Below are positions 1 to 64,000 of a DNA stretch of 64,000 bases, piece after piece. The stretch covers positions 33,301,094 to 33,365,093 of the forward strand of contig OY979716.1 of assembly GCA_963855995.1 (NCBI GenBank), in the 5' to 3' direction. Positions within the stretch are counted from its first letter, which is position 1; each line of letters starts with the position of its first letter. The DNA comes from Muricea muricata. Lineage: Eukaryota > Cnidaria > Anthozoa > Malacalcyonacea > Plexauridae. Both the position numbers and the translations under genes were made by a program. The notes below the pieces were generated by a model. The model was not told the DNA's origin. It did no database searches and saw nothing but the letters and a program-made list of their open reading frames with translations.

Positions 1-252
1 TTCCATATATAAGCTTTTATCGTCGACATCACTGTCATGAACAATATGAAGTTCCGCCATGTTGTTTTCTTTCCCAATCGCACTGCTTGTCTTCGAGTTA
101 ATATTAACAGACTTGGTTGCCAGACTTTGCATTCTTTCACTGAGATTTTGCTGCTCATCATCTCCCACTATCAAGAGTTTCTTCTTTATTACTCCATACC
201 ACTTCAAGCAGTATTTCTCGTTTTTAAAAACCTTAACATCGCCACCAGGTGA
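1..252 (-). CDS. Partial open reading frame running off the window start
   Basis: Read on the minus strand, about 84 codons are open from the edge of the (TA)n tract to position 1 with no stop, so the frame continues outside the window. The peptide begins with a basic and aromatic stretch ([13 protein letters not shown]), then a hydrophilic, serine- and aspartate-rich part. I do not recognise a family. The higher-coordinate end merges into TA-rich repeat, so this could be an exon or a transposon gene cut by the repeat. No start codon or splice site could be fixed. An open frame of this length in AT-rich DNA is unlikely but not impossible by chance. Confidence 0.35.
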
Positions 253-311
253 CGACCTATATATATATATTCGTTCGTTAACGTTCGTTAACGTATATAT
301 ATAATCGTTCG

Positions 312-532
<221 letters not shown>

Positions 533-622
533 TCGCTTGATAAACCACACTCTCTGTAGGCATTTACCAGAGAGTGGGCACGAGACAATAACCACACTAA
601 TTCTTTTAAAGGAATCAAACGA

Positions 623-2492
623 ACAAGGGCGAATAATGTTAGCCAATCAGCGCGTTTGTTGACATTTTGCGTACTTGACCAATCAGAATGTATGAAATTC
701 ACAATGTGTAAACAAAAGGAGTGGGAAAATAGCACCTTGTTCTATGGCCTCCGTGCCATTCGTTATTGCACTTCTCACTTCAAAAACAACAAATTGTGAG
801 AAAGCGTGATTTTTTTTACAATTTCCTCGGGGGAATTTTTTAAATTCGATCTAGAACGCGAAAGATCAACGTTTCAATAACCGTGTTTTTATGCGCGCAA
901 GAAAGGTACCAATCAGCTCTATCGATACTATATGTAGACGTAGCTTTGTGTTACCTCACTTCCTTTATGCACACTTTATGCCGGAAATATGTTACCAGGT
1001 TTTGCAGGTTATGACTGGCCATCATCGTGATCACGGCTCGACTCCAGCGTTCGCCAATGGCGAATTCTTTGTAACAAAGTGTCAATGTTTATCGTTTCGC
1101 TTTGATCGTCGACCAGTTGGTCGTACTCATCGTCGTCATCATCGTCGTCATCATCGTCACTTAATTCCTCGTTCTCGTCGCTTTCCTCAGCAGCAGAAGG
1201 CACGGACACATTTGAAACAGACTTGTTTGCTGTTTGACCAAGCTCTTTAACTTTTGACAATAACGCTGTGTTACAGATCGGGCAATCTCCGATATTTGGG
1301 AGGATGCATGCGATGTGGAACGAATGCCCACATCACTGAGCTATACTATATGGCCCACATCCATGAAAAACCGTCCACATGGAGCTCTGTTTGTTGCAGT
1401 TGAGCAAATCGCGTTTCCTAAAAGTTTTAAAGTAAGTGTTATATTTTATAATTCATATTATTATAATTTGTCACGACTTAAAATATTAAATGAGCTCTAT
1501 TAAATATGTGAGAAATCATAGGGAGCAATGAGCTGCTGTATCCTGGCAACTTTTCTAACCTGCAACACTATCATTTTACTGTAATAAGTAACATGGACAG
1601 GTCTACATTAATTATATTGCAATTCAATTCATTAACTTCATTAACATGTGCTAATTAAAGGTTGTCCCAACTCTACCCTCTATTCATCACATGTGCCTTT
1701 TTTAATAACATAGAGTGTGTTGTGTTTTTCAAAGCATGTGCATGTCCTAAGTGAACCAAGATCTCTTTGAATAGTGAAGTATTAAAGGCTTGGGTTTTTT
1801 TTAATTGAGGTATGTAAGAATATTATTCCATTTACCTGGCTGGGTTTGGTTGGTTTTCCACGGACAAGAATCCTAGAGGTAGGACTTGATTGGTAACAAT
1901 TTTTTGACCAAACAAGTTAGGAAGTTTCCACTTGCTTGTGTGTTTAGGTTGACGGGGTGCCCGAGGTTGTTGAAAAGCTTTGTTGGGGTTTGTATAGAGG
2001 GTCTCAAACTTGTTGGTTAGAAATTTGGCTGCTTTGGTTTTCCACTTATCTATTCTTTTTGTACTGAAATTAAACTTTCTAGGTGGTACAAATACAGATT
2101 GGAAGGCATTTAGATCATGTTTGCAGACATCAATTTCTTTGGCCTTGAGTGATCTGTAGTGTCTGCTTCTTTTGTTCTTCGTCGTAACAGCGAATGAAAA
2201 TTCTCCACTGGATATTCATCAAAAGCCAACAAGTGTTGATGTAGGGTGTTGAACATGGATGGGATATTTTCTTGCCAGTGGAGGAGTGCAGAAAGTGGCA
2301 CCAGTAGTGCTTTGTCGTAGTGGTGTCGGCGGAACACAACAAACATAACCCAACAGTGGATTAATGATTTATAAAACAGTTCATACTTGTTGCACTTGAA
2401 GACTATGGAATAAATACTCAACACCAATGGAATGTAATTGTCAAGGGGATTGACCAGTGTGAGGAACTCAATATCTTTGCACTTGTAAAAGA
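623..2492 (-). pseudogene. Inverted 5'-truncated copy of the RING-tailed gene (left arm)
   Basis: This arm carries the 3' two thirds of the gene at 2519-4334, inverted. It lacks the first exon's N-terminal part, which lies only in the spacer and right arm. A 7-bp deletion near 2149 shifts the frame just after the VENFHSLLRRRT motif, so the exon stops early. The second exon, including the acidic tail (1009-1260) and the 27-nt insertion with its in-frame TGA (1327-1361), matches the right arm. It is non-functional as it stands. Confidence 0.85.
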
Positions 2493-2518
2493 TGTCTTCT
2501 GTAATGTCTTCTGTCTAG

Positions 2519-4334
2519 ACATTTATGTACCTCAATCAATTTGTTGCTCCTTTCATTGGTGACTGGCCAATGCAATTTTTTATCAGACAGCTGGTTTATT
2601 CTAATATTCCTACAGTACCTGTAGCACTGAAGAATGTAATCCTGTTGATCGATCAATTACATATTTCGTTGAATGCCAGAGAATGTGTTTTGTTACAATT
2701 CCATGAGGTATTTGCTGATCTCTACGCCTTTCTTTTTGGAAATAAAGCTAAGCTAGCCAAAAAACCAAAGCCTTGGAGAGTATCTTTATTGCTGGAAGTA
2801 TTATATGGAGGGCGGACACTTGTGAGAGATATGATTTTCTCTGTCTTTTACAAGTGCAAAGACATTGAGTTCCTCACACTGGTCAATCCCCTTGACAATT
2901 ACATTCCATTGGTGTTGAGTATTTATTCCATAGTCTTCAAGTGCAACAAGTATGGACTGTTTTATAAATCATTAATCCACTGTTGGGTTATGTTTGTTGT
3001 GTTCCACCGACGCCACTACGACAAAGCACTACTGGTGCCACTTTCTGCACTCCTCCACTGGCAAGAAAATATCCCATCCATGTTCAACACCCTACATCAA
3101 CACTTGTTAGCTTTTGACGAATATCCAGTGGAGAATTTTCATTCGCTGTTACGACGAAGAACAAAAGAAGCAGACACTGCAGATCACATTGCACTCAAGG
3201 CCAAAGAAATTGATGTCTGCAAACATGATCTAAATGCCTTCCAATCTGTGTTTGTACCACCTAGAAAGTTTAATTTCAGTACAAAAAGAATAGATAAGCT
3301 GAAAACCAAAGCAGCCAAATTTCTAACCAACAAGTTTGAGACCCTCTATACAAACCCCAACAAAGCTTTTCAACAACCTCGGGCACCCCGTCAACCTAAA
3401 CACACAAGCAAGTGGAAACTTCCTAACTTGTTTGGTCAAAAAATTGTTACCAATCAAGTCCTACCTCTAGGATTCTTGTCCGTGGAAAACCAACCAAACC
3501 CAGCCAGGTAAATGGAATAATATTCTTACATACCTCAATTAAAAAAAACCCAAGCCTTTAATACTTCACTATTCAAAGAGATCTTGGTTCACTTAGGACA
3601 TGCACATGCTTTGAAAAACACAACACACTCTATGTTATTAAAAAAGGCACATGTGATGAATAGAGGGTAGAGTTGGGACAACCTTTAATTAGCACATGTT
3701 AATGAAGTTAATGAATTGAATTGCAATATAATTAATGTAGACCTGTCCATGTTACTTATTACAGTAAAATGATAGTGTTGCAGGTTAGAAAAGTTGCCAG
3801 GATACAGCAGCTCATTGCTCCCTATGATTTCTCACATATTTAATAGAGCTCATTTAATATTTTAAGTCGTGACAAATTATAATAATATGAATTATAAAAT
3901 ATAACACTTACTTTAAAACTTTTAGGAAACGCGATTTGCTCAACTGCAACAAACAGAGCTCCATGTGGACGGTTTTTCATGGATGTGGGCCATATAGTAT
4001 AGCTCAGTGATGTGGGCATTCGTTCCACATCGCATGCATCCTCCCAAATATCGGAGATTGCCCGATCTGTAACACAGCGTTATTGTCAAAAGTTAAAGAG
4101 CTTGGTCAAACAGCAAACAAGTCTGTTTCAAATGTGTCCGTGCCTTCTGCTGCTGAGGAAAGCGACGAGAACGAGGAATTAAGTGACGATGATGACGACG
4201 ATGATGACGACGATGAGTACGACCAACTGGTCGACGATCAAAGCGAAACGATAAACATTGACACTTTGTTACAAAGAATTCGCCATTGGCGAACGCTGGA
4301 GTCGAGCCGTGATCACGATGATGGCCAGTCATAA
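2519..4334 (+). pseudogene. Two-exon repetitive gene: uncharacterised protein with C-terminal RING finger, interrupted by a TGA
   Basis: Exon 1 (about 2519-3507; ATG at 2525) follows an acceptor-like TTCTGTCTAG and encodes about 327 residues of a cnidarian-type uncharacterised family: GDWPMQFF near the start, EYPVENFHSLLRRR near residue 200, then a basic tail. Intron 3508-3925 has GTAAAT and TTTTAG ends and joins the frame in phase 2. Exon 2 (3926-4334) encodes a RING-like C-x-H-x-F-H-x2-C ... C-P-I-C motif, then an acidic run of ten aspartates (about 4187-4216). TGA at 4008-4010 lies within a 27-nt insertion just before the RING histidine. It resembles repetitive transposon-associated genes; DUF6589-like is only a guess. 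The ATG-adjacent acceptor suggests missing 5' exons outside the arms. Confidence 0.7.
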
Positions 4335-4827
4335 CCTGCAAAACCTGGTAACATATTTCCGGCATAAAGTGTGCATAAAGGAAGTGAGGTAACACAAAGC
4401 TACGTCTACATATAGTATCGATAGAGCTGATTGGTACCTTTCTTGCGCGCATAAAAACACGGTTATTGAAACGTTGATCTTTCGCGTTCTAGATCGAATT
4501 TAAAAAATTCCCCCGAGGAAATTGTAAAAAAAATCACGCTTTCTCACAATTTGTTGTTTTTGAAGTGAGAAGTGCAATAACGAATGGCACGGAGGCCATA
4601 GAACAAGGTGCTATTTTCCCACTCCTTTTGTTTACACATTGTGAATTTCATACATTCTGATTGGTCAATTACGCAAAATGTCAACAAACGCGCTGATTGG
4701 CTAACATTATTCGCCCTTGTTAATCAAACGTACAATATTCAATGAACTGGAATATCATAAAAAAATGCAATAATTATTCGAACAAAACCAAACGATGCAA
4801 CCTATGCCTACATGAAAAATTTATATG

Positions 4828-5618
<791 letters not shown>

Positions 5619-5809
5619 TATATATATATATATATCATAATCTTAAAATATTACAATTGTCGCTACTTTAAGTTTCATGCAACCATGCAATCATCAGGCG
5701 ACTGTTCCGATTGAGTTCGTTGTTTCTATAATATATATATAATTGTTCGTTGTTTATATATATAATTATATAACTATTCAACTAATCTTTTTCAACTCAA
5801 TCGATTAAA

Positions 5810-6624
5810 TGCAAAGACATGATAATATCTTTTACACAACCACCATCTATATATGAACCAGTATTTACGGGAAATCAATGGCTAGAAAGAGTAACGAGTA
5901 TTAAATCTCTCGGAGTGACATTGAGGAATGACCTCAAGTGGAATGATCATGTAAGTATAATTACCTCAAAGGCATCAAAACGTCTGTATCTTTTGAAGCA
6001 ACTTAAGCGTGCTGATGTGGCTAAAGTAGAATTGGTCAAGTTTTATTGTACTTGCATAAGGTCGGTTCTGGAAACGCGTGCCAGCTATTTCATAGTGCCT
6101 TACCACAATATCTTGTTAAGGGCATTGAACGAATACAAAAACGAGCTTTGAGAATAATATATCCTTACCTTACTTACAGTGTTTCTTTCAAGAATTCTGG
6201 TATTCCACTCTAGAGAATAGACGAGAATATCTATCAGCAAACTTTTTAACGAAATTGCGTCGAATAACAACCATAAGCTTGCAAAATTTCTACTACCAAA
6301 AGCAGTCAGCAGAGACTTACGAAATAAAAGAACCTTTGAGGTCCCCCTGGCAAATACGTTGCGCTATGAGAATACCTTTATCCCGCACTATGCAAAGAAA
6401 CACTGTATTTAAGCATGTTTTTTATAGTTATATTTATAGATGCTCAGTCTAGTAATACTTTATGGAGTGTTTGATGTAATTTTATATAGATATAATTATA
6501 TATTGTAAATATATTCTTGTTTATCTTTTAAGAAATATTGTAACTATACTCATGTAATTCAGTCTTTAGACTGCAATGTGATGTTAATAAACTATTCATC
6601 TATCTATCTATCTATCTATCTATA
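5810..6624 (+). mobile_element. 5'-truncated non-LTR retrotransposon, RT C-terminus, (TCTA)n tail
   Basis: Frame 5819-6151 encodes the C-terminal part of a CR1/L2/Jockey-type reverse transcriptase: the motif KSLGVTLRNDLKWNDHV, then KASKRLYLLKQLKRA, then FYCTCIRSVLE. After frameshifts another frame (about 6248-6419) continues with NNNHKLAKFLLPKAVSRDLR and ends RYENTFIPHYAKKHCI and stop. This is the usual end of such ORF2 proteins. The 3' end is a (TCTA)n run at about 6597-6624, typical of these retroelements. The copy lacks most of ORF2, so it is a dead-on-arrival insertion. It may belong to the same family as the ORF1/endonuclease fragments at 37480-43130. Confidence 0.85.
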
Positions 6625-7995
6625 TATTATTGGTAGGCTAAGCAGCTACGCATTCTTGTGACGAAGCTCTGAAGCTAAGGTTACACGTGCGATTCTTTTC
6701 CATGCGCTGGGAATGCAACGGGTCGAATTTCATTGCATTGCTGGCGCGAGAGGTAAAAATGCACGTGTGTCCTGCGCGGCAAAGCAATTGTATTTTAATC
6801 TCTTCGGCCGCGTTGCTGAATTGAAAGTTAAATCATTTTGACTTTCGGCAACGATTGCAGAAAATCTCATACTACACGTGTTACTTGCTCAAACTATCAG
6901 CCAATGAAATTCGAGTACTCAAATAGTGCAGGTTAAAAACTGTTCTTCGGGACGCGTGTCGCGTGTCGCGTGTTTCTCACGTTTTCAAAACATAATTTAA
7001 AGGCAATATACATCTGAACTTGCGCATGCGCACTGTGTTCAGAAACTTGAAAAACTTAATGTTGTAAATCAAGTTTAAAAAAATGGTGCCGCGTATGAGT
7101 AGAGAATGTATAAAGAGTATCCTGAAAAAATATACCGTGTCTTTTAAATAATTTTTAATAATTTACATTTTGATAATTAACATTTGATAATTTACGCTGC
7201 CAAGCTACTTGTCGGAAGTATCAGATTATTGCAATTGGCTATATTTGCGTCAAATGTAATTCGACACCGATGAAGTCAGAACTTCGTGGCTGGCGTTTAT
7301 TGTGTGGCATTCAGGTCGCATAAAAAAGCTAAATATGAAAGGCTCGAACAGGTTGCTGTAAAACACGGGCGGCGAAACTCGCTAATATTTGCCTGATCTA
7401 TGTGTGATGCAGAGAAGACTGGCGCGAATGCGCGGGGAGTGAGAAAAACGCGAGATATGTTGAAAAGTCGAACTTGGTTTAAAGTAAAGCTTTCAAGCCT
7501 TCAAAAATCATTATAATTTCGTAGGTAAGTTTTATCTAACATTTATATAATACTACTATTTAATAAAATAGGTCTCTTGAAACACTTGAGTGACAAAAAT
7601 CTTGCGAAATGACCCATAAACTCTCCTACAAGGCAAAACTACCATGTAGTCAAACCTCCTTTTGTCGAAAAAAAATGTTAGCTGAAACATGTAAAAGCAT
7701 TTTCAATTTATATTTTCTGGTATATATATGTATGGAAAAGTTAATTTTAAACTTTTACATTTTTGCTTGACCATATCATTTACAGCTCAATAATGTTTTA
7801 AAACCGGCTTTTTTTACAATTGAACGATTTATATTATGCTTTCGTTCCGATAGTTATTGCAATTCACTGAAAGTAAGATGACCAGCAGGTTGCGATGTAA
7901 CGGATGAAAGTGTGTAAATGTGTAAATAAGGAAGTTAACCATAATTGGCGGTGTATGCTTCATGTTGCAAGCTGCATCCAGGACAATGTGCAATA
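6625..7995. other. Intergenic stretch, no gene seen
   Basis: Nothing codes convincingly. A block at 6630-6670 (GGCTAAGCAGCTACGCATTC region) recurs in diverged form near 35375 and 36830. A second block at 7349-7412 recurs inverted at 21010-21075, upstream of the minus-strand gene there. A CGTGTCGCGTG direct repeat lies at about 6955-6975. Confidence 0.6.
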
Positions 7996-8202
7996 CAGTG
8001 GCGGATCTAGCGTAAGTCAAAATAAATTAACACAGCTCATTCTAGGATATATTTACATTTTAAAATACCTTCAAAGCAACTTCATTGGTTAGATTTTATT
8101 CTTTTGAAATTCATAACCTATGACATTGTTATAAAGTTATTTTTAATTTAAAATTGAGCTGCTATAATTTATTTTGACTTACCCTGCATGGATCCGCCAC
8201 TG
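7996..8202. mobile_element. hAT-type MITE (207 bp)
   Basis: Ends are CAGTGGCGGATC and its reverse complement. The inverted repeats extend inward over about 45 bp around GTAAGTCAAAATAAATTA. Flanking 8-mers are GTGCAATA (7988-7995) and GTACAATA (8203-8210), a one-mismatch 8-bp target duplication as expected for hAT-superfamily insertion. It has no coding capacity. Confidence 0.88.
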
Positions 8203-8809
8203 GTACAATAGCTGGGGTGCACTAGATTATAAATATGGGATGTAAACGAAAATAAAGTTGAGTTGGATCTAGACCACGTTGTCTGTTGTACTCGCTCCAC
8301 ACGTCACAGCGAACAAGAAAATTATACAGTATTATGATTATAGCGAAGAATTCACATTAACACACACTGGTTAATATTGACAACTTGTCAGCAAATTTGT
8401 GTCATTCATAAATAATTTTTGAAATCTAATTTGGGGAAGATTTTAGGCATCCTTCTTTAAAGAAAGATTCCGAAAAAGGCTTGAACATTTCGTACTTGTA
8501 GTTCAATTGTTTTCCGCTTTTGCGACTTGTAAAATGTCTCACTCTTAAATTAGACTATTTTAAAGTATTCTTGTAATCTTGATTATGGTATTTTAATCTA
8601 AATAGGCTCAATAGATCTCAACATGCAAGATTTAGAATACCTATCATGCAATACCTAGATTTGTTGTTCTTTGTTTTTTAATGATACTTTTTTGACACAG
8701 CCGATCGAGGCAGAAGCGATATGTGTATACGATTTCTGTCGCTGTTTACAAAGCGCGGAAATTTTATACTTTTTCAAATATTTCTTGCACACCATTGTGA
8801 AATGGTTTA

Positions 8810-9254
8810 GGGGCCATTCAGGCGAGGGTGGGAGAGGGGTTGCAGAAATCCGGACAAACTCGGACATAGGAAGGAGGGTCTTACCCAACAACCCAGACGT
8901 CCGAGTTTAAAAAAACAAGAACAAAAAACATATTTGTTTTCGTTGAATAAAAACATATCAACAGTAAAATAAAATAAATTTTGAATAATAGAAACATTAC
9001 ACGATATGTTTTTTTTTTTAAAAATTTTGTTAAAAATTGTCTCATCTCTATTAATAATATAGAAAATTTACCAAATGTGTTTTAAGGGGGTTAGTGAAAT
9101 TATAATAATGACAAATCTAGAATTGCATACATTTTTAAAGCATGCTGGATGTCCAAGGGGGGAGGGGTTATCAAATTCGGACAATGACGGAGAAGGGAGA
9201 GGAGAGGGGGTAAAAAATCTAACATTTTGCCGGACGTCTTTTGTGAATGGCCCC
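8810..9254. mobile_element. PIF/Harbinger-like MITE (445 bp)
   Basis: The termini are GGGGCCATTCA and its reverse complement, flanked on both sides by TTA (8807-8809 and 9255-9257). A 3-bp TTA duplication fits PIF/Harbinger. Internally there are G-rich inverted segments and the phrase ATCCGGACAAACTCGGAC. A related element is at 10501-10894. The stretch 8211-8809 before it contains nothing recognisable. Confidence 0.8.
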
Positions 9255-9549
9255 TTAGTCAACACAGTTTTGTATAATTTGAGAATTGGCTTTTCAGAAA
9301 AACACAAACTGGAAATCGGTTTTTTGATTTTTAAGAGTTTGGCATGACTAAAAATGGAAAAACATGCTACAAGTGCTCAGTAATGATGTATATATCGTGG
9401 AATGGACAGAATGAAAGCTGATGCAACTAAAATACAACATAGGTTATTGGCACAGACATCTTTTACCTTGAACTTTGCACGATTTCCCGAGTGAGACACG
9501 TCGAAATCGAACTCCATGTAAAACCTTTTACCAGATGAATATTATAACA

Positions 9550-9697
9550 AACTTACTTGCAGGGAGGTTGGTTCGGGATTAACGCACCGAGGGGTCTGAC
9601 AGCTGTTCGAACCTACCGAGCGAAGCGAGGTAGGTTCGGACAGCTGTCAGACCCCGAGGTGCGTTAATCCCGAACCAACCGAACCTGCAAGTAAGTT
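9550..9697. repeat. 148-bp perfect-looking hairpin palindrome
   Basis: Arms of about 70 bp begin AACTTACTTGCAGG and meet at GAGCGAAGCGAG near 9623. Only small mismatches are visible. Related GCAGGTAAGTTCGG motifs and an inverted ACTTACCTGCT follow at 9985-10100, and TATCCCATAC (about 9706) pairs with ATATGGGATAA (about 10126), so the hairpin may be one end of a roughly 590-bp repeat reaching about 10136. Confidence 0.85.
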
Positions 9698-10500
9698 GGG
9701 TTTTTATCCCATACTAGACTTATCTTCTTGTGTTGTTTTCCGATTCTCGCTGAGTCGCCGATGTATTTTGTCAACATTTTCTCTTCTTAAACTTATTGGT
9801 CTCTTAATATTTCTTTATCAGGCTCTCTATTGTCTTTAGTTTACAATTTTCCGTTTCTTTTTGCTTGGTTTCTGTGACGTCTTTAGCCCAAAAATGTTCT
9901 TTAAAGTGTAGGTTTAATCATCAGCTAAATTTTGTTCGCCATTGTTGTTGAGCAGTTTGAGGCGGACGGCAGCGTAAGCAGCAGGCAGGTAAGTTCGGGT
10001 TTTTGTAACCAATCAGAAAGCCGGTTTTATCGATAAAGAGAAAAGCGGGTAAGTTCGGAAAAAGCAGGTTAGTTCGAAAAAAACTTACCTGCTGAGAACC
10101 AATCAGAAGCCCGCTTTCATGACACATATGGGATAATAATTCAGATTGCAATGATTAAATCTTTTTCTTGCACATGTAGAAGCAATTTAAATTTTCTGGC
10201 AAGTGGTTTCCACAAAAATCAACATTAAGAGAATAAAGTGCTTACAACAAATGGCTGAAAGTTGAGCTAAATATGTATTAAATGCTGCGAGCGCCGAGTG
10301 CAATACACGAAGTTCCATCCACTAGTTCCATCACATGAAAACGAAGATATATGTCATAATGGACATCATTGGTTCAGTGGTATCACATGATAACATATAC
10401 TCTGAAGTACTCCTCGTATATTCACACGGTTGTTGTGTCGGTGTCTTTCATCTACGATTTCTTATGGCTGGTAATGGGTTATTGTACCTTTAATTTTGCT

Positions 10501-10894
10501 GGGAGCCATTCAAAAAAGGACTTCCAGCAAAAAGATACTAGATGGAGTTTCCTACACCCCTATTGTCCGTCATAGTCCAAATTCAGTGACGCCCTCTGCT
10601 GGACATCTGGGCATGTCTTGAAAAAATCATGCAACTTTTGCATTTGTCTACATTAAAATTAAACTAATCTTCATGAGAGCACATGCATTTATTTTATTTA
10701 ACGTCAAAAAAACAACTAGGCAAATCAATTAATATACAGTATGTTTTATTCAAAAAAAGAAATATTTGTTTTATTTTTTTTAAATCGGACGTCTGGATCG
10801 TTAGATAGTACACCGTTTCCCCTATGTCCGAGTTTGTCCGGATTTTTCAAATCAACTCCCCCTCCATGGCTCAGACATATTAGTGAATGATCCC
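10501..10894. mobile_element. Diverged relative of the 8810 Harbinger-like MITE
   Basis: The left end GGGAGCCATTCA and right end TGAATGATCCC resemble the 8810 element termini. The internal phrase GTCCGAGTTTGTCCGGATTT is the reverse complement of one in that element. No clear target duplication is visible, so the exact ends are uncertain. Confidence 0.55.
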
Positions 10895-13800
10895 TGGGGG
10901 CATTGAACAGCATGTGTCTAGTTTGGGACAGTTTCCTGATTAGGTGCACCTTGATCAACACCCCTCTTTGAGAAGACAACTAGGTAATGTTCACTAGCCA
11001 TTAGTTGTTAATCAATTGAACTCCCTTTTTGTTAAACAGCATGAAAGAATATGGTAGTAGCCCAGCAAAAAGGCTTCGACTGACGAACAGCACGGCTCAA
11101 TTTTCCGAAATAGATCGTCCATTTTCAGAATCAACAGCTGCACGTCAAGAAATCGGTGAATTTGGTGAAAGTTGTGAAAAGGATCAGAGGTGCATAAATG
11201 ATGAGCAAACATGGACTCTTAATATCGAGAACTGCTTCTTGCCTGGCTCAGCGGACTCGCCACTCTGCCCAAAAGAGCTACTTTCATTCAAAACATATAC
11301 ATTCACTATGCTCATTCACTATTTTCTATTGCTCGATATGAGCCAATCGTTCTTATCATTTTCAAAATATGTGGTGTACAGTTTGCTGCTTCCTCGATCC
11401 GTCGATTTTCCCTAGAGTTTCAAAAAAAACGAGTTAAAGTCAGGTGTTGGAAAATTCGATGGCGAAGTTCGATGGGTTCATTTCAAGAACAAGATAGAAA
11501 CATTCACGTCCATTTGTGCCCACGATTTAGAGACTGCTCTTAGCAACCCAGCTGGCATACCGGAACATGCCATATTTCAACTCAGTGAAAAATTAAGAGA
11601 AATCTGCAATGCAGAAATTAAAGACATCGGGGATATACCTGTGACCATCGGATGTAATTTTCCTATTCAGTTCAATACGACAGTCAAGTCACACTTATCA
11701 TCAACCTGGGTACCATGGTTCGACCCCAAGACAAGTACAATCCACGTTTATTGTTTCGAAGAATTCCCAGGATACGCCAACAAAAAAGTAAAAATATCCA
11801 GTACATTTGAATGGAGATTTTTTACTGAGAGAATGGAGAGGCAAAAATCAAATTGTCTTGCATTTGAAAAGATCCCAAATAAAATTGAAAACATTAAAAC
11901 GTTAGTAGATTTACTTGGGATTATTGACGATCACAACCTATGCAAAGGATGTGAAGGATCAAAGCAACTGGAAATGTTGGAGAAGGAAAGAGACGGCAAC
12001 ATTTATAAAACAAAGGACGGTAGGGATGCCGTTGCGAAAGAAAATGAAACGTTTCGTTCTGCAGATTTCAATATTTTAGTAGCTAAAGGATGTATGGAAT
12101 TTCAAGCCTGCAAGAAGTGCCAACGTTATATACGAACTTTGATCTCGCGAAAAAACCATCAACATGATAAACTCTTGGCGAATGAAAGACTAGATTACAA
12201 GACAAAAGATGAGCTTTTGCTAATTGCACGGGAGTCAGCAGCGACAATAAAGAAACTACAGACCAAAAACAAAAGGTTAGAAACGGCTATGGAGGATATG
12301 ATCGAACTTGGACCTAAATCGAACAGCATTCTTCAACAAATATTTAATGACCTGTACACTGGCCTGAAAGAAATAAAGAGAAGAGCCTAAATCCGGTTTG
12401 TCTCTAGAAGAACTGTACATCACCTCAATACGAAAACGTTGAAGAACTACTTCGTCACTGTAAAACTCACATCGAGCATGTAAATACAACCGTCGTTCCT
12501 CCCATTGACAGATCCTACCATTGTGTGTGGCAAGGTTGTACAAAAAGTTACTCAAAATTATAACTTTTGGAAAATCATACTGGCAGTCTGAACGACGAAT
12601 TCTTAGAAACGCTACTGTCAGATCAGGGTAAGGTAATGACGACAAACGCCAAGCAAATGAGATGGCACCCACTTGTTATAAAGTGGTACCTTCGAATATG
12701 TATCAAGTCACATAGCTTATATGAGGATTTAAGAAATTCCGGGGGATTGAAGTTGTCGACTGGACGAACATCATCGGACTACAAGAACTTCAACAACACA
12801 GGTTCCGGCTGGCAAATTGAGAACATAAACAACATGAGAAAGCAGTTTGAAAAAATGAAGCCTCCCAAGCATGGCACACTCGGTCTACTCGTCTTTGATG
12901 AAGTTAAAATTAACGAAGGCTTGTTTTTGACCATAAAAATTGGGAACTGGTTGGTTTTACAGACTTACTTGATGATGAATTTCATGGAAAGAATGGAAAA
13001 GCCAGTACCATTAAACCAACCAACAAACTTGCTACGCACGTCTTGCAATTTTTTTTCAGAAGTTTATTTTTGAAGTTCGACTACCAATGCGCCTTCTTCC
13101 TGACGGGAAACCTTACTTCTTTACAACTCAATAGAATGTTCTGGCTAGGAGCAGCATGCTCCACATGTTCGAGTTTGACATCCTCGTCTCTTGCTCTGAT
13201 GGAGCATCTTGTAACAGATCGCTTATCGAAATCAATGTCACGGATGGCAAAAGTTACTGTCAAAACATTTTTTCCGGAATGCCACTCTTTTTCCTATCTG
13301 ACCCTCCGCATCTTATCAAGAAGTTACGAAATAACCTACACAGCAGTGGGCTAAAGGAAAAACATAGTCGTTTCGCTCGAACTTTGCTTCTTCGCGGTAA
13401 ATATATTCTCTGGGATCATGTCTGCTTAGTTTATGTGAGAGAGCAGCAAAGACATCGCACGTTCAAATCGACAGAATGAGCAAAATGCGAGTGAAATTGG
13501 CTGTCCAAACGTTGTCTTCAAAAGTAGCGAATGAAATGAAGGCATGTCAAGCAGAAGATACAGAGGAGACCAGGCAATATATCAAGATTTGCGAGAAATT
13601 CTGGAATGTGTTCGATGATCCCAGGCCTTTAAAAACAATCGAAGACAACAGAAAAACTGAGCTGGATGCTGTGGTGACATATTTCGAAGACTGGAGAATG
13701 TGGTTAGCAACCCAAAACCGCACAAAAGCTCAGCAGTCAGAGCATTATATATCTTGGCAAACCAAACTTGATCTTGAGGTACAGTATGTACAAGAAAGGG

Positions 13801-14547
13801 CGATTCCACAGCGGCAAAATTCGTCGCAAGAAACTGTTGAATATGTGAAATATGGATGGTTGCACATTAATGAGTTTTTGGTATTCTTCTACCAGTATTT
13901 TTTTCGCTTTTGTGGTGACTAGAACTGACTTCTACTCACTGGTGAAGCCAATATTCTTCTCATCGAGAAAAAATTTAATGGATTATTCATGCGCAACTAA
14001 CCGTATTTCGCTTACACGAGTTCTTTCTACGAAGTCGAAGAATTTCGCCTTCATGGAATCAGACAATCAGTTAGTGCAAGAGTAACTTTCCCTAACTTTT
14101 AACGTATCCATGCTGCACACTATGTTAAGTTATAACACAGCCGAAAGGTAGACTATGACACAGCCGAAACGTAGAAATTAAATTATAAAATGCTTTCATT
14201 ATTTAGAGTTAAACCTTTGTTGTGCACAGCATTTTATAAAAGATATTCATGTGGTTACCGCCATTTCATAATTTCAGATTACAGTGGGTGCAATAAAGGA
14301 ACTTCTGAAGTTCATGAAAACAGACGGGTTTGTGCGAGAATACAGAGATGAGCTATACCTAAATTTGAAAAGAATTAATCAAGACTTTCTTGAATCGTTT
14401 TTTTCATGTCAACGTCAAATGTGTGGGGGGACACAAAATATCACAGCGTATGTCTACGGGTACAACATCAACAGCACGGCAAGCCTTCGGTCATCACGAT
14501 TGCTGATGAAGAAGCAAACGAATGCATATGAAATCGAGCAGTCCCTG

Positions 14548-17500
14548 CAGTGGCGTAGGAACAGGGGGGGCTGGAGGGGGGGGGCTCGAGCCCCTCCCAA
14601 AATTTTTTAAGGAGGGGCTAAGCCCCTCCAAAAAAATCCGTCCAGCGTGATTTTAATCACGTGAATGTTGTGTTAGATAGTGTGTCAGAATGGTTAGAAT
14701 GTTAGATTGGTTCCCAGATCTCTTACTGTTTTTCGCGTAAACAATGGGGGGTGCCATCGAGGATGCAGGCAAGCTTAGATTTATTTTTTAAAAGACAAAG
14801 ATTAGAAACACAGTCAAAGTCATCCGCTGAAACAAATGAACAAAGTTTTAGCAGCAGCGATGCCAGGGAAAATACTCAAAATAGTGAAGGTGATGAGAGC
14901 GACAGCGGGAGCAAGTAAGTTCATAAATATATATATATTCGTATGTAAAATTTATTGAAATTTTTCACTTTAGTCTACCGTACCCGAGTACATTTAACAA
15001 AAACGATATATAAATATATACGCTTTAGTTATTTCATCACTACACAGTATAACCATCGAAATTTGCATTACTCGGGTATGTAAATCGGGTATGTACCCGA
15101 GTATAAATAAAATGAATTGATACCTGATACTCCGCAATTAGCGTGTTGTTAAATGTGTTGTCCCAAGATTTAAGTCCAAACTATTTTAAAGAAAATCTTA
15201 TCTGCAGTCTGGATGAAAAATATTTACTAAAAATAATATTCAAGGTAAATCATAATTTTGACCTTTTCACCAGCTACAGATTATTTACTGGAGTTTCCAT
15301 TGTTTACATTTTAGAGTATTTACTGTTTGTTTCATATTATTATACAAGCCCATTTTATGGCGGCAGTGTTTCCTTGATTTGTAAAATTGTAGACTAAATA
15401 AGAGTAAGCACATGAGGGTGAATGTAGGTGCTTAAAGGGTTAAATGATTCTTTGACATCCAGTTTAGAGGCTGATGAAGATCACAGAGTTGTCAATGCTA
15501 GCTGTGAGGGCGAATGTTGCAATATACCGCTGGATAAGCCTTACCAAATTTACACTAGTTCCACTCAAAATTGGAAGAGGCAAGGAAAACAGTGGCGTAC
15601 ATTTCAAAAAAGCTGGTTCGAGGACTATACATGGCTTACATATTGTAGTACTCACAATGTAACATACTGTTTCTATTGCCGTAAAGCAAAACTGCAAGGA
15701 TGTCTCACATTTAGTAAGAAAGCTGAAGATGCGTTTATCTCCAAAGGCTTTATAACTGGAAAAAGGCCAAAGAAAAATTCAAAAAATATGAAAAAAGCCA
15801 GTGTCATCAAGAAGCATCTATGAAGTATGTTGCTTCAAAGACGCCTTCAGTAGTCTCTTTGGTGAATACTGCTGTTAAGGAAGAGCAGAGAAGAAGAAGG
15901 TCTATGCTACTTAAATACATATCTTCTTTGCGTTATCTGACACGGCAAGGTTTGGCTATCCGTGGTCAATCTGATCGAGAAGGAAATCTTCATCAACTTG
16001 TAAAATCTAGGGCTGAAGATGACAATGATCTAGAGCTTCAAGAATGGATAAAGCTTGGTAAATACCAATCTCCAGTAGTGCAGAATGAGCTAATTCAGCT
16101 AATGTGTCTTCAAGTACTGCGTACTATATTAGCTGATATCAGATTAGCATGTTTCGTCTCATAAATTGCTGATGAAACTAGGGATATTAGTGGGAAAGAA
16201 CAGCTGGCAGTATCCCTTCGATGGGTGAATGACTCTTATGAAGTAAATGAGGATCTGATTGGTTTAGTAGATGTGGAAAAGACAGATGGTGCGACACTAA
16301 AGTCTGTAATCAAGGATGTTCTAACCCGTTGTAGCATTTCAATTAACAGTTGTCATGGACAAGCATATGACGGAGCCTCTAATATGGCAGGACATCTGAA
16401 TGGACTTGCCAGCCAAATTTGAAGAGAGGAACCAAAGGCTTTATTTGTACACTGTTTGGCTCATTCTGTCAACCTTTGCCTTCAAGACTGCGCAAAACCA
16501 AGCAGGCCTGTTCGGGATGCTCTTGCTCTGGTGAAGGAATTGTACAACCTCATTCAATTATCACCTAAACGCCTTGCCTGGTTTAATCGACTTACAGATG
16601 AACTGGCTCCCCAAAATCCTACACTGAAACCTCTGTGCCCCACAAGGTGGGCTGTCATAACAGCAGCTATTGATGCCGTTTTAAAAAATTATGCGTTATT
16701 GTACCCGGAATTGGAGAAAATTAATGAAGACTCCAGTGGAGAAGGATCAACCAAAGCAGCTGGACTGCTTCCACTCATGGAAAAATTCAGCACATATTTT
16801 GGTCTCAAGCTGTCATATTTAGCTTTTGTTGCAACAGAGCAACTGGCTATCACACTTCAAGGAAAAGATGTTAATGCACAAGTGAGCACTTCAGCAGTAA
16901 ATGCAACCAAAAGCTTTCTCCAAAGGCAGAGAAGTACAGAGAGTTTTAATACTTTCTACCAGTCTGCAGTTGTAGAGTCCCAGAGTCAAAAACTAACTTC
17001 GGAATCGGTACTTTCACGGCAAAGTAGTCAATATCAATCTGTAGAGGCGTATTTTAGACGGCAGTACTTTGAAGTTCTTGACATTCTTAACAATGAACTA
17101 GAGCGCAGATTTGACCAAGAAAGTCTAAAGCTGCTGATCGAAATTGAAAGGCTTTTGGTCGATGCATGCAATGGAAATGCTGGGCAACCATCTCGTACAC
17201 TTCAAGAACTGTATAAATCAGAAATTGATTTTAAGCGTTTAGAGGCACAACTCGCAATGTTGCCAGATTTAGTGAAAACCGTGAACCTACAAAGCGTAAG
17301 CCAAGGTCAAGTGGTAATTAGACAGGTGACAGCAATCAGCACAGTTTGCGATATAATGAACAGTTCTTCCTTTGGCAAATCTATGTTTAGTGAAGTTTAT
17401 GAACTTCTACGCATTTATCTGACGGTGCCCATGACATCTGCATCTGCAGAACGCACATTTTCCACACTAAGAAGACTAAAAACTTATCTTCGTGCTACCA

Positions 17501-18336
17501 TGTCACAAAACCGTCCCAATCATATTATCATATTGCACACGCATAAAAGTTACACTGATAATCTTAATATTACTGACATTGCACGAGAATTTGTCGCTTG
17601 CAACGAGCGTCGTCAATCATTCTTTGGTTCATATTAAATTACTCAACTGAGAAACGGAAATGTCCATTGCACATTTTATCTTTCACTCGTTTAAGTCGTA
17701 TTTAGTCGTTTGTAATCATTGTTTTGTTACACGATATTCTAAATAATGGTATATCTTATGCAGTTATGCTACAGTTTTATATATATAATGGACTCATGGT
17801 ATAATCATCATTATCGTGCTGTTTTTATTTTTTTTCTACCAAATTAATGAAATCTACCAACCTACAAAACATACTTAAATAATTTAGAGCAATTTAGAGC
17901 CTAAAAAATTACATTTTTCCCTGGAAGAATACACCAAGATTAACCAGATAGTTTCACAATTTCTCTGTTCTCGTGTCAATATCTAATTACTTTGTTGTAG
18001 GACCCATAAAATCAGTATTTGACTTCAATAAGCATTTAGTATAGATATCAGAAATTCCTATTCACTAATCAATATCCAAACTTCAACTGATGCATTTTTT
18101 CTTGAAATAGTTATACATTATTCACATTTTTTGTAAAAAATGTGCCAAATTTAGTTCATTTTTGCAATCAAAATAAACTCCGAATTAAGTGCCCAAATGG
18201 CCGGAAATGGCATTTCCGAGGTTCTAGTTTTCAAAATTTCCCGGGGGAGGATGCCCCCGGACCCCTCTACAGAGCTCTCGCCTTCGGCGCTCGTATGTTC
18301 AGCCCCCCCAACTTTTAAATCGTTCCTACGCCTCTG
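14548..18336 (+). mobile_element. hAT element (3.8 kb) with ZMYM-type transposase
   Basis: The termini CAGTGGCGTAGGAAC and GTTCCTACGCCTCTG are inverted repeats with one mismatch. The flanking 8-mers are AGTCCCTG (14540-14547) and AGTCCCTC (18337-18344), an 8-bp target duplication with one mismatch. The element sits inside the last exon of the P-like pseudogene, whose frame continues after it. G-rich and C-rich sub-terminal blocks lie just inside both ends. The 3' non-coding part (17638-18336) has no ORF of note. Confidence 0.93.
14763..17637 (+). pseudogene. hAT transposase (TTF-type zinc finger plus hAT dimerisation domain), disrupted
   Basis: Exon 1 (14763-14914) starts at ATG and encodes about 50 polar residues, ending AA|GTAAGT. 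Exon 2 begins at 15463 after ACATCCAG and keeps phase. It encodes a TTF-type finger (WRTFQKSWFEDYTWL, then CFYCR, about 15595-15685), an LRYLTRQGLAIRG stretch, the catalytic-region phrases CHGQAYDGASNMAG (16350) and FVHCLAHSVNLCL (16445), and the C-terminal hAT motif SASAERTFSTLRRLKTYLR (17440-17495). Damage consists of one frameshift near 15750 and in-frame stops TAA at 16162-16164 and TGA at 16420-16422. The rest is a full-length family member of roughly 740 codons, so the element probably stopped moving fairly recently. The TAA at 17635-17637 is the natural end. Confidence 0.88.
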
Positions 18337-18436
18337 AGTCCCTCCCATATTTGAACAACAGAGATGAAAAGTTACCCAAATTGCAACCTAACAATTCTAT
18401 TTTGGAAACCGTTCCGAGGTTTATTGAAATTTAATT

Positions 18437-18834
18437 TTGAATAGTATTAACAGTTAGCATAATGTAATGACCAAAGGCAGTTTAATTAATCAATCACATA
18501 ATTTGTGCAATGTGTAGAGCTAATATTTGCAAAATTTATCTCAAACTAGAATGGATCATTTCAGAAATGATGCATAACCCTGCCAAAGAGGAATTTTGTG
18601 ATGTCAAAGGGGGAAGGAGAAATGCATATTTATGATTGTAAAAAGCTAACTGTTGTTATTCAGTGAAAAATGCATTACATCTGGGAATCTGGGATGTCAG
18701 AAGGGGTGGGAGGGGGTACATTTCCTCTGTGGAAGGGTATGAATCTTTTCTAGGATGCCCTCAATACAGTTAAGTCATTAAATTTATTTACATTATATAT
18801 AAAACGTTATAAACTAGTATTCCTGGGGCCAGTT
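18437..18834. other. Intergenic stretch, no gene seen
   Basis: AT-rich sequence following the P-like pseudogene. It presumably includes that element's 3' end, but I found no terminal inverted repeat. Confidence 0.5.
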
Positions 18835-19074
18835 GTTCAAACCCAGATAAGCTTAACCCAGGGTTAAGGTCAGATTCAGGAGAAATTTCCCAGCAGCTTG
18901 TTCGGAAGATTAGAAATATTTCTTCAAAAATCTTGTCTGGATCAATGGACGTTTTGGTTTCCGAAGTTTTGAAAGAAAAGGACGTGCAGAAAAACAGAAA
19001 CTAAAACAGTGAGTTCAACTTTAACCCAGGATTAGCACTAACCCAGCTTTGAGCAACTGGCCCCTGGCTATTAG
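18835..19074. mobile_element. MITE with ~45-bp TIRs (240 bp)
   Basis: The ends GGGGCCAGTTGTTCAAA and TTTGAGCAACTGGCCCC are inverted, followed inward by TTAACCCAGGGTTAAGG and its partner. The GGGGCC start resembles Harbinger-type termini. No convincing target duplication is visible. 19075-19577 beyond it has no recognisable gene. Confidence 0.75.
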
Positions 19075-19577
19075 CAATAAAGTAAAAATAATTAATTTTA
19101 TTAGGACTGTACTGTAATTCATGTAATACCTTAGGCAAACTGAAGTGTTAAGGATACCATCTGTAGTATAAAGACTGGATCTGATTAGAACAATTTTTTT
19201 CACGGTGGCAATCAATTTTCCTTGAGCTATACAAAACATGAAAGTTATCAGATATAATTATCACAAGACCTACACTTGTGGAACTCATCTCCAATCATCT
19301 TAAACTTGTTAATCACACCTTTGGTCAGGTTCTTGTCATCCATTAATTGTACCTAACTATATCCTACTTAAGTGCAGTCAGTACATTTGGGCTACAGCTA
19401 GACATAATCAATAGAAGGGTGATGATAAAAACATGGATATTTTTTATCAAAAAAGTCTTTTCAAAAAGAGAACTCTTCAATAAAGAGTTGTATAAAGAAT
19501 ATTTTATGGAACTTCCACAAATGAGTATTGAATTCTGTGAAAGTACATCTTGTAGGAAGATGTTTAAGATGACATAC

Positions 19578-20980
19578 CTTGTCAGGATATACAATATTCC
19601 AGTCTTTGCCATGAAAATGATGGTTTAATAGCATTTCAATTTGACATTTCTTACTCTTGCCACTTTTTCCAGGTAATCCAAGAGATATTAGAATAGCACA
19701 GAGTTCCTTCCCGTGAAATTTGTTGAGGACATTAGGTGCTGTTTCGGGATTTGTGAATAAATTGATGAAAAAATTTGTAACTTCTCATGGACTGACTAAC
19801 TTGTTTCTAGAAGTCATAATAAACTCATCATTTTTGTCTCGATTCTCCACAACCACTTCATGTTTTTTACTTTTCACCTTCTTAATTGAATGTCTTGATA
19901 AACAGCTTTCCTTCCTAGCTTTTAGCTGCAATTGCTCCTTTACAAACATAATTAGAACCCGTCGTAGAATTAAAACACAACTTGCTTTGAAGAGCTCATC
20001 ATCTTCTTTCCCAACAACACCATACCATAGTTCACGCAATTGTAAGTCCTCACTTAAAAATTGTATACATTTTTTCAGGATGTCTTTATCTGCATTTGAA
20101 TTCAGTCCTGTCTTAACTAGCCTTTCAAAAGCAAAATCCAAGTATGAGAAAACCTCAGTAACTTGAGGAATAGTACTAAATAAAAATTTTCCTGGTTGCA
20201 CGAGTACATCTTCACCTAGACGTTTAATCAAATCCAGTAAATGTTGCCTGCTCACTTCAACGCGTGTTTCTTTGGTCTTTGATACCTGAATTTGTGTCCA
20301 TGTTGAACCACATCTCTTACTCTTTTCATAACCCAACCAGCATGCTCTTTTATAGATTCATCTTCAATACATGGCGCTAATGACGAAGACGAACACGGTT
20401 CAGAAGAAGTTTGACATAAACTCACTGTTTCGCTGCCATCAGGCTCACCATTTAATCCAGGGGATTCATGTAAAACTAAACAGCTCCAAACGTGTTGGAG
20501 AACATGATGCAAAACTACGTTACCTTCGTCCGATGATGATGATTTTAATCCAGACGAACGCAACAGACCATACCATTTTTCTCTAACAATAGACTGTTAA
20601 AAAAAGATACAAAGTTTGCTTCAAGGCGTTTAGCTTTTATCTTTCAACATTTTATGGTTTGGACATCGTCATAACATTTCAAAAAAGATTTTGACGTATC
20701 CTCCAAAAAAAACAATACGAGTTGCGGCGTTAGTTTCACTTGAACTTAATAATGCTTTAGTAATATTTCACACGCTCACTTGAACTTCTTCGTTCGATGT
20801 TTCCTCTACTTCAGAACTAAGATGAATTCCCTTCAAAATTTGATAAAAATAATCTACACCTTTTGGCGAATATATCCAGTTCAGGTTTGCTGGTACCCTG
20901 ACATTATCTTCTTCTGAAAATGTTTCTTCGTCGTCAATGTCTTCAAAAAATATATTTTCGTTGCTGTTTACGACCGCCAT
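19578..20980 (-). pseudogene. Two-exon repetitive gene with C-terminal SAP-like segment, disrupted
   Basis: Exon 1 (20980-20780) starts MAVVNSNENIFFED, is acidic, and ends at a CAA|GTGAGC donor. Exon 2 starts at 20593 after TTTAACAG and joins in phase 0 (SIVREKWYGLLRSSG). It runs through a serine-rich part, EHAGWVMKRVRDV, then QHLLDLIKRLGEDVLVQPGK and a basic region, and ends with FHGKELCAILISLGLPG, which resembles a SAP-like helix pair. A strong donor (AAG|GTATGT) at 19578 implies further exons. A 1-nt frameshift lies near 20300 and an in-frame TGA at 19785-19787. I recognise it only as a recurrent cnidarian uncharacterised family, probably transposon-borne. Its start lies about 100 bases from the P-element insertion point and is divergent from the gene at 28397. 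Confidence 0.65.
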
Positions 20981-21009
20981 TTTGAATTTATGAAAAAGAT
21001 ATACGGGGG

Positions 21010-21075
21010 GTACCGGCATCACACATCGATCAGGGGCGCCGCAGCCATTTCGCCGCCCGTGTTTTACAGCGCCCT
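21010..21075 (-). repeat. Block shared with 7349-7412
   Basis: On the minus strand this reads GCTGTAAAACACGGGCGGCG, and later GATGTGTGATGC, matching 7349-7412 closely in order and spacing. It lies immediately upstream of the minus-strand gene starting at 20980, so it could be part of that gene family's promoter or an element terminus. Confidence 0.6.
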
Positions 21076-22254
21076 GGCACAAAGGAGAAATATACAGAGA
21101 GTTCACTCAGGGGTAAAAAGTGTGCCAAAATGTCAGCCGACTTCCGGTTTGGCCGCCATGTTGAAAGCAACCAAAACATCAGAAACTAATATGTCGGAAT
21201 ACGAAAGAGACCCACTAAAAGCGCTCTAACTTTTTCTTTTTTGACGCCAAACTCATGATATTTTGAAATGTTATAAAGAAATGGCTGTTCTATGATACAA
21301 TTGTCAAAAAGAGGAGGAGAAGTTAATTTTTTCGTGAAATTTGTTGTTATTTCCTATTGTTATACATCGCCAAATTAATTTGACCTCGGCTCTCGGCGAA
21401 TAACGCCGTTCTCGTTCTCCAACTAGAAGTTAAACAAATAGACATGTGTTGTGTCCTGTCGACCTGAAAGATAAAGTAAAGGATTTCTTGACGTTTGTAA
21501 TTGGCTCAAGTCGCGCGCAGTAGTTTGATACAAAAAGTACTGCGATAATTGCTGGAATATAACTGCTGTCTTACTTTGTTTGTAAACATATATTTGGAGG
21601 ATAATATATCTTTACTTGAAACATCAAATCCTTTGGCTATGGCTTTACGAACTTGGTGCCACAAGGCCTCCAGTGACCTTACCATGACTGTTTATTCATA
21701 TTGGAAAATGCTATAAGATAGACCAATGAACCTATTTACAGAACTGACAATAAAAGACTTTGACTGTCAGAGTCACTTCGAGTCGTTACGAAAATTCTAG
21801 TAGAAACTCGCAATCGTTAGTTTTTAGGATTTTGTTAACTGTTTACTCTACAATAAAGGGAAAATAATCTAAAGATAAAAACTTTTCTGTTACTCAAGTT
21901 AATGTACTATTTGGCATGGTCAAGTGTATTGTTGCTATCATCTTAGTTGTTAAAACTTGTCAGTATTATATCAGGCATTAAACCTGTTTCAGTTGCAACA
22001 AAATCTGGCTTTGATGAAGCAAGTTTTGCACAAAGGAACTAAGTAAATGAAATTGGAGTATAACCTATCCTGGATTGGATACAAAAGATGCAGAGGCCCA
22101 GTGGAAAAACCCGCACATTAATTCGAATAATAGTGCTTGATCTTATTTTACAGACTGTTATATAAATTTTTCTATATATTCAATTTATATTTGTGCAATA
22201 TACATTTAATATTAGTTACCTTTTTATTTTTGGTTGTTTCAAAATGCTGCACAG

Positions 22255-23345
22255 ACTTGTTGACTATTTTGATAAAATCAAATACAATTAGAAACTCCCA
22301 AACCTCAAGAATTTTATTTCTTTATTTTAGTTCTGTCATCCCTAGAGGAAAACTGGTCTTATATCTTTAGAAACTCTTATCCACAAAAATTCGGTATAAC
22401 AATAACAAAAGTACAACAAAAGACAAAAAAATTTGAATGTATTATTTACAAAAAGTGTTCCAAAAAATATGACAACACAATGGTATTTTGAATTCTTTGT
22501 TCTGCGTCTGGACACGCCCTGTCGAGGAAAGTAATTTTGACAAGAGGTAAACACTCTTTCATACACGTGCAAGTGTTTATTGGTAAAATTCATTCATAAA
22601 TAAATTGCTAGTTCAAAGTCTTTGGAGCCACCATTGCAAAAGAAATCAAAAACTAAAACATGGTGTTCAGCTGTGAACTGTTCTAGGAATAAACGTTCTA
22701 ATCCAGAACTCAGTTTTTTTCGATTTCCGTCTGACCCAGCAAGGTACCGTAAGTTGTCTGGTTTGACAAAAATTATATTTTACTTCGCTGTACATGTTCA
22801 GACCTTAAAAATTCCAATAACATATAAGTTCAAAATAATGTACTATAGATCAAAACAATGGGTGAATTTGTGTAGATTGCAGATCTGATGGACAAGACTT
22901 CAAAATATTTGAACAACAATTGTAAATTGTGTTCGAAACACTTCGAAGACTGTATTGTGTTCGAAACACTTCTGCGCAGACTTGTTGACAATTTTGATAA
23001 AATCAAATACAATTAGAATCTGCTAACCCTCAAGTCTTTAATTTCTTTATTTTAGTTCTGTCATCCCTAGAGGAAAACTGGTCTTATATCTTTAGAAACT
23101 CTTATCCACAAAAATTCAGTATAACAATAACAAAAGTACAACAAAAAACAAAAATGATTTTTTACTTCGCCGTATGTACAGACCTTTAAAAATTCCAATA
23201 ACATACAACTATAAGTTCAAAATATTGTACTATAGATCAAAAGAATGGGTGAATTTGTGTAGACGTGCGGATCTGATGGACAAGACTCCAAAATGTTTGA
23301 ACAACAACTGTAAATTGTGTTCGAAACACTTCGAAGATTGTATGT
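22255..23345 (+). repeat. Partial tandem duplication covering the THAP exon 2 region
   Basis: 22255-22430 is repeated at 22978-23153, and 22785-22970 at 23160-23345, both with scattered mismatches. The first unit holds about 350 extra bases including THAP exon 1. The first copy of exon 2 is cut short after the KLCSKHFEDC codons and fuses to the second unit; the second copy is intact. So the second copy of exon 2 is the usable one, and intron 1 has to skip the broken copy. Confidence 0.85.
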
Positions 23346-26300
23346 TTTACAACGCTCTCAGAAACCGTTTAAAATCAGACGCAAAGCCAACTTTGTTCGA
23401 TTTACCAAATCCTCCTCCAACCGTAAGTTCAAAACGAAGACGACTGCAAAGGGAACAAACTTTCACTGGCCCTCCAGGTATAATTCCACTTTTAGACCTT
23501 TAATTATAAAGATCATGAAATAGTTTTGTAACACTTAAAACCCAGACAGCTACGTATTTTTAATCTACTAAGCCAACTTTCAAAAACAACCCATCTTGGT
23601 TTAGAAAAAAAGAAGAAAACGGAAAAGCAAATAGATAATAACGTGGGTCTGGTCAATGAAGAAATTTGTAAGTCTCAGCTTTACGCAGCCCACGCTTTTG
23701 TTCTTGTTAAACAATAGAAACCTTTATTTTCTGATTCTATTATTCACCTTGAATTTCTGAATACATGGAATTGAAATCTGAATGCTTTCATTATCTAGTG
23801 GTAAGCGAGACAAAGAAAGAGGCAACCACCAGTAACGTTGAAGGTCGAAAATCTCTAATATTAATCTAATTTGCCGTTTTTATACTAGAGACGCATAATG
23901 CATCTGGACGCATTATGCGTCCTTCTACATTGTTCCGTTCGTTCGTCTAGTATAAGATTCTAGTTCGTCAGGCAATTTTTCGTTCGTAATTTTTTTCTCG
24001 CTTTTTGCATCAAGGTTTCAGAATAGCCGTATTATTCATCTGTGTGCCGTCTTTATACACACAGACGCATAATACGTCTAGACGAACTATCGTCGATAGT
24101 GCGCCTGTTCAGACGAAGAACCGAACATAGTTCGTCCAGACGAATAATGCGTCTTCTACCCGTCTTTATGGTACAGATGCATAATCAGACGAATAATAAA
24201 TCCTTGCCCAAGTTCGTCCAGACGCATAATGCGTCTCCAGTATAAAAACGGCCATTCTCATCTGACATCTTAAGCGTATGTCAGGGAAGACGTACCCTTT
24301 CAATCTTTCCTCGCGATATTAACGATTATTATTTCAAGCCAGACTTCTAATCGAAAACGTACTCATAACGTAATTGTCGAAAGGGTGATTAAAAGGGGTA
24401 AAAATTAAACTTATACGGCAAATTGAAAAAAGGTAACTTTTTTGTCCAGCAGATAGATTAACATGCGCCTAGAAAGTCCTTCCTAACTTCAATGCTCTGT
24501 CATGATTTTTTAGAGGCTCAAAATGTCGAAACAGATACAATCTTAACATCGACCAGCAGCATGGCATCGACCAGCAGCCAGACAACCGACGAAATTTCGA
24601 GCAACACCCCTAGAAAAATGAAGCAAAAAAGGGTTATAAAGGCCCAAAAACAAAAGATAAAGAGACTAAAAGCAGCCATGGGCAAGGCACCGAAGGGAAA
24701 GGAAGCTCGGAAAGAAAAAGCCTTGGAGGAAGCCTTACAAAAGCTACCAGCAAACCTAGCAAATTTTGTGAGGATGCAAATAAAATTGCACGGGAAAAAG
24801 AAACAAGGTAGAAGGTACTCACCCGAGTTGAAGTCGTTGGCCATATCAATATTCCATGCCAGTGGGAAGGCTTACCGTCTACTTTCAAAGCTATTCATAT
24901 TACCATCGAAATCATCTCTTCATCGATACATTTCAAGAATGCCCGATAAAACCGGTATTTCCCAAGGGTCCTTAAAAATAATAGAGAAGAAGGTCATGCA
25001 AATGAATCCTCAAGAAAAGGAATGCACTTTGTGTATGGATGAGATATCGCTGAAAACAAACTTGTTTTACAGTGTACCTTCCGACAAGATCATCGGTCTG
25101 GAAGACTTTGGAAGTTATCGAACCAACAAAGTGGCGACGTCAGCATTCGTTCTTCTCATCCGCAGCATTTCTGGAAATTGGAAGCAACCACTTGCGTATT
25201 ATTTGGTAAACGGAGGATGTCCGCGTGATGCCATGGAGGATATTGTCAAGGAGGCCATTGACAAGCTTGAATGTATTGGCTTGAACGTGGTAGTGGTAAT
25301 GTCTGACCAGGGATCCAATTTCTATAGCCTTGTCAATCACTTGAAAGTCACTCCTGAGGAACCTTGGTTTATCCACAATGGAAGGAAGATCTTTTTGATG
25401 TTTGATCCACCTCATCTTATAAAAAGCGTAAGAAACAACTTGATGAAGTATACTTTCAGGTTTGGAGAAGATCATGTCGCGTCATGGAAAGATGTTGAAG
25501 CAGTATATGCTAGAGATTCAGCACTGCCTATACGATCGACTCCAAAATTGACCGAAAAACATATAAGACCAAATAATTTTAACAAAATGAAAGTGAAATT
25601 GGCGACGCAAGTCCTCAGTCACACGGTTGCAGCTGCAATTTGCACGTATGTCAGCGTCGGAGCCCTTCCATCATGTGCCATGGGTACAGCTGAGTTCATT
25701 GAAAAGTTTGATTCGATTTTTGATTGTGTTAATAGTTCCACACTTCACTCGACTAAAGTTCTGAAATGTGCCCTTAGCGACCAAACAAAGCATCAAGATT
25801 TCATGAAAGAAGCAATTGATTTCATCAAAGAACTGAAAGTCTTTAATGGAAACGAAGAAGTTACAGGCCGTATCAAGTGCCTCAAAGGATGGGTAATGAC
25901 ACTGAATGCAATACTTCTGATATGGGAACACCTCAGTACAACAAAGGATTTCAAGTTTCTTTTGACAAGACGGCTCAACACTGACCCAATTGAGAACTTC
26001 TTTGGCACTATAAGACAGCAAGGAGGGAACAGTGACAATCCAACGCCATCACAATTCTCCAGTGCCTTCAGGAAACTTTTTTTTAGCTCCTTCCTTACAT
26101 CATCAGAAGGAAATTGTGCTGCTGATTTTGACAAGCTCATTGCAAATTTCGAAACGAAGCCAAAAGCAAAGCCGCTTATTGCCAAGACCAACATGCCTCG
26201 CACACTATACATTGGACCAACTGACTATAGAGATCAATGCAATGTTAACTCTGACATTGTTAAGGACAATGCCACTGCATATGTTGCTGGTTACCTCATC

Positions 26301-26714
26301 CACAAATCTATGAAAATCCACAACTGCTCCACATGTACCAATGCCATCCAATGCAATGACCTGGATGATAACGGGAAGCTGTTTTGTTTCTTCAAGGCTT
26401 TTGATCAAACAGAAAACGCATTTGGGGGTCTTCACGCTCCAACAAGTTCCTTTTTGGACTACATCATGAAGTTGGAAGACGTATTTTACAAAAACTTTTC
26501 GATTTACACAAAGAGTTTGTCTGTTGGTAAAGATATTCTCCTCCTGCTCAACAAAGTACCTGTACCATTTAAATGCTGTGATGAATTTCCACTAGAATTT
26601 ATAAGAAAATTGTTTGCAAGATTGCGGATTTATTACTGCTTGAAATTTGCCAATAGAGAGCTTTCTAGAACAAAAAGGAAGAACAGAAAATACTTGAAGG
26701 TAGCACATCTGTAA
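22612..26714 (+). CDS. THAP-domain P-element-type transposase, spliced, largely intact
   Basis: Predicted exons are ~22612-22743, 23236-23477, 23605-23667, 23799-23843 and 24514-26714; all junctions keep frame and have GT/AG ends. Exons 1-2 encode a THAP zinc finger: C-x4-C (WCSAVNCSRN), FFRFPSDPAR, WVNLCRRADL, C-x2-H (LCSKHFEDC) and the ...PTLFDLP end. THAP is the DNA-binding domain of P transposases and THAP9. Exons 3-4 are short and basic. Exon 5 (about 730 codons) carries an N-terminal coiled, basic region, MDEISLKTNLFY, VVMSDQGSNFYS, DPPHLIKSVRNNL and LNTDPIENFFG, the acidic RNase H-like core. The long exon has no stop or frameshift. No in-frame ATG precedes the finger after the TAA at 22601-22603; an acceptor-like TTGCTAG at 22605-22611 suggests a further 5' exon. 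It may be active or recently active. Confidence 0.85.
23873..24252. mobile_element. MITE in intron 4 of the THAP-transposase gene (380 bp)
   Basis: The ends GCCGTTTTTATACTAGAGAC and GTCTCCAGTATAAAAACGGC are inverted. Inside, palindromic GACGCATAATGCGTC-type motifs and terminal-like CCGTCTTTAT phrases recur several times, suggesting internal duplication or nesting of related copies. It starts about 30 bases after the exon 4 donor. The target duplication is unclear, possibly ATT. Confidence 0.85.
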
Positions 26715-26879
26715 CAATATACACTGGACAATATGCTGTGCTGGTGATCACATGCATATGAAATTATGATGATGATGTTGTTTGCTATTAAATAAATCTA
26801 TGCCAGGCAAGCTGAAAAACACCCAACAGGCTGTATATGGATTGCTGATAAGTAATAATGTCCTATAAAGGTTGAATCT

Positions 26880-27740
26880 GATCCTTGGGCCTATCTTGTT
26901 TAGCTTATATATGATTTGCCTACTGTTTTACTCAAAAATTAACCAAGGTCAAAATATGACATTTGAATGGTGTTTTATCAACTATATGCTCATCAACCTT
27001 ACTACGACAAAGTTAACCATGGTACCTCAACATGTTTGAAAGTTACCCCAAAAGACATTCATTTACTTCAATACCATACAATTTACACCTCATCAAATGC
27101 GAAAGACCTTGGTTGCTTGGTAGGAACAATAGACACAAATCTGAACTACATATATCAATCATGATGGAGCATACTGTCATTTTATCAATAATCGAAATCC
27201 TAAATTGCTTGGTGTTCAGTGAACTACATTCATTTACTGTTCTTCTGTTTGGGTGACAACATCAAGAACAATTTGTTGGAAGCTCCAGTGTGTTAAAAAT
27301 GTTCCTGCTAGGACAGTGACAGGAACAAAAAAGTTTGAACATGTTACTCCCATTTTACAAGACCTAAAACATGAATCTAGGTTTTCATATCTCTGAGGAT
27401 GGTTCTGAAATTACAATGCTTTATGACATTTAAATGTGTAAACAAATTACTGGTCATACTGAAATAGCTCCCAGTTGCAGTGGAACTCTGTATTAGGGAT
27501 GCTATTATGTAAATTAATTAAGTTTGTGTAAAAAAATTACTGGTCATATAACCAGACACTCAAATATGACTTTCAGACACCTAACTGTAAAATTACAGCT
27601 GGGAAGAAGTTCTTTAACTATTGCCCTGTATCAATTTGGAATTCACTCTGTGTTTCTGTCCAACAAACAAACGATTATCATCTATTAAACATTATCTGAA
27701 GAAACAATTTTTTGTATGTTAATAAATATGTATATAGTAC
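26880..27740 (+). mobile_element. Decayed non-LTR retrotransposon (RT 3' half) in the P-element 3' region
   Basis: Weak but ordered signatures of a CR1/L2-like reverse transcriptase occur in different frames: LILGPILFSLYM (about 26886), SSNAKDLGC...TNLN (about 27090), LQCVKNVPARTVTGTKKFEH (about 27285) and FFNYCPVSIWNSL (about 27612). The order matches a normal ORF2 C-terminal half. Many stops and shifts are present, so it is old. 27741-28260 has no recognisable gene. Confidence 0.65.
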
Positions 27741-28396
27741 CTAGATTGCATTGTAATTATAATTATATTTCTTTTGAACATTGAGCATTGCATGTATAGC
27801 ATAACAATATAATCCTTGTATAGAAATCATTTGTAAATGCGTTATGAAAAGCTGATGTTGTTACCACAAAAATGTTTGTACATATTGCAGACTGCCTAGT
27901 ATACATGCAGCCGAGTGCACAAGTCAATAATTATATAAATTCAGGCTGAATTTCCGCCTGAATTTTTTCAAAACAAGAATTGACCAACTTTTGTTCAAGC
28001 TCATTCGTATCACACTTACAATTCAAAGTACATTTAGCAAATGACATATTATATCTATCGAGTAACCTACGGATTTTGCGGGTCTCAAAACAGCAAATAG
28101 ACAATGCGTTTAAATAAAATTTTAGCGTCATTAACAACGCTTATATTGTAATAAAATGAATAATCTACCTCTCTTTAGCACGTCCTGAAAATTTCAATGG
28201 CATGCAATGTAAAATAACGACGATATACTCATTTAAAGTCATGAGATATAAGTTCAGCCCATATTAGTTTCTGGTGTTTTGGTTGCTTTCAACATGGCGG
28301 CCAAGATACCGGAAGTTAAATGCGCGGCACAAAAACTTCAAAGGTTCCGACGTAAGTGAACTCTCTGTATATTTCTCCTTTGTGGCCCTGGCTTGA

Positions 28397-31300
28397 ACGA
28401 CGATGATGACGATGATAATTTTCTTCGTCCGCTAGAACCTGGCCCATCTTTTAAAATTCACGGTGGGAAAAGACGTGGTTCAGGTAGAAAGCGCAAACAC
28501 GAGGAAGGTTATGACAAGGCACGCGCTGCCTTGTGAAAAACGATTTCGCTGCACAAGGATGTTTACAACGAATGGATACATTTCCGATCCTCAATCAACA
28601 TTAAAGATAATTCGGAGTTTGCCAGATATCTTTTACAGTGCGTACAACCGGCCAGCCTGAATTATCCACTGTCTTGGACAGAACAGAACAGCCTGGTGGT
28701 GGCAATGAACGTGAAAGGTATTTGGTTTGCTTTTATAACTAGTAGCTTGCACAGCTATGGATTCCATATCACTCTTTTTTCTTGTTTTAGGATTAATACT
28801 CCTGTTTCAACACCTGGCTTTCCTCGAGCAAGATCGACACCAAGAAATTCCAAAACCAGATCACGACTCTTTAGTTCAGGTATTTATTGACTAAAGATAT
28901 AGCTTGACTGAAAAGCTTAGAAAGTGTGACATAAAAACAGCAACAATGTTTAACCAAGTGGTTTTGCAAAAAAAAACTTTCAAGACTGATGGCTATGTGT
29001 AATAGGAATAAACTAGTTTGGTTCTACTATGTATAAAATTAATGCTAATAATTCCTATTCTATATATTTTAGATTTACAATTTCAGAACCATCCTCAGAG
29101 ATATGAAAAACTAGTTTCATATTAATCTAAGATTAATATGAATCTAGTTTTTTTTAGATTTACAAGGTTCTTCACGTGAAATAGAGCATCTTTCATTACC
29201 TGTTCATGAAAAAGTCTTTATCGACTCAGTCAATAGAAATACATCGATTGCAGCAGTAATTTCTAGTGCAAACAATAGCGATAATGATAGTGATCCCGTA
29301 GATGACAACCCTGGTAATGAAAGTGGTGATGATGTTGATTTTGAATCAAATGCTAGCACTGAAAGTCATAATGATGATAATAGTGCTCATGCTCGAGAAT
29401 ATATACAAGAATTTGATCATCTTGAGATTTTATATGCAAAATAATTTCTTGATCATGACCAAGTGACAATGGAAAGAACACAAATTGATCCAGATGATAT
29501 GGAGATCAGTTCATCTGATAACATTGGTACTATTGAATGCAATGTGCCTGTAACAATTCAGGAAAATTCTGATTTGGTAGATGGAAGCAATCCCCTGACT
29601 AGACTTCTTCCTGCTGGATATGAAAATAAAAGAGCTGAAGGTGTTTAAGACCAAGTGTCTTTGGCAAACGAGAAGAAATTCATGTGTAGCATAGAAAAAA
29701 TATGGGAATTGTTTTCATTCTGCATGGACATTGACTGTCGAATGCCATTAGTCGAGGTTAAGGAAAATTTTGTTGGAAGTGCGTTGGAGATAAGACGGAA
29801 ATCTCTAGCAGGTGATTTGGGTGAATGGCAGTCAAGCAAGCGTGTGGGGAGCTTATATGTGAATAATATACAGACTGCAGCTGCCTTTTTATTCACTGGT
29901 AATAACTTTACTAAGCTTTCTCTTTTTTCCAAATGCCTGTCTTTAGCTTTCTTCAGTCCTCAAGCTTTCTACCAGAACCAGAGAAAATATTTAGTTCCCT
30001 CAGTTCATCTGTGTGGAATGATATGCAAGTGCGAATGTTTTCTGCTATTGCAACAAAGCCTGTTGTAGTGGCTAGGGATGGGCAAATGGACTCCCCAGGA
30101 TTCTCAGCCAAGAATTGTACATACACCTTAATGCATGCTCATCTGGATTATGTACTTCATGTGGAGCTTGTGGATGTGCGGAATTCACAGTTGCAAAGTT
30201 CTGTTGTGGAGAAGGTTGGGTGTGGAAGAGCATTGGATTTCGTAATGAAGAAACTTGTCATTGAAGAGCTTGTTACAGATTCATCATCTCAACTGATTAA
30301 AATGTTGGGTAAGTATTAAAGATGTTCTTAATCTAGCACATGAAAATTTGTAAACCTTCCTAAATGTACCATGGACATTAAGATTCTGATTGGTTATGGG
30401 CCGGAGTGTGTTTCCAGTTAATAATAGGTTGCTACCAGAATCTATTTTTAACCTTAATATTGACATTAACTAATTTTCTACCTTACAATGAAGAACTGGT
30501 ACTGGAGATAAATTTTTAAATAGTATTTTTCAATTTATGTATTTTAGCAACGAATAAGAAATATAAAAATATATTTCACCAGCTAGATGTGTGGCATAAA
30601 AGTAACAAGCTGGACAAAAAGTTGTTGGAGGTTTGCACATTTTTTATTTTTCTGTAGTTTATTTTATTAGCCTCTACATAATAAAATGTAAATGTTTTCT
30701 ATGGAAGCTTTCTACAGTAAGTAACAGACCAAGTGGTGCTGTGAAAATCCCAATACCTGACAGCAAAGCGATTACTTTTCCAGGCATGTAAGAAATTAAA
30801 GAATAAGGTGCTGGGAGAATGGGTGGCACCAACTAGGAATCATTTCTGGCATTGTGTAAAGAACTGTGGTGGCAATCTAGACAAATGAAGGTGAGGATGA
30901 AATGTGTATTGGAAACATACTTTATATTTAAATTACAATAAGTAAAAGTGTATGGGTGGATTGTGGATGATATCCTGTGCTTTGAATCCTTGTATTCGTC
31001 AGAACATATGCTTGCCTGCCTGTGCTGTAGGTTATACCAGTCCTGTCTGTATGTTTTTTGTAGACTGACTGGATTAACGTCTTGAAACATGTTACCAATG
31101 TTCACACATGGTATAATAGCTAATGCTCACGTGGTCCTTTAGATGAAGTTGGAAATAGAAAATGGATTGAACCAGACTCTGGAGCAATGCAAGCCCTTCG
31201 TGATATTTTAGTATGTTTATATAGATATGAGGGTTTGCTTGCTCGCAGCCTTCTTGCAGCTATCGACCACAACCATCATCTCCAACGAAAACAACCACAA

Positions 31301-31564
31301 AACTCCAAAGAAGAATTGCTATATTCAAGACGTTGGAGTAAGCGAGCTAAACGATGGAAAGTTGTAATCGTAAAGGAGAAGAAAAATTACAGCTACCTTC
31401 CAGTCATGTGTGCACATGTCCTCAAAGAAGCAAGCAAAGGTTTTTTGAAGAAAATAAATACTCTAACTTCAAAGGTGAATCCAAAAAAAGTTGCTCCAAC
31501 AATAGCAAGTATTCCTGCTCCTCCTACAGCAGAGCTCACAAAAGAACATATTTCACGATTTTAA
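28397..31564 (+). pseudogene. Multi-exon transposase-like gene, disrupted
   Basis: Exons with GT/AG ends: 28397-28717 (acidic run, RGSGRKRKHEEG, then KTISLHKDVYNEW), 28791-28879, 29158-30308, 30548-30630, 30784-30890 and 31064-31564. The protein matches a recurrent cnidarian and fish transposase-like family: FTKLSLFSKCLSLAFFSP, ARDGQMDSPGFSAKN (about 30077, first likely acidic residue), ELVTDSSSQL (about 30270, second), HQLDVWHKSNKLDKKL (30575), NHFWHCVKNCGG and YEGLLARSLLAAIDHNHH (31225). This order suggests a DDE/D RNase H transposase, perhaps Kolobok- or ISL3-like; the superfamily is a guess. Damage: TGA 28534-28536, TAA 29442-29444 and 29646-29648, frameshift near 30010, TGA near 30886 and TAA 31121-31123. 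The first exon also needs an internal frame change near 28650. The P element sits 12 bases before the first visible codons. Confidence 0.75.
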
Positions 31565-32029
31565 ATCATTATATATGATATGAATTTCTTTAAACAAAAT
31601 ACAATTGGTATACATTTGGTGCAAATAATGTTTATTTTCCTTAACCCCCACCCCTTCAGCTAGAAAATACTTATTTTTTACAATACACATTCAATTAGAT
31701 TTTAAAGAGGCCACCAAACAGGAAGGTGTTTGCTTACATTCTGAACAATCTTTCGTCATAAAATTTAGTAAGTTGAGTTAATAGCTAGTGCTCACTGTTC
31801 TAGTTTTATTCACTAATACATGCATAGGTTAAATCTACTTAGACAGCTGATTAACATGTTTAAATATGCGAAGCCAGGTGTCATTACCTTTGAGCGGAAC
31901 ACCTGCTCAGAACTTACTTGGCTGCCTCTTTAACAAAATGTATCTCTATATGTTCTTTGTACCTGACCTCTAGTTTTATTTGTCCTTATAGCCAGTATAT
32001 TGACCATTATGTGAAGAGTAATGTTTTCT
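31565..32029. other. Intergenic stretch between convergent genes
   Basis: AT-rich sequence holding the 3' sides of the plus gene at 31564 and the minus gene at 32030. No ORF or repeat is recognised. Confidence 0.5.
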
Positions 32030-33256
32030 ATCTTCCACACACAGTATGATGGAATTACCTTGCGATGCCCTTTCCCTAAATGTCCATGAATCCACATGAC
32101 ATACTGTCGATATGCTGCATGCCTCATAGCCCTGTTGTCATATGTCGGTGTAAATATTACATAATTGTATGTATCAGCCAGACTTCTTATGGCGGTTGCC
32201 AAATTATGAACTATCCGAGTCCAAGCAAATGCTTACTGCGGCATAAGCGCCTTTCTCGACGACAAATTCTCTCCTTCTCAGTCAACATCTCCTGGCAGGC
32301 TCCACACACACAAAATGGAGGCAAATTCACTGGTGGTACAGTGCTCTCAGAATTTTCTTTTACTTTTTCAATTATGTCCTTAAGCACCAATGGTCTGGAC
32401 ATAAATCCTTCCTTTGCCACTTTTACCAGGGTTTCTTGGTCTAAATTATCAATTATTTCCCAAAAAACATATCAAACAAAACATTAACATACAGTAATCT
32501 TATTTTGTACTATTTTAATTGCTAACCATAAATAAGACCTCTAAGAGACCAGTCATTATTTATGGCAGGAGGTGGCACCAAAGAGAAAGTGGTTTGGTAA
32601 ACAAAATTTTGGATGAATAAAAGGTTCGGTAAACGAAAATTAAAACACCTCAAGGGTTGGGTAAACAAAACTTTGTTGTCATTTCGAAGGCATAACTTCA
32701 TACAAACCTGTTGAGGATTCAAACCAATACCAACAGTCACTACAACAAACATATTAACCAGAGTCACTATCACTGAGTGATTTGTCGTATACATCTGCTC
32801 TTATCTGCAATATTTTTTTCTATCTAACTTTACTGTGTTTTTTTTCAGTGTCACACACCCCATCCATAAAATAATGACTGGCCTCTAAAGATATACTGTA
32901 GCACAGTTGAGAATTTGAAATATTCTTACAAGGTTTATTCGTCGTTCTGCAAGTACGTTTCTCTCCACAAAGTACTTCACTATTCTTGCAAGGACAGCCA
33001 GTTACTTTTCCACTTGCAGCGGTTTTAAGTTTGCGCATACATTGCAACTTGCAGTCTGGAGCAATTCACAGTTGAACTTGAAGTATGAAGTATCAAAATA
33101 TTTATGAAATTTAACACTGATTGCGTGCCTACTTCATTGACATTTGTTCAGGTATACCAAAAGAAAAAGCAATCGTCTTCTTCTGAAGTAATATTCAACG
33201 CAACTTCCCAATCTGCACCTCGTAATAGAGAACCATACTCCTCGCTTTGCGCCATA
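32030..33256 (-). pseudogene. CXC-motif plus P2RX7_C-like gene, transposon-associated, disrupted
   Basis: A short first exon may start at 33256 (MAQSEEYGSLLRGADWEV, 35 codons). Exon 33055-32930 follows TTGCTCCAG and encodes a cysteine-rich CXC motif (GCPCKNSEVLCG...CRTTNKPC) ending at a GTAAGA donor. About 32420-32211 encodes PPFCVCGACQEM and an EKERIC-RRERR-LC tail, the cysteine-rich start of the P2RX7_C zinc-binding domain. After a frameshift near 32205, 32202-32030 gives MRHAAYRQYVMWIHGHLG and RKVIPSYCVWKI, the end of that domain. P2RX7_C occurs on P2X7 receptors but also on many transposon-linked proteins; there is no channel domain here. It is convergent with the pseudogene ending at 31564. 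Confidence 0.65.
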
Positions 33257-33779
33257 TTGAATACTATATTTGCATAATTGCAATCAGCGGTGTATAAAGT
33301 CACGTGGGGTGATGTATACTGCCTTTAAGACATCACAAACAGTGTTAGCAGTCACTGAGAAAATAATTTAACATTATTTATGTCGAGCAAAGCCTAACTT
33401 TTGTTAAACGACCCTTTTCATATTGATAACCAGTAAGCGGGATCATCGGCCGTTCTGGGGGAATACCCCAATTGTCCTTTAAAGTCACTTGGATGCAAGA
33501 CTTCTTCACGATCTAAGTTTTATTCTCCAATCTTTTGTCTGTACAAGTGCAAGCATGTAACTCCTTCTCTGTCTGTGTTCTCAGCATTATTTGCGTCTAT
33601 ATTAGTAATGTGATCCCTACCATCACTCTTTGTTTATTGCTCCGTGCAAGACAGTTGTACATTGTGCATTGAGCTACGTGTATGTCTGGTTTATTACTAA
33701 TTAATTATAGCTTTATTTTGCATCGTGTTAACGCAACGAATCTCGCATAACACTTTGAACCAGTTCACAATTAAATTAC
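33257..33779. other. Intergenic stretch, no gene seen
   Basis: No coding signal or clear repeat. If the three surrounding genes belong to one element, its right terminus should lie here, but I found no match to the 18.8-19.6 kb side. Confidence 0.4.
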
Positions 33780-33880
33780 TTGTTAGCACCTCTATAAAGT
33801 GTCCCGTTAAAGATAAAGGCCTATATTATATAAATTGATTAACATTTTTACCAAAAGAAAAGAGTTCAGCCACAACTTAC

Positions 33881-33989
33881 CAACAGTGACGTTTTTGAAA
33901 TGTTTAAAATAACAATGTTGACCTTCCAGCAATGTTAACGTTGTCATGAAGATGGCAGCAAGTGCTTTAATTTTTATTATGTATGACAT
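33881..33989 (-). CDS. Signal-peptide-like first exon, copy 1
   Basis: On the minus strand ATG at 33989 opens MSYIIKIKALAAIFMTTLTL, a basic then hydrophobic stretch typical of a signal peptide, then EGQHCYFKHFKNVT and a good donor (TTG|GTAAGT at 33881). Copy 2 shares the mature-end sequence. I do not recognise the family; downstream exons were not found. It could be a remnant of a small secreted-protein gene. Confidence 0.45.
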
Positions 33990-35657
33990 TTCTTCTGATA
34001 TTTTATAATGTTTTCACCAACAGAGGCTGCAGCTGCAACATATGTAATCCTATTTATATACTGATCTCTGTCAGTTATTAGTTGTTATTCATCCAATTTC
34101 GCTGATTCTTATGTTTTCCCTGTCTATTTATGGCTATACAGGTTTTAAAATTGCATTTGTGGCTATACAAGCTTGAATTGTGCGACAAAATTATGGTACA
34201 ATTATGATAAACTTTAATTTGATATAGAAGAGCACAAAACTAGTTGCAAATTCAGTACAGCTGCTTAATCTTCTTATGGATCTACTTTTAGCAATTAAAT
34301 GATAAGTTTCAAATGACACGTTACGTATATTTAAAAGTTCAGCTGTTTGTTGGCAGGTGTCTTTTATAACCAAGAAAAGGAAAAGTTATTTTTGCAGTAA
34401 AAATTCTAATTTTAAAATGCTTGATGAATTTGTAGCGCACGAGATATCATTGCATTTGCCTCACAGCTAATCGTATAAATTATTCTAAACACTTGTTAAA
34501 GCTTCAACGCATAGTTTCATGCATCAAGATATATTTTTTGACCGAAAGGCGTTAGTACTAAAAATTTAATTTGATTCACGATAAAGATGGCAACTGGTGT
34601 TTTGTAATTTTATTGAATATGTGTTCGACGGTAATCTAACATTTCTTCTAAACTACTATAGTTAACGCTTTCGCCAACAGAGGTTTTCGATCATATGTAT
34701 GGAGGTATCATATTGGTAGTGTTACGTCGAGTTGTACAAAATGTAACCGTTTGAGCTTGTCTAAAATTATTTAAAATGTTTATTCCTAAATTTTAGCAAG
34801 CTTTCAAATTATATAAGTTTTAAACGACGCATTGCACGAATTTGAAATTTCACCTTTTTATTGCCTTTGTTATTTTATAAGCGAAAAAGTGAAAAAATTA
34901 ATTTCGCGGTCAAAAACGTTAATGTGAAGCTGACCCTATATAACGTATAATATGCTTGCATCACCATGCATGTCAAAAGCTAAACGTCGATCTTTAAAAA
35001 ATGATCATTCTAACAGAAAGTGAACATTAAATATTGCACATACATAGCTGACCTAACTATACACATATAAGCTAATCAGAAAATACTGAAATCGGTCTTT
35101 AAGAACATGAACTGCTTAAGGATCATGAGTTAAAACAATTATGCCTCCAAAACACTCAAATTTAAACAAATTTTGTATATATTTTCAGGCTGTTTTGTTT
35201 ACAGCATGACGTCGTTTGATGTCTTAAAAACTAAACTGCATTGATCAAGAATAATATATTGAATAATAAATGCCTAGCACTTTATGCTGTCCAGCAAATA
35301 CTTAAATATTTTTGCAATTGCCTCACAGGTCGTATAAATTATTTTAAACATTTGTTTTGAGTGCATGAATTAGTAGGTTAAGCACCTACACATTCTTGTG
35401 ACGAAGTTCTGACAGTGTCATCAGACTTTTTTGACCGAATGACTTTAGCACTAGAAACCTAGTTTGAATTACTTAAAAGGATTAAAAAGACACAGTTAAA
35501 AAGTTTTTTCAAAGTGAATGAGTGAAAAAATTTATTAGTAAAGTAAAACATGCACAATAATGTTCCACTATCGATATAACAAATAAATACTTCAAGTATA
35601 AGTATAAAAATTGGTTAAAATTTTTGTCAACCGAAAAAAAGTTGTGATAATACTTAC

Positions 35658-35781
35658 CATTAGTGACGTTTTTGAAATGTTTGAAATAACAATGTTGAGC
35701 TTCCAGCACTGTCAACGTTGCCATAAAGATGGCAGCTGATGCTTTAACTTTTATTGCGTGTAGTCGATAATACTCCACCAT
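35658..35781 (-). CDS. Signal-peptide-like first exon, copy 2
   Basis: ATG at 35781 opens MVEYYRLHAIKVKASAAIFM, continuing with a hydrophobic run to EAQHCYFKHFKNVT and an AATG|GTAAGTA donor at 35658. Relative to copy 1, most changes are conservative (LAAIFMTTLTL against SAAIFMATLTV) and HCYFKHFKNVT is unchanged. The retained splice donor and peptide against diverged flanks hint at past selection. Downstream exons were not identified. Confidence 0.5.
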
Positions 35782-36935
35782 TTCTTCTGATGGTCAGCGT
35801 TTCATCAACCGAGGATTTTATTTAATTGTATATGCATATGATTATTACGAAGCAGTGTTAACTGTTGAGCTGGATGTACAAAATGTGACCGTGTGAGGTA
35901 GCTTCTCTCAAATGTACCGAGATTAATACGTATTTCCGCTTCGACATGAACCTGCAAAATATCTAATCATATTTACATTTTAATTGTAATTCATCTAAAT
36001 TTGCTCATTCCATGTTTTCTCTATATATTTATTGCTATACAGGCTTGAAAATTGAAGAAAATGGTAATTTTTCGATATAGTCTATTATAAACTTTGATCT
36101 AGTAGAGCATTAAACGAGTTGCAAATGCAGTAGAGCTGTTTAATTATATTAATTATATACTTTTGGCAGGTATTAAAATATTCAAATGATGCGTTAGGTG
36201 AAATAATTCAAACTTCAACTTTATGATCAAAATGGTAAATAATTTCGCCGCTGGCACTATATCTAATATGCATCACTATGTCAAAAGATGAACATCGTTT
36301 AATTATGGCGCTTCTGACTAGAAGTGAACACTAAATTTTGCACATATCTCACCTGCAATATTCTATCCAGCAACTTGTAAAATTTGCTTTCGAAAACCTT
36401 ATGCACTACTAAGATCAAGAGTTAAAGCAACCTTATCTTTAAAACGCTCGACTTGCTCTAGCATTAAAATGCCTTCAAACAGTTTTTTTTTATTTTTTAG
36501 GCTCTGTGTTTCACGTCACGTTTTACGGATTTACTGACGTCATTTGAGAACCTAAATGTAAACTTATAATGTTGTGAATAATGAATGCCAAGTACTTTAC
36601 CCTGTCCAGCAAATACTAACTTAAATTTGTTTTTGAAACATCGTTCCAACGACGTTAAAATGCTCGATTTAACTTCAAGCTGCATGTTAAGAACGACAAC
36701 GCCGTTGGTAATACCTCTTGGAATGAAATTTATTGAAATCAAATTTACAACGTGCGTGATATTGTTGCAAATGCCTAACAGGTGGTGTAAAATATTTAAA
36801 GCATTTGTTTGTGTACATGCATGAATTAGTGCGCTAAGCACTTATGAATTCTTGTGATGAAGTTTTTCGATTTCCACCGAACGACATTGGCACTAAAAAT
36901 TTTGGCTTGATTCACTTGAAAGAACTTAAAAAAAT

Positions 36936-37479
36936 AAATGAAGCTTTTTAAAGCAAACAATTAAAATACTGCAAGATAAATATTATGATACTGTATCATG
37001 ATATATATTATACAATATCATTTCCAGACAAAAAGTGAAGCAACTCGATATGTTAACCATACAGTATAAAGAATATCAAAATTGGTGCTAACCATATAAA
37101 GAATATTAAAATTAGAGCAAAATTGAACGGGATAATTTATTTTTATATGGCTTTGAAGAATCCTGAATTCTGATTGGTCGACGGTTCGTAAAAACCCGTA
37201 TTCGGACAGTGGTCCGTAAATTTCCGTATTCGGACCGGGCTTTTTCCCAATGTTTTTAATCGCACTTTTTACTGCTTGCAATATACTTATGAATGAAATT
37301 AATGTTTTACGAATATGTATGAAAACTTTATGTGTAAAAAAAATTTTTGTATTCTAAGTAACTAAACTATGATCGACGTCATTTACATACAAAATATCAC
37401 ACCAACTCTGAAAATGATAATAAACAGTTTATCATCTCGCTTGTTCGGTCTGTACCGTGAAATATTGGACTTCGGTTTT
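36936..37479. other. Intergenic stretch with tandem CCGTATTCGGAC motifs
   Basis: At 37190-37235 the phrase CCGTATTCGGAC appears twice near GGTCCGTAAATTTCC. ACCATATA-type short repeats lie just before. No gene is recognised. Confidence 0.45.
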
Positions 37480-40400
37480 TTAGTACGGTTTTTACATTAT
37501 TGCATGTAATTATTTACTATGGCGCGGACGGTCGTGTGGGAGAGAACTCTGATAATATTTTCAGTAGAGAAAGCGATTGTTTTGATTTTAACAAAATAAA
37601 TTTGTACATAACGTCCAAGAGTATTGCCTACGATGGAAAAAGGTTGAAATGGTGCGATAAATTTGAGTCATTAAAAGAATTTATAGATGGTCGGTGGGAG
37701 GCAGCTCAAAAGAGTTTGATACTTCCTCATCTGAGTTTGTACACTCTAAAAAAAGGTGTGTTAATTTAACACACCTTTTTGTCCAAATTTTAACACACCT
37801 CAAGGTGGGTTTTAAAACACGCCTTAAGGTGTGTTTAACACACCCTAAGTTGGGTTTTACAACACACCTTAAGGTGTGTTTAACACACGTTAAGGTGTGT
37901 TAAACACACCTTTAGGTGTGTTACAAAACGCACCTTAAGGTGTGTTTTCTGCTTGTCCAAATTTTAACACACCTTAAGGTGGGTTTTGTATAAAGGTGTG
38001 TTTTCTAGCACACCTTGGAGCGTTTTCTAACACACCTCAGTGTGTTTTCTAGCACACCATGGTGCGTTTTCAAACACACCTTGGTGGGTTTTGTTACACA
38101 CCTAGAAAGTGCTTTACATCACACCTTCACAGAAGGTGTGTAATATAACACACCAATAGACATGCTTTTTTACACACCTTTTGAAAAGCACATGATTAAG
38201 TTTTACCTGAAGAAAACACACTATATATAGTTATATAAGTACGGATACATGAACTTGTTGAGAATGTATCATCCTTTAACTGGTAAATTCATAAATGACA
38301 CTTTTAATTTCTATTGTATCAGACTAATAACACAAGTTACAGAATATACACAGCACATGCAGTTAGGAAATATATAATAATCACTCAGTCATCAACCTCA
38401 ATAAGCATTCTCACTGCAGTTCAAAACAATTTCATAAAAAATAAACAGCACCACAATCATACTGTGAGGATAGGACTTGGCAAAGACATATAATACTAAG
38501 ATCATATCTATCAGAGTACTGACAAGGCCAGTTTTCATACAGTTAGATGCATCTGAGTTTAAGTTTATTTTTTAACAAAAAAGAAATTGGTTAAAACAGC
38601 CAAGGAATAAATGGTCCACAAAGTAAATTTTTTTGTTGTTGTCGCTCTAAATTGTTGTTTTTGGCTGTGTTAACCAACAAATTTATGAATAATTCAACCA
38701 ATTAGTTTTCTGGTTGTGTCACAGACATGTATATCAACCATTCAATGGTCTTGGGTACAGTTAGTATGTTTATTACATATATCAATAGGTAATCACTACA
38801 TAATTACTAATTAGTGCAGAGTTCAAAATTTTCATTGTCACACATTTTCAAATAACATGTTCGAATGCTATTAAACTGCTTACTGGAGTTACTGGTCTGG
38901 AATCCCATATTTTCCAAGGTTGAATCATCAATCAAAATATCTTTCATCTAATTGTTGAAGCCTTGCAGCACTTGATTTAACTCTTTTAAGCCAAGCCTTG
39001 CTTCATTTGCTTTGACTTCGCATGCAAGTTTACCCAAAGCTGTTTCCAGGCAGTTATATGCATGCAATGCAAATTTTGTAGGTCTATAATAAGATAAGTC
39101 ATATATTAAGATAAGTATTATATCTTACATGACAAGGTATAACTTAGGCATTCAATGCAATAATACTGTACATGAGGTTATCATAAATCACCCTTCTATG
39201 CAAAATATTCTATTATTTGATTTGACAAAAAAACAATGCATTAAAGAAGTATCAGCACTCTTCCTAGTACATTTATCAGAAATGAATAATAAAATAGCAA
39301 AGTTTATAATTTTACATTTAATTCAACAGATTTACTAGTAGCACTTTTTCATTGATGAATGGAATTGTTTGGTGTCAAGCAAATTGACATTATAAAATCA
39401 AGTACTGTATTAAGACACTAAGTGTGGAAAAAACATTATGGCATAAAGGTTTATTGTTCAACACAAGATGCTCTGCCTCTGAAAGAGCAGTGAGGCTAAT
39501 TCATGGTAAATTAGGGCAATTTGATATGTAATTTTAGACATTTGCACCTTCTCCCCTAAAACTAATTTAATTTCCTTTACCAACAATTTCAATGTCACCC
39601 AATATTTTATCATTATCATGAATTAAACACTATTTCTTTTCTCCCAGTTATACAGCAAGTTTGATTAGAGGGGCAGGAAGTCTTTATTCGAACGACACAA
39701 ATCTAAGCAGTATGGTGTCAAACATGTTCAGTGTTAAGAATTCTTCAGTACCGGTAATAGGATGTTGACAGTAGGCCAATTAGTATCTTTGACTTTACAC
39801 ATCACAGTACTTACAGGCATTTATGCTTGTAATAATAGGTGATATAAGGTTAAAGATGTAATTCTAATATTTTGTTGAGAAGCATTCCAATAGTTGGCCA
39901 CATTAAAGCCAAGTCATCAATGCAACCAAAATGTTTTTTGAGTAGACTTTTACATGACTATGTAGTTTCAACTGGATAGCCACAAACTTTTTTACTGGAG
40001 CATATTAATGCAGCATAACAAATCTTACAATGAAACAGTTTGAGCAATAATGAAATTGTTTGAACTATGAAAGTTTTAAGTACTTATATTTTTGTAAGTA
40101 AATAAATGTTAAAAACTCAACAATGTAGAAAGTGGTTAAAGGTCATTAAGTTTCCTTGCTTAGATGATCAGTCAGCCATTGAGTCTGGCTTCAAGCCTTT
40201 ATGACCACATCATATAAACATGACCCCATCAGGCAATCAAGGCAAGAGACACTATTAAAACCTTGCCAGTCCAAAAAAACAGGTTAACAGAATTGAGCTA
40301 AATGCTATGCATCAAGAAAAATAAAGTAAATGAATTTAAATCTATCTATTTCCAAATACTATCGCGCGAAATTCAAATTTTAAATGCCACACGATTCTAT

Positions 40401-43130
40401 TAAAATTATAAACGATGGAAGGAAGTAAATATTACAAGTTAAATTTGCTTTACCATACAAAAATCAAAACAATGTGCTTACCTGACTTTTACACCTTCCT
40501 TTGTGATGTATTGGGAGCCATTTATTTGATAATATTGGTTAAAATACTGTTTCTTTTGCTATAAACATCACCATTTATTAATACAACGTGCAAAAATATG
40601 GATTCCAAGTGTGAAGATTCCCGGTGAGCTTTGCGCGCGTAGTACTGCCACTGATCTCTAGAAACAACTGGATAAAAACCTACTTGCCCGCGGAACGAAA
40701 AATGAAATAGTTTACATTTTTATCGGGTAAGGAAAAAATAAATACATAGCACTATTATATAACTGCTACTGGACAACCGGGCGGCATAGATTTAATGTGT
40801 TGTGAGAGATTTAATCATATTTTGGCTAATGTTTTTAACACATCCAGATTTGAATATCTAAGACTAAGCTCGATATTCTGAGTCACCATGTTAGGATGGA
40901 TAAACTGAAGTTAACACCATGTTAATATGATGATGACAAATTATATATCATTCATATTTACCATATAAAATTCTTCTAACTCTTGCTTCGTATCATACCA
41001 AAAACAAGGTATGCCTTCTAACACACCTAGCTGTGTTTCTCAAACTTGTGCATGGTGTGTTCCAAAACACACCATGGTGTGTTTTCATCGAAAAGGTGTG
41101 TTTTTTAACACAGCTTGTATTTTTCAAAGGTGTGTAATAAAAGATGTGTAAAGGTAGGGTGTGTTTTTGTACACATCTTGGTGCGTTTTCTCACACATAC
41201 TGATGTGTTTTCCAGCACACCTTGGTGTGTTTTCCAACACACCATGGTGTGTTTTCTGATTATAAGTAAAATGGTGTGTTAAAATTACACACCTTTGTGT
41301 GCTATTGTGCACACCTTGGCACACTATTGTGCACACATGTGGCAGCTTAACACACGAAATAACACTCGTAAAAATTGATCTGGAACAAGAGAAGTCTAAA
41401 ATATATATCTAGAATGTGATGTTAAACGCCTCTGGCAAGAAGTTGAGATTATTAATTCATATTGAAATGGTTCACTCAACACTACTAGAAATAGCGACAT
41501 TATTAGCATGACAAACAATTCTGAGGAAATAACAGAAGGGCGTTGTAGAACCAAATCATCCTGTTGCAGCCGTAAAACCACTTGTTGTAGAACAATCAAC
41601 GATTTGGATTGGTGAGACGAGTGACAATCATTCCATAAACAGTGGGTGTTGTGATGACGGATTAGTTTTGGATGAAGTTGGAACAGACAAATCAAATTGT
41701 TAACAAACAATTGACGATTCCTATGGGTAACAGTACGAATGACAATACACTTGCTGAAAACAACAGCGGGCGCTGATGTGAAGTATGATTACCAAGTTAA
41801 GGTCAGTGATCATAGTAAAACATATGCTCAAGTAGCTGCGCTTCAACCACCTCCAAAGAAAACACATCTAATTAATGAAACATTCACTAAAAATACCTCG
41901 AGCAGCAAATTAATGATATAGATGATCAGTTCAAGAGCGGAAAACGGAACAGGACCAAAAAATTATTTCGGTCTGGAATTGCCGAAGACATTATAAAAGA
42001 GAATAACATTTTGGCTTATTCAATGAAAATATAACGGTTTTTCAAAGTCGACGTCCGGGATGCGTTTTTGTTAAAGTAAACATTCCATCTTCAGCCTCTA
42101 AATTAATTGAGAGTGAGAATTTTCGGCAGAAGTATGTCAAATGCATGTGAACCGTGGCGATGAAACCGCGAAAAATACTCAACCTATGTATAATGGCTGC
42201 AGCTACACAACTGTTTGTCATACTCGTGATCACAACTAGTCGCCGACGTAAAAACCAACGGTTTACTATGTCAGCAAACTGCTTGAACAAGAACTATAAG
42301 TGTAAGTATAATTTAAGTAACATTTATTTGAGTAAAATTTATGAACTCAGAAACTTCAAAACACGGGTGCAGGTATCGTTTCGAATAGTCCTAAGGGACT
42401 CGAGGGAGAAAATGAAATCCCCATGTTATGTTCACCAAACAACAGGATATTGAAGCCTAATGACGACACAATCAGAACGAACATTTCAACAATAGCTTCT
42501 CAAAGACGTTTCTCAAAGAAAATTCCGTCAAAACCCGGCAGCTAAACATTTTTTCATTACTGGTAGTAACCTAATAAATGTTCCCCTAAAAGTTACGATC
42601 TCAACTGTAAGCAAAGGTTCATCTGCTAAAGATAAAAAATAGTTTGTACCTAGCCTACTTTTATCAAACGTCGTCTCCTTAGTCCCTAAAATTGACGAAG
42701 CTCGTTTGTTTGTTTCAAAACATAATCCTGACTTTATTTTCATCACAGAAACGTGGCTCAAAGAATCTAGAAAAAACAATCATGTATGTTGAACTGCTGC
42801 GTTATAATATCAGAAGACGAGACCGCACCTCGGCCGAACACGGTGGAGTTTGCTTCTTCTCTAAGATGTGTATTAAGATCAAGCATCTCCAACAATTTGA
42901 AAGTCCTAACCTTGAAGTTCTCTGGATGCAATTAAGACCTTCCCGACTCCCAAGAGGAATCGTAGCTGCAACAATTTACCATCCTATGTTGGAATAATTA
43001 TCCAAATCTTTAACAGATATTGAGCGTTTCCTCCCCGGTTGCGGTATTATCATTGTTGGAGATTTTAACCATTTAAATATCAAGAATTTGTCTCGCCAGT
43101 TGCAACTTAACGTTTACTTTATTATTTAAC
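37480..43130 (+). mobile_element. Degenerate non-LTR retrotransposon (ORF1 plus endonuclease), split by a foldback element
   Basis: 37500-37745 encodes an ORF1 N-terminus of a type I associate with anthozoan retroelements (LYITSKSIAYDGKRLKWC, ESLKEFIDG, then GGSSKEFDTSSSEFV in a shifted frame). Beyond the inserted element ORF1 resumes: a coiled-coil-like ECDVKRLWQEVEIINSY (about 41405), KTYAQVAALQPPPKK (41818), and RPGCVFVKVNIPSSASKLIE (42056). From about 42650 the ORF2 apurinic-type endonuclease appears: PKIDEARLFVSKHNPDFIFI with ITETWL (42685-42762), RRDRTSAEHGGVCFF, LEVLWMQLRPSRLPRG and VGDFNHLNI (about 43059). No reverse transcriptase follows. Multiple stops and shifts are present. The CR1/L2-like clade is inferred. 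Confidence 0.8.
37746..41370. mobile_element. Foldback-like element with arrays of TTAAGGTGTG palindromes (3.6 kb)
   Basis: The two ends (37749-38190 and about 41005-41350) are arrays of short palindromic units, each an ACACACCTT-type half site next to its complement with diverged spacers of about 10-35 bp. The array halves face each other as inverted repeats. The outermost sequences (CACTCTAAAAAAAGGTGTG, and GAGTGTTATTTCGTGTG on the complement) are loosely related. The organisation resembles Drosophila FB elements, with tandem-repeat-rich inverted ends around a non-coding middle. 38190-41000 contains no convincing gene. It interrupts the retroelement ORF1. Confidence 0.7.
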
Positions 43131-43189
43131 ATTACAAGACAGATCAATAGCAAACTCGTATAACAAGCGGCTCCCAGCCCCTCCATAAA

Positions 43190-43950
43190 CTACGTAACTG
43201 TTAATGAATAAAGGCCTATATAAATTGGCTAAATTTTTTCCAGCCGAAAAACGTTGTGCTATACAACTTACCATTAGTGTTTTAGTGACGTTTTTGAAAT
43301 GTTAAAAATAACACTGTTGAGCCTCCAGCACTGTCAACATTGTCATAAAGACGGCATCTTTATAAACAGTCAATGATACAGACTACAACTTCTTTCTCCG
43401 GTGATCATCGCAGAGTATGTTTTTAAAAAAACATGATACCAAGGTAATTTTTGAACGTTTTGATACGTGGCCGTGATGCAAAAAACTGTCCTATGACTGG
43501 GAACGAAATTGCACCAAAATGACGTCACTGATGAGAAACATTTTATGTTCATTGACAAAGTATACTGTATGTAGTGCAAGTTAATTTATACAAGATGTAC
43601 AATTGATGTAGTCGTGTCCTAAATGTCCCCAGACAGTGTTCTGATAAGCTGGTACGTCTTAAAGCATACGTGTTTTCTGTCTGCGCTAGCTGAACAATAT
43701 CTAATCCTATTCATATGCAGTTGTCTGTCGCTTGCTAACTGCATCTTGTCCAATTTTGTCAAGTATCTAGCTATAACAAGCTTTAAAATTGAATGAAGAC
43801 AATTCTGAATCTACAACAGTTTTAATATTATGTTTTGACTACAAGTATAATAGCTATTTATACTGCCTGCATTTGCAAACATCAGTAAAGTTCGTTACTA
43901 TAGTAAAATTCTTCGACGGCAGAACTTTAAAAACTAACGCATAGTATGAG
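43190..43950 (-). pseudogene. Dispersed degenerate copy of the signal-peptide exon block
   Basis: 43272-43360 on the minus strand matches the exon at 35658-35781 (MTMLTVLEAQ...CYF) but has an in-frame TAA after CYF and an insertion before the GTAAG donor, so it is dead. The flanks to about 43800 (AATATCTAATCCTATTCATA, AGCTTTAAAATTGAA) match the array blocks. Confidence 0.65.
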
Positions 43951-44042
43951 GCACGTTGATTGTTTCTCGTGAAAGGTAATAGTATTTTCTTTTCTCACTG
44001 CCATAATAATGCGTACAGGTGTAAACATGCGATTTCGACCGA
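43950..44042. mobile_element. Fragment of the 5033-type MITE
   Basis: The segment containing GATTGTTTCTCGTGAAAGGT ... CATAATAATGCG ... ACATGCGATTTCGACCG corresponds to 5345-5442 of the MITE at 5033-5618. The termini are absent. Confidence 0.7.
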
Positions 44043-44512
44043 TTAATATAAACATGTTTAATGAGCCAATGACGTTTTTACAGCCTTTGAGAACAAGAAA
44101 CAATGATGTAAATTAAGGGGGGCAGGGGGGATTAAACACCACCCCCTGTTCTTTGTTCTAAAAGTTGGTAATGTTATGGTAGATCTATAATGGTAAATGT
44201 AGACCAAAACAATTGTTTTTATTCAGGTGTATATATAGCCACTACTGTACGAGTCTTTTTGCTTTAAATATAATTAAGATACAAAACCCGCTACGTAACA
44301 TAGGTGACGTAAAACAGACGGGACGTAAAACTTAAAAATGTCATTAGCGTATAAAACATGCATATTTTTCACACGTGATACAAGAGACTTAGAAAAAAGA
44401 AGAGAAAAACGTGTTGCCTGCAGCCCGTTACATACCGAAATACACTTATTAAGTCTAAAGGCACAATATATAAATAAAGTAAAATGTAACGGTGGGTTTT
44501 TTCCTTATAACT
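44043..44512. other. Intergenic stretch, no gene seen
   Basis: A G-rich then C-rich stretch at 44118-44148 (GGGGGGCAGGGGGG, CACCACCCCCTG) is the only notable feature. Confidence 0.5.
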
Positions 44513-44806
44513 CATAGATATCTCATATACACTAGATGGTGCATCCCACACTGTAGGCAGACGAAAACTGAAGTCGGATCGCAGGCGCTCGTCGTTCCCA
44601 CAGAGTTGACACGGAGCATAATTTGTGTATTTTGTATTGCGGAAATGGACAAAGTTGACAATAAGTCCTCTTTTATGCAGCTAAGAAGTATTTAATAGAC
44701 AAATGCAGAAAAGTATAGTGTTTTTGATGAGTGGGAACGACCAATATGGCCGCGCCTATGTCATAAGGGGATAGATGCGCTATCTAGTGTATATGAGATA
44801 TCTATG
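44513..44806. mobile_element. MITE with ~30-bp TIRs (294 bp)
   Basis: The ends are CATAGATATCTCATATACAC and its reverse complement, extended inward by TAGATGGTGCATC against GATGCGCTATCTA. The interior is non-coding. A target duplication could not be fixed. Confidence 0.85.
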
Positions 44807-46173
44807 TTCTAACTGTCTTACTATATTAAATATTCATGAATTTCACAGACTTTTAAAATTCAACTTCACATGCTGTCTTAAGCCTAATTTCCATTTGGTC
44901 TTAACTGCCGTGGCAAAGTCATTGTTTACGATATGATATAGCCTAGGTCTATCTTTTCTTTTGTAAGCGGTGCTTAAATTAGTTATATTAAGTGTACATC
45001 GGCGTACATACACTATCACATCGGTCACTTAGATATATTTATGACATTTACATCTAAACGGAAACCTAGGCTTCATGTTATGCTATTTCGCTTCGCTTTT
45101 ATACATGGTCGAGCAGATTCCGTCTCAAAAGAATCACTCCTTTCTTTAGTACGTGAAAGTAAATGATCACGCTTTTTGCTTCTTGCGCTCATTAATTTGT
45201 ACAAATCCGTAGCACTGGTGGGACTTCTTGATAAAATGGTCGGCATTTTCTAAAAATACAAAGACTGTTGAGAAGAATAAAAAATTATGGATAGTATAAA
45301 AGAATTAAAAAATGGGTTATTTTGGCTTCGTTTTGTCTTATTTACTTCAAAATTTTAATTAGTTTTCGAATACGTGACCGTAATGTTTTACTATAAAAAT
45401 GATGTAATTATTTTCTCAACGGCAGTCTTTAGAAATTCCTTAAGGAGATGTGTTCAACTACAATGCAACGCGTGTGCTTGTTCACGTCAAAAAGTAAGCA
45501 TTGTTTTTCTTGGCATAGACCTTTTCTTTTCTTCGCTTTCTTCAAAGATTTGGCTTGCTTTTATACTCTACCTGGATTACCTGTTGAGCCATTTTCATGG
45601 CTTTAAAAATAGCGGCTGCTGTTGTTAAAAGCAAACAAATGTGCGGAAGGCATTGAGGTTGATCATGCTTGTTTAAATATTACAATGTTGGCGTGTTAGA
45701 TACAATGTTATAGCATGCAAAAATATCAAGACACTGCCGATTTCCAGTGATATAGAAGAGTGTAGAAGAGTGGGGGCGGGGAGGTTTAGCCCTGTCCTCA
45801 TTTCTACCCGGGATAAATGATAGATTATTAAGGGTTCTACAGTATTTTGTCAAATACTTAATATTTAAGTGGCATTGTTCATAGATCGATAAACTTAGCT
45901 TGTTTTAATTTTCTCTTTATATTAGGATGTTATATAGCAAATTCACCATGTGTGTAAATCTGTAAATTGCGTTTTTGTGAAACCGAGTAATAGTTCCATT
46001 GAGAAATGAAAAATAAACTAAAGCATTTCTTAATTGTTTAATATTCATCTTTTAACACGAATATAACGTCACCGCTTTACAATTAAGTATTGCCTTCACG
46101 ATGTCGTACTCGTCAAGAGACCCCCCTGAAAAGGTGATTACTAATCACTGATTAGTCCTACTGCTAATAGACA
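44807..46173. other. Intergenic stretch, no gene seen
   Basis: Short ORFs only. The 84-codon frame near 45374 (hydrophobic, cysteine-rich end) begins at a non-ATG codon and has no supporting context. Confidence 0.5.
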
Positions 46174-46321
46174 GGTTCAGATTTGAATTCCAATACCTCT
46201 ACCACTACCTTAATCTATCTTTCAGCCAATCAGATGTGCCGGACCTACCCGATCAACCAATCAAATTGTTTAAAAACTGAGAAAAGGTAGCGGTAGTGGT
46301 AGAGGAAGTCAAATCTGAACC
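46174..46321. mobile_element. Short palindromic MITE (148 bp)
   Basis: The ends GGTTCAGATTTGA and TCAAATCTGAACC are inverted. Inward lie TACCTCTACCACTACC and its partner GGTAGTGGTAGAGG, and an AGCCAATCAGAT motif near the middle. Confidence 0.8.
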
Positions 46322-46646
46322 TCACTAACAGCAATGCTAATTCCCCGCATCTCAGCCAGCGCCATTAAACTGCCCTGGTAATTCTCAATAATCAATTCGC
46401 TATGTGTCTGATTTACGCTTGAACTAAGACAAATTTTCCTTTATTATTATTACCCTAATTATTTAACATCGAGTGAAGTGTCACAAGATCATATGGTTTA
46501 GCGACTGTCAAGTTCTGTTTACAAATCTCTAACCCTTAAAAGTCTGTACCCTTTAAATAAAGCACTAAATGTTATTGTAAATACATATACTCACTTCTAT
46601 ATGTTCCAGCGTCATATTATCATCTGTAAAAGAGCAAAAATATGTA

Positions 46647-47628
46647 CAGTGGGGGTCAAAAGTCTGAGTCCAGTTGATATTTACCCATTTTTTGTCATTT
46701 TTTCAACATTGTGGCTCTGCAAAAAAACTAGAAATCTTCATTCTAGGGAATCAAGTTAAGTAAACTCTAATTTTAGTATTTTCTGCCCTAAATCATTGCT
46801 TTTAAAATATTTTGTGCTGTTTTTTTGCATTTATTTCATCGTAGATTATGGATTAAAACAGGTGCAATTTGTTTTTAACAAGGAATGATTTTATTTCAAA
46901 ACTTGTCCTGGCTGCTGACTGTCTACTTCATTTTTTTCTTTAAAATGGCCCCATAAGTTTGCAATTAGATTAAGGAAAGGGGATTAAGGCTGTAGCAAAT
47001 GAGCACTAAATCAACTTGCTTTTCATGTCTTAGTTAAATGCAGTTTCCACAAATTAGAGCAGCGTTTATAAATCATCTTCCACACAGCCTTTTCCACGCA
47101 GTACAGCACACCTTTGGTGAATGTGATGATGTTTAGGAATACTGATTTCCATTTAAATATCACGAACTGATCATTAAAACATCTGTCTAGACTGTTTTTG
47201 CTAAAATTACGTTTTAATGTTAATTTGACACCACAATCTCTCACTCTGTCTTTATCAAATTTTCTGTTCTTGTGGGCTCAATTACAATGTTACTTATTTT
47301 GACGACAAAATTATAGTTATTTGGCAACTAGAAATTGTCATCTCAATTCTCAAAGACACTTCATTATTCAGGGTAACCATTTTTCCTCTAACTCGATTTA
47401 AATCTTTGAGACAGCAAAAACCAACATTGCCAAAATTGGGAAACAATACAAAAAAATTATAGCAAAAAATGTTCGAAGCACTTGCAAACATAATATGCAT
47501 GTCTGAGTATCTAATGTACATGTTTAAGAACCATGTACATGTTTCAATTCATAAAAATTTTGGAGGTATGACAATATTTCTAAGTGGCTCACAAAAATTG
47601 GAGTGGACTCAGACTTATGACCCCACTG
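46647..47628. mobile_element. Tc1/mariner-like element (982 bp), no intact transposase
   Basis: The ends CAGTGGGGGTCAAAAGTCTG and CAGACTTATGACCCCACTG are inverted over about 27 bp and flanked by TA on both sides (46645-46646, 47629-47630). A minus-strand frame at 47023-47244 (73 codons) lies inside but shows no transposase signature I can name. The size suits a decayed or deleted Tc1-type element. Confidence 0.8.
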
Positions 47629-48038
47629 TATGTTTCACTTATTGCTGTTTCACAAGTTCAAATTGAACTATCTACTTCGGCTAAAAAACCAAAACTAAAC
47701 TTTATGTTAGGTTCCATGAATACAAACGAGTGGATTTTCTAGGCTTGAGTGGAGTAATTGCTAGAAGGGAATTGCAATAAATGATTTTGTTTCATTAATT
47801 TGAAAAATTAAAAATACAAAATTACAGTAATATAATAGCAAAAACGAAAGACACACAACACGTTTCATTAATTTAAACCAGAAATGAGTTACTATAGCTG
47901 ATGTTTTATGAAAATGACCACAGTGGCTTCAAGATACAAAGTAATTTTACCTTGACGTCACACATATCCGAGTATGGAAATATAGGATGGCGGAATGCAT
48001 AGTTAAAAATATGTTAAAGGTTTTAAGTATATTGAATC

Positions 48039-48806
48039 ATAGGCGGCCCAATTCAGAGTGTAGTTTCATATAGAGATCAGTGCGCACATAAACACACTTC
48101 GTAGTTTCTTAAATATAATTCCGTAAGGTTGGCAACTAAATCAATTACGAACATACACCCCCCATGAAATAGAGCATAAATACACAAAGAAAACGTAACG
48201 AATTCCAAAAAAAAAACAAGACCAATGTGTGGCTGGATAAATTTACTAACCTTGTGGTGAGTTTCTGTTTCGAAAACCACTTAAAAACGTTGTATACGCG
48301 TAAAAATTTTTAATGTTTTGTTAAATTTTACGGCTGTAACTATGCGGGATGCTCTCATCCTGCTACTGGAAAGAGTTTTAAATGACGAATCCGTGCAGCG
48401 ATTGGCTTAACTATGAATTTTTAACGTTAAAACTTTGACAAGCCAATCGCTGCACGGATTCGTCATTTAAAACTCTTTCCAGTAGCAGGATGAGGGCATC
48501 CCGCATAGTTACAGACGAAAAATCGGCAAAATACCTTTATATTTCGTTCAAATACGGACCGTTTAAAGCCGTGTTTTGACAAGAAAAGTTGCTAACAGGT
48601 TAGTAAAATTATCCTAGTTTATATTTGTGTTGTTTTTAAAGCTGTTTTCTTTCTGGTTTTGATAAACAACGGATTTATTTCGCGCCGTGTATTTCAAAAA
48701 GTTCAAAGAGTTGCCAACCTTAGGAAATTAACTATATAAACTACGAAGTGTGTTTCGTGCGCACTGATCTCTATATGAAAGTACACACTGAATTGGGCCG
48801 CCTATG
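48039..48806. mobile_element. Palindromic MITE with 8-bp target duplication and nested hairpin (768 bp)
   Basis: The ends ATAGGCGGCCCAATTC and GAATTGGGCCGCCTATG are inverted, followed by AGAGATCAGTGCGCAC and ACACTTCGTAGTTT in both arms. ATTGAATC flanks both sides (48031-48038, 48807-48814). Inside, 48338-48414 and 48437-48513 form a second near-perfect hairpin with arms of about 76 bp (ACTATGCGGGATGC...). The 8-bp duplication suggests a hAT- or P-type mobiliser. Confidence 0.9.
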
Positions 48807-48941
48807 ATTGAATCAGATTTTTCCAAAAGAATACTCTTCTAGCTTAGTTCGGCAGCCAGACTACAGCTTTCAACAAGAAAACAGTCAATGAAATATAAGA
48901 TTACATACAAGTAAATTTTATAGAACGCCAAGTAATATTTA

Positions 48942-49527
48942 TCATTTATATACCCGGAGCGAAGGGGATTCAGTGAAATATTTCCTGAAGTGATGATATT
49001 TCCCGAGGGCTTTAGCCCGAGGAAAATATCATCACTGAAGGAAATATTTCAATAAATCCCCCGAGCGGAGGGTCTATAAATGATATATTATACCGAAAAC
49101 CAAAAACTTCCGTAAGAATAAACTTTTAAGTTCTTTAAGTTGAACATACCTTCGTGAATACGATGCTCTAAAATACAAAATAGCCAGTTCTTTGTTTATT
49201 TTTATAACGATAAGTACAGAAAATTCCTTTTAATTTTTTAAATATTTGTGTTTTCAACGTCCTTGTCCTCCAAAATACTTTATAATTCTTCATGAAGTTC
49301 ATCAAACTTTTCGCACATTCCGCCATTTTTGTTTACGAAAACTTGCCAATCTGTGCTTGCGTGTACAAGCGTTGCCATGGTAACGTGAGATATTTACTGT
49401 ATCTCACTTTAAAAGTGAGATACAGTGGTATCTCACTTTAAAAGTGAGATACAGTGAGAAATCACCTCATCACGTGGCAGAAATACGATATTTTGATTGG
49501 ACAATTTGAATTTGAGGTATAATATGA
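48942..49527 (-). mobile_element. Foldback/MITE family F, copy 1
   Basis: It is the inverted counterpart of 55204-55783 along its whole length. The ends are TCATTTATATACC and GGTATAATATGA. One end is a hairpin around GATGATATTTCCCGAGGG and its complement; the other contains tandem GTATCTCACTTTAAAAGTGAGATAC-like palindromes. Between them is a 52-codon ORF (49326-49168). Confidence 0.85.
49168..49326 (-). CDS. 52-codon ORF in foldback family F, copy 1
   Basis: ATG at 49326 opens MAECAKSLMNFMKNYKVFWR and runs to TAG at 49168-49170. It is basic, with no signal peptide or membrane segment. Copy 2 encodes the same length with three visible amino-acid changes. A second frame of the same DNA reads FDELHEEL*SILEDKDVENTN, similar to the start of DUF3504/KIAA1958-type tyrosine-recombinase (Crypton-related) proteins as I remember them; it has in-frame stops. 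So the visible ORF may be an out-of-frame leftover of such a gene. Confidence 0.35.
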   Translation of the reverse strand: MAECAKSLMNFMKNYKVFWRTRTLKTQIFKKLKGIFCTYRYKNKQRTGYFVF

Positions 49528-49584
49528 AACATAAACACAAATTGACCGAGCTATATCTTATTAAGTAATATGCAATACTGTTTT

Positions 49585-50507
49585 TGAGTTATTATCCGAT
49601 TCAGCTGTAATTGCTGTGTGCCACGACTCTAATGTTTTTCTTGTGCGATAATTACCCCTATCTATGACTTGTCCATCTTCAGAGTTAATTGTGTGATCAT
49701 TGGCCCAGGAATGTTGCAGTACGTTTGAACCAGCTGCACTTTGTTTACAGCTGCACTTCGAATACAGTATGTTTACTTTTCTTGGTTCAAAACACCTTCC
49801 TGTTTCACCGATATAGCTCTAGGAACAGTCTTTACAATTAATTTTATAAACTATATTAGTCTACATTAATCTCATAGATCTATCTTTAAGAGAGAAATCT
49901 TGCTGTAGTGTTCTTATCGGCTTGTTGATGTCATATTTTTGTAGAAATCGGGTGAGTGGTTCTGTTAGTCCGTTTTTGTAAGGCACAACAGCGTATACAC
50001 TGGATGTTACAGGAGGGTCAACCGAGACAAACAATTCACGCACTAACTCTTCTAGTTCAGGAATCATTTCTGTTTTTCTTTGTCTTTTTTGCACGTCCGT
50101 GATAACCTTCATAGGGTAACCATTTGACATAAAAGCTTCAAAGACTATCTTTGTTTCCATGGCCGTCCCTTCGACTGTGTTGGGTGTACGAGTTGCTCTG
50201 TGTAAAAGTGCTGCAACTGCTAATCTTGTGTTTTCTGTCATATGATTTAAAATTTAGATATCTCTTAGTGAGCGTGGGTTTTAATAGTTCCTGAATTGCG
50301 TGAAATCATAATGTCGAAAAAGGCAATATGTCCGTCAGTCTCGTGTTCTACAGTAAAAAAGATGTGTGGGTCAATGGAATTTAACTCGACGTGAAAGGTT
50401 GAAACAGCATCCTTCTTCATATTAGACAAGACATCGTCGACATAACGATCGCACACTTTAGGTGGATTTGCTGTATTAGTAATAGCACGTGTTTCAATCT
50501 CCTCCAT
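49585..50507 (-). pseudogene. Penelope-like element: RT palm fragment and GIY-YIG endonuclease
   Basis: The minus frame 50507-50265 holds the reverse-transcriptase palm motif RYVDD and the following DPHIFFTVEHETDGHIAFFD...RNSGTI, characteristic of Penelope-like retroelements. 50241-49861 continues with NTRLAVAALLHRA and SNGYPMKVITDVQKRQ and ends after PIRTLQQDF. The frame resumes through TAG at 49861-49863 into IVYKINCKDCS-[TAG]-SYIGETGR (about 49855-49800) and QHSWANDHTINSEDGQVID, the GIY-YIG endonuclease domain. The stops at 49861-49863 and 49819-49821, and a break between the two RT pieces, make it inactive. The upstream RT fingers are missing. Confidence 0.85.
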
Positions 50508-50676
50508 GCAGAGGTTTGCTATAACTGGACTAACTGGTCTTCTGTTATAGCCTCAAACCTCAAATGTGTGTTGAACAAAAAAAAATTGGGAATATAAAAC
50601 AAAATTAAAACAACATATTGGGAACGTAAAACAAAATACACAGCGAAAACAGCGAAACATCCTGGGGCAATGACAA

Positions 50677-50795
50677 CACAATTAACTTTGAAAATGGACA
50701 AGTCATAGATAGGGTTAATTATCGCACAGGAAAAAACAGAGTCGTGGCACACAACGATTACAGCTGAATTGGATAATAACTCAAAACCATGCACT
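50677..50795 (+). mobile_element. Inverted partial copy of the Penelope GIY-YIG end
   Basis: The plus strand encodes a variant of the endonuclease C-terminal part (NDNTINFENGQVIDR) and, up to AACTCAAAACCATGC, matches 49578-49705 in reverse orientation with scattered changes. Penelope-like elements are known for head-to-head or partly inverted copies. Confidence 0.8.
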
Positions 50796-53115
50796 CTCGG
50801 AACAGTATCGCATATAACCTTGTGTTTATGTATCGTATTACTTGGCGTTCTACAAAATACACTTGCATGTAGTCTTATATTTCATGGACTGTTTTCCTTT
50901 GAAGTATCTAGCTCGACTTAATAAATTACTTGTTCAGGGAAGGTTTGTTTTTCTTTTGTTATGTATAATCCAGGCCTCGCTTCTTCAATTTTTTCATGAA
51001 ACTCTTTCTCTTACTCTCAATTGCCTATTCTAGTTCATAAAAAGGTTTTGAGGTTCAAGCTTGAAAGTTATCACTAATTCCACAACGTCACAACTAAAAG
51101 TGCACCAAATTCAAAATAACAACATGCAAATATTCTATAATGAACAGTCCAGTGAACACAATAAGATGTCTTTTCCAAAAAATGCAGAGAAATGACACCT
51201 TATTCTGCAATTAGGAACCGCGATCAAACAACTTTTGTTGTCAAGTATTTTGCTTTAGATGATCGCGATCCATCACCCAAAACTGATGTAAATCGATGCT
51301 AATTACCTGACTTTTGTAACGTGTATGTTTCTTCGCTGGCAATTTGTTTTCTCGTTGGCGTACCCATTTTATGTTTTGTTTTAGGCTCTTTTCCTTTAAA
51401 CCGTATGTTTTGTAGCGTATCCTGTATATAGGAGATAGAAAATTACCGTTTGTACAGAGCCGTGATTACTTCAAAGTGCATATGATATAGCGCGGAAAAA
51501 ATTATTGCATTGTGTGAAAGAGCTTTGAAAACTGTACTACAAGTTCTTTTATACTTTTGTGTTATAGAGATTTGTTGATGAGATATGTTGAACACTGTAT
51601 CTTCAAACCCAGCAATAATAACCTGCTCATAATCGCATGCGATCGTCCAATAAATGGTTTTAATATTCTAGCTACAACATTAGTTCAAATATATTGAAGG
51701 ATATTTTATAGGAATCACTGTTAGACATAGATGAAATTAAATTATCACACTTATCTACACACAAATTCAAAATATATATATGGAAACGCAATTCTTTTGT
51801 ACCTTCATTTCCAAATCCCAAAGCAAGTTAACAATTTTCGTGTTTGTGTCTTGCAACTCCTTATGCATCAAAGAGAATGAAAAGTACAGCAAGAATGAAA
51901 ACAGTAGCAATTTCGACAGTTCATACAACAACAAACGACTTTTTATATAGGAAAACTGTTCCGAAGCAGGACAATTTCAACTTATCGTAGCGACCCGTAT
52001 ATATTTAGAAAGGCCTACACGATTGTCACTTGGGGCGTCGTAGGTCCCGTGTTAATAGGGGGGGGGGGGGGGGGGCGTGTGCAGTGCACAATGTTCATTT
52101 TCAATGTTCATTTACATTTTATCCACTTATTTTTCATTCTAATTATACACAACTAAAGTAAGTCAACTAAATATGGATAGCTGGCATCAAACTCGTCAAG
52201 TTGTAACCTAGCTTTGTAAGTTATTTCACAAGTTCTTTGCAATGAGTCCAGCTAAGTTTCTATTCCCATTCGCCATGCTTTTTGAAGTGAATGCTACTAA
52301 AATGAGCGAGTTGTTATCAAAGCGGTTAGCAAAATTGATATTCCCCCATATTTAACCAGGTTGCCATACGGAGACCACTAATACAATCCCACCACGAGAT
52401 TGTGCGTCGTCCTCGCTATAGCCTCCCAACTCTACTAATATATATACACCTTAGTCACAATAAGGATAACGGATTTTTTCTACCTCCTCTCTATAATAAA
52501 TGAATCTGATTGGTTGAAAAACAATGCATGAAACTCCTGTCCGTAATGCAACCACAGGTATATACGAGTTTTGAGCTCGCTGATGTACGTGCATGCCAAT
52601 CTATAGAGTGATGTTTTTTATTCAAAATAGCATCTAAGGTAATGCTGAGTATTTTTTTGATGAATCAAAAGAAAAAAACTCAATGAAAAGATAACAAAAG
52701 ATGGAAAATGCAGAAAAAGAAATTTAAAGCTTATTTATTAGATCGGAATAGCATCCAAAGCTATGAAAAGAGGCCAAAATTCAGTACCGAGAAGCTTGAC
52801 GCAGAGGATAGACAGTATAGTCCTAAGATCTTCAGTATAAGTTATAGTGTCCATTGCATAAACATAGCAATGATGTTCTGTACCTCCTTGGTAACTAAAA
52901 CGTTATCCATTCTCATTTTAAACTGGCAGTCTTTAGCTTTTTCAGACCAGCAGTATTGTCGGGGTTTGTTCACCAATGGCCAGGCACAGTCAGAAGTTGA
53001 TGACGAAGGATTTTTATTTTGATGATTACGAGTAGTACCTGCGAATTCGAAGATGATAAATCGTGTTTTACATCAAACTAAAAAGAACTGTAGGGAGCCA
53101 CTTTAAATATCGGCA
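50796..53115. other. Intergenic stretch, no recognisable gene
   Basis: About 2.3 kb of AT-rich sequence. An 18-base poly-G run is at about 52058-52075. A 104-codon frame at 52708-53022 starts at ATG with a basic KKKFKAY start and a hydrophobic middle but matches no family I know and has no paralogue here, so it is not called a gene. Confidence 0.5.
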
Positions 53116-53470
53116 TAATACAGAGTGTACGAAAAACGGTAAATTTGGGTTAAAATGGAGTGCTCTAAAGCTCTCAGTATTTAACGTACAGAAATATTTC
53201 TTTCATAGTTGGAAAGACCTGCAGGTATTCAGTTTTTGAATGACGTTGTTGTTAAAATTGAATAAAAATCGAGCAAATACGAATCAGACAAATATTGCCG
53301 GCCGAAATCGCATTTTTTTCATATGTTGAAAATATGTTGAAATTTAATAGGAATTAAAATTTAAAGAGAATTAGAAATTTTAGCTTAGGTAGTAAAAATT
53401 AATGCATCTTATTCACCAAGTTGACCTCTTGTGACAGATCAGGGATTAATGAAATTACGAGTAGCAAAAA
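53116..53470. mobile_element. Degenerate copy of the 5033-type MITE
   Basis: It starts CAGAGTGTACGAAAAACGG and continues with GTGCTCTAAAGCTCTCAGTA, TTTAACGTACAGAAATA and GGAAAGACCTG in the order seen at 5033-5135, and later ...GAAATCGCATTTTTTCA. Only the left two thirds is recognisable. Confidence 0.75.
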
Positions 53471-54626
53471 CAGCAAGATTTCTTTACCAAAAAAAAGGGA
53501 AATTTTATTTCTGGATATGTATGTGTGTTCATCGTTACATAAATTTCGAAGTGTTCAAAACAAGTTCATTGGGAGTAAACAATAGATTTTATACAGTCTA
53601 CCCTGTTGTGACGTCTTTTAAATAGATCTAATTTTAAAACAAGATGGCGGACGGCTAGTGTCATTAGTCCATCAATATTTCTAAAACAAAGCATGTTATC
53701 AAAAATTTAACACCGGATATTACAATTACTTCAAGGGTTCTTATCGATTAGCCAAAAAGAAAATATACTGCTATACTTGCAATGCGATAAGTCATCTCAT
53801 TACTTTAAAATGAAACGAGAAATACAAAATGAAATGAGAAATACACTGCAAGGAGATGAGCTATCACATTAAAACAGCGTTTACCTTCTAGTAATGTATG
53901 GTCTTCAGCAGAGTCAAAGCAGCGCCGGGTAGTCTAAATGAATGAGAATTGCTTTAAGTACGACACAAAGTTTAAACCCATAATGATGTAATTAAGGCTT
54001 AAGAGCGCTTATAGCCAACAAATTATAATGTCAACGACATAAAGCTTAGACTTCAAAATGGTGTAATTAAGAGTTAAGAACTCTTGGGCAACAGTTACTA
54101 TGTCAAAGACATCACGGATAAATCGAAAAACTGTACGGTCACTAAATTTCCTCGTCATTATTTGTACATTTGCCTCTTTTATTACAAGAAGCACAAAATT
54201 GGAACTATCTGCAGGTAAAATTCAAAGCAAGTCATCTCTTTGGTAAATGTTTTCAGACCTTGCACAAGATTTGCCTCCTGGAAGGGGGGGGGGATTTTGA
54301 TAGCGCGGGTTTAGGTAGACAACGTTGTACATACACTTGTGGCAGTCGATATGAAATTGGATTGGGATTAGGTTTCAACTTATCTCGATCTATTTCAACA
54401 CACAAACATTTAATCGCTACGTAATCATAGCTATTAGCATAGATTATTAAATGATAAAATCAAAAGAATGAAGTATAAGCTTCCTGGGGTAAACCTCAGC
54501 AAACACGCAAAGAAGCAAAGAAACAAGAAGTAAAAAGCAATAAGTAAGCAAACAAGAAATAAGTAAGAAATAGGAAACAAGCAACAAGTTGTTGGACATG
54601 TTTGTGTACATTTTTCTAATGAAAAA
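53471..54626. other. Intergenic stretch, no gene seen
   Basis: Contains A-rich AAGCAAACAAGAAATAAG-type low-complexity sequence (54480-54590) and no convincing ORF. Confidence 0.5.
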
Positions 54627-54675
54627 CTAGATTCATATTAATTTGACACTACTGAGAAGAACGAAAAATTCGTTG

Positions 54676-54748
54676 TCTCGAGCGGGATATGAATTCGCAT
54701 GTTGGGAATTCAACACCGCCGCTCTACCATTTGAGCTATCAAGCCAAC
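54676..54748 (-). other. tRNA-like sequence, left arm
   Basis: Reads GTTGGCTTGATAGCTCAAAT, then GGTAGAGC, on the minus strand, with the D arm pairing GCTC/GAGC. The anticodon arm can be drawn as TGTTG-AATTCCC-AACA, with TTC as a possible anticodon. The T arm is weak. A tRNA-derived element or pseudo-tRNA is likelier than a working gene. Confidence 0.5.
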
Positions 54749-54880
54749 TGTGATTGGTAGCGGGTCTTATTCAATTTAAGTGCGCGAAACATTTTCGTCA
54801 TGACTAAACGTTTGTCTTTAAGTCGTCACGAAAATATTTCGTACACTTAAATTAGAAGAGACTCGCTACCAATCCCAGTT

Positions 54881-54952
54881 GGCTCGATAGCTCAATTGGT
54901 AGAGCGGTGGCCTTGAAATCCGAAAATGCGAGTTCAAATTCCCTTCGAGACA
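54881..54952 (+). other. tRNA-like sequence, right arm
   Basis: Reads GTTGGCTCGATAGCTCAATT, then GGTAGAGCGG. The D arm pairs well and the B-box-like GAGTTCAAATTCCC is present. The anticodon stem is poor (GGCCTTGAAATCCGAAAA), more decayed than the left arm. The acceptor ends GGCTCGA and TTCGAGAC can pair in part. Confidence 0.55.
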
Positions 54953-55203
54953 ACGATTTTTTCGTTGTTCTCTCCACTGTCAGACTAGTATGAATCTATG
55001 TTCGTGTACTTTAGAAGAGAACCTATTCAAAATTTGTCCACCAGCATGGCAGCCTTGACGTTACATGAACACGTTCTACCGGTATACAAATCAAAATATA
55101 TATAATAGTCAAATAATATATTTACCTGTTGTTGCATACTTATTAATGTTTACCTAATATTATTTACGCATGAACCTATCAGTGACGACCCAACACTCGG
55201 GCT

Positions 55204-55783
55204 AATATTATACCTCAAATTCAAATTGTCAAAATATCGCATTGCTACCACGTGATGAGGTGATTTCTCACTGAATCTCACTTTTAAAGTGAGATACCAC
55301 TGAATCTCACTTTTAAAGTGAGATTCAGTAAATATCTCACGCTGTCATGGCAACGCTTGTACACGCAAGCACAGATTGGCAAGTTTTCGTGAGCAAAAAT
55401 GGCGGAATGTGCGAAAAGTTTGATGAACTTCACGAAGAATTATAAAGTATTTTGGAGGACAAGGACGTTGAAAACACAAATATTTAAAAAATTAAAAGGA
55501 ATTTTCTTTACTTCTCGTTATAAAAATAAACAAAGAACTGGCTATTTTGTATTTTAGAGCATCATATTCATGAAGGTATGTTCAACTTGAAAAACTTAAA
55601 AGTTTATTCTTACGGAAGTTTTTGATTTTCGGTACAATATATCATTTATAGACCCTCCGCTCGGGGGATTCAGTGAAATGTTTTCTTCAGTGATGATATT
55701 TCCCTCGGGCTAAAACCCTCGGGAAATATCATCACTTCAGGAAATATTTCACTGAATCCCCCTCGCTCCGGGTATATAAATGA
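55204..55783 (+). mobile_element. Foldback/MITE family F, copy 2
   Basis: Opposite orientation to 48942-49527 with high similarity throughout, including the GTGAGAT palindromes (55266-55340), the 52-codon ORF and the terminal hairpin around TTTCCCTCGGGC...CCTCGGGAAATATC (55680-55760). The two copies are about 5.7 kb apart and could pair as a large stem. Confidence 0.85.
55399..55557 (+). CDS. 52-codon ORF in foldback family F, copy 2
   Basis: MAECAKSLMNFTKNYKVFWR at the start and TAG at 55555-55557; same length and frame as the copy at 49326-49168. Changes are M to T, C to F and Y to S. The ATG is in an AAAATGGCGG context. The function is unknown, and the alternative out-of-frame explanation given for copy 1 applies equally. 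Confidence 0.35.
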   Translation: MAECAKSLMNFTKNYKVFWRTRTLKTQIFKKLKGIFFTSRYKNKQRTGYFVF

Positions 55784-58507
55784 TAAAAATAAGCCATAAT
55801 CGAACTAACATCTCATGTCCCTATCGCAGAGATCATCGACTCTATTATCAAATTGAGGCTTGACTTTTAAATTTCTCAACTCCCATCCCACAACACTGTC
55901 GTTAGGTTTTCAAAGGGACTTATCCTTAGCTTTAGCACATTACTAACTTAGCCTTAATAAAACTAGAATAACCACTTTGTTTGTACCTCGGATTTGGACA
56001 CTTTCTCTGTTTTTCTTGACTGGTTGTTGCCAGGCGAAACGTTAATGTCACGAAATGTCGTGTGGTGTCCTGGAGTACCAGTCCTTGCACGTACAACCTA
56101 AAATCGACAATTACCACAACATTTTTATCTCTTTTGTTTCTCCCAGATGAAAATCTTCCTAGCTCTGTGTTACCAGGACGGATGAAATTAGGTTTTACCT
56201 GTATATTTGTATATTCAACACCCTCGTCTAAACCATGAGCTACCTGGCGATAAGCCAAAACCTTTGAAATGAGATAAGATGTGTGATCAGTCATTGGTTC
56301 GTTACATAGATAGCCGTACAGGATGTTGTCCCCCCCCAAAAAAATAAAATTTATAGAAAAGACAGGTCTTGGACAATTTCTACATTTAAAGGAGCGATGA
56401 CACTGCCAAGGTGGCAGAACTATACTGCTGGTTCCTATTCCTTACATGTTTCTTCCATTCTTCGTTGTTTATAGCATCTTCAGGTGGCACTCTCCATGTG
56501 GGTTTATCCTCAAACGAAGGTCGAAAAAAACTTTGCTGCAAAATATGTGCAAAAACATGGGTGTATGCAAGTACTAAGGAATTAATGGCTTACCAATTTA
56601 ATTTGAACACCGTTTATGCAACCGTCTTAGCTACTTATCAATCATCTAATTGTCGTACGTTAATTGATATGCTTTTAGACCACATTTAAACTAGAGCAAT
56701 GGTTCAAAGCGGATTCGTTATATAAAACCGGTGTGTTTTCATATCGGATTTGTTCAATCGTTTACACAACTGGCATGAAACCGATAAAAATATCACAAAC
56801 ATGAATCAGGAATTATGGAAAAGAAATTCGCGGGACATTAGTGTATCCGAGTCTCAGCATTTGACGTTTCGTGAAGCGTCGTAAGCGCTTTTTCATGTTT
56901 GTGATCTTAACATTGTGAACGATGAAGTGAGCGATTTTGTAGTTTTAATTTGGGGAGTTTGTGAATAATTGCATTCAAATAAAAGTGCCTCGTTGAAATA
57001 AGTGCGCACGAGAAAATTTAAATTCGAAAAACTTCTGGTACAACGCTTTTGGTCAAACGCTTTTAATAAATTACGATATTGATGGTAGTCATCATGCAGG
57101 TTTATACAGGTATATACCTCATAGTCTTCATCTAGGAAATTAATCTGCTTCTTGTCCTCTTGCAGTAAAATTTCTTGAAAATCTACAAGCTTTTGTTTAT
57201 AAATTATATAAACATATATACAAATAGACAATTAGCCAGTATAAGGAAGAACAGAATAGGATAATTCACAATTCACGTTAATTCATATACGTGAATTTAA
57301 GTACATAAAGGGATGCTCAAAATATACGTTTTACTAATGATACTATTAGTAATATAACATACGTTTTATAAACAGTTGAGAACAGTAACGACATTGATTA
57401 TGTAATGTCTATAGGAAGGCAATTTTTTTTATTCTGCGAGCAAACATAAATAAATTGAGCATCTCAGAATTTCAGCATATTATCAAATTTATTACCGGAT
57501 ATTAGTTACTTCACAACAAAAAATATGTTGCCAAATTATGAAAAAAACAAGCTTGTATTTCATAAAAAAAAAACGAATGTTTTTTTTTTTAATTTTACAA
57601 TTTATTGCATAATGTACAATGGGGCCTTACATACTTTACCTCAGATGTATTTGAGCGCGCACGTCGTTTATGGTCAGCTTGTCTTTGAAGCTGAATTTTT
57701 ACATCACTGATTTTTTCACATCTATTAAGTTATACAGGTATATTCAGCTTTTATATTACACAGTTTAAACAAAATGCTCATGCCCGCACGTCAAATTGCT
57801 CAATGAAGCTAAAATTGGTCAGTAAAAGCACGATCCTAAAAGCTCGAACCCCTTATCAAAAGTACTGAGTTCAAGCAGAGCGTTTCACTGGATCGCAGTT
57901 ACTTCCTGACCTAAACGGTATTTTCAGGTCACAAGCATGCATTTCTGTTCCGTTTTTAAAGGGCCGTTTATACCGGCTACTTCAGATACGACTTTCTACG
58001 TTTGATTGATGCGAAAAAGTAGCCAAACGGTCAATGTCTTTGGTGACTGAAACCCATTCGAAGATCCCAAAAAATTCACTTGTCCCCATCCTCCAAAAGA
58101 AAAAATCGCTGAACAAAGTGCATATAAGATCGTTGGGTTCTTTGAGGTATCAACCCACGCAATGAAATATACTAGTACCAAATTATAAACACTTACAGAG
58201 GTACAAGATCTAACAGTTCATACAGCGTCAAGCGATCTGGAACATCGTGAGGCATATGTTTGATCTGAAGAAAAATTGACATCATAGGGAAAATCTAACG
58301 CAAGATGTTATACATTTAGTTAAATGTGCGCGCTAACTTTGGTCATTGGGTATCGTCAATTATTAAACTCTGTACGGTCTACGGATGCATGCTTATTTCT
58401 TAACAAGCCTGTCATTCTTAATACGCAATGCAGTAATCCTGTACGGATCGGAACCATCTTTCTGATTGCATGGTACTCCCCTCTCTGATTGGCTGGTACT
58501 CCCCTGG
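55784..58507. other. Intergenic stretch, no confident gene
   Basis: Two open frames were considered: 56339-55932 (minus, 135 codons, TTG start) and 56411-56689 (plus, 92 codons, GTG start, hydrophobic N-terminus). Neither has an ATG start or known motif. A third frame at 57231-56893 (minus) is hydrophilic in the middle (QEDKKQINFLDEDYEVYT) and also unrecognised. Confidence 0.45.
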
Positions 58508-58530
58508 TTAGGGTTAGGGTTAGGGTTAGA
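58508..58530. repeat. Short interstitial telomere-like repeat
   Basis: Three TTAGGG units plus partial units. Just before lies a direct repeat of TGGTACTCCCCT with GATTG. Far too short to be a telomere. Confidence 0.8.
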
Positions 58531-60447
58531 CTTTGCTAATTTGTTTTTTATTTCAAAGATACCCAATCTTATTATTTATCTCACCAAATGTGACATTGTC
58601 ATATATTATTGTCAATATTTGATCATTTAGCAACAACCAATCAGAGACGGCCTTTCGACCAGTACGGGTTAGCTCACGCAATGAAGAGTGAATTTGGAAC
58701 GCACAACCGTCACTCTGAATTGATCATGGAGACATAAAGTCACATTGGCCCTTGACCAAACCTTGAATTCGAGTTCTCTGCTTAAAAGATCAGCGTAACC
58801 CTCGCAACGCAACACATACGGGTGGAATCATTAAAAAAGAGAGAGAATTTGAAATGAAGAAAGATTGACCGGGACAAGAAGTTGAGCAAGTGATTGATAC
58901 AGTCAACGGTTCTTGAATGCAGCTCATCTACATACAATGTACCTAATTCAATCCAATCAATTTAATAAAACTCACGTAATCCATAAGTCTTCTTGGTGAA
59001 ACAATACGACCACACATCTACAGATGATAAATTTGATACTTTATGTAGTCATTAACTCGAATAAAGCTTTAAAACAGTATTAGTTTCAGCAGGTGGGTAA
59101 TATGTGCGTGTCGTATAACCTAAAATTTGTTGACCTAAGTTAAAACTTTTGGGAGTGGTTTATTTTATGGTCAGATCCCCTCAAGCACTTTATGTAAAAA
59201 TCAGAGTTAATTCTTGCTTTTCACCGTGATCTAGTTGAAGACAGAGGCACGGCTTACGCCATTTCAGAATTATAACAGCCATTTCAGAATTATTAGCTAA
59301 TGGCGTTCTTTGATTTGTATAGATCATGATCACATCAAATAGCGTGTGAAATCAAGTCAAATAGCATCTTTCCGTCACACCACAAAGCTGGCGGTTGTCT
59401 TTTTAGTCATAGAGACACGGTAGAGGAACATCAGTGTTCGGAACAGACAACGACAAAATATTATCCATTTGTTAAATATATAGAGAATGATACATGGATG
59501 CGCGGACATACCAGATTTATTTCGAGTTTCGAGTGTTGAACATGGTATCTCACGAGTGAGCGCAAACACGAGAAATAAATCTGGTATTTTCAAGCACCCA
59601 TTTATTTTTCTGTTTATTATAAACTACAGGTTTTCCACCAATATAAAATGCCCGGAAGCTATGATTGGTGATTGTTTGAAAAGCGATAATTTTCACATGC
59701 GAAATTATCATGAATAATCTCACATGTGAGATTGTCAGTTTTATCAGTACCCGAAATCCTTATAAAGCACTGCATTTTATATAATAAAATACAATAAATT
59801 GTAAGTTACTGTTTACAATAAGTGTGAAAAGTATGACTTCTATGACTCCTGTTCACATTTTAAAAGAATCTGAAGATAAGATCTATTTAGCAGATAACAT
59901 TTCACGATCGTGCAATGGAACAGTGCACAAGTTTTTCCATTCCGCGGTAGATTTTACTATTTTCAATCGCTTAAAATGTTACAAATCACACTGTCACATT
60001 TCGCACGCATTATATGGCGAATCCATGAACGTGGCGCTAAAATGTGAGTGATGGGAATAGATTTAGTAAACTAACAAAACAAAATGGCGATCTAACTTCG
60101 TGTCAATGATCTTTTTAGGTGTCATATAAAGCAAATAATGAATGTTAATTCGTACAATCGTAAGAAAGAAGATGCGGTGAAAGACGAAATGTTTCAATCA
60201 ACTCGGATTCACCTCGACATTCATTATATGTATAATATTTTGAGATCAATAGTAACACATTTATGCATCAATTACCTTCAATGCTCGCAATATAATATGA
60301 GGGTTTATTTCCATACCAGATAAGTCTGGACATTCGTAAACATCAAATGCAATCCGGATAGATTTTAGTTCAGAGAAGCTTAATAAATAAAAGAACTACA
60401 ATTAAGTATTAGCCCTTGTATGGACTTCTGATCATCTATCATTTTAA
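58531..60447. other. Intergenic stretch with two repeat blocks
   Basis: 59225-59475 is the inverted, diverged counterpart of parts of 62735-63115. 59505-59590 is a small palindrome (ATACCAGATTTATTTCGAG with its complement). No gene is recognised. Confidence 0.6.
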
Positions 60448-60969
60448 AGGGAAATGGCAACAAAAAATTTAATTGTCTCATTTGAAAGACTCTAAAACAA
60501 TGTATAGAACTCTATTGCAAAAATTTTTATATCTGTTTTACTTCAGGAGATATTCTCACCTAAATCAACGAACTGTCCGCCATCTTGGATAAATTTTTAA
60601 CCTCATTAACAATGTTTTGGTGACGTCAAAACAGGGATACATAAGTCAGTCGAAGCTACTCCTAAATACCTACCAACAATCAAATATTGTTTGAAATCTT
60701 CTTAGTCCGTGCTGAAATCCGAAACATTTACCGTACATGCGGTTATAAGAGCATACTAATCATTGTGTGGTAAGAAAAAGAAATCGCGTGACCCCTGTTG
60801 TGACGTATCGTGCATATCCACATATATTCAAGATGGCGGACAACTTAACATTTCGAATGAAAATATTTCACGAAATAAGGCAGATATAAAAATTCTTTAA
60901 TAGACTTCCATATTATGTTTTGGAGTCTCTTTAAGATGAGACGATAAAAACATTTGTGGTCATTTCCCT
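60448..60969. mobile_element. TTAA-target MITE (522 bp), Kolobok/piggyBac-like
   Basis: The ends AGGGAAATGGCAAC and GTGGTCATTTCCCT are inverted and flanked by TTAA on both sides (60444-60447, 60970-60973). The arms pair on for about 150 bp through GTCTCAT, AAGACTC, TTTTTATATCTG and the CCGCCATCTTGG motif. TTAA duplication is typical of piggyBac and Kolobok; which one mobilised it cannot be told. Confidence 0.88.
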
Positions 60970-62575
60970 TTAAGAAATATTTAAAACACTCGCAGAATTT
61001 AATCAAAAGTATTTACGTAAAATGTACAGCGAAATTAATTCAGCACGTACGTGATGATCCTTTTTGAGAGAACATTTAGTGATTTTTCTAAAACTTTTAC
61101 ATTGTAAACCCCATCGTGCAGGTTGTGTGTCTCGTGTAGATCATGATTAAATACTTTTCTATCAATTAAATTCAGCAACACCTAAAGAAAGAATGGAACA
61201 ATTGATATCTTATAGCGAGAGTCGCTGCATATTTACATCACCGATATGATGGAGCTGTGCGAACGAAATTACCATAAAGGCGTATTTCCAGTGCTCGCAG
61301 GAAGTTCCTCACAGCTTGCAACGAGTGCTTGTATCTAATTAAAATACACTTTCTTTCATTGTGATGGGATGGAATTACTCGCAAGCTTGCTACAAGTCAG
61401 TTTCTGCGAGGACTGGCATTAGGCCTTTAGAAGCAGAATTCCTGTAACAAAAATTTCCAGCAAAAGTAAGTACAGTAGTTTGTTAATAGACTGGCTTTAG
61501 GGTCATACAGTCATGTAGTTACAATTACATTTTGAGTGTTCAGGTATAAAAATTGTTCAGTGTTTTATTTCCGTCCAAGACATTTGCTTGAGTTTAAGCC
61601 CTTTAAAACTCCACGCTAACTTGTATTTTTCTAAATAAGAATTGTTCTTCTTAGGAAAAGTTCTAATTTTAATTAAATGTCACTTGGGAGTTGTATGCAA
61701 ATTAGGTAAATGCACAAATTAAGAATGCACAAAGTCAATTTGGCTCCAAATATGGAGCTTTACGCGACATTTTAAACAATATATATTTTCCAACTACTGT
61801 ACTAAGTCCTAAGATAACCCTTCCCCCGGGTTTTGAAGTTTTAAATTTCTTAATAGTCCTGTTTATTCTACATTATAAGCACCCAAACAATCCTTAAATG
61901 GTGTAAAAGTGAGTTGTACCTTTGTTTCCACATAAAAACGACTCTTGTTTGCCACATGTATATGCCTTGTAAAAATATCCTTGTGAATCTATGAAAAAAT
62001 AATTAAGAAAATTATCGTAAAGCACTGACCTGACATTAGACTACACACACAAACTGTAGCTCCTACGGCTACTAAAGCTGAAGTTTAATTATACACTTTC
62101 GGGGACCACTGGGTGACAGTCTGCGTGATACAAATTAATTTAACTTGTAAAAACACAAAAGACGCCAAATTTTGTTATAAACACTCTGGCTGTGCTATAC
62201 TGGCCAACCTTGTTTCGCCATGGATAAACAAAGTTATGTGCGAATAATTTGTATCACTTAATGGCAGAGGTGGAAAAAGTATGGGAACCTAGTTTCCAGG
62301 AATTAGTTAAGACCTCAATTTTTTTCAGAAAAATTCACAAAGTTTTTTTTAGGTTTGGCAATAAAGTCCAAAATTAATTCAGTTGTTCTTCTAAATTTAT
62401 TTTAATTAGATACTATGAAACTTGAATACTGAAAGACAATTACTGATACAATTTGATCAGTCGATGGTAAATCAATGTCGCTGATTTATTTTCAAAAATA
62501 TTCCTAGCAAGCTGCCAGCTGGCATTAACCTGCATGATTAAAACACTTTTGTGGTTCACCCTATCATAGCACCTA
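60970..62575. other. Intergenic stretch, no gene seen
   Basis: AT-rich, no convincing ORF or repeat. Confidence 0.5.
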
Positions 62576-62721
62576 CAGTGGCGTAGGAACCGGGGGCGTG
62601 GGGGCACGGGCCCCCAATAATAAAACTGTGGGGCCGGGTTATATTACATATATAGACCTTTCGCCTTATGGTGCTGGGTTGTGCCCCCCCCCCCAATAAT
62701 TACTTTCTTCCTACGCCACTG
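62576..62721. mobile_element. hAT-like MITE (146 bp)
   Basis: The termini CAGTGGCGTAGGAA and TTCCTACGCCACTG match those of the full hAT at 14548-18336. G- and C-rich sub-terminal blocks (GGGGGCGTGGGGG, GCCCCCCCCCCC) follow. No clean 8-bp duplication is visible. It could be a deletion derivative mobilised by that family. Confidence 0.8.
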
Positions 62722-62730
62722 AACTATTTA

Positions 62731-62918
62731 ACAAATAGATTACATTTTGTCGTTGTCTGTTCAGTTATAGATACACGGTATGACGTCAAAATGTAGTAAA
62801 AACAAAAAAGTGGCCCACGAGCCATCTAGGCGAGTGGGTCACTGATGTTCTTACCACATTATGACGTCTACTGTGTATCTATAACTGAACAGACAACAAT
62901 ATGTATAATCTATTTGTT
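62731..62918. repeat. Palindromic repeat (188 bp)
   Basis: Arms of about 75 bp share GTTGTCTGTTCAGTTATAGA and TACACGGTATGACGTC with their complements. The loop reads GGCCCACGAGCCATCTAGGC. The outward continuation to 63115 matches 59225-59475 inverted. Confidence 0.85.
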
Positions 62919-64000
62919 TTATATAGTAAAAATGTGAAAAATTTTGCCAAAATAAGCTTTGTAGTGCGACGAAGACTTTAGCACACCATTTGACGTGATC
63001 ATGTTCTATACAAAACAAAGCACGCCATTGGCTGTCGATAATTCTAAAATTGCTGTGATTGGCTTGTCGCTGAAATGGCGTTAGCGTGCGTCTGTCTTCT
63101 AAAAGATCACAGTTCTTGACCAATGAAAATCCAGAATGAGCTCTTATTATTATGGCACTATGGCTACAAGCATATATACGACATTTCTTTAATGCTTTTA
63201 AAACAAACAATAAATACACGATAAGCGGAAACAATTACTTCGTTATTTTGCCAACTTGAACTGTAATACAACTGGAACGTTAACTCAATACAAAAGTTCA
63301 GCAATGGGTGAAGCCAAGCTAGTTTCTCTGAATTTTGAGCTGAGATACTTAACGCCAAAGATCGGACCGTATGTCGAATTGAAGCTATTAAAAAGTTATA
63401 TTTCATATAAATTTAACACTTTAGATAAAATAGGAAAACAACTGGAATTTTGAAACTAAAATACGACAAATTTCCCTTCAAAGTTTTTGAGGTGTTTGTC
63501 TTTTACCTAAAGCCTCAAATTTTTTACATCACTTTCATTTTAAGTATTATCAGAAGTCATTTTCACTTGACATACTATGCCGATAGACATTTCGTCTGTG
63601 GATATCATTTACAGTCTTTTTAGCAATTAGATTACTCGCTCGAGATTTCTATGAAGTGATAGTTGATGAGGGCGAAATCCGAATCAACTATCATTTTATA
63701 GAAATCGAGAGCGAGTAATCTCATTGTTTTTAAGAAAACTGATTTTTAAGCAATTGTTTTGTAAAGAATTCTCAAAGAAAATGATTCTTTTGCTACTCGC
63801 TGTCTATTGAGGAATAAATAGCGAGTAGAATAGCCAATCAAATTACAGTATTTGCAATAGTACTACCAGCATGATATTCTGTTAATTTCAGATAAAGTAC
63901 GCACTATTTACATACCATTATGTAAGACCAAGGTTTGCTAGGGAGTTCAAACTGTGGGGCAAAACGCAAAGGAAGCGCTCACGTCATGAAAGGCGAGGTC
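62919..64000. other. Terminal stretch with two small palindromes
   Basis: 63626-63722 is a hairpin with AGATTACTCGCTC at one end and GAGCGAGTAATCT at the other and TGATAGTTGAT inside. 63793-63830 contains TACTCGCT...AGCGAGTA. Short ORFs (for example the 127-codon minus frame 63234-62851) overlap the palindrome and are not supported. Confidence 0.6.

Follow-up and report, generated by a model that had tools for sequence, protein, structure and literature searches.

A full-length, probably recent P-superfamily transposon in Muricea muricata, from a family with mostly 7-bp target site duplications and in a copy that lacks its start codon

Introduction

As far as the cited account of the Drosophila melanogaster P element extends (PMC7776569; transposase structure 6p5a), its transposase combines a THAP domain and an HTH with an RNase H domain that is split by a GTP-binding insertion and carries a DDE triad. 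The element is 2.9 kb long and has four reading frames, terminal inverted repeats (TIRs) of about 30 bp, inner repeats of 11 bp at unequal distances from the ends, target site duplications (TSDs) of 8 bp, and internally deleted derivatives. Galileo, also from Drosophila, has a P-type transposase and TSDs of 7 bp, occasionally 8 bp, and in the parts of its description used here its TIRs are long and internally repetitive (PMC4168063, PMC3573991). The zebrafish Pdre2/THAP9 system lies outside the Diptera; the portion of its description that serves for comparison gives a P-type transposase, 13-bp TIRs, 12-bp subterminal repeats with 400-bp spacers, 8-bp TSDs and internally deleted copies (PMC10983969). 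The P elements of Anopheles gambiae, within the extent of the source cited, are 4.2–7.5 kb long, with TIRs of 27–31 bp, proteins of 876–895 aa, linked MITE families, 8-bp TSDs and, as a rule, three exons (PMC1562414). A first-pass annotation of the present locus stated that complete P elements have seldom been described outside flies. This is fair in part; Pdre2 is a described exception, and the Anopheles elements are described as well, yet mosquitoes are Diptera.

This report concerns an element at positions 21078–28384 (7307 bp) of a 64,000-nucleotide stretch of the M. muricata genome, here called the window (C1:33301094–33365093 of an assembly with 74 contigs and 453 Mb). It belongs to an ordinary kind and is rather complete: a full-length P-superfamily transposon of mostly 7-bp TSDs, probably recent, and disabled at its start codon. 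With the D. melanogaster element it has in common the domain order of the transposase, the length of the TIRs, the unequal placing of the inner sites and the presence of internally deleted derivatives; it differs in its size (7.3 kb), its 45-bp inner repeats, its five predicted exons, the 7-bp TSDs of most copies examined, and its duplicated decoy exon. The TSD lengths are like those of Galileo, but its long repetitive TIRs are replaced by 30 bp and a short subterminal repeat, and the only tandem array in 20500–29000 is short and lies away from the ends. Pdre2 is alike in having TIRs, subterminal repeats and deleted copies, with shorter repeats and a longer TSD, and the Anopheles elements are alike in size, TIRs, protein length and small relatives, with a longer TSD and fewer exons. 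No description of this P-type family was found in the literature listings searched, and no claim of its absence from print is made.

Element ends and target site

The ends of the element are 30-bp TIRs at 21078–21107 (forward strand) and 28355–28384 (reverse strand), which are exact reverse complements of each other (30/30) and begin CACAAAGG. Further inside lie subterminal inverted repeats at 21149–21193 (forward) and 28260–28304 (reverse), 98% complementary over 45 nt. In the window copy the sequences between the TIRs and these blocks are diverged and unequal in length. The imperfect TIRs of about 120 bp in the first-pass annotation, which rightly placed inverted repeats at both ends, are for this reason better read as a TIR, an unlike spacer and a subterminal repeat. 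Exact inverted matches between the 150-nt ends of the window copy reach a length of 30 nt, compared with a maximum of 13 nt in Markov-resampled controls (n = 500); as the first base compared was 21079, the terminal block contributes 29 nt and the value of 30 belongs to the subterminal block. Among 18 copies, the window copy included, the distance from the end to the subterminal core is 73 nt on the left in 17 (72 nt in L026), and on the right it is 82 nt in all 18.

The element is flanked by the identical 7 bp GCCCTGG at 21071–21077 and 28385–28391; 16 of 200,000 random position pairs shared a 7-mer by chance. Over the same 18 copies the TSD is a perfect 7 bp in 13 and a perfect 8 bp in two (L010, L025), while L016, L021 and L026 have no perfect duplication of either length, although L026, judged by eye, would allow an 8-bp duplication with one mismatch. 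All 13 perfect 7-bp sites follow the pattern N-Y-N-N-N-R-N, with C or T at position 2 and G or A at position 6. For the window copy an 8-bp TSD, GCCCTGGC, was considered and set aside, given that 7 bp is the commonest length and that the element starts with CACAAAGG in 17/18 copies (CACAAGGA in L026); the extra C common to both flanks is read as coincidence on the first of these grounds. Since the duplications are predominantly of 7 bp and not of the canonical 8 bp, the element is filed in the P superfamily, not as a canonical P element.

A search for empty sites, proposed in the first-pass annotation, found a paralogous one at C1:33568429–33568727, about 240 kb downstream on the same contig, in which the two flanks are joined around a single GCCCTGG with no element between them (336/350 columns identical to the flanks of the window copy). 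With GCCCTGG at both ends of the element, this bears out the target duplication noted in the first-pass annotation, given there as 7/8 bp. The left flank (20997–21076) recurs at 30 other scored places and the right flank (28392–28528) at five (40/43 candidates scored). The similarity stops at the insertion point or close to it; the element landed where two repeated sequences meet.

The transposase gene and its product

The gene model comprises five predicted exons on the forward strand: exon 1 (22604–22743) with the N-terminal half of the THAP domain, exon 2 (23236–23477, the frame-keeping one of two copies) with its C-terminal half, the small exons 3 (23605–23667) and 4 (23799–23843), and exon 5 (24514–26714) with the HTH, the split RNase H and its GTP-binding insertion, the C-terminus and the stop. 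Joined, they form a single frame of 897 codons whose only stop is the terminal one, in agreement with the spliced five-exon THAP transposase gene first proposed; exon 5, at 2201 nt, is also close to the uninterrupted catalytic exon of 730 codons given there. The GT/AG sites, including those of exons 3 and 4, are kept in three other copies, L009, L010 and L011, for every exon that these possess (L010 lacks exon 1). The junction of exons 1 and 2 was picked by THAP profile score (65.0 bits, against 61.1 and 59.2 bits for two rejected alternatives) and aligns without gaps to THAP2 (2d8r). Under simple splice matrices the model's sites score low (donors 1.4, 0.1, 0.0 and −3.3; acceptors −2.9, −1.0, −0.8 and 0.4), and the sites above the cut-off differ from those of the model with one exception, an acceptor listed at 23478 that abuts the second donor. 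The last intron contains a palindromic stretch at 23873–24252 with 38-nt arms (92%); this intron can be aligned almost from end to end in L009, L010 and L011.

The domain content supports the assignment to P-type elements with a THAP transposase made in the first-pass annotation. Pfam matches in the last exon are TNP-like RNase H N (9.3e-34), GBD (7.1e-20), RNase H C (2.3e-11) and P-element HTH (6.2e-6), and the predicted spliced peptide has an N-terminal THAP domain (1.1e-17), which in the window copy is encoded with no start codon before it. With the solved structure of the Drosophila transposase, 6p5a, the last exon aligns at E=1.5e-42. Counted by hand along this alignment, D230, D303 and E531 fall on D, D and E, and D339 of the D(2)H motif, K400 and D444 are matched as well (residue names from the literature). 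The predicted enzyme thus has the P-type arrangement, in which a GTP-binding domain interrupts an RNase H with DDE and D(2)H motifs. K385, N447 and D528 of the Drosophila transposase, which we take to be its GTP contacts, have the same letters in the window element. All of these residues are kept in seven loci of the genome, apart from an A in place of D444 in L060 and a missing part of the L055 piece.

An open frame by itself is weak evidence of selection: in a simulation of neutral decay by substitutions alone, 13% of runs still had an open last exon after 3% change.

The lost start codon

In the window copy exon 1 begins with ATT at 22604–22606 and contains no ATG, whereas ATG stands at this position in all 22 other examined copies that retain the stretch (17 among 20 copies fetched at length and five among 19 further short stretches, in the other 14 of which the region is not seen). 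Met first occurs in this frame at residue 61, within the THAP domain and beyond its first cysteines. On sequence, the window copy is unable to make normal transposase and is probably not autonomous; its intact ends may nevertheless leave it usable as a substrate for transposition. The reading of this copy as a fully autonomous, active element could appeal to the open 897-codon frame, the intact ends and the perfect TSD; set against the missing ATG and the position of the next Met, it is very unlikely, and the earlier suggestion that the element may be active does not hold for self-mobilisation. The ATT might start translation weakly, and it could be an assembly or allele error. An upstream exon supplying an ATG was also sought, giving five weak combinations and none under a stricter cut-off, and was dropped once the sister copies showed an ATG in place; with their ATG at the same position, neither a weak ATT start nor an upstream start exon is needed.

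The duplicated exon 2

Exon 2 lies partly in a duplicated stretch (22766–22955 and 23148–23343). A neighbouring non-coding block is also duplicated, at 22247–22429 (forward strand) and 22972–23154 (94% identical). The duplicates differ by 6–11%. The upstream exon-2 copy is a pseudo-exon at 22849–22955 (forward strand): it retains an acceptor, has lost one base and runs out of frame into a stop. Splicing into this decoy would yield a peptide of 59 residues, in the window copy as in L009. The duplicated decoy exon and its acceptor, as well as the ATT start and the palindrome with 38-nt arms, were absent from the first-pass annotation.

In two other P-type loci of the genome, L055 and L057, a single exon-2 match lies about 85 nt after exon 1. 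The decayed copy of the window element lies 105 nt after it, and it appears from this similar spacing that the upstream copy has been superseded by the downstream one. The frameshift of the decoy is common to the window copy, L009 and L011 (L010 retains only part of the copy). Since the duplicates are 6–11% apart and the window copy and L009 only 0.4%, the element would have moved since the duplication with the decoy inside it.

The shared decoy may lower the yield of full message. It is a further step to regard it as a functional splicing brake, a poison exon that limits transposase with an effect like that of intron-3 retention in the Drosophila P element. The near-identical acceptor contexts at 22849 and 23236, the 59-residue peptide, and a frameshift shared by a lineage that has moved with the decoy in place all fit such a role, but a tolerated scar would look the same, the decoy acceptor scores below the used one (−4.1 vs −2.9 with a crude matrix), and the single exon-2 match in L055 and L057 means that a decoy is not general to the P elements of this genome. 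A brake is on balance unlikely. Slightly less probable again is the wider proposal of a 7-bp-TSD P family in which the decoy of the autonomous lineage holds transposase down, allowing non-autonomous copies to become more numerous than autonomous ones.

Relatives in the genome

Searches with the left and right ends scored 40 of 125 and 40 of 194 candidates, respectively, and 20 relatives were fetched at length out of the 39 other scored left-end matches. The first-pass annotation had staked its reading on the TIRs occurring together elsewhere, and both ends are present in 17 of these 20 copies; the right end was not found in the fetched stretch of L012, L013 and L028. The identical copies that it proposed to look for have a near equivalent in L009, which lies on another contig in a different target (TSD GCTGGGT) and differs from the window copy by substitutions at 28 of 7304 aligned sites and by five small length differences. 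L009 has intact ends, the ATG and an open frame of 895 aa followed by a stop. Two other long copies, L011 (7070 bp, 3.0% different from the window copy) and L010 (5678 bp, 1.6% different), have broken genes, and a lesion near 26081 is common to L010, L048 and L051.

The changes between the window copy and L009 over the exons are 4 synonymous and 9 non-synonymous (3 and 4 in the last exon); they look near neutral and give no clear indication of selection after the two copies separated. On a longer scale, pN/pS between the window exon and those of L056 and L057 is 0.34 and 0.32, with synonymous sites near saturation, which points to long-term selection for the protein. In a protein search (61/914 candidates scored, 71 matches) only the window copy and L009 cover all 732 residues at >95% identity without a stop. 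Other P families of the genome match at 60–64%, about 47% and 28–31% identity, some of them stop-free in the matched stretch, and L056, L057, L060 and L061 represent further P-type families with open catalytic exons of 725–749 aa at 46–62% identity to this element. Relatives sought in viral contigs, in one scan of bacterial and archaeal contigs and in phages were not found.

The commonest relatives are short. Fourteen of the 20 fetched copies are non-autonomous derivatives of about 2.5 kb (2484–3000 bp), composed roughly of 21078–22628 and 27399–28384, and their pairwise difference has a median of 3.6% and a minimum of 0.16%. Filler is present at the deletion junction in three of four copies inspected (L014, L015, L017; L016 has other sequence there), and one filler is an inverted match to the right subterminal region. 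P elements are known to undergo interrupted gap repair after excision, and we infer that the derivatives would have arisen in this way. A near-identical sister in another target, derivatives only 0.16% apart and a related empty site together suggest that the family moved recently.

The same observations bear on whether the locus could be a THAP9-like domesticated host gene that keeps the ends of an old element. Its open transposase frame would suit such a gene, but exact TIRs, a perfect TSD, a related empty site, a second copy that is almost identical but sits in a different target, and the many derivatives that have these ends leave this explanation with hardly any probability.

Other features of the element and the window

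Within the element, the stretch at 26.9–27.7 kb has the look of the end of a decayed non-LTR retrotransposon; three peptides from it are without a Pfam match, and no such end is claimed. Elsewhere in the window, a second P-like transposase at 11300–14200 is decayed and spread over several frames. It has a Pfam GBD match at 13401–13919, a match to 6p5a at E=0.17 only, a SDPPHLIKKLRNN stretch, and upstream pieces that by eye are C2H2-like and not THAP. An open frame at 16423–17637 contains a hAT C-terminal dimerisation domain (E=1.8e-8).

Two pairs of large inverted repeats are also present. The first, 622–2151 and 3192–4721, consists of 1530-nt arms that are 100% complementary around a centre of about 1 kb, with an open frame of 330 aa at 2519–3511 that has no Pfam match; it is either a large foldback element or an assembly palindrome. 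The second, 48935–49496 and 55229–55790, has 562-nt arms that are 95% complementary and 5.7 kb apart, and between them a tRNA-like Rfam match at 54881–54952, where ARAGORN (bacterial code) finds no tRNA. Clusters of repeats of about 22 nt, of the type AACACACCTTAAGGTGTGTTT, occur at 37771–38124 and 41066–41287.

Proposed mode of movement and outlook

Taken as a whole, the locus is with high confidence a cut-and-paste element of the P superfamily, full-length and probably recent, whose window copy lacks a start and would be mobile in trans only, and whose copies of about 2.5 kb are deletion derivatives. By analogy with the Drosophila enzyme, the THAP domain would bind the inner sites, GTP would promote pairing of the two ends, and the DDE triad of the RNase H would cut and join them, a staggered target of 7 bp, sometimes 8 bp, giving rise to the duplication. 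With no start codon of its own, the window copy would be moved solely in trans, by the enzyme of intact relatives, and the deletion derivatives likewise. Its case illustrates that an open catalytic exon is no proof of activity.

Because it offers an open gene in a full-length sister, derivatives that have diverged very little and a related empty site, the family is a natural system for asking how P transposases set the length of the TSD, 7 or 8 bp, and whether a duplicated exon can serve as a transposon's own brake.
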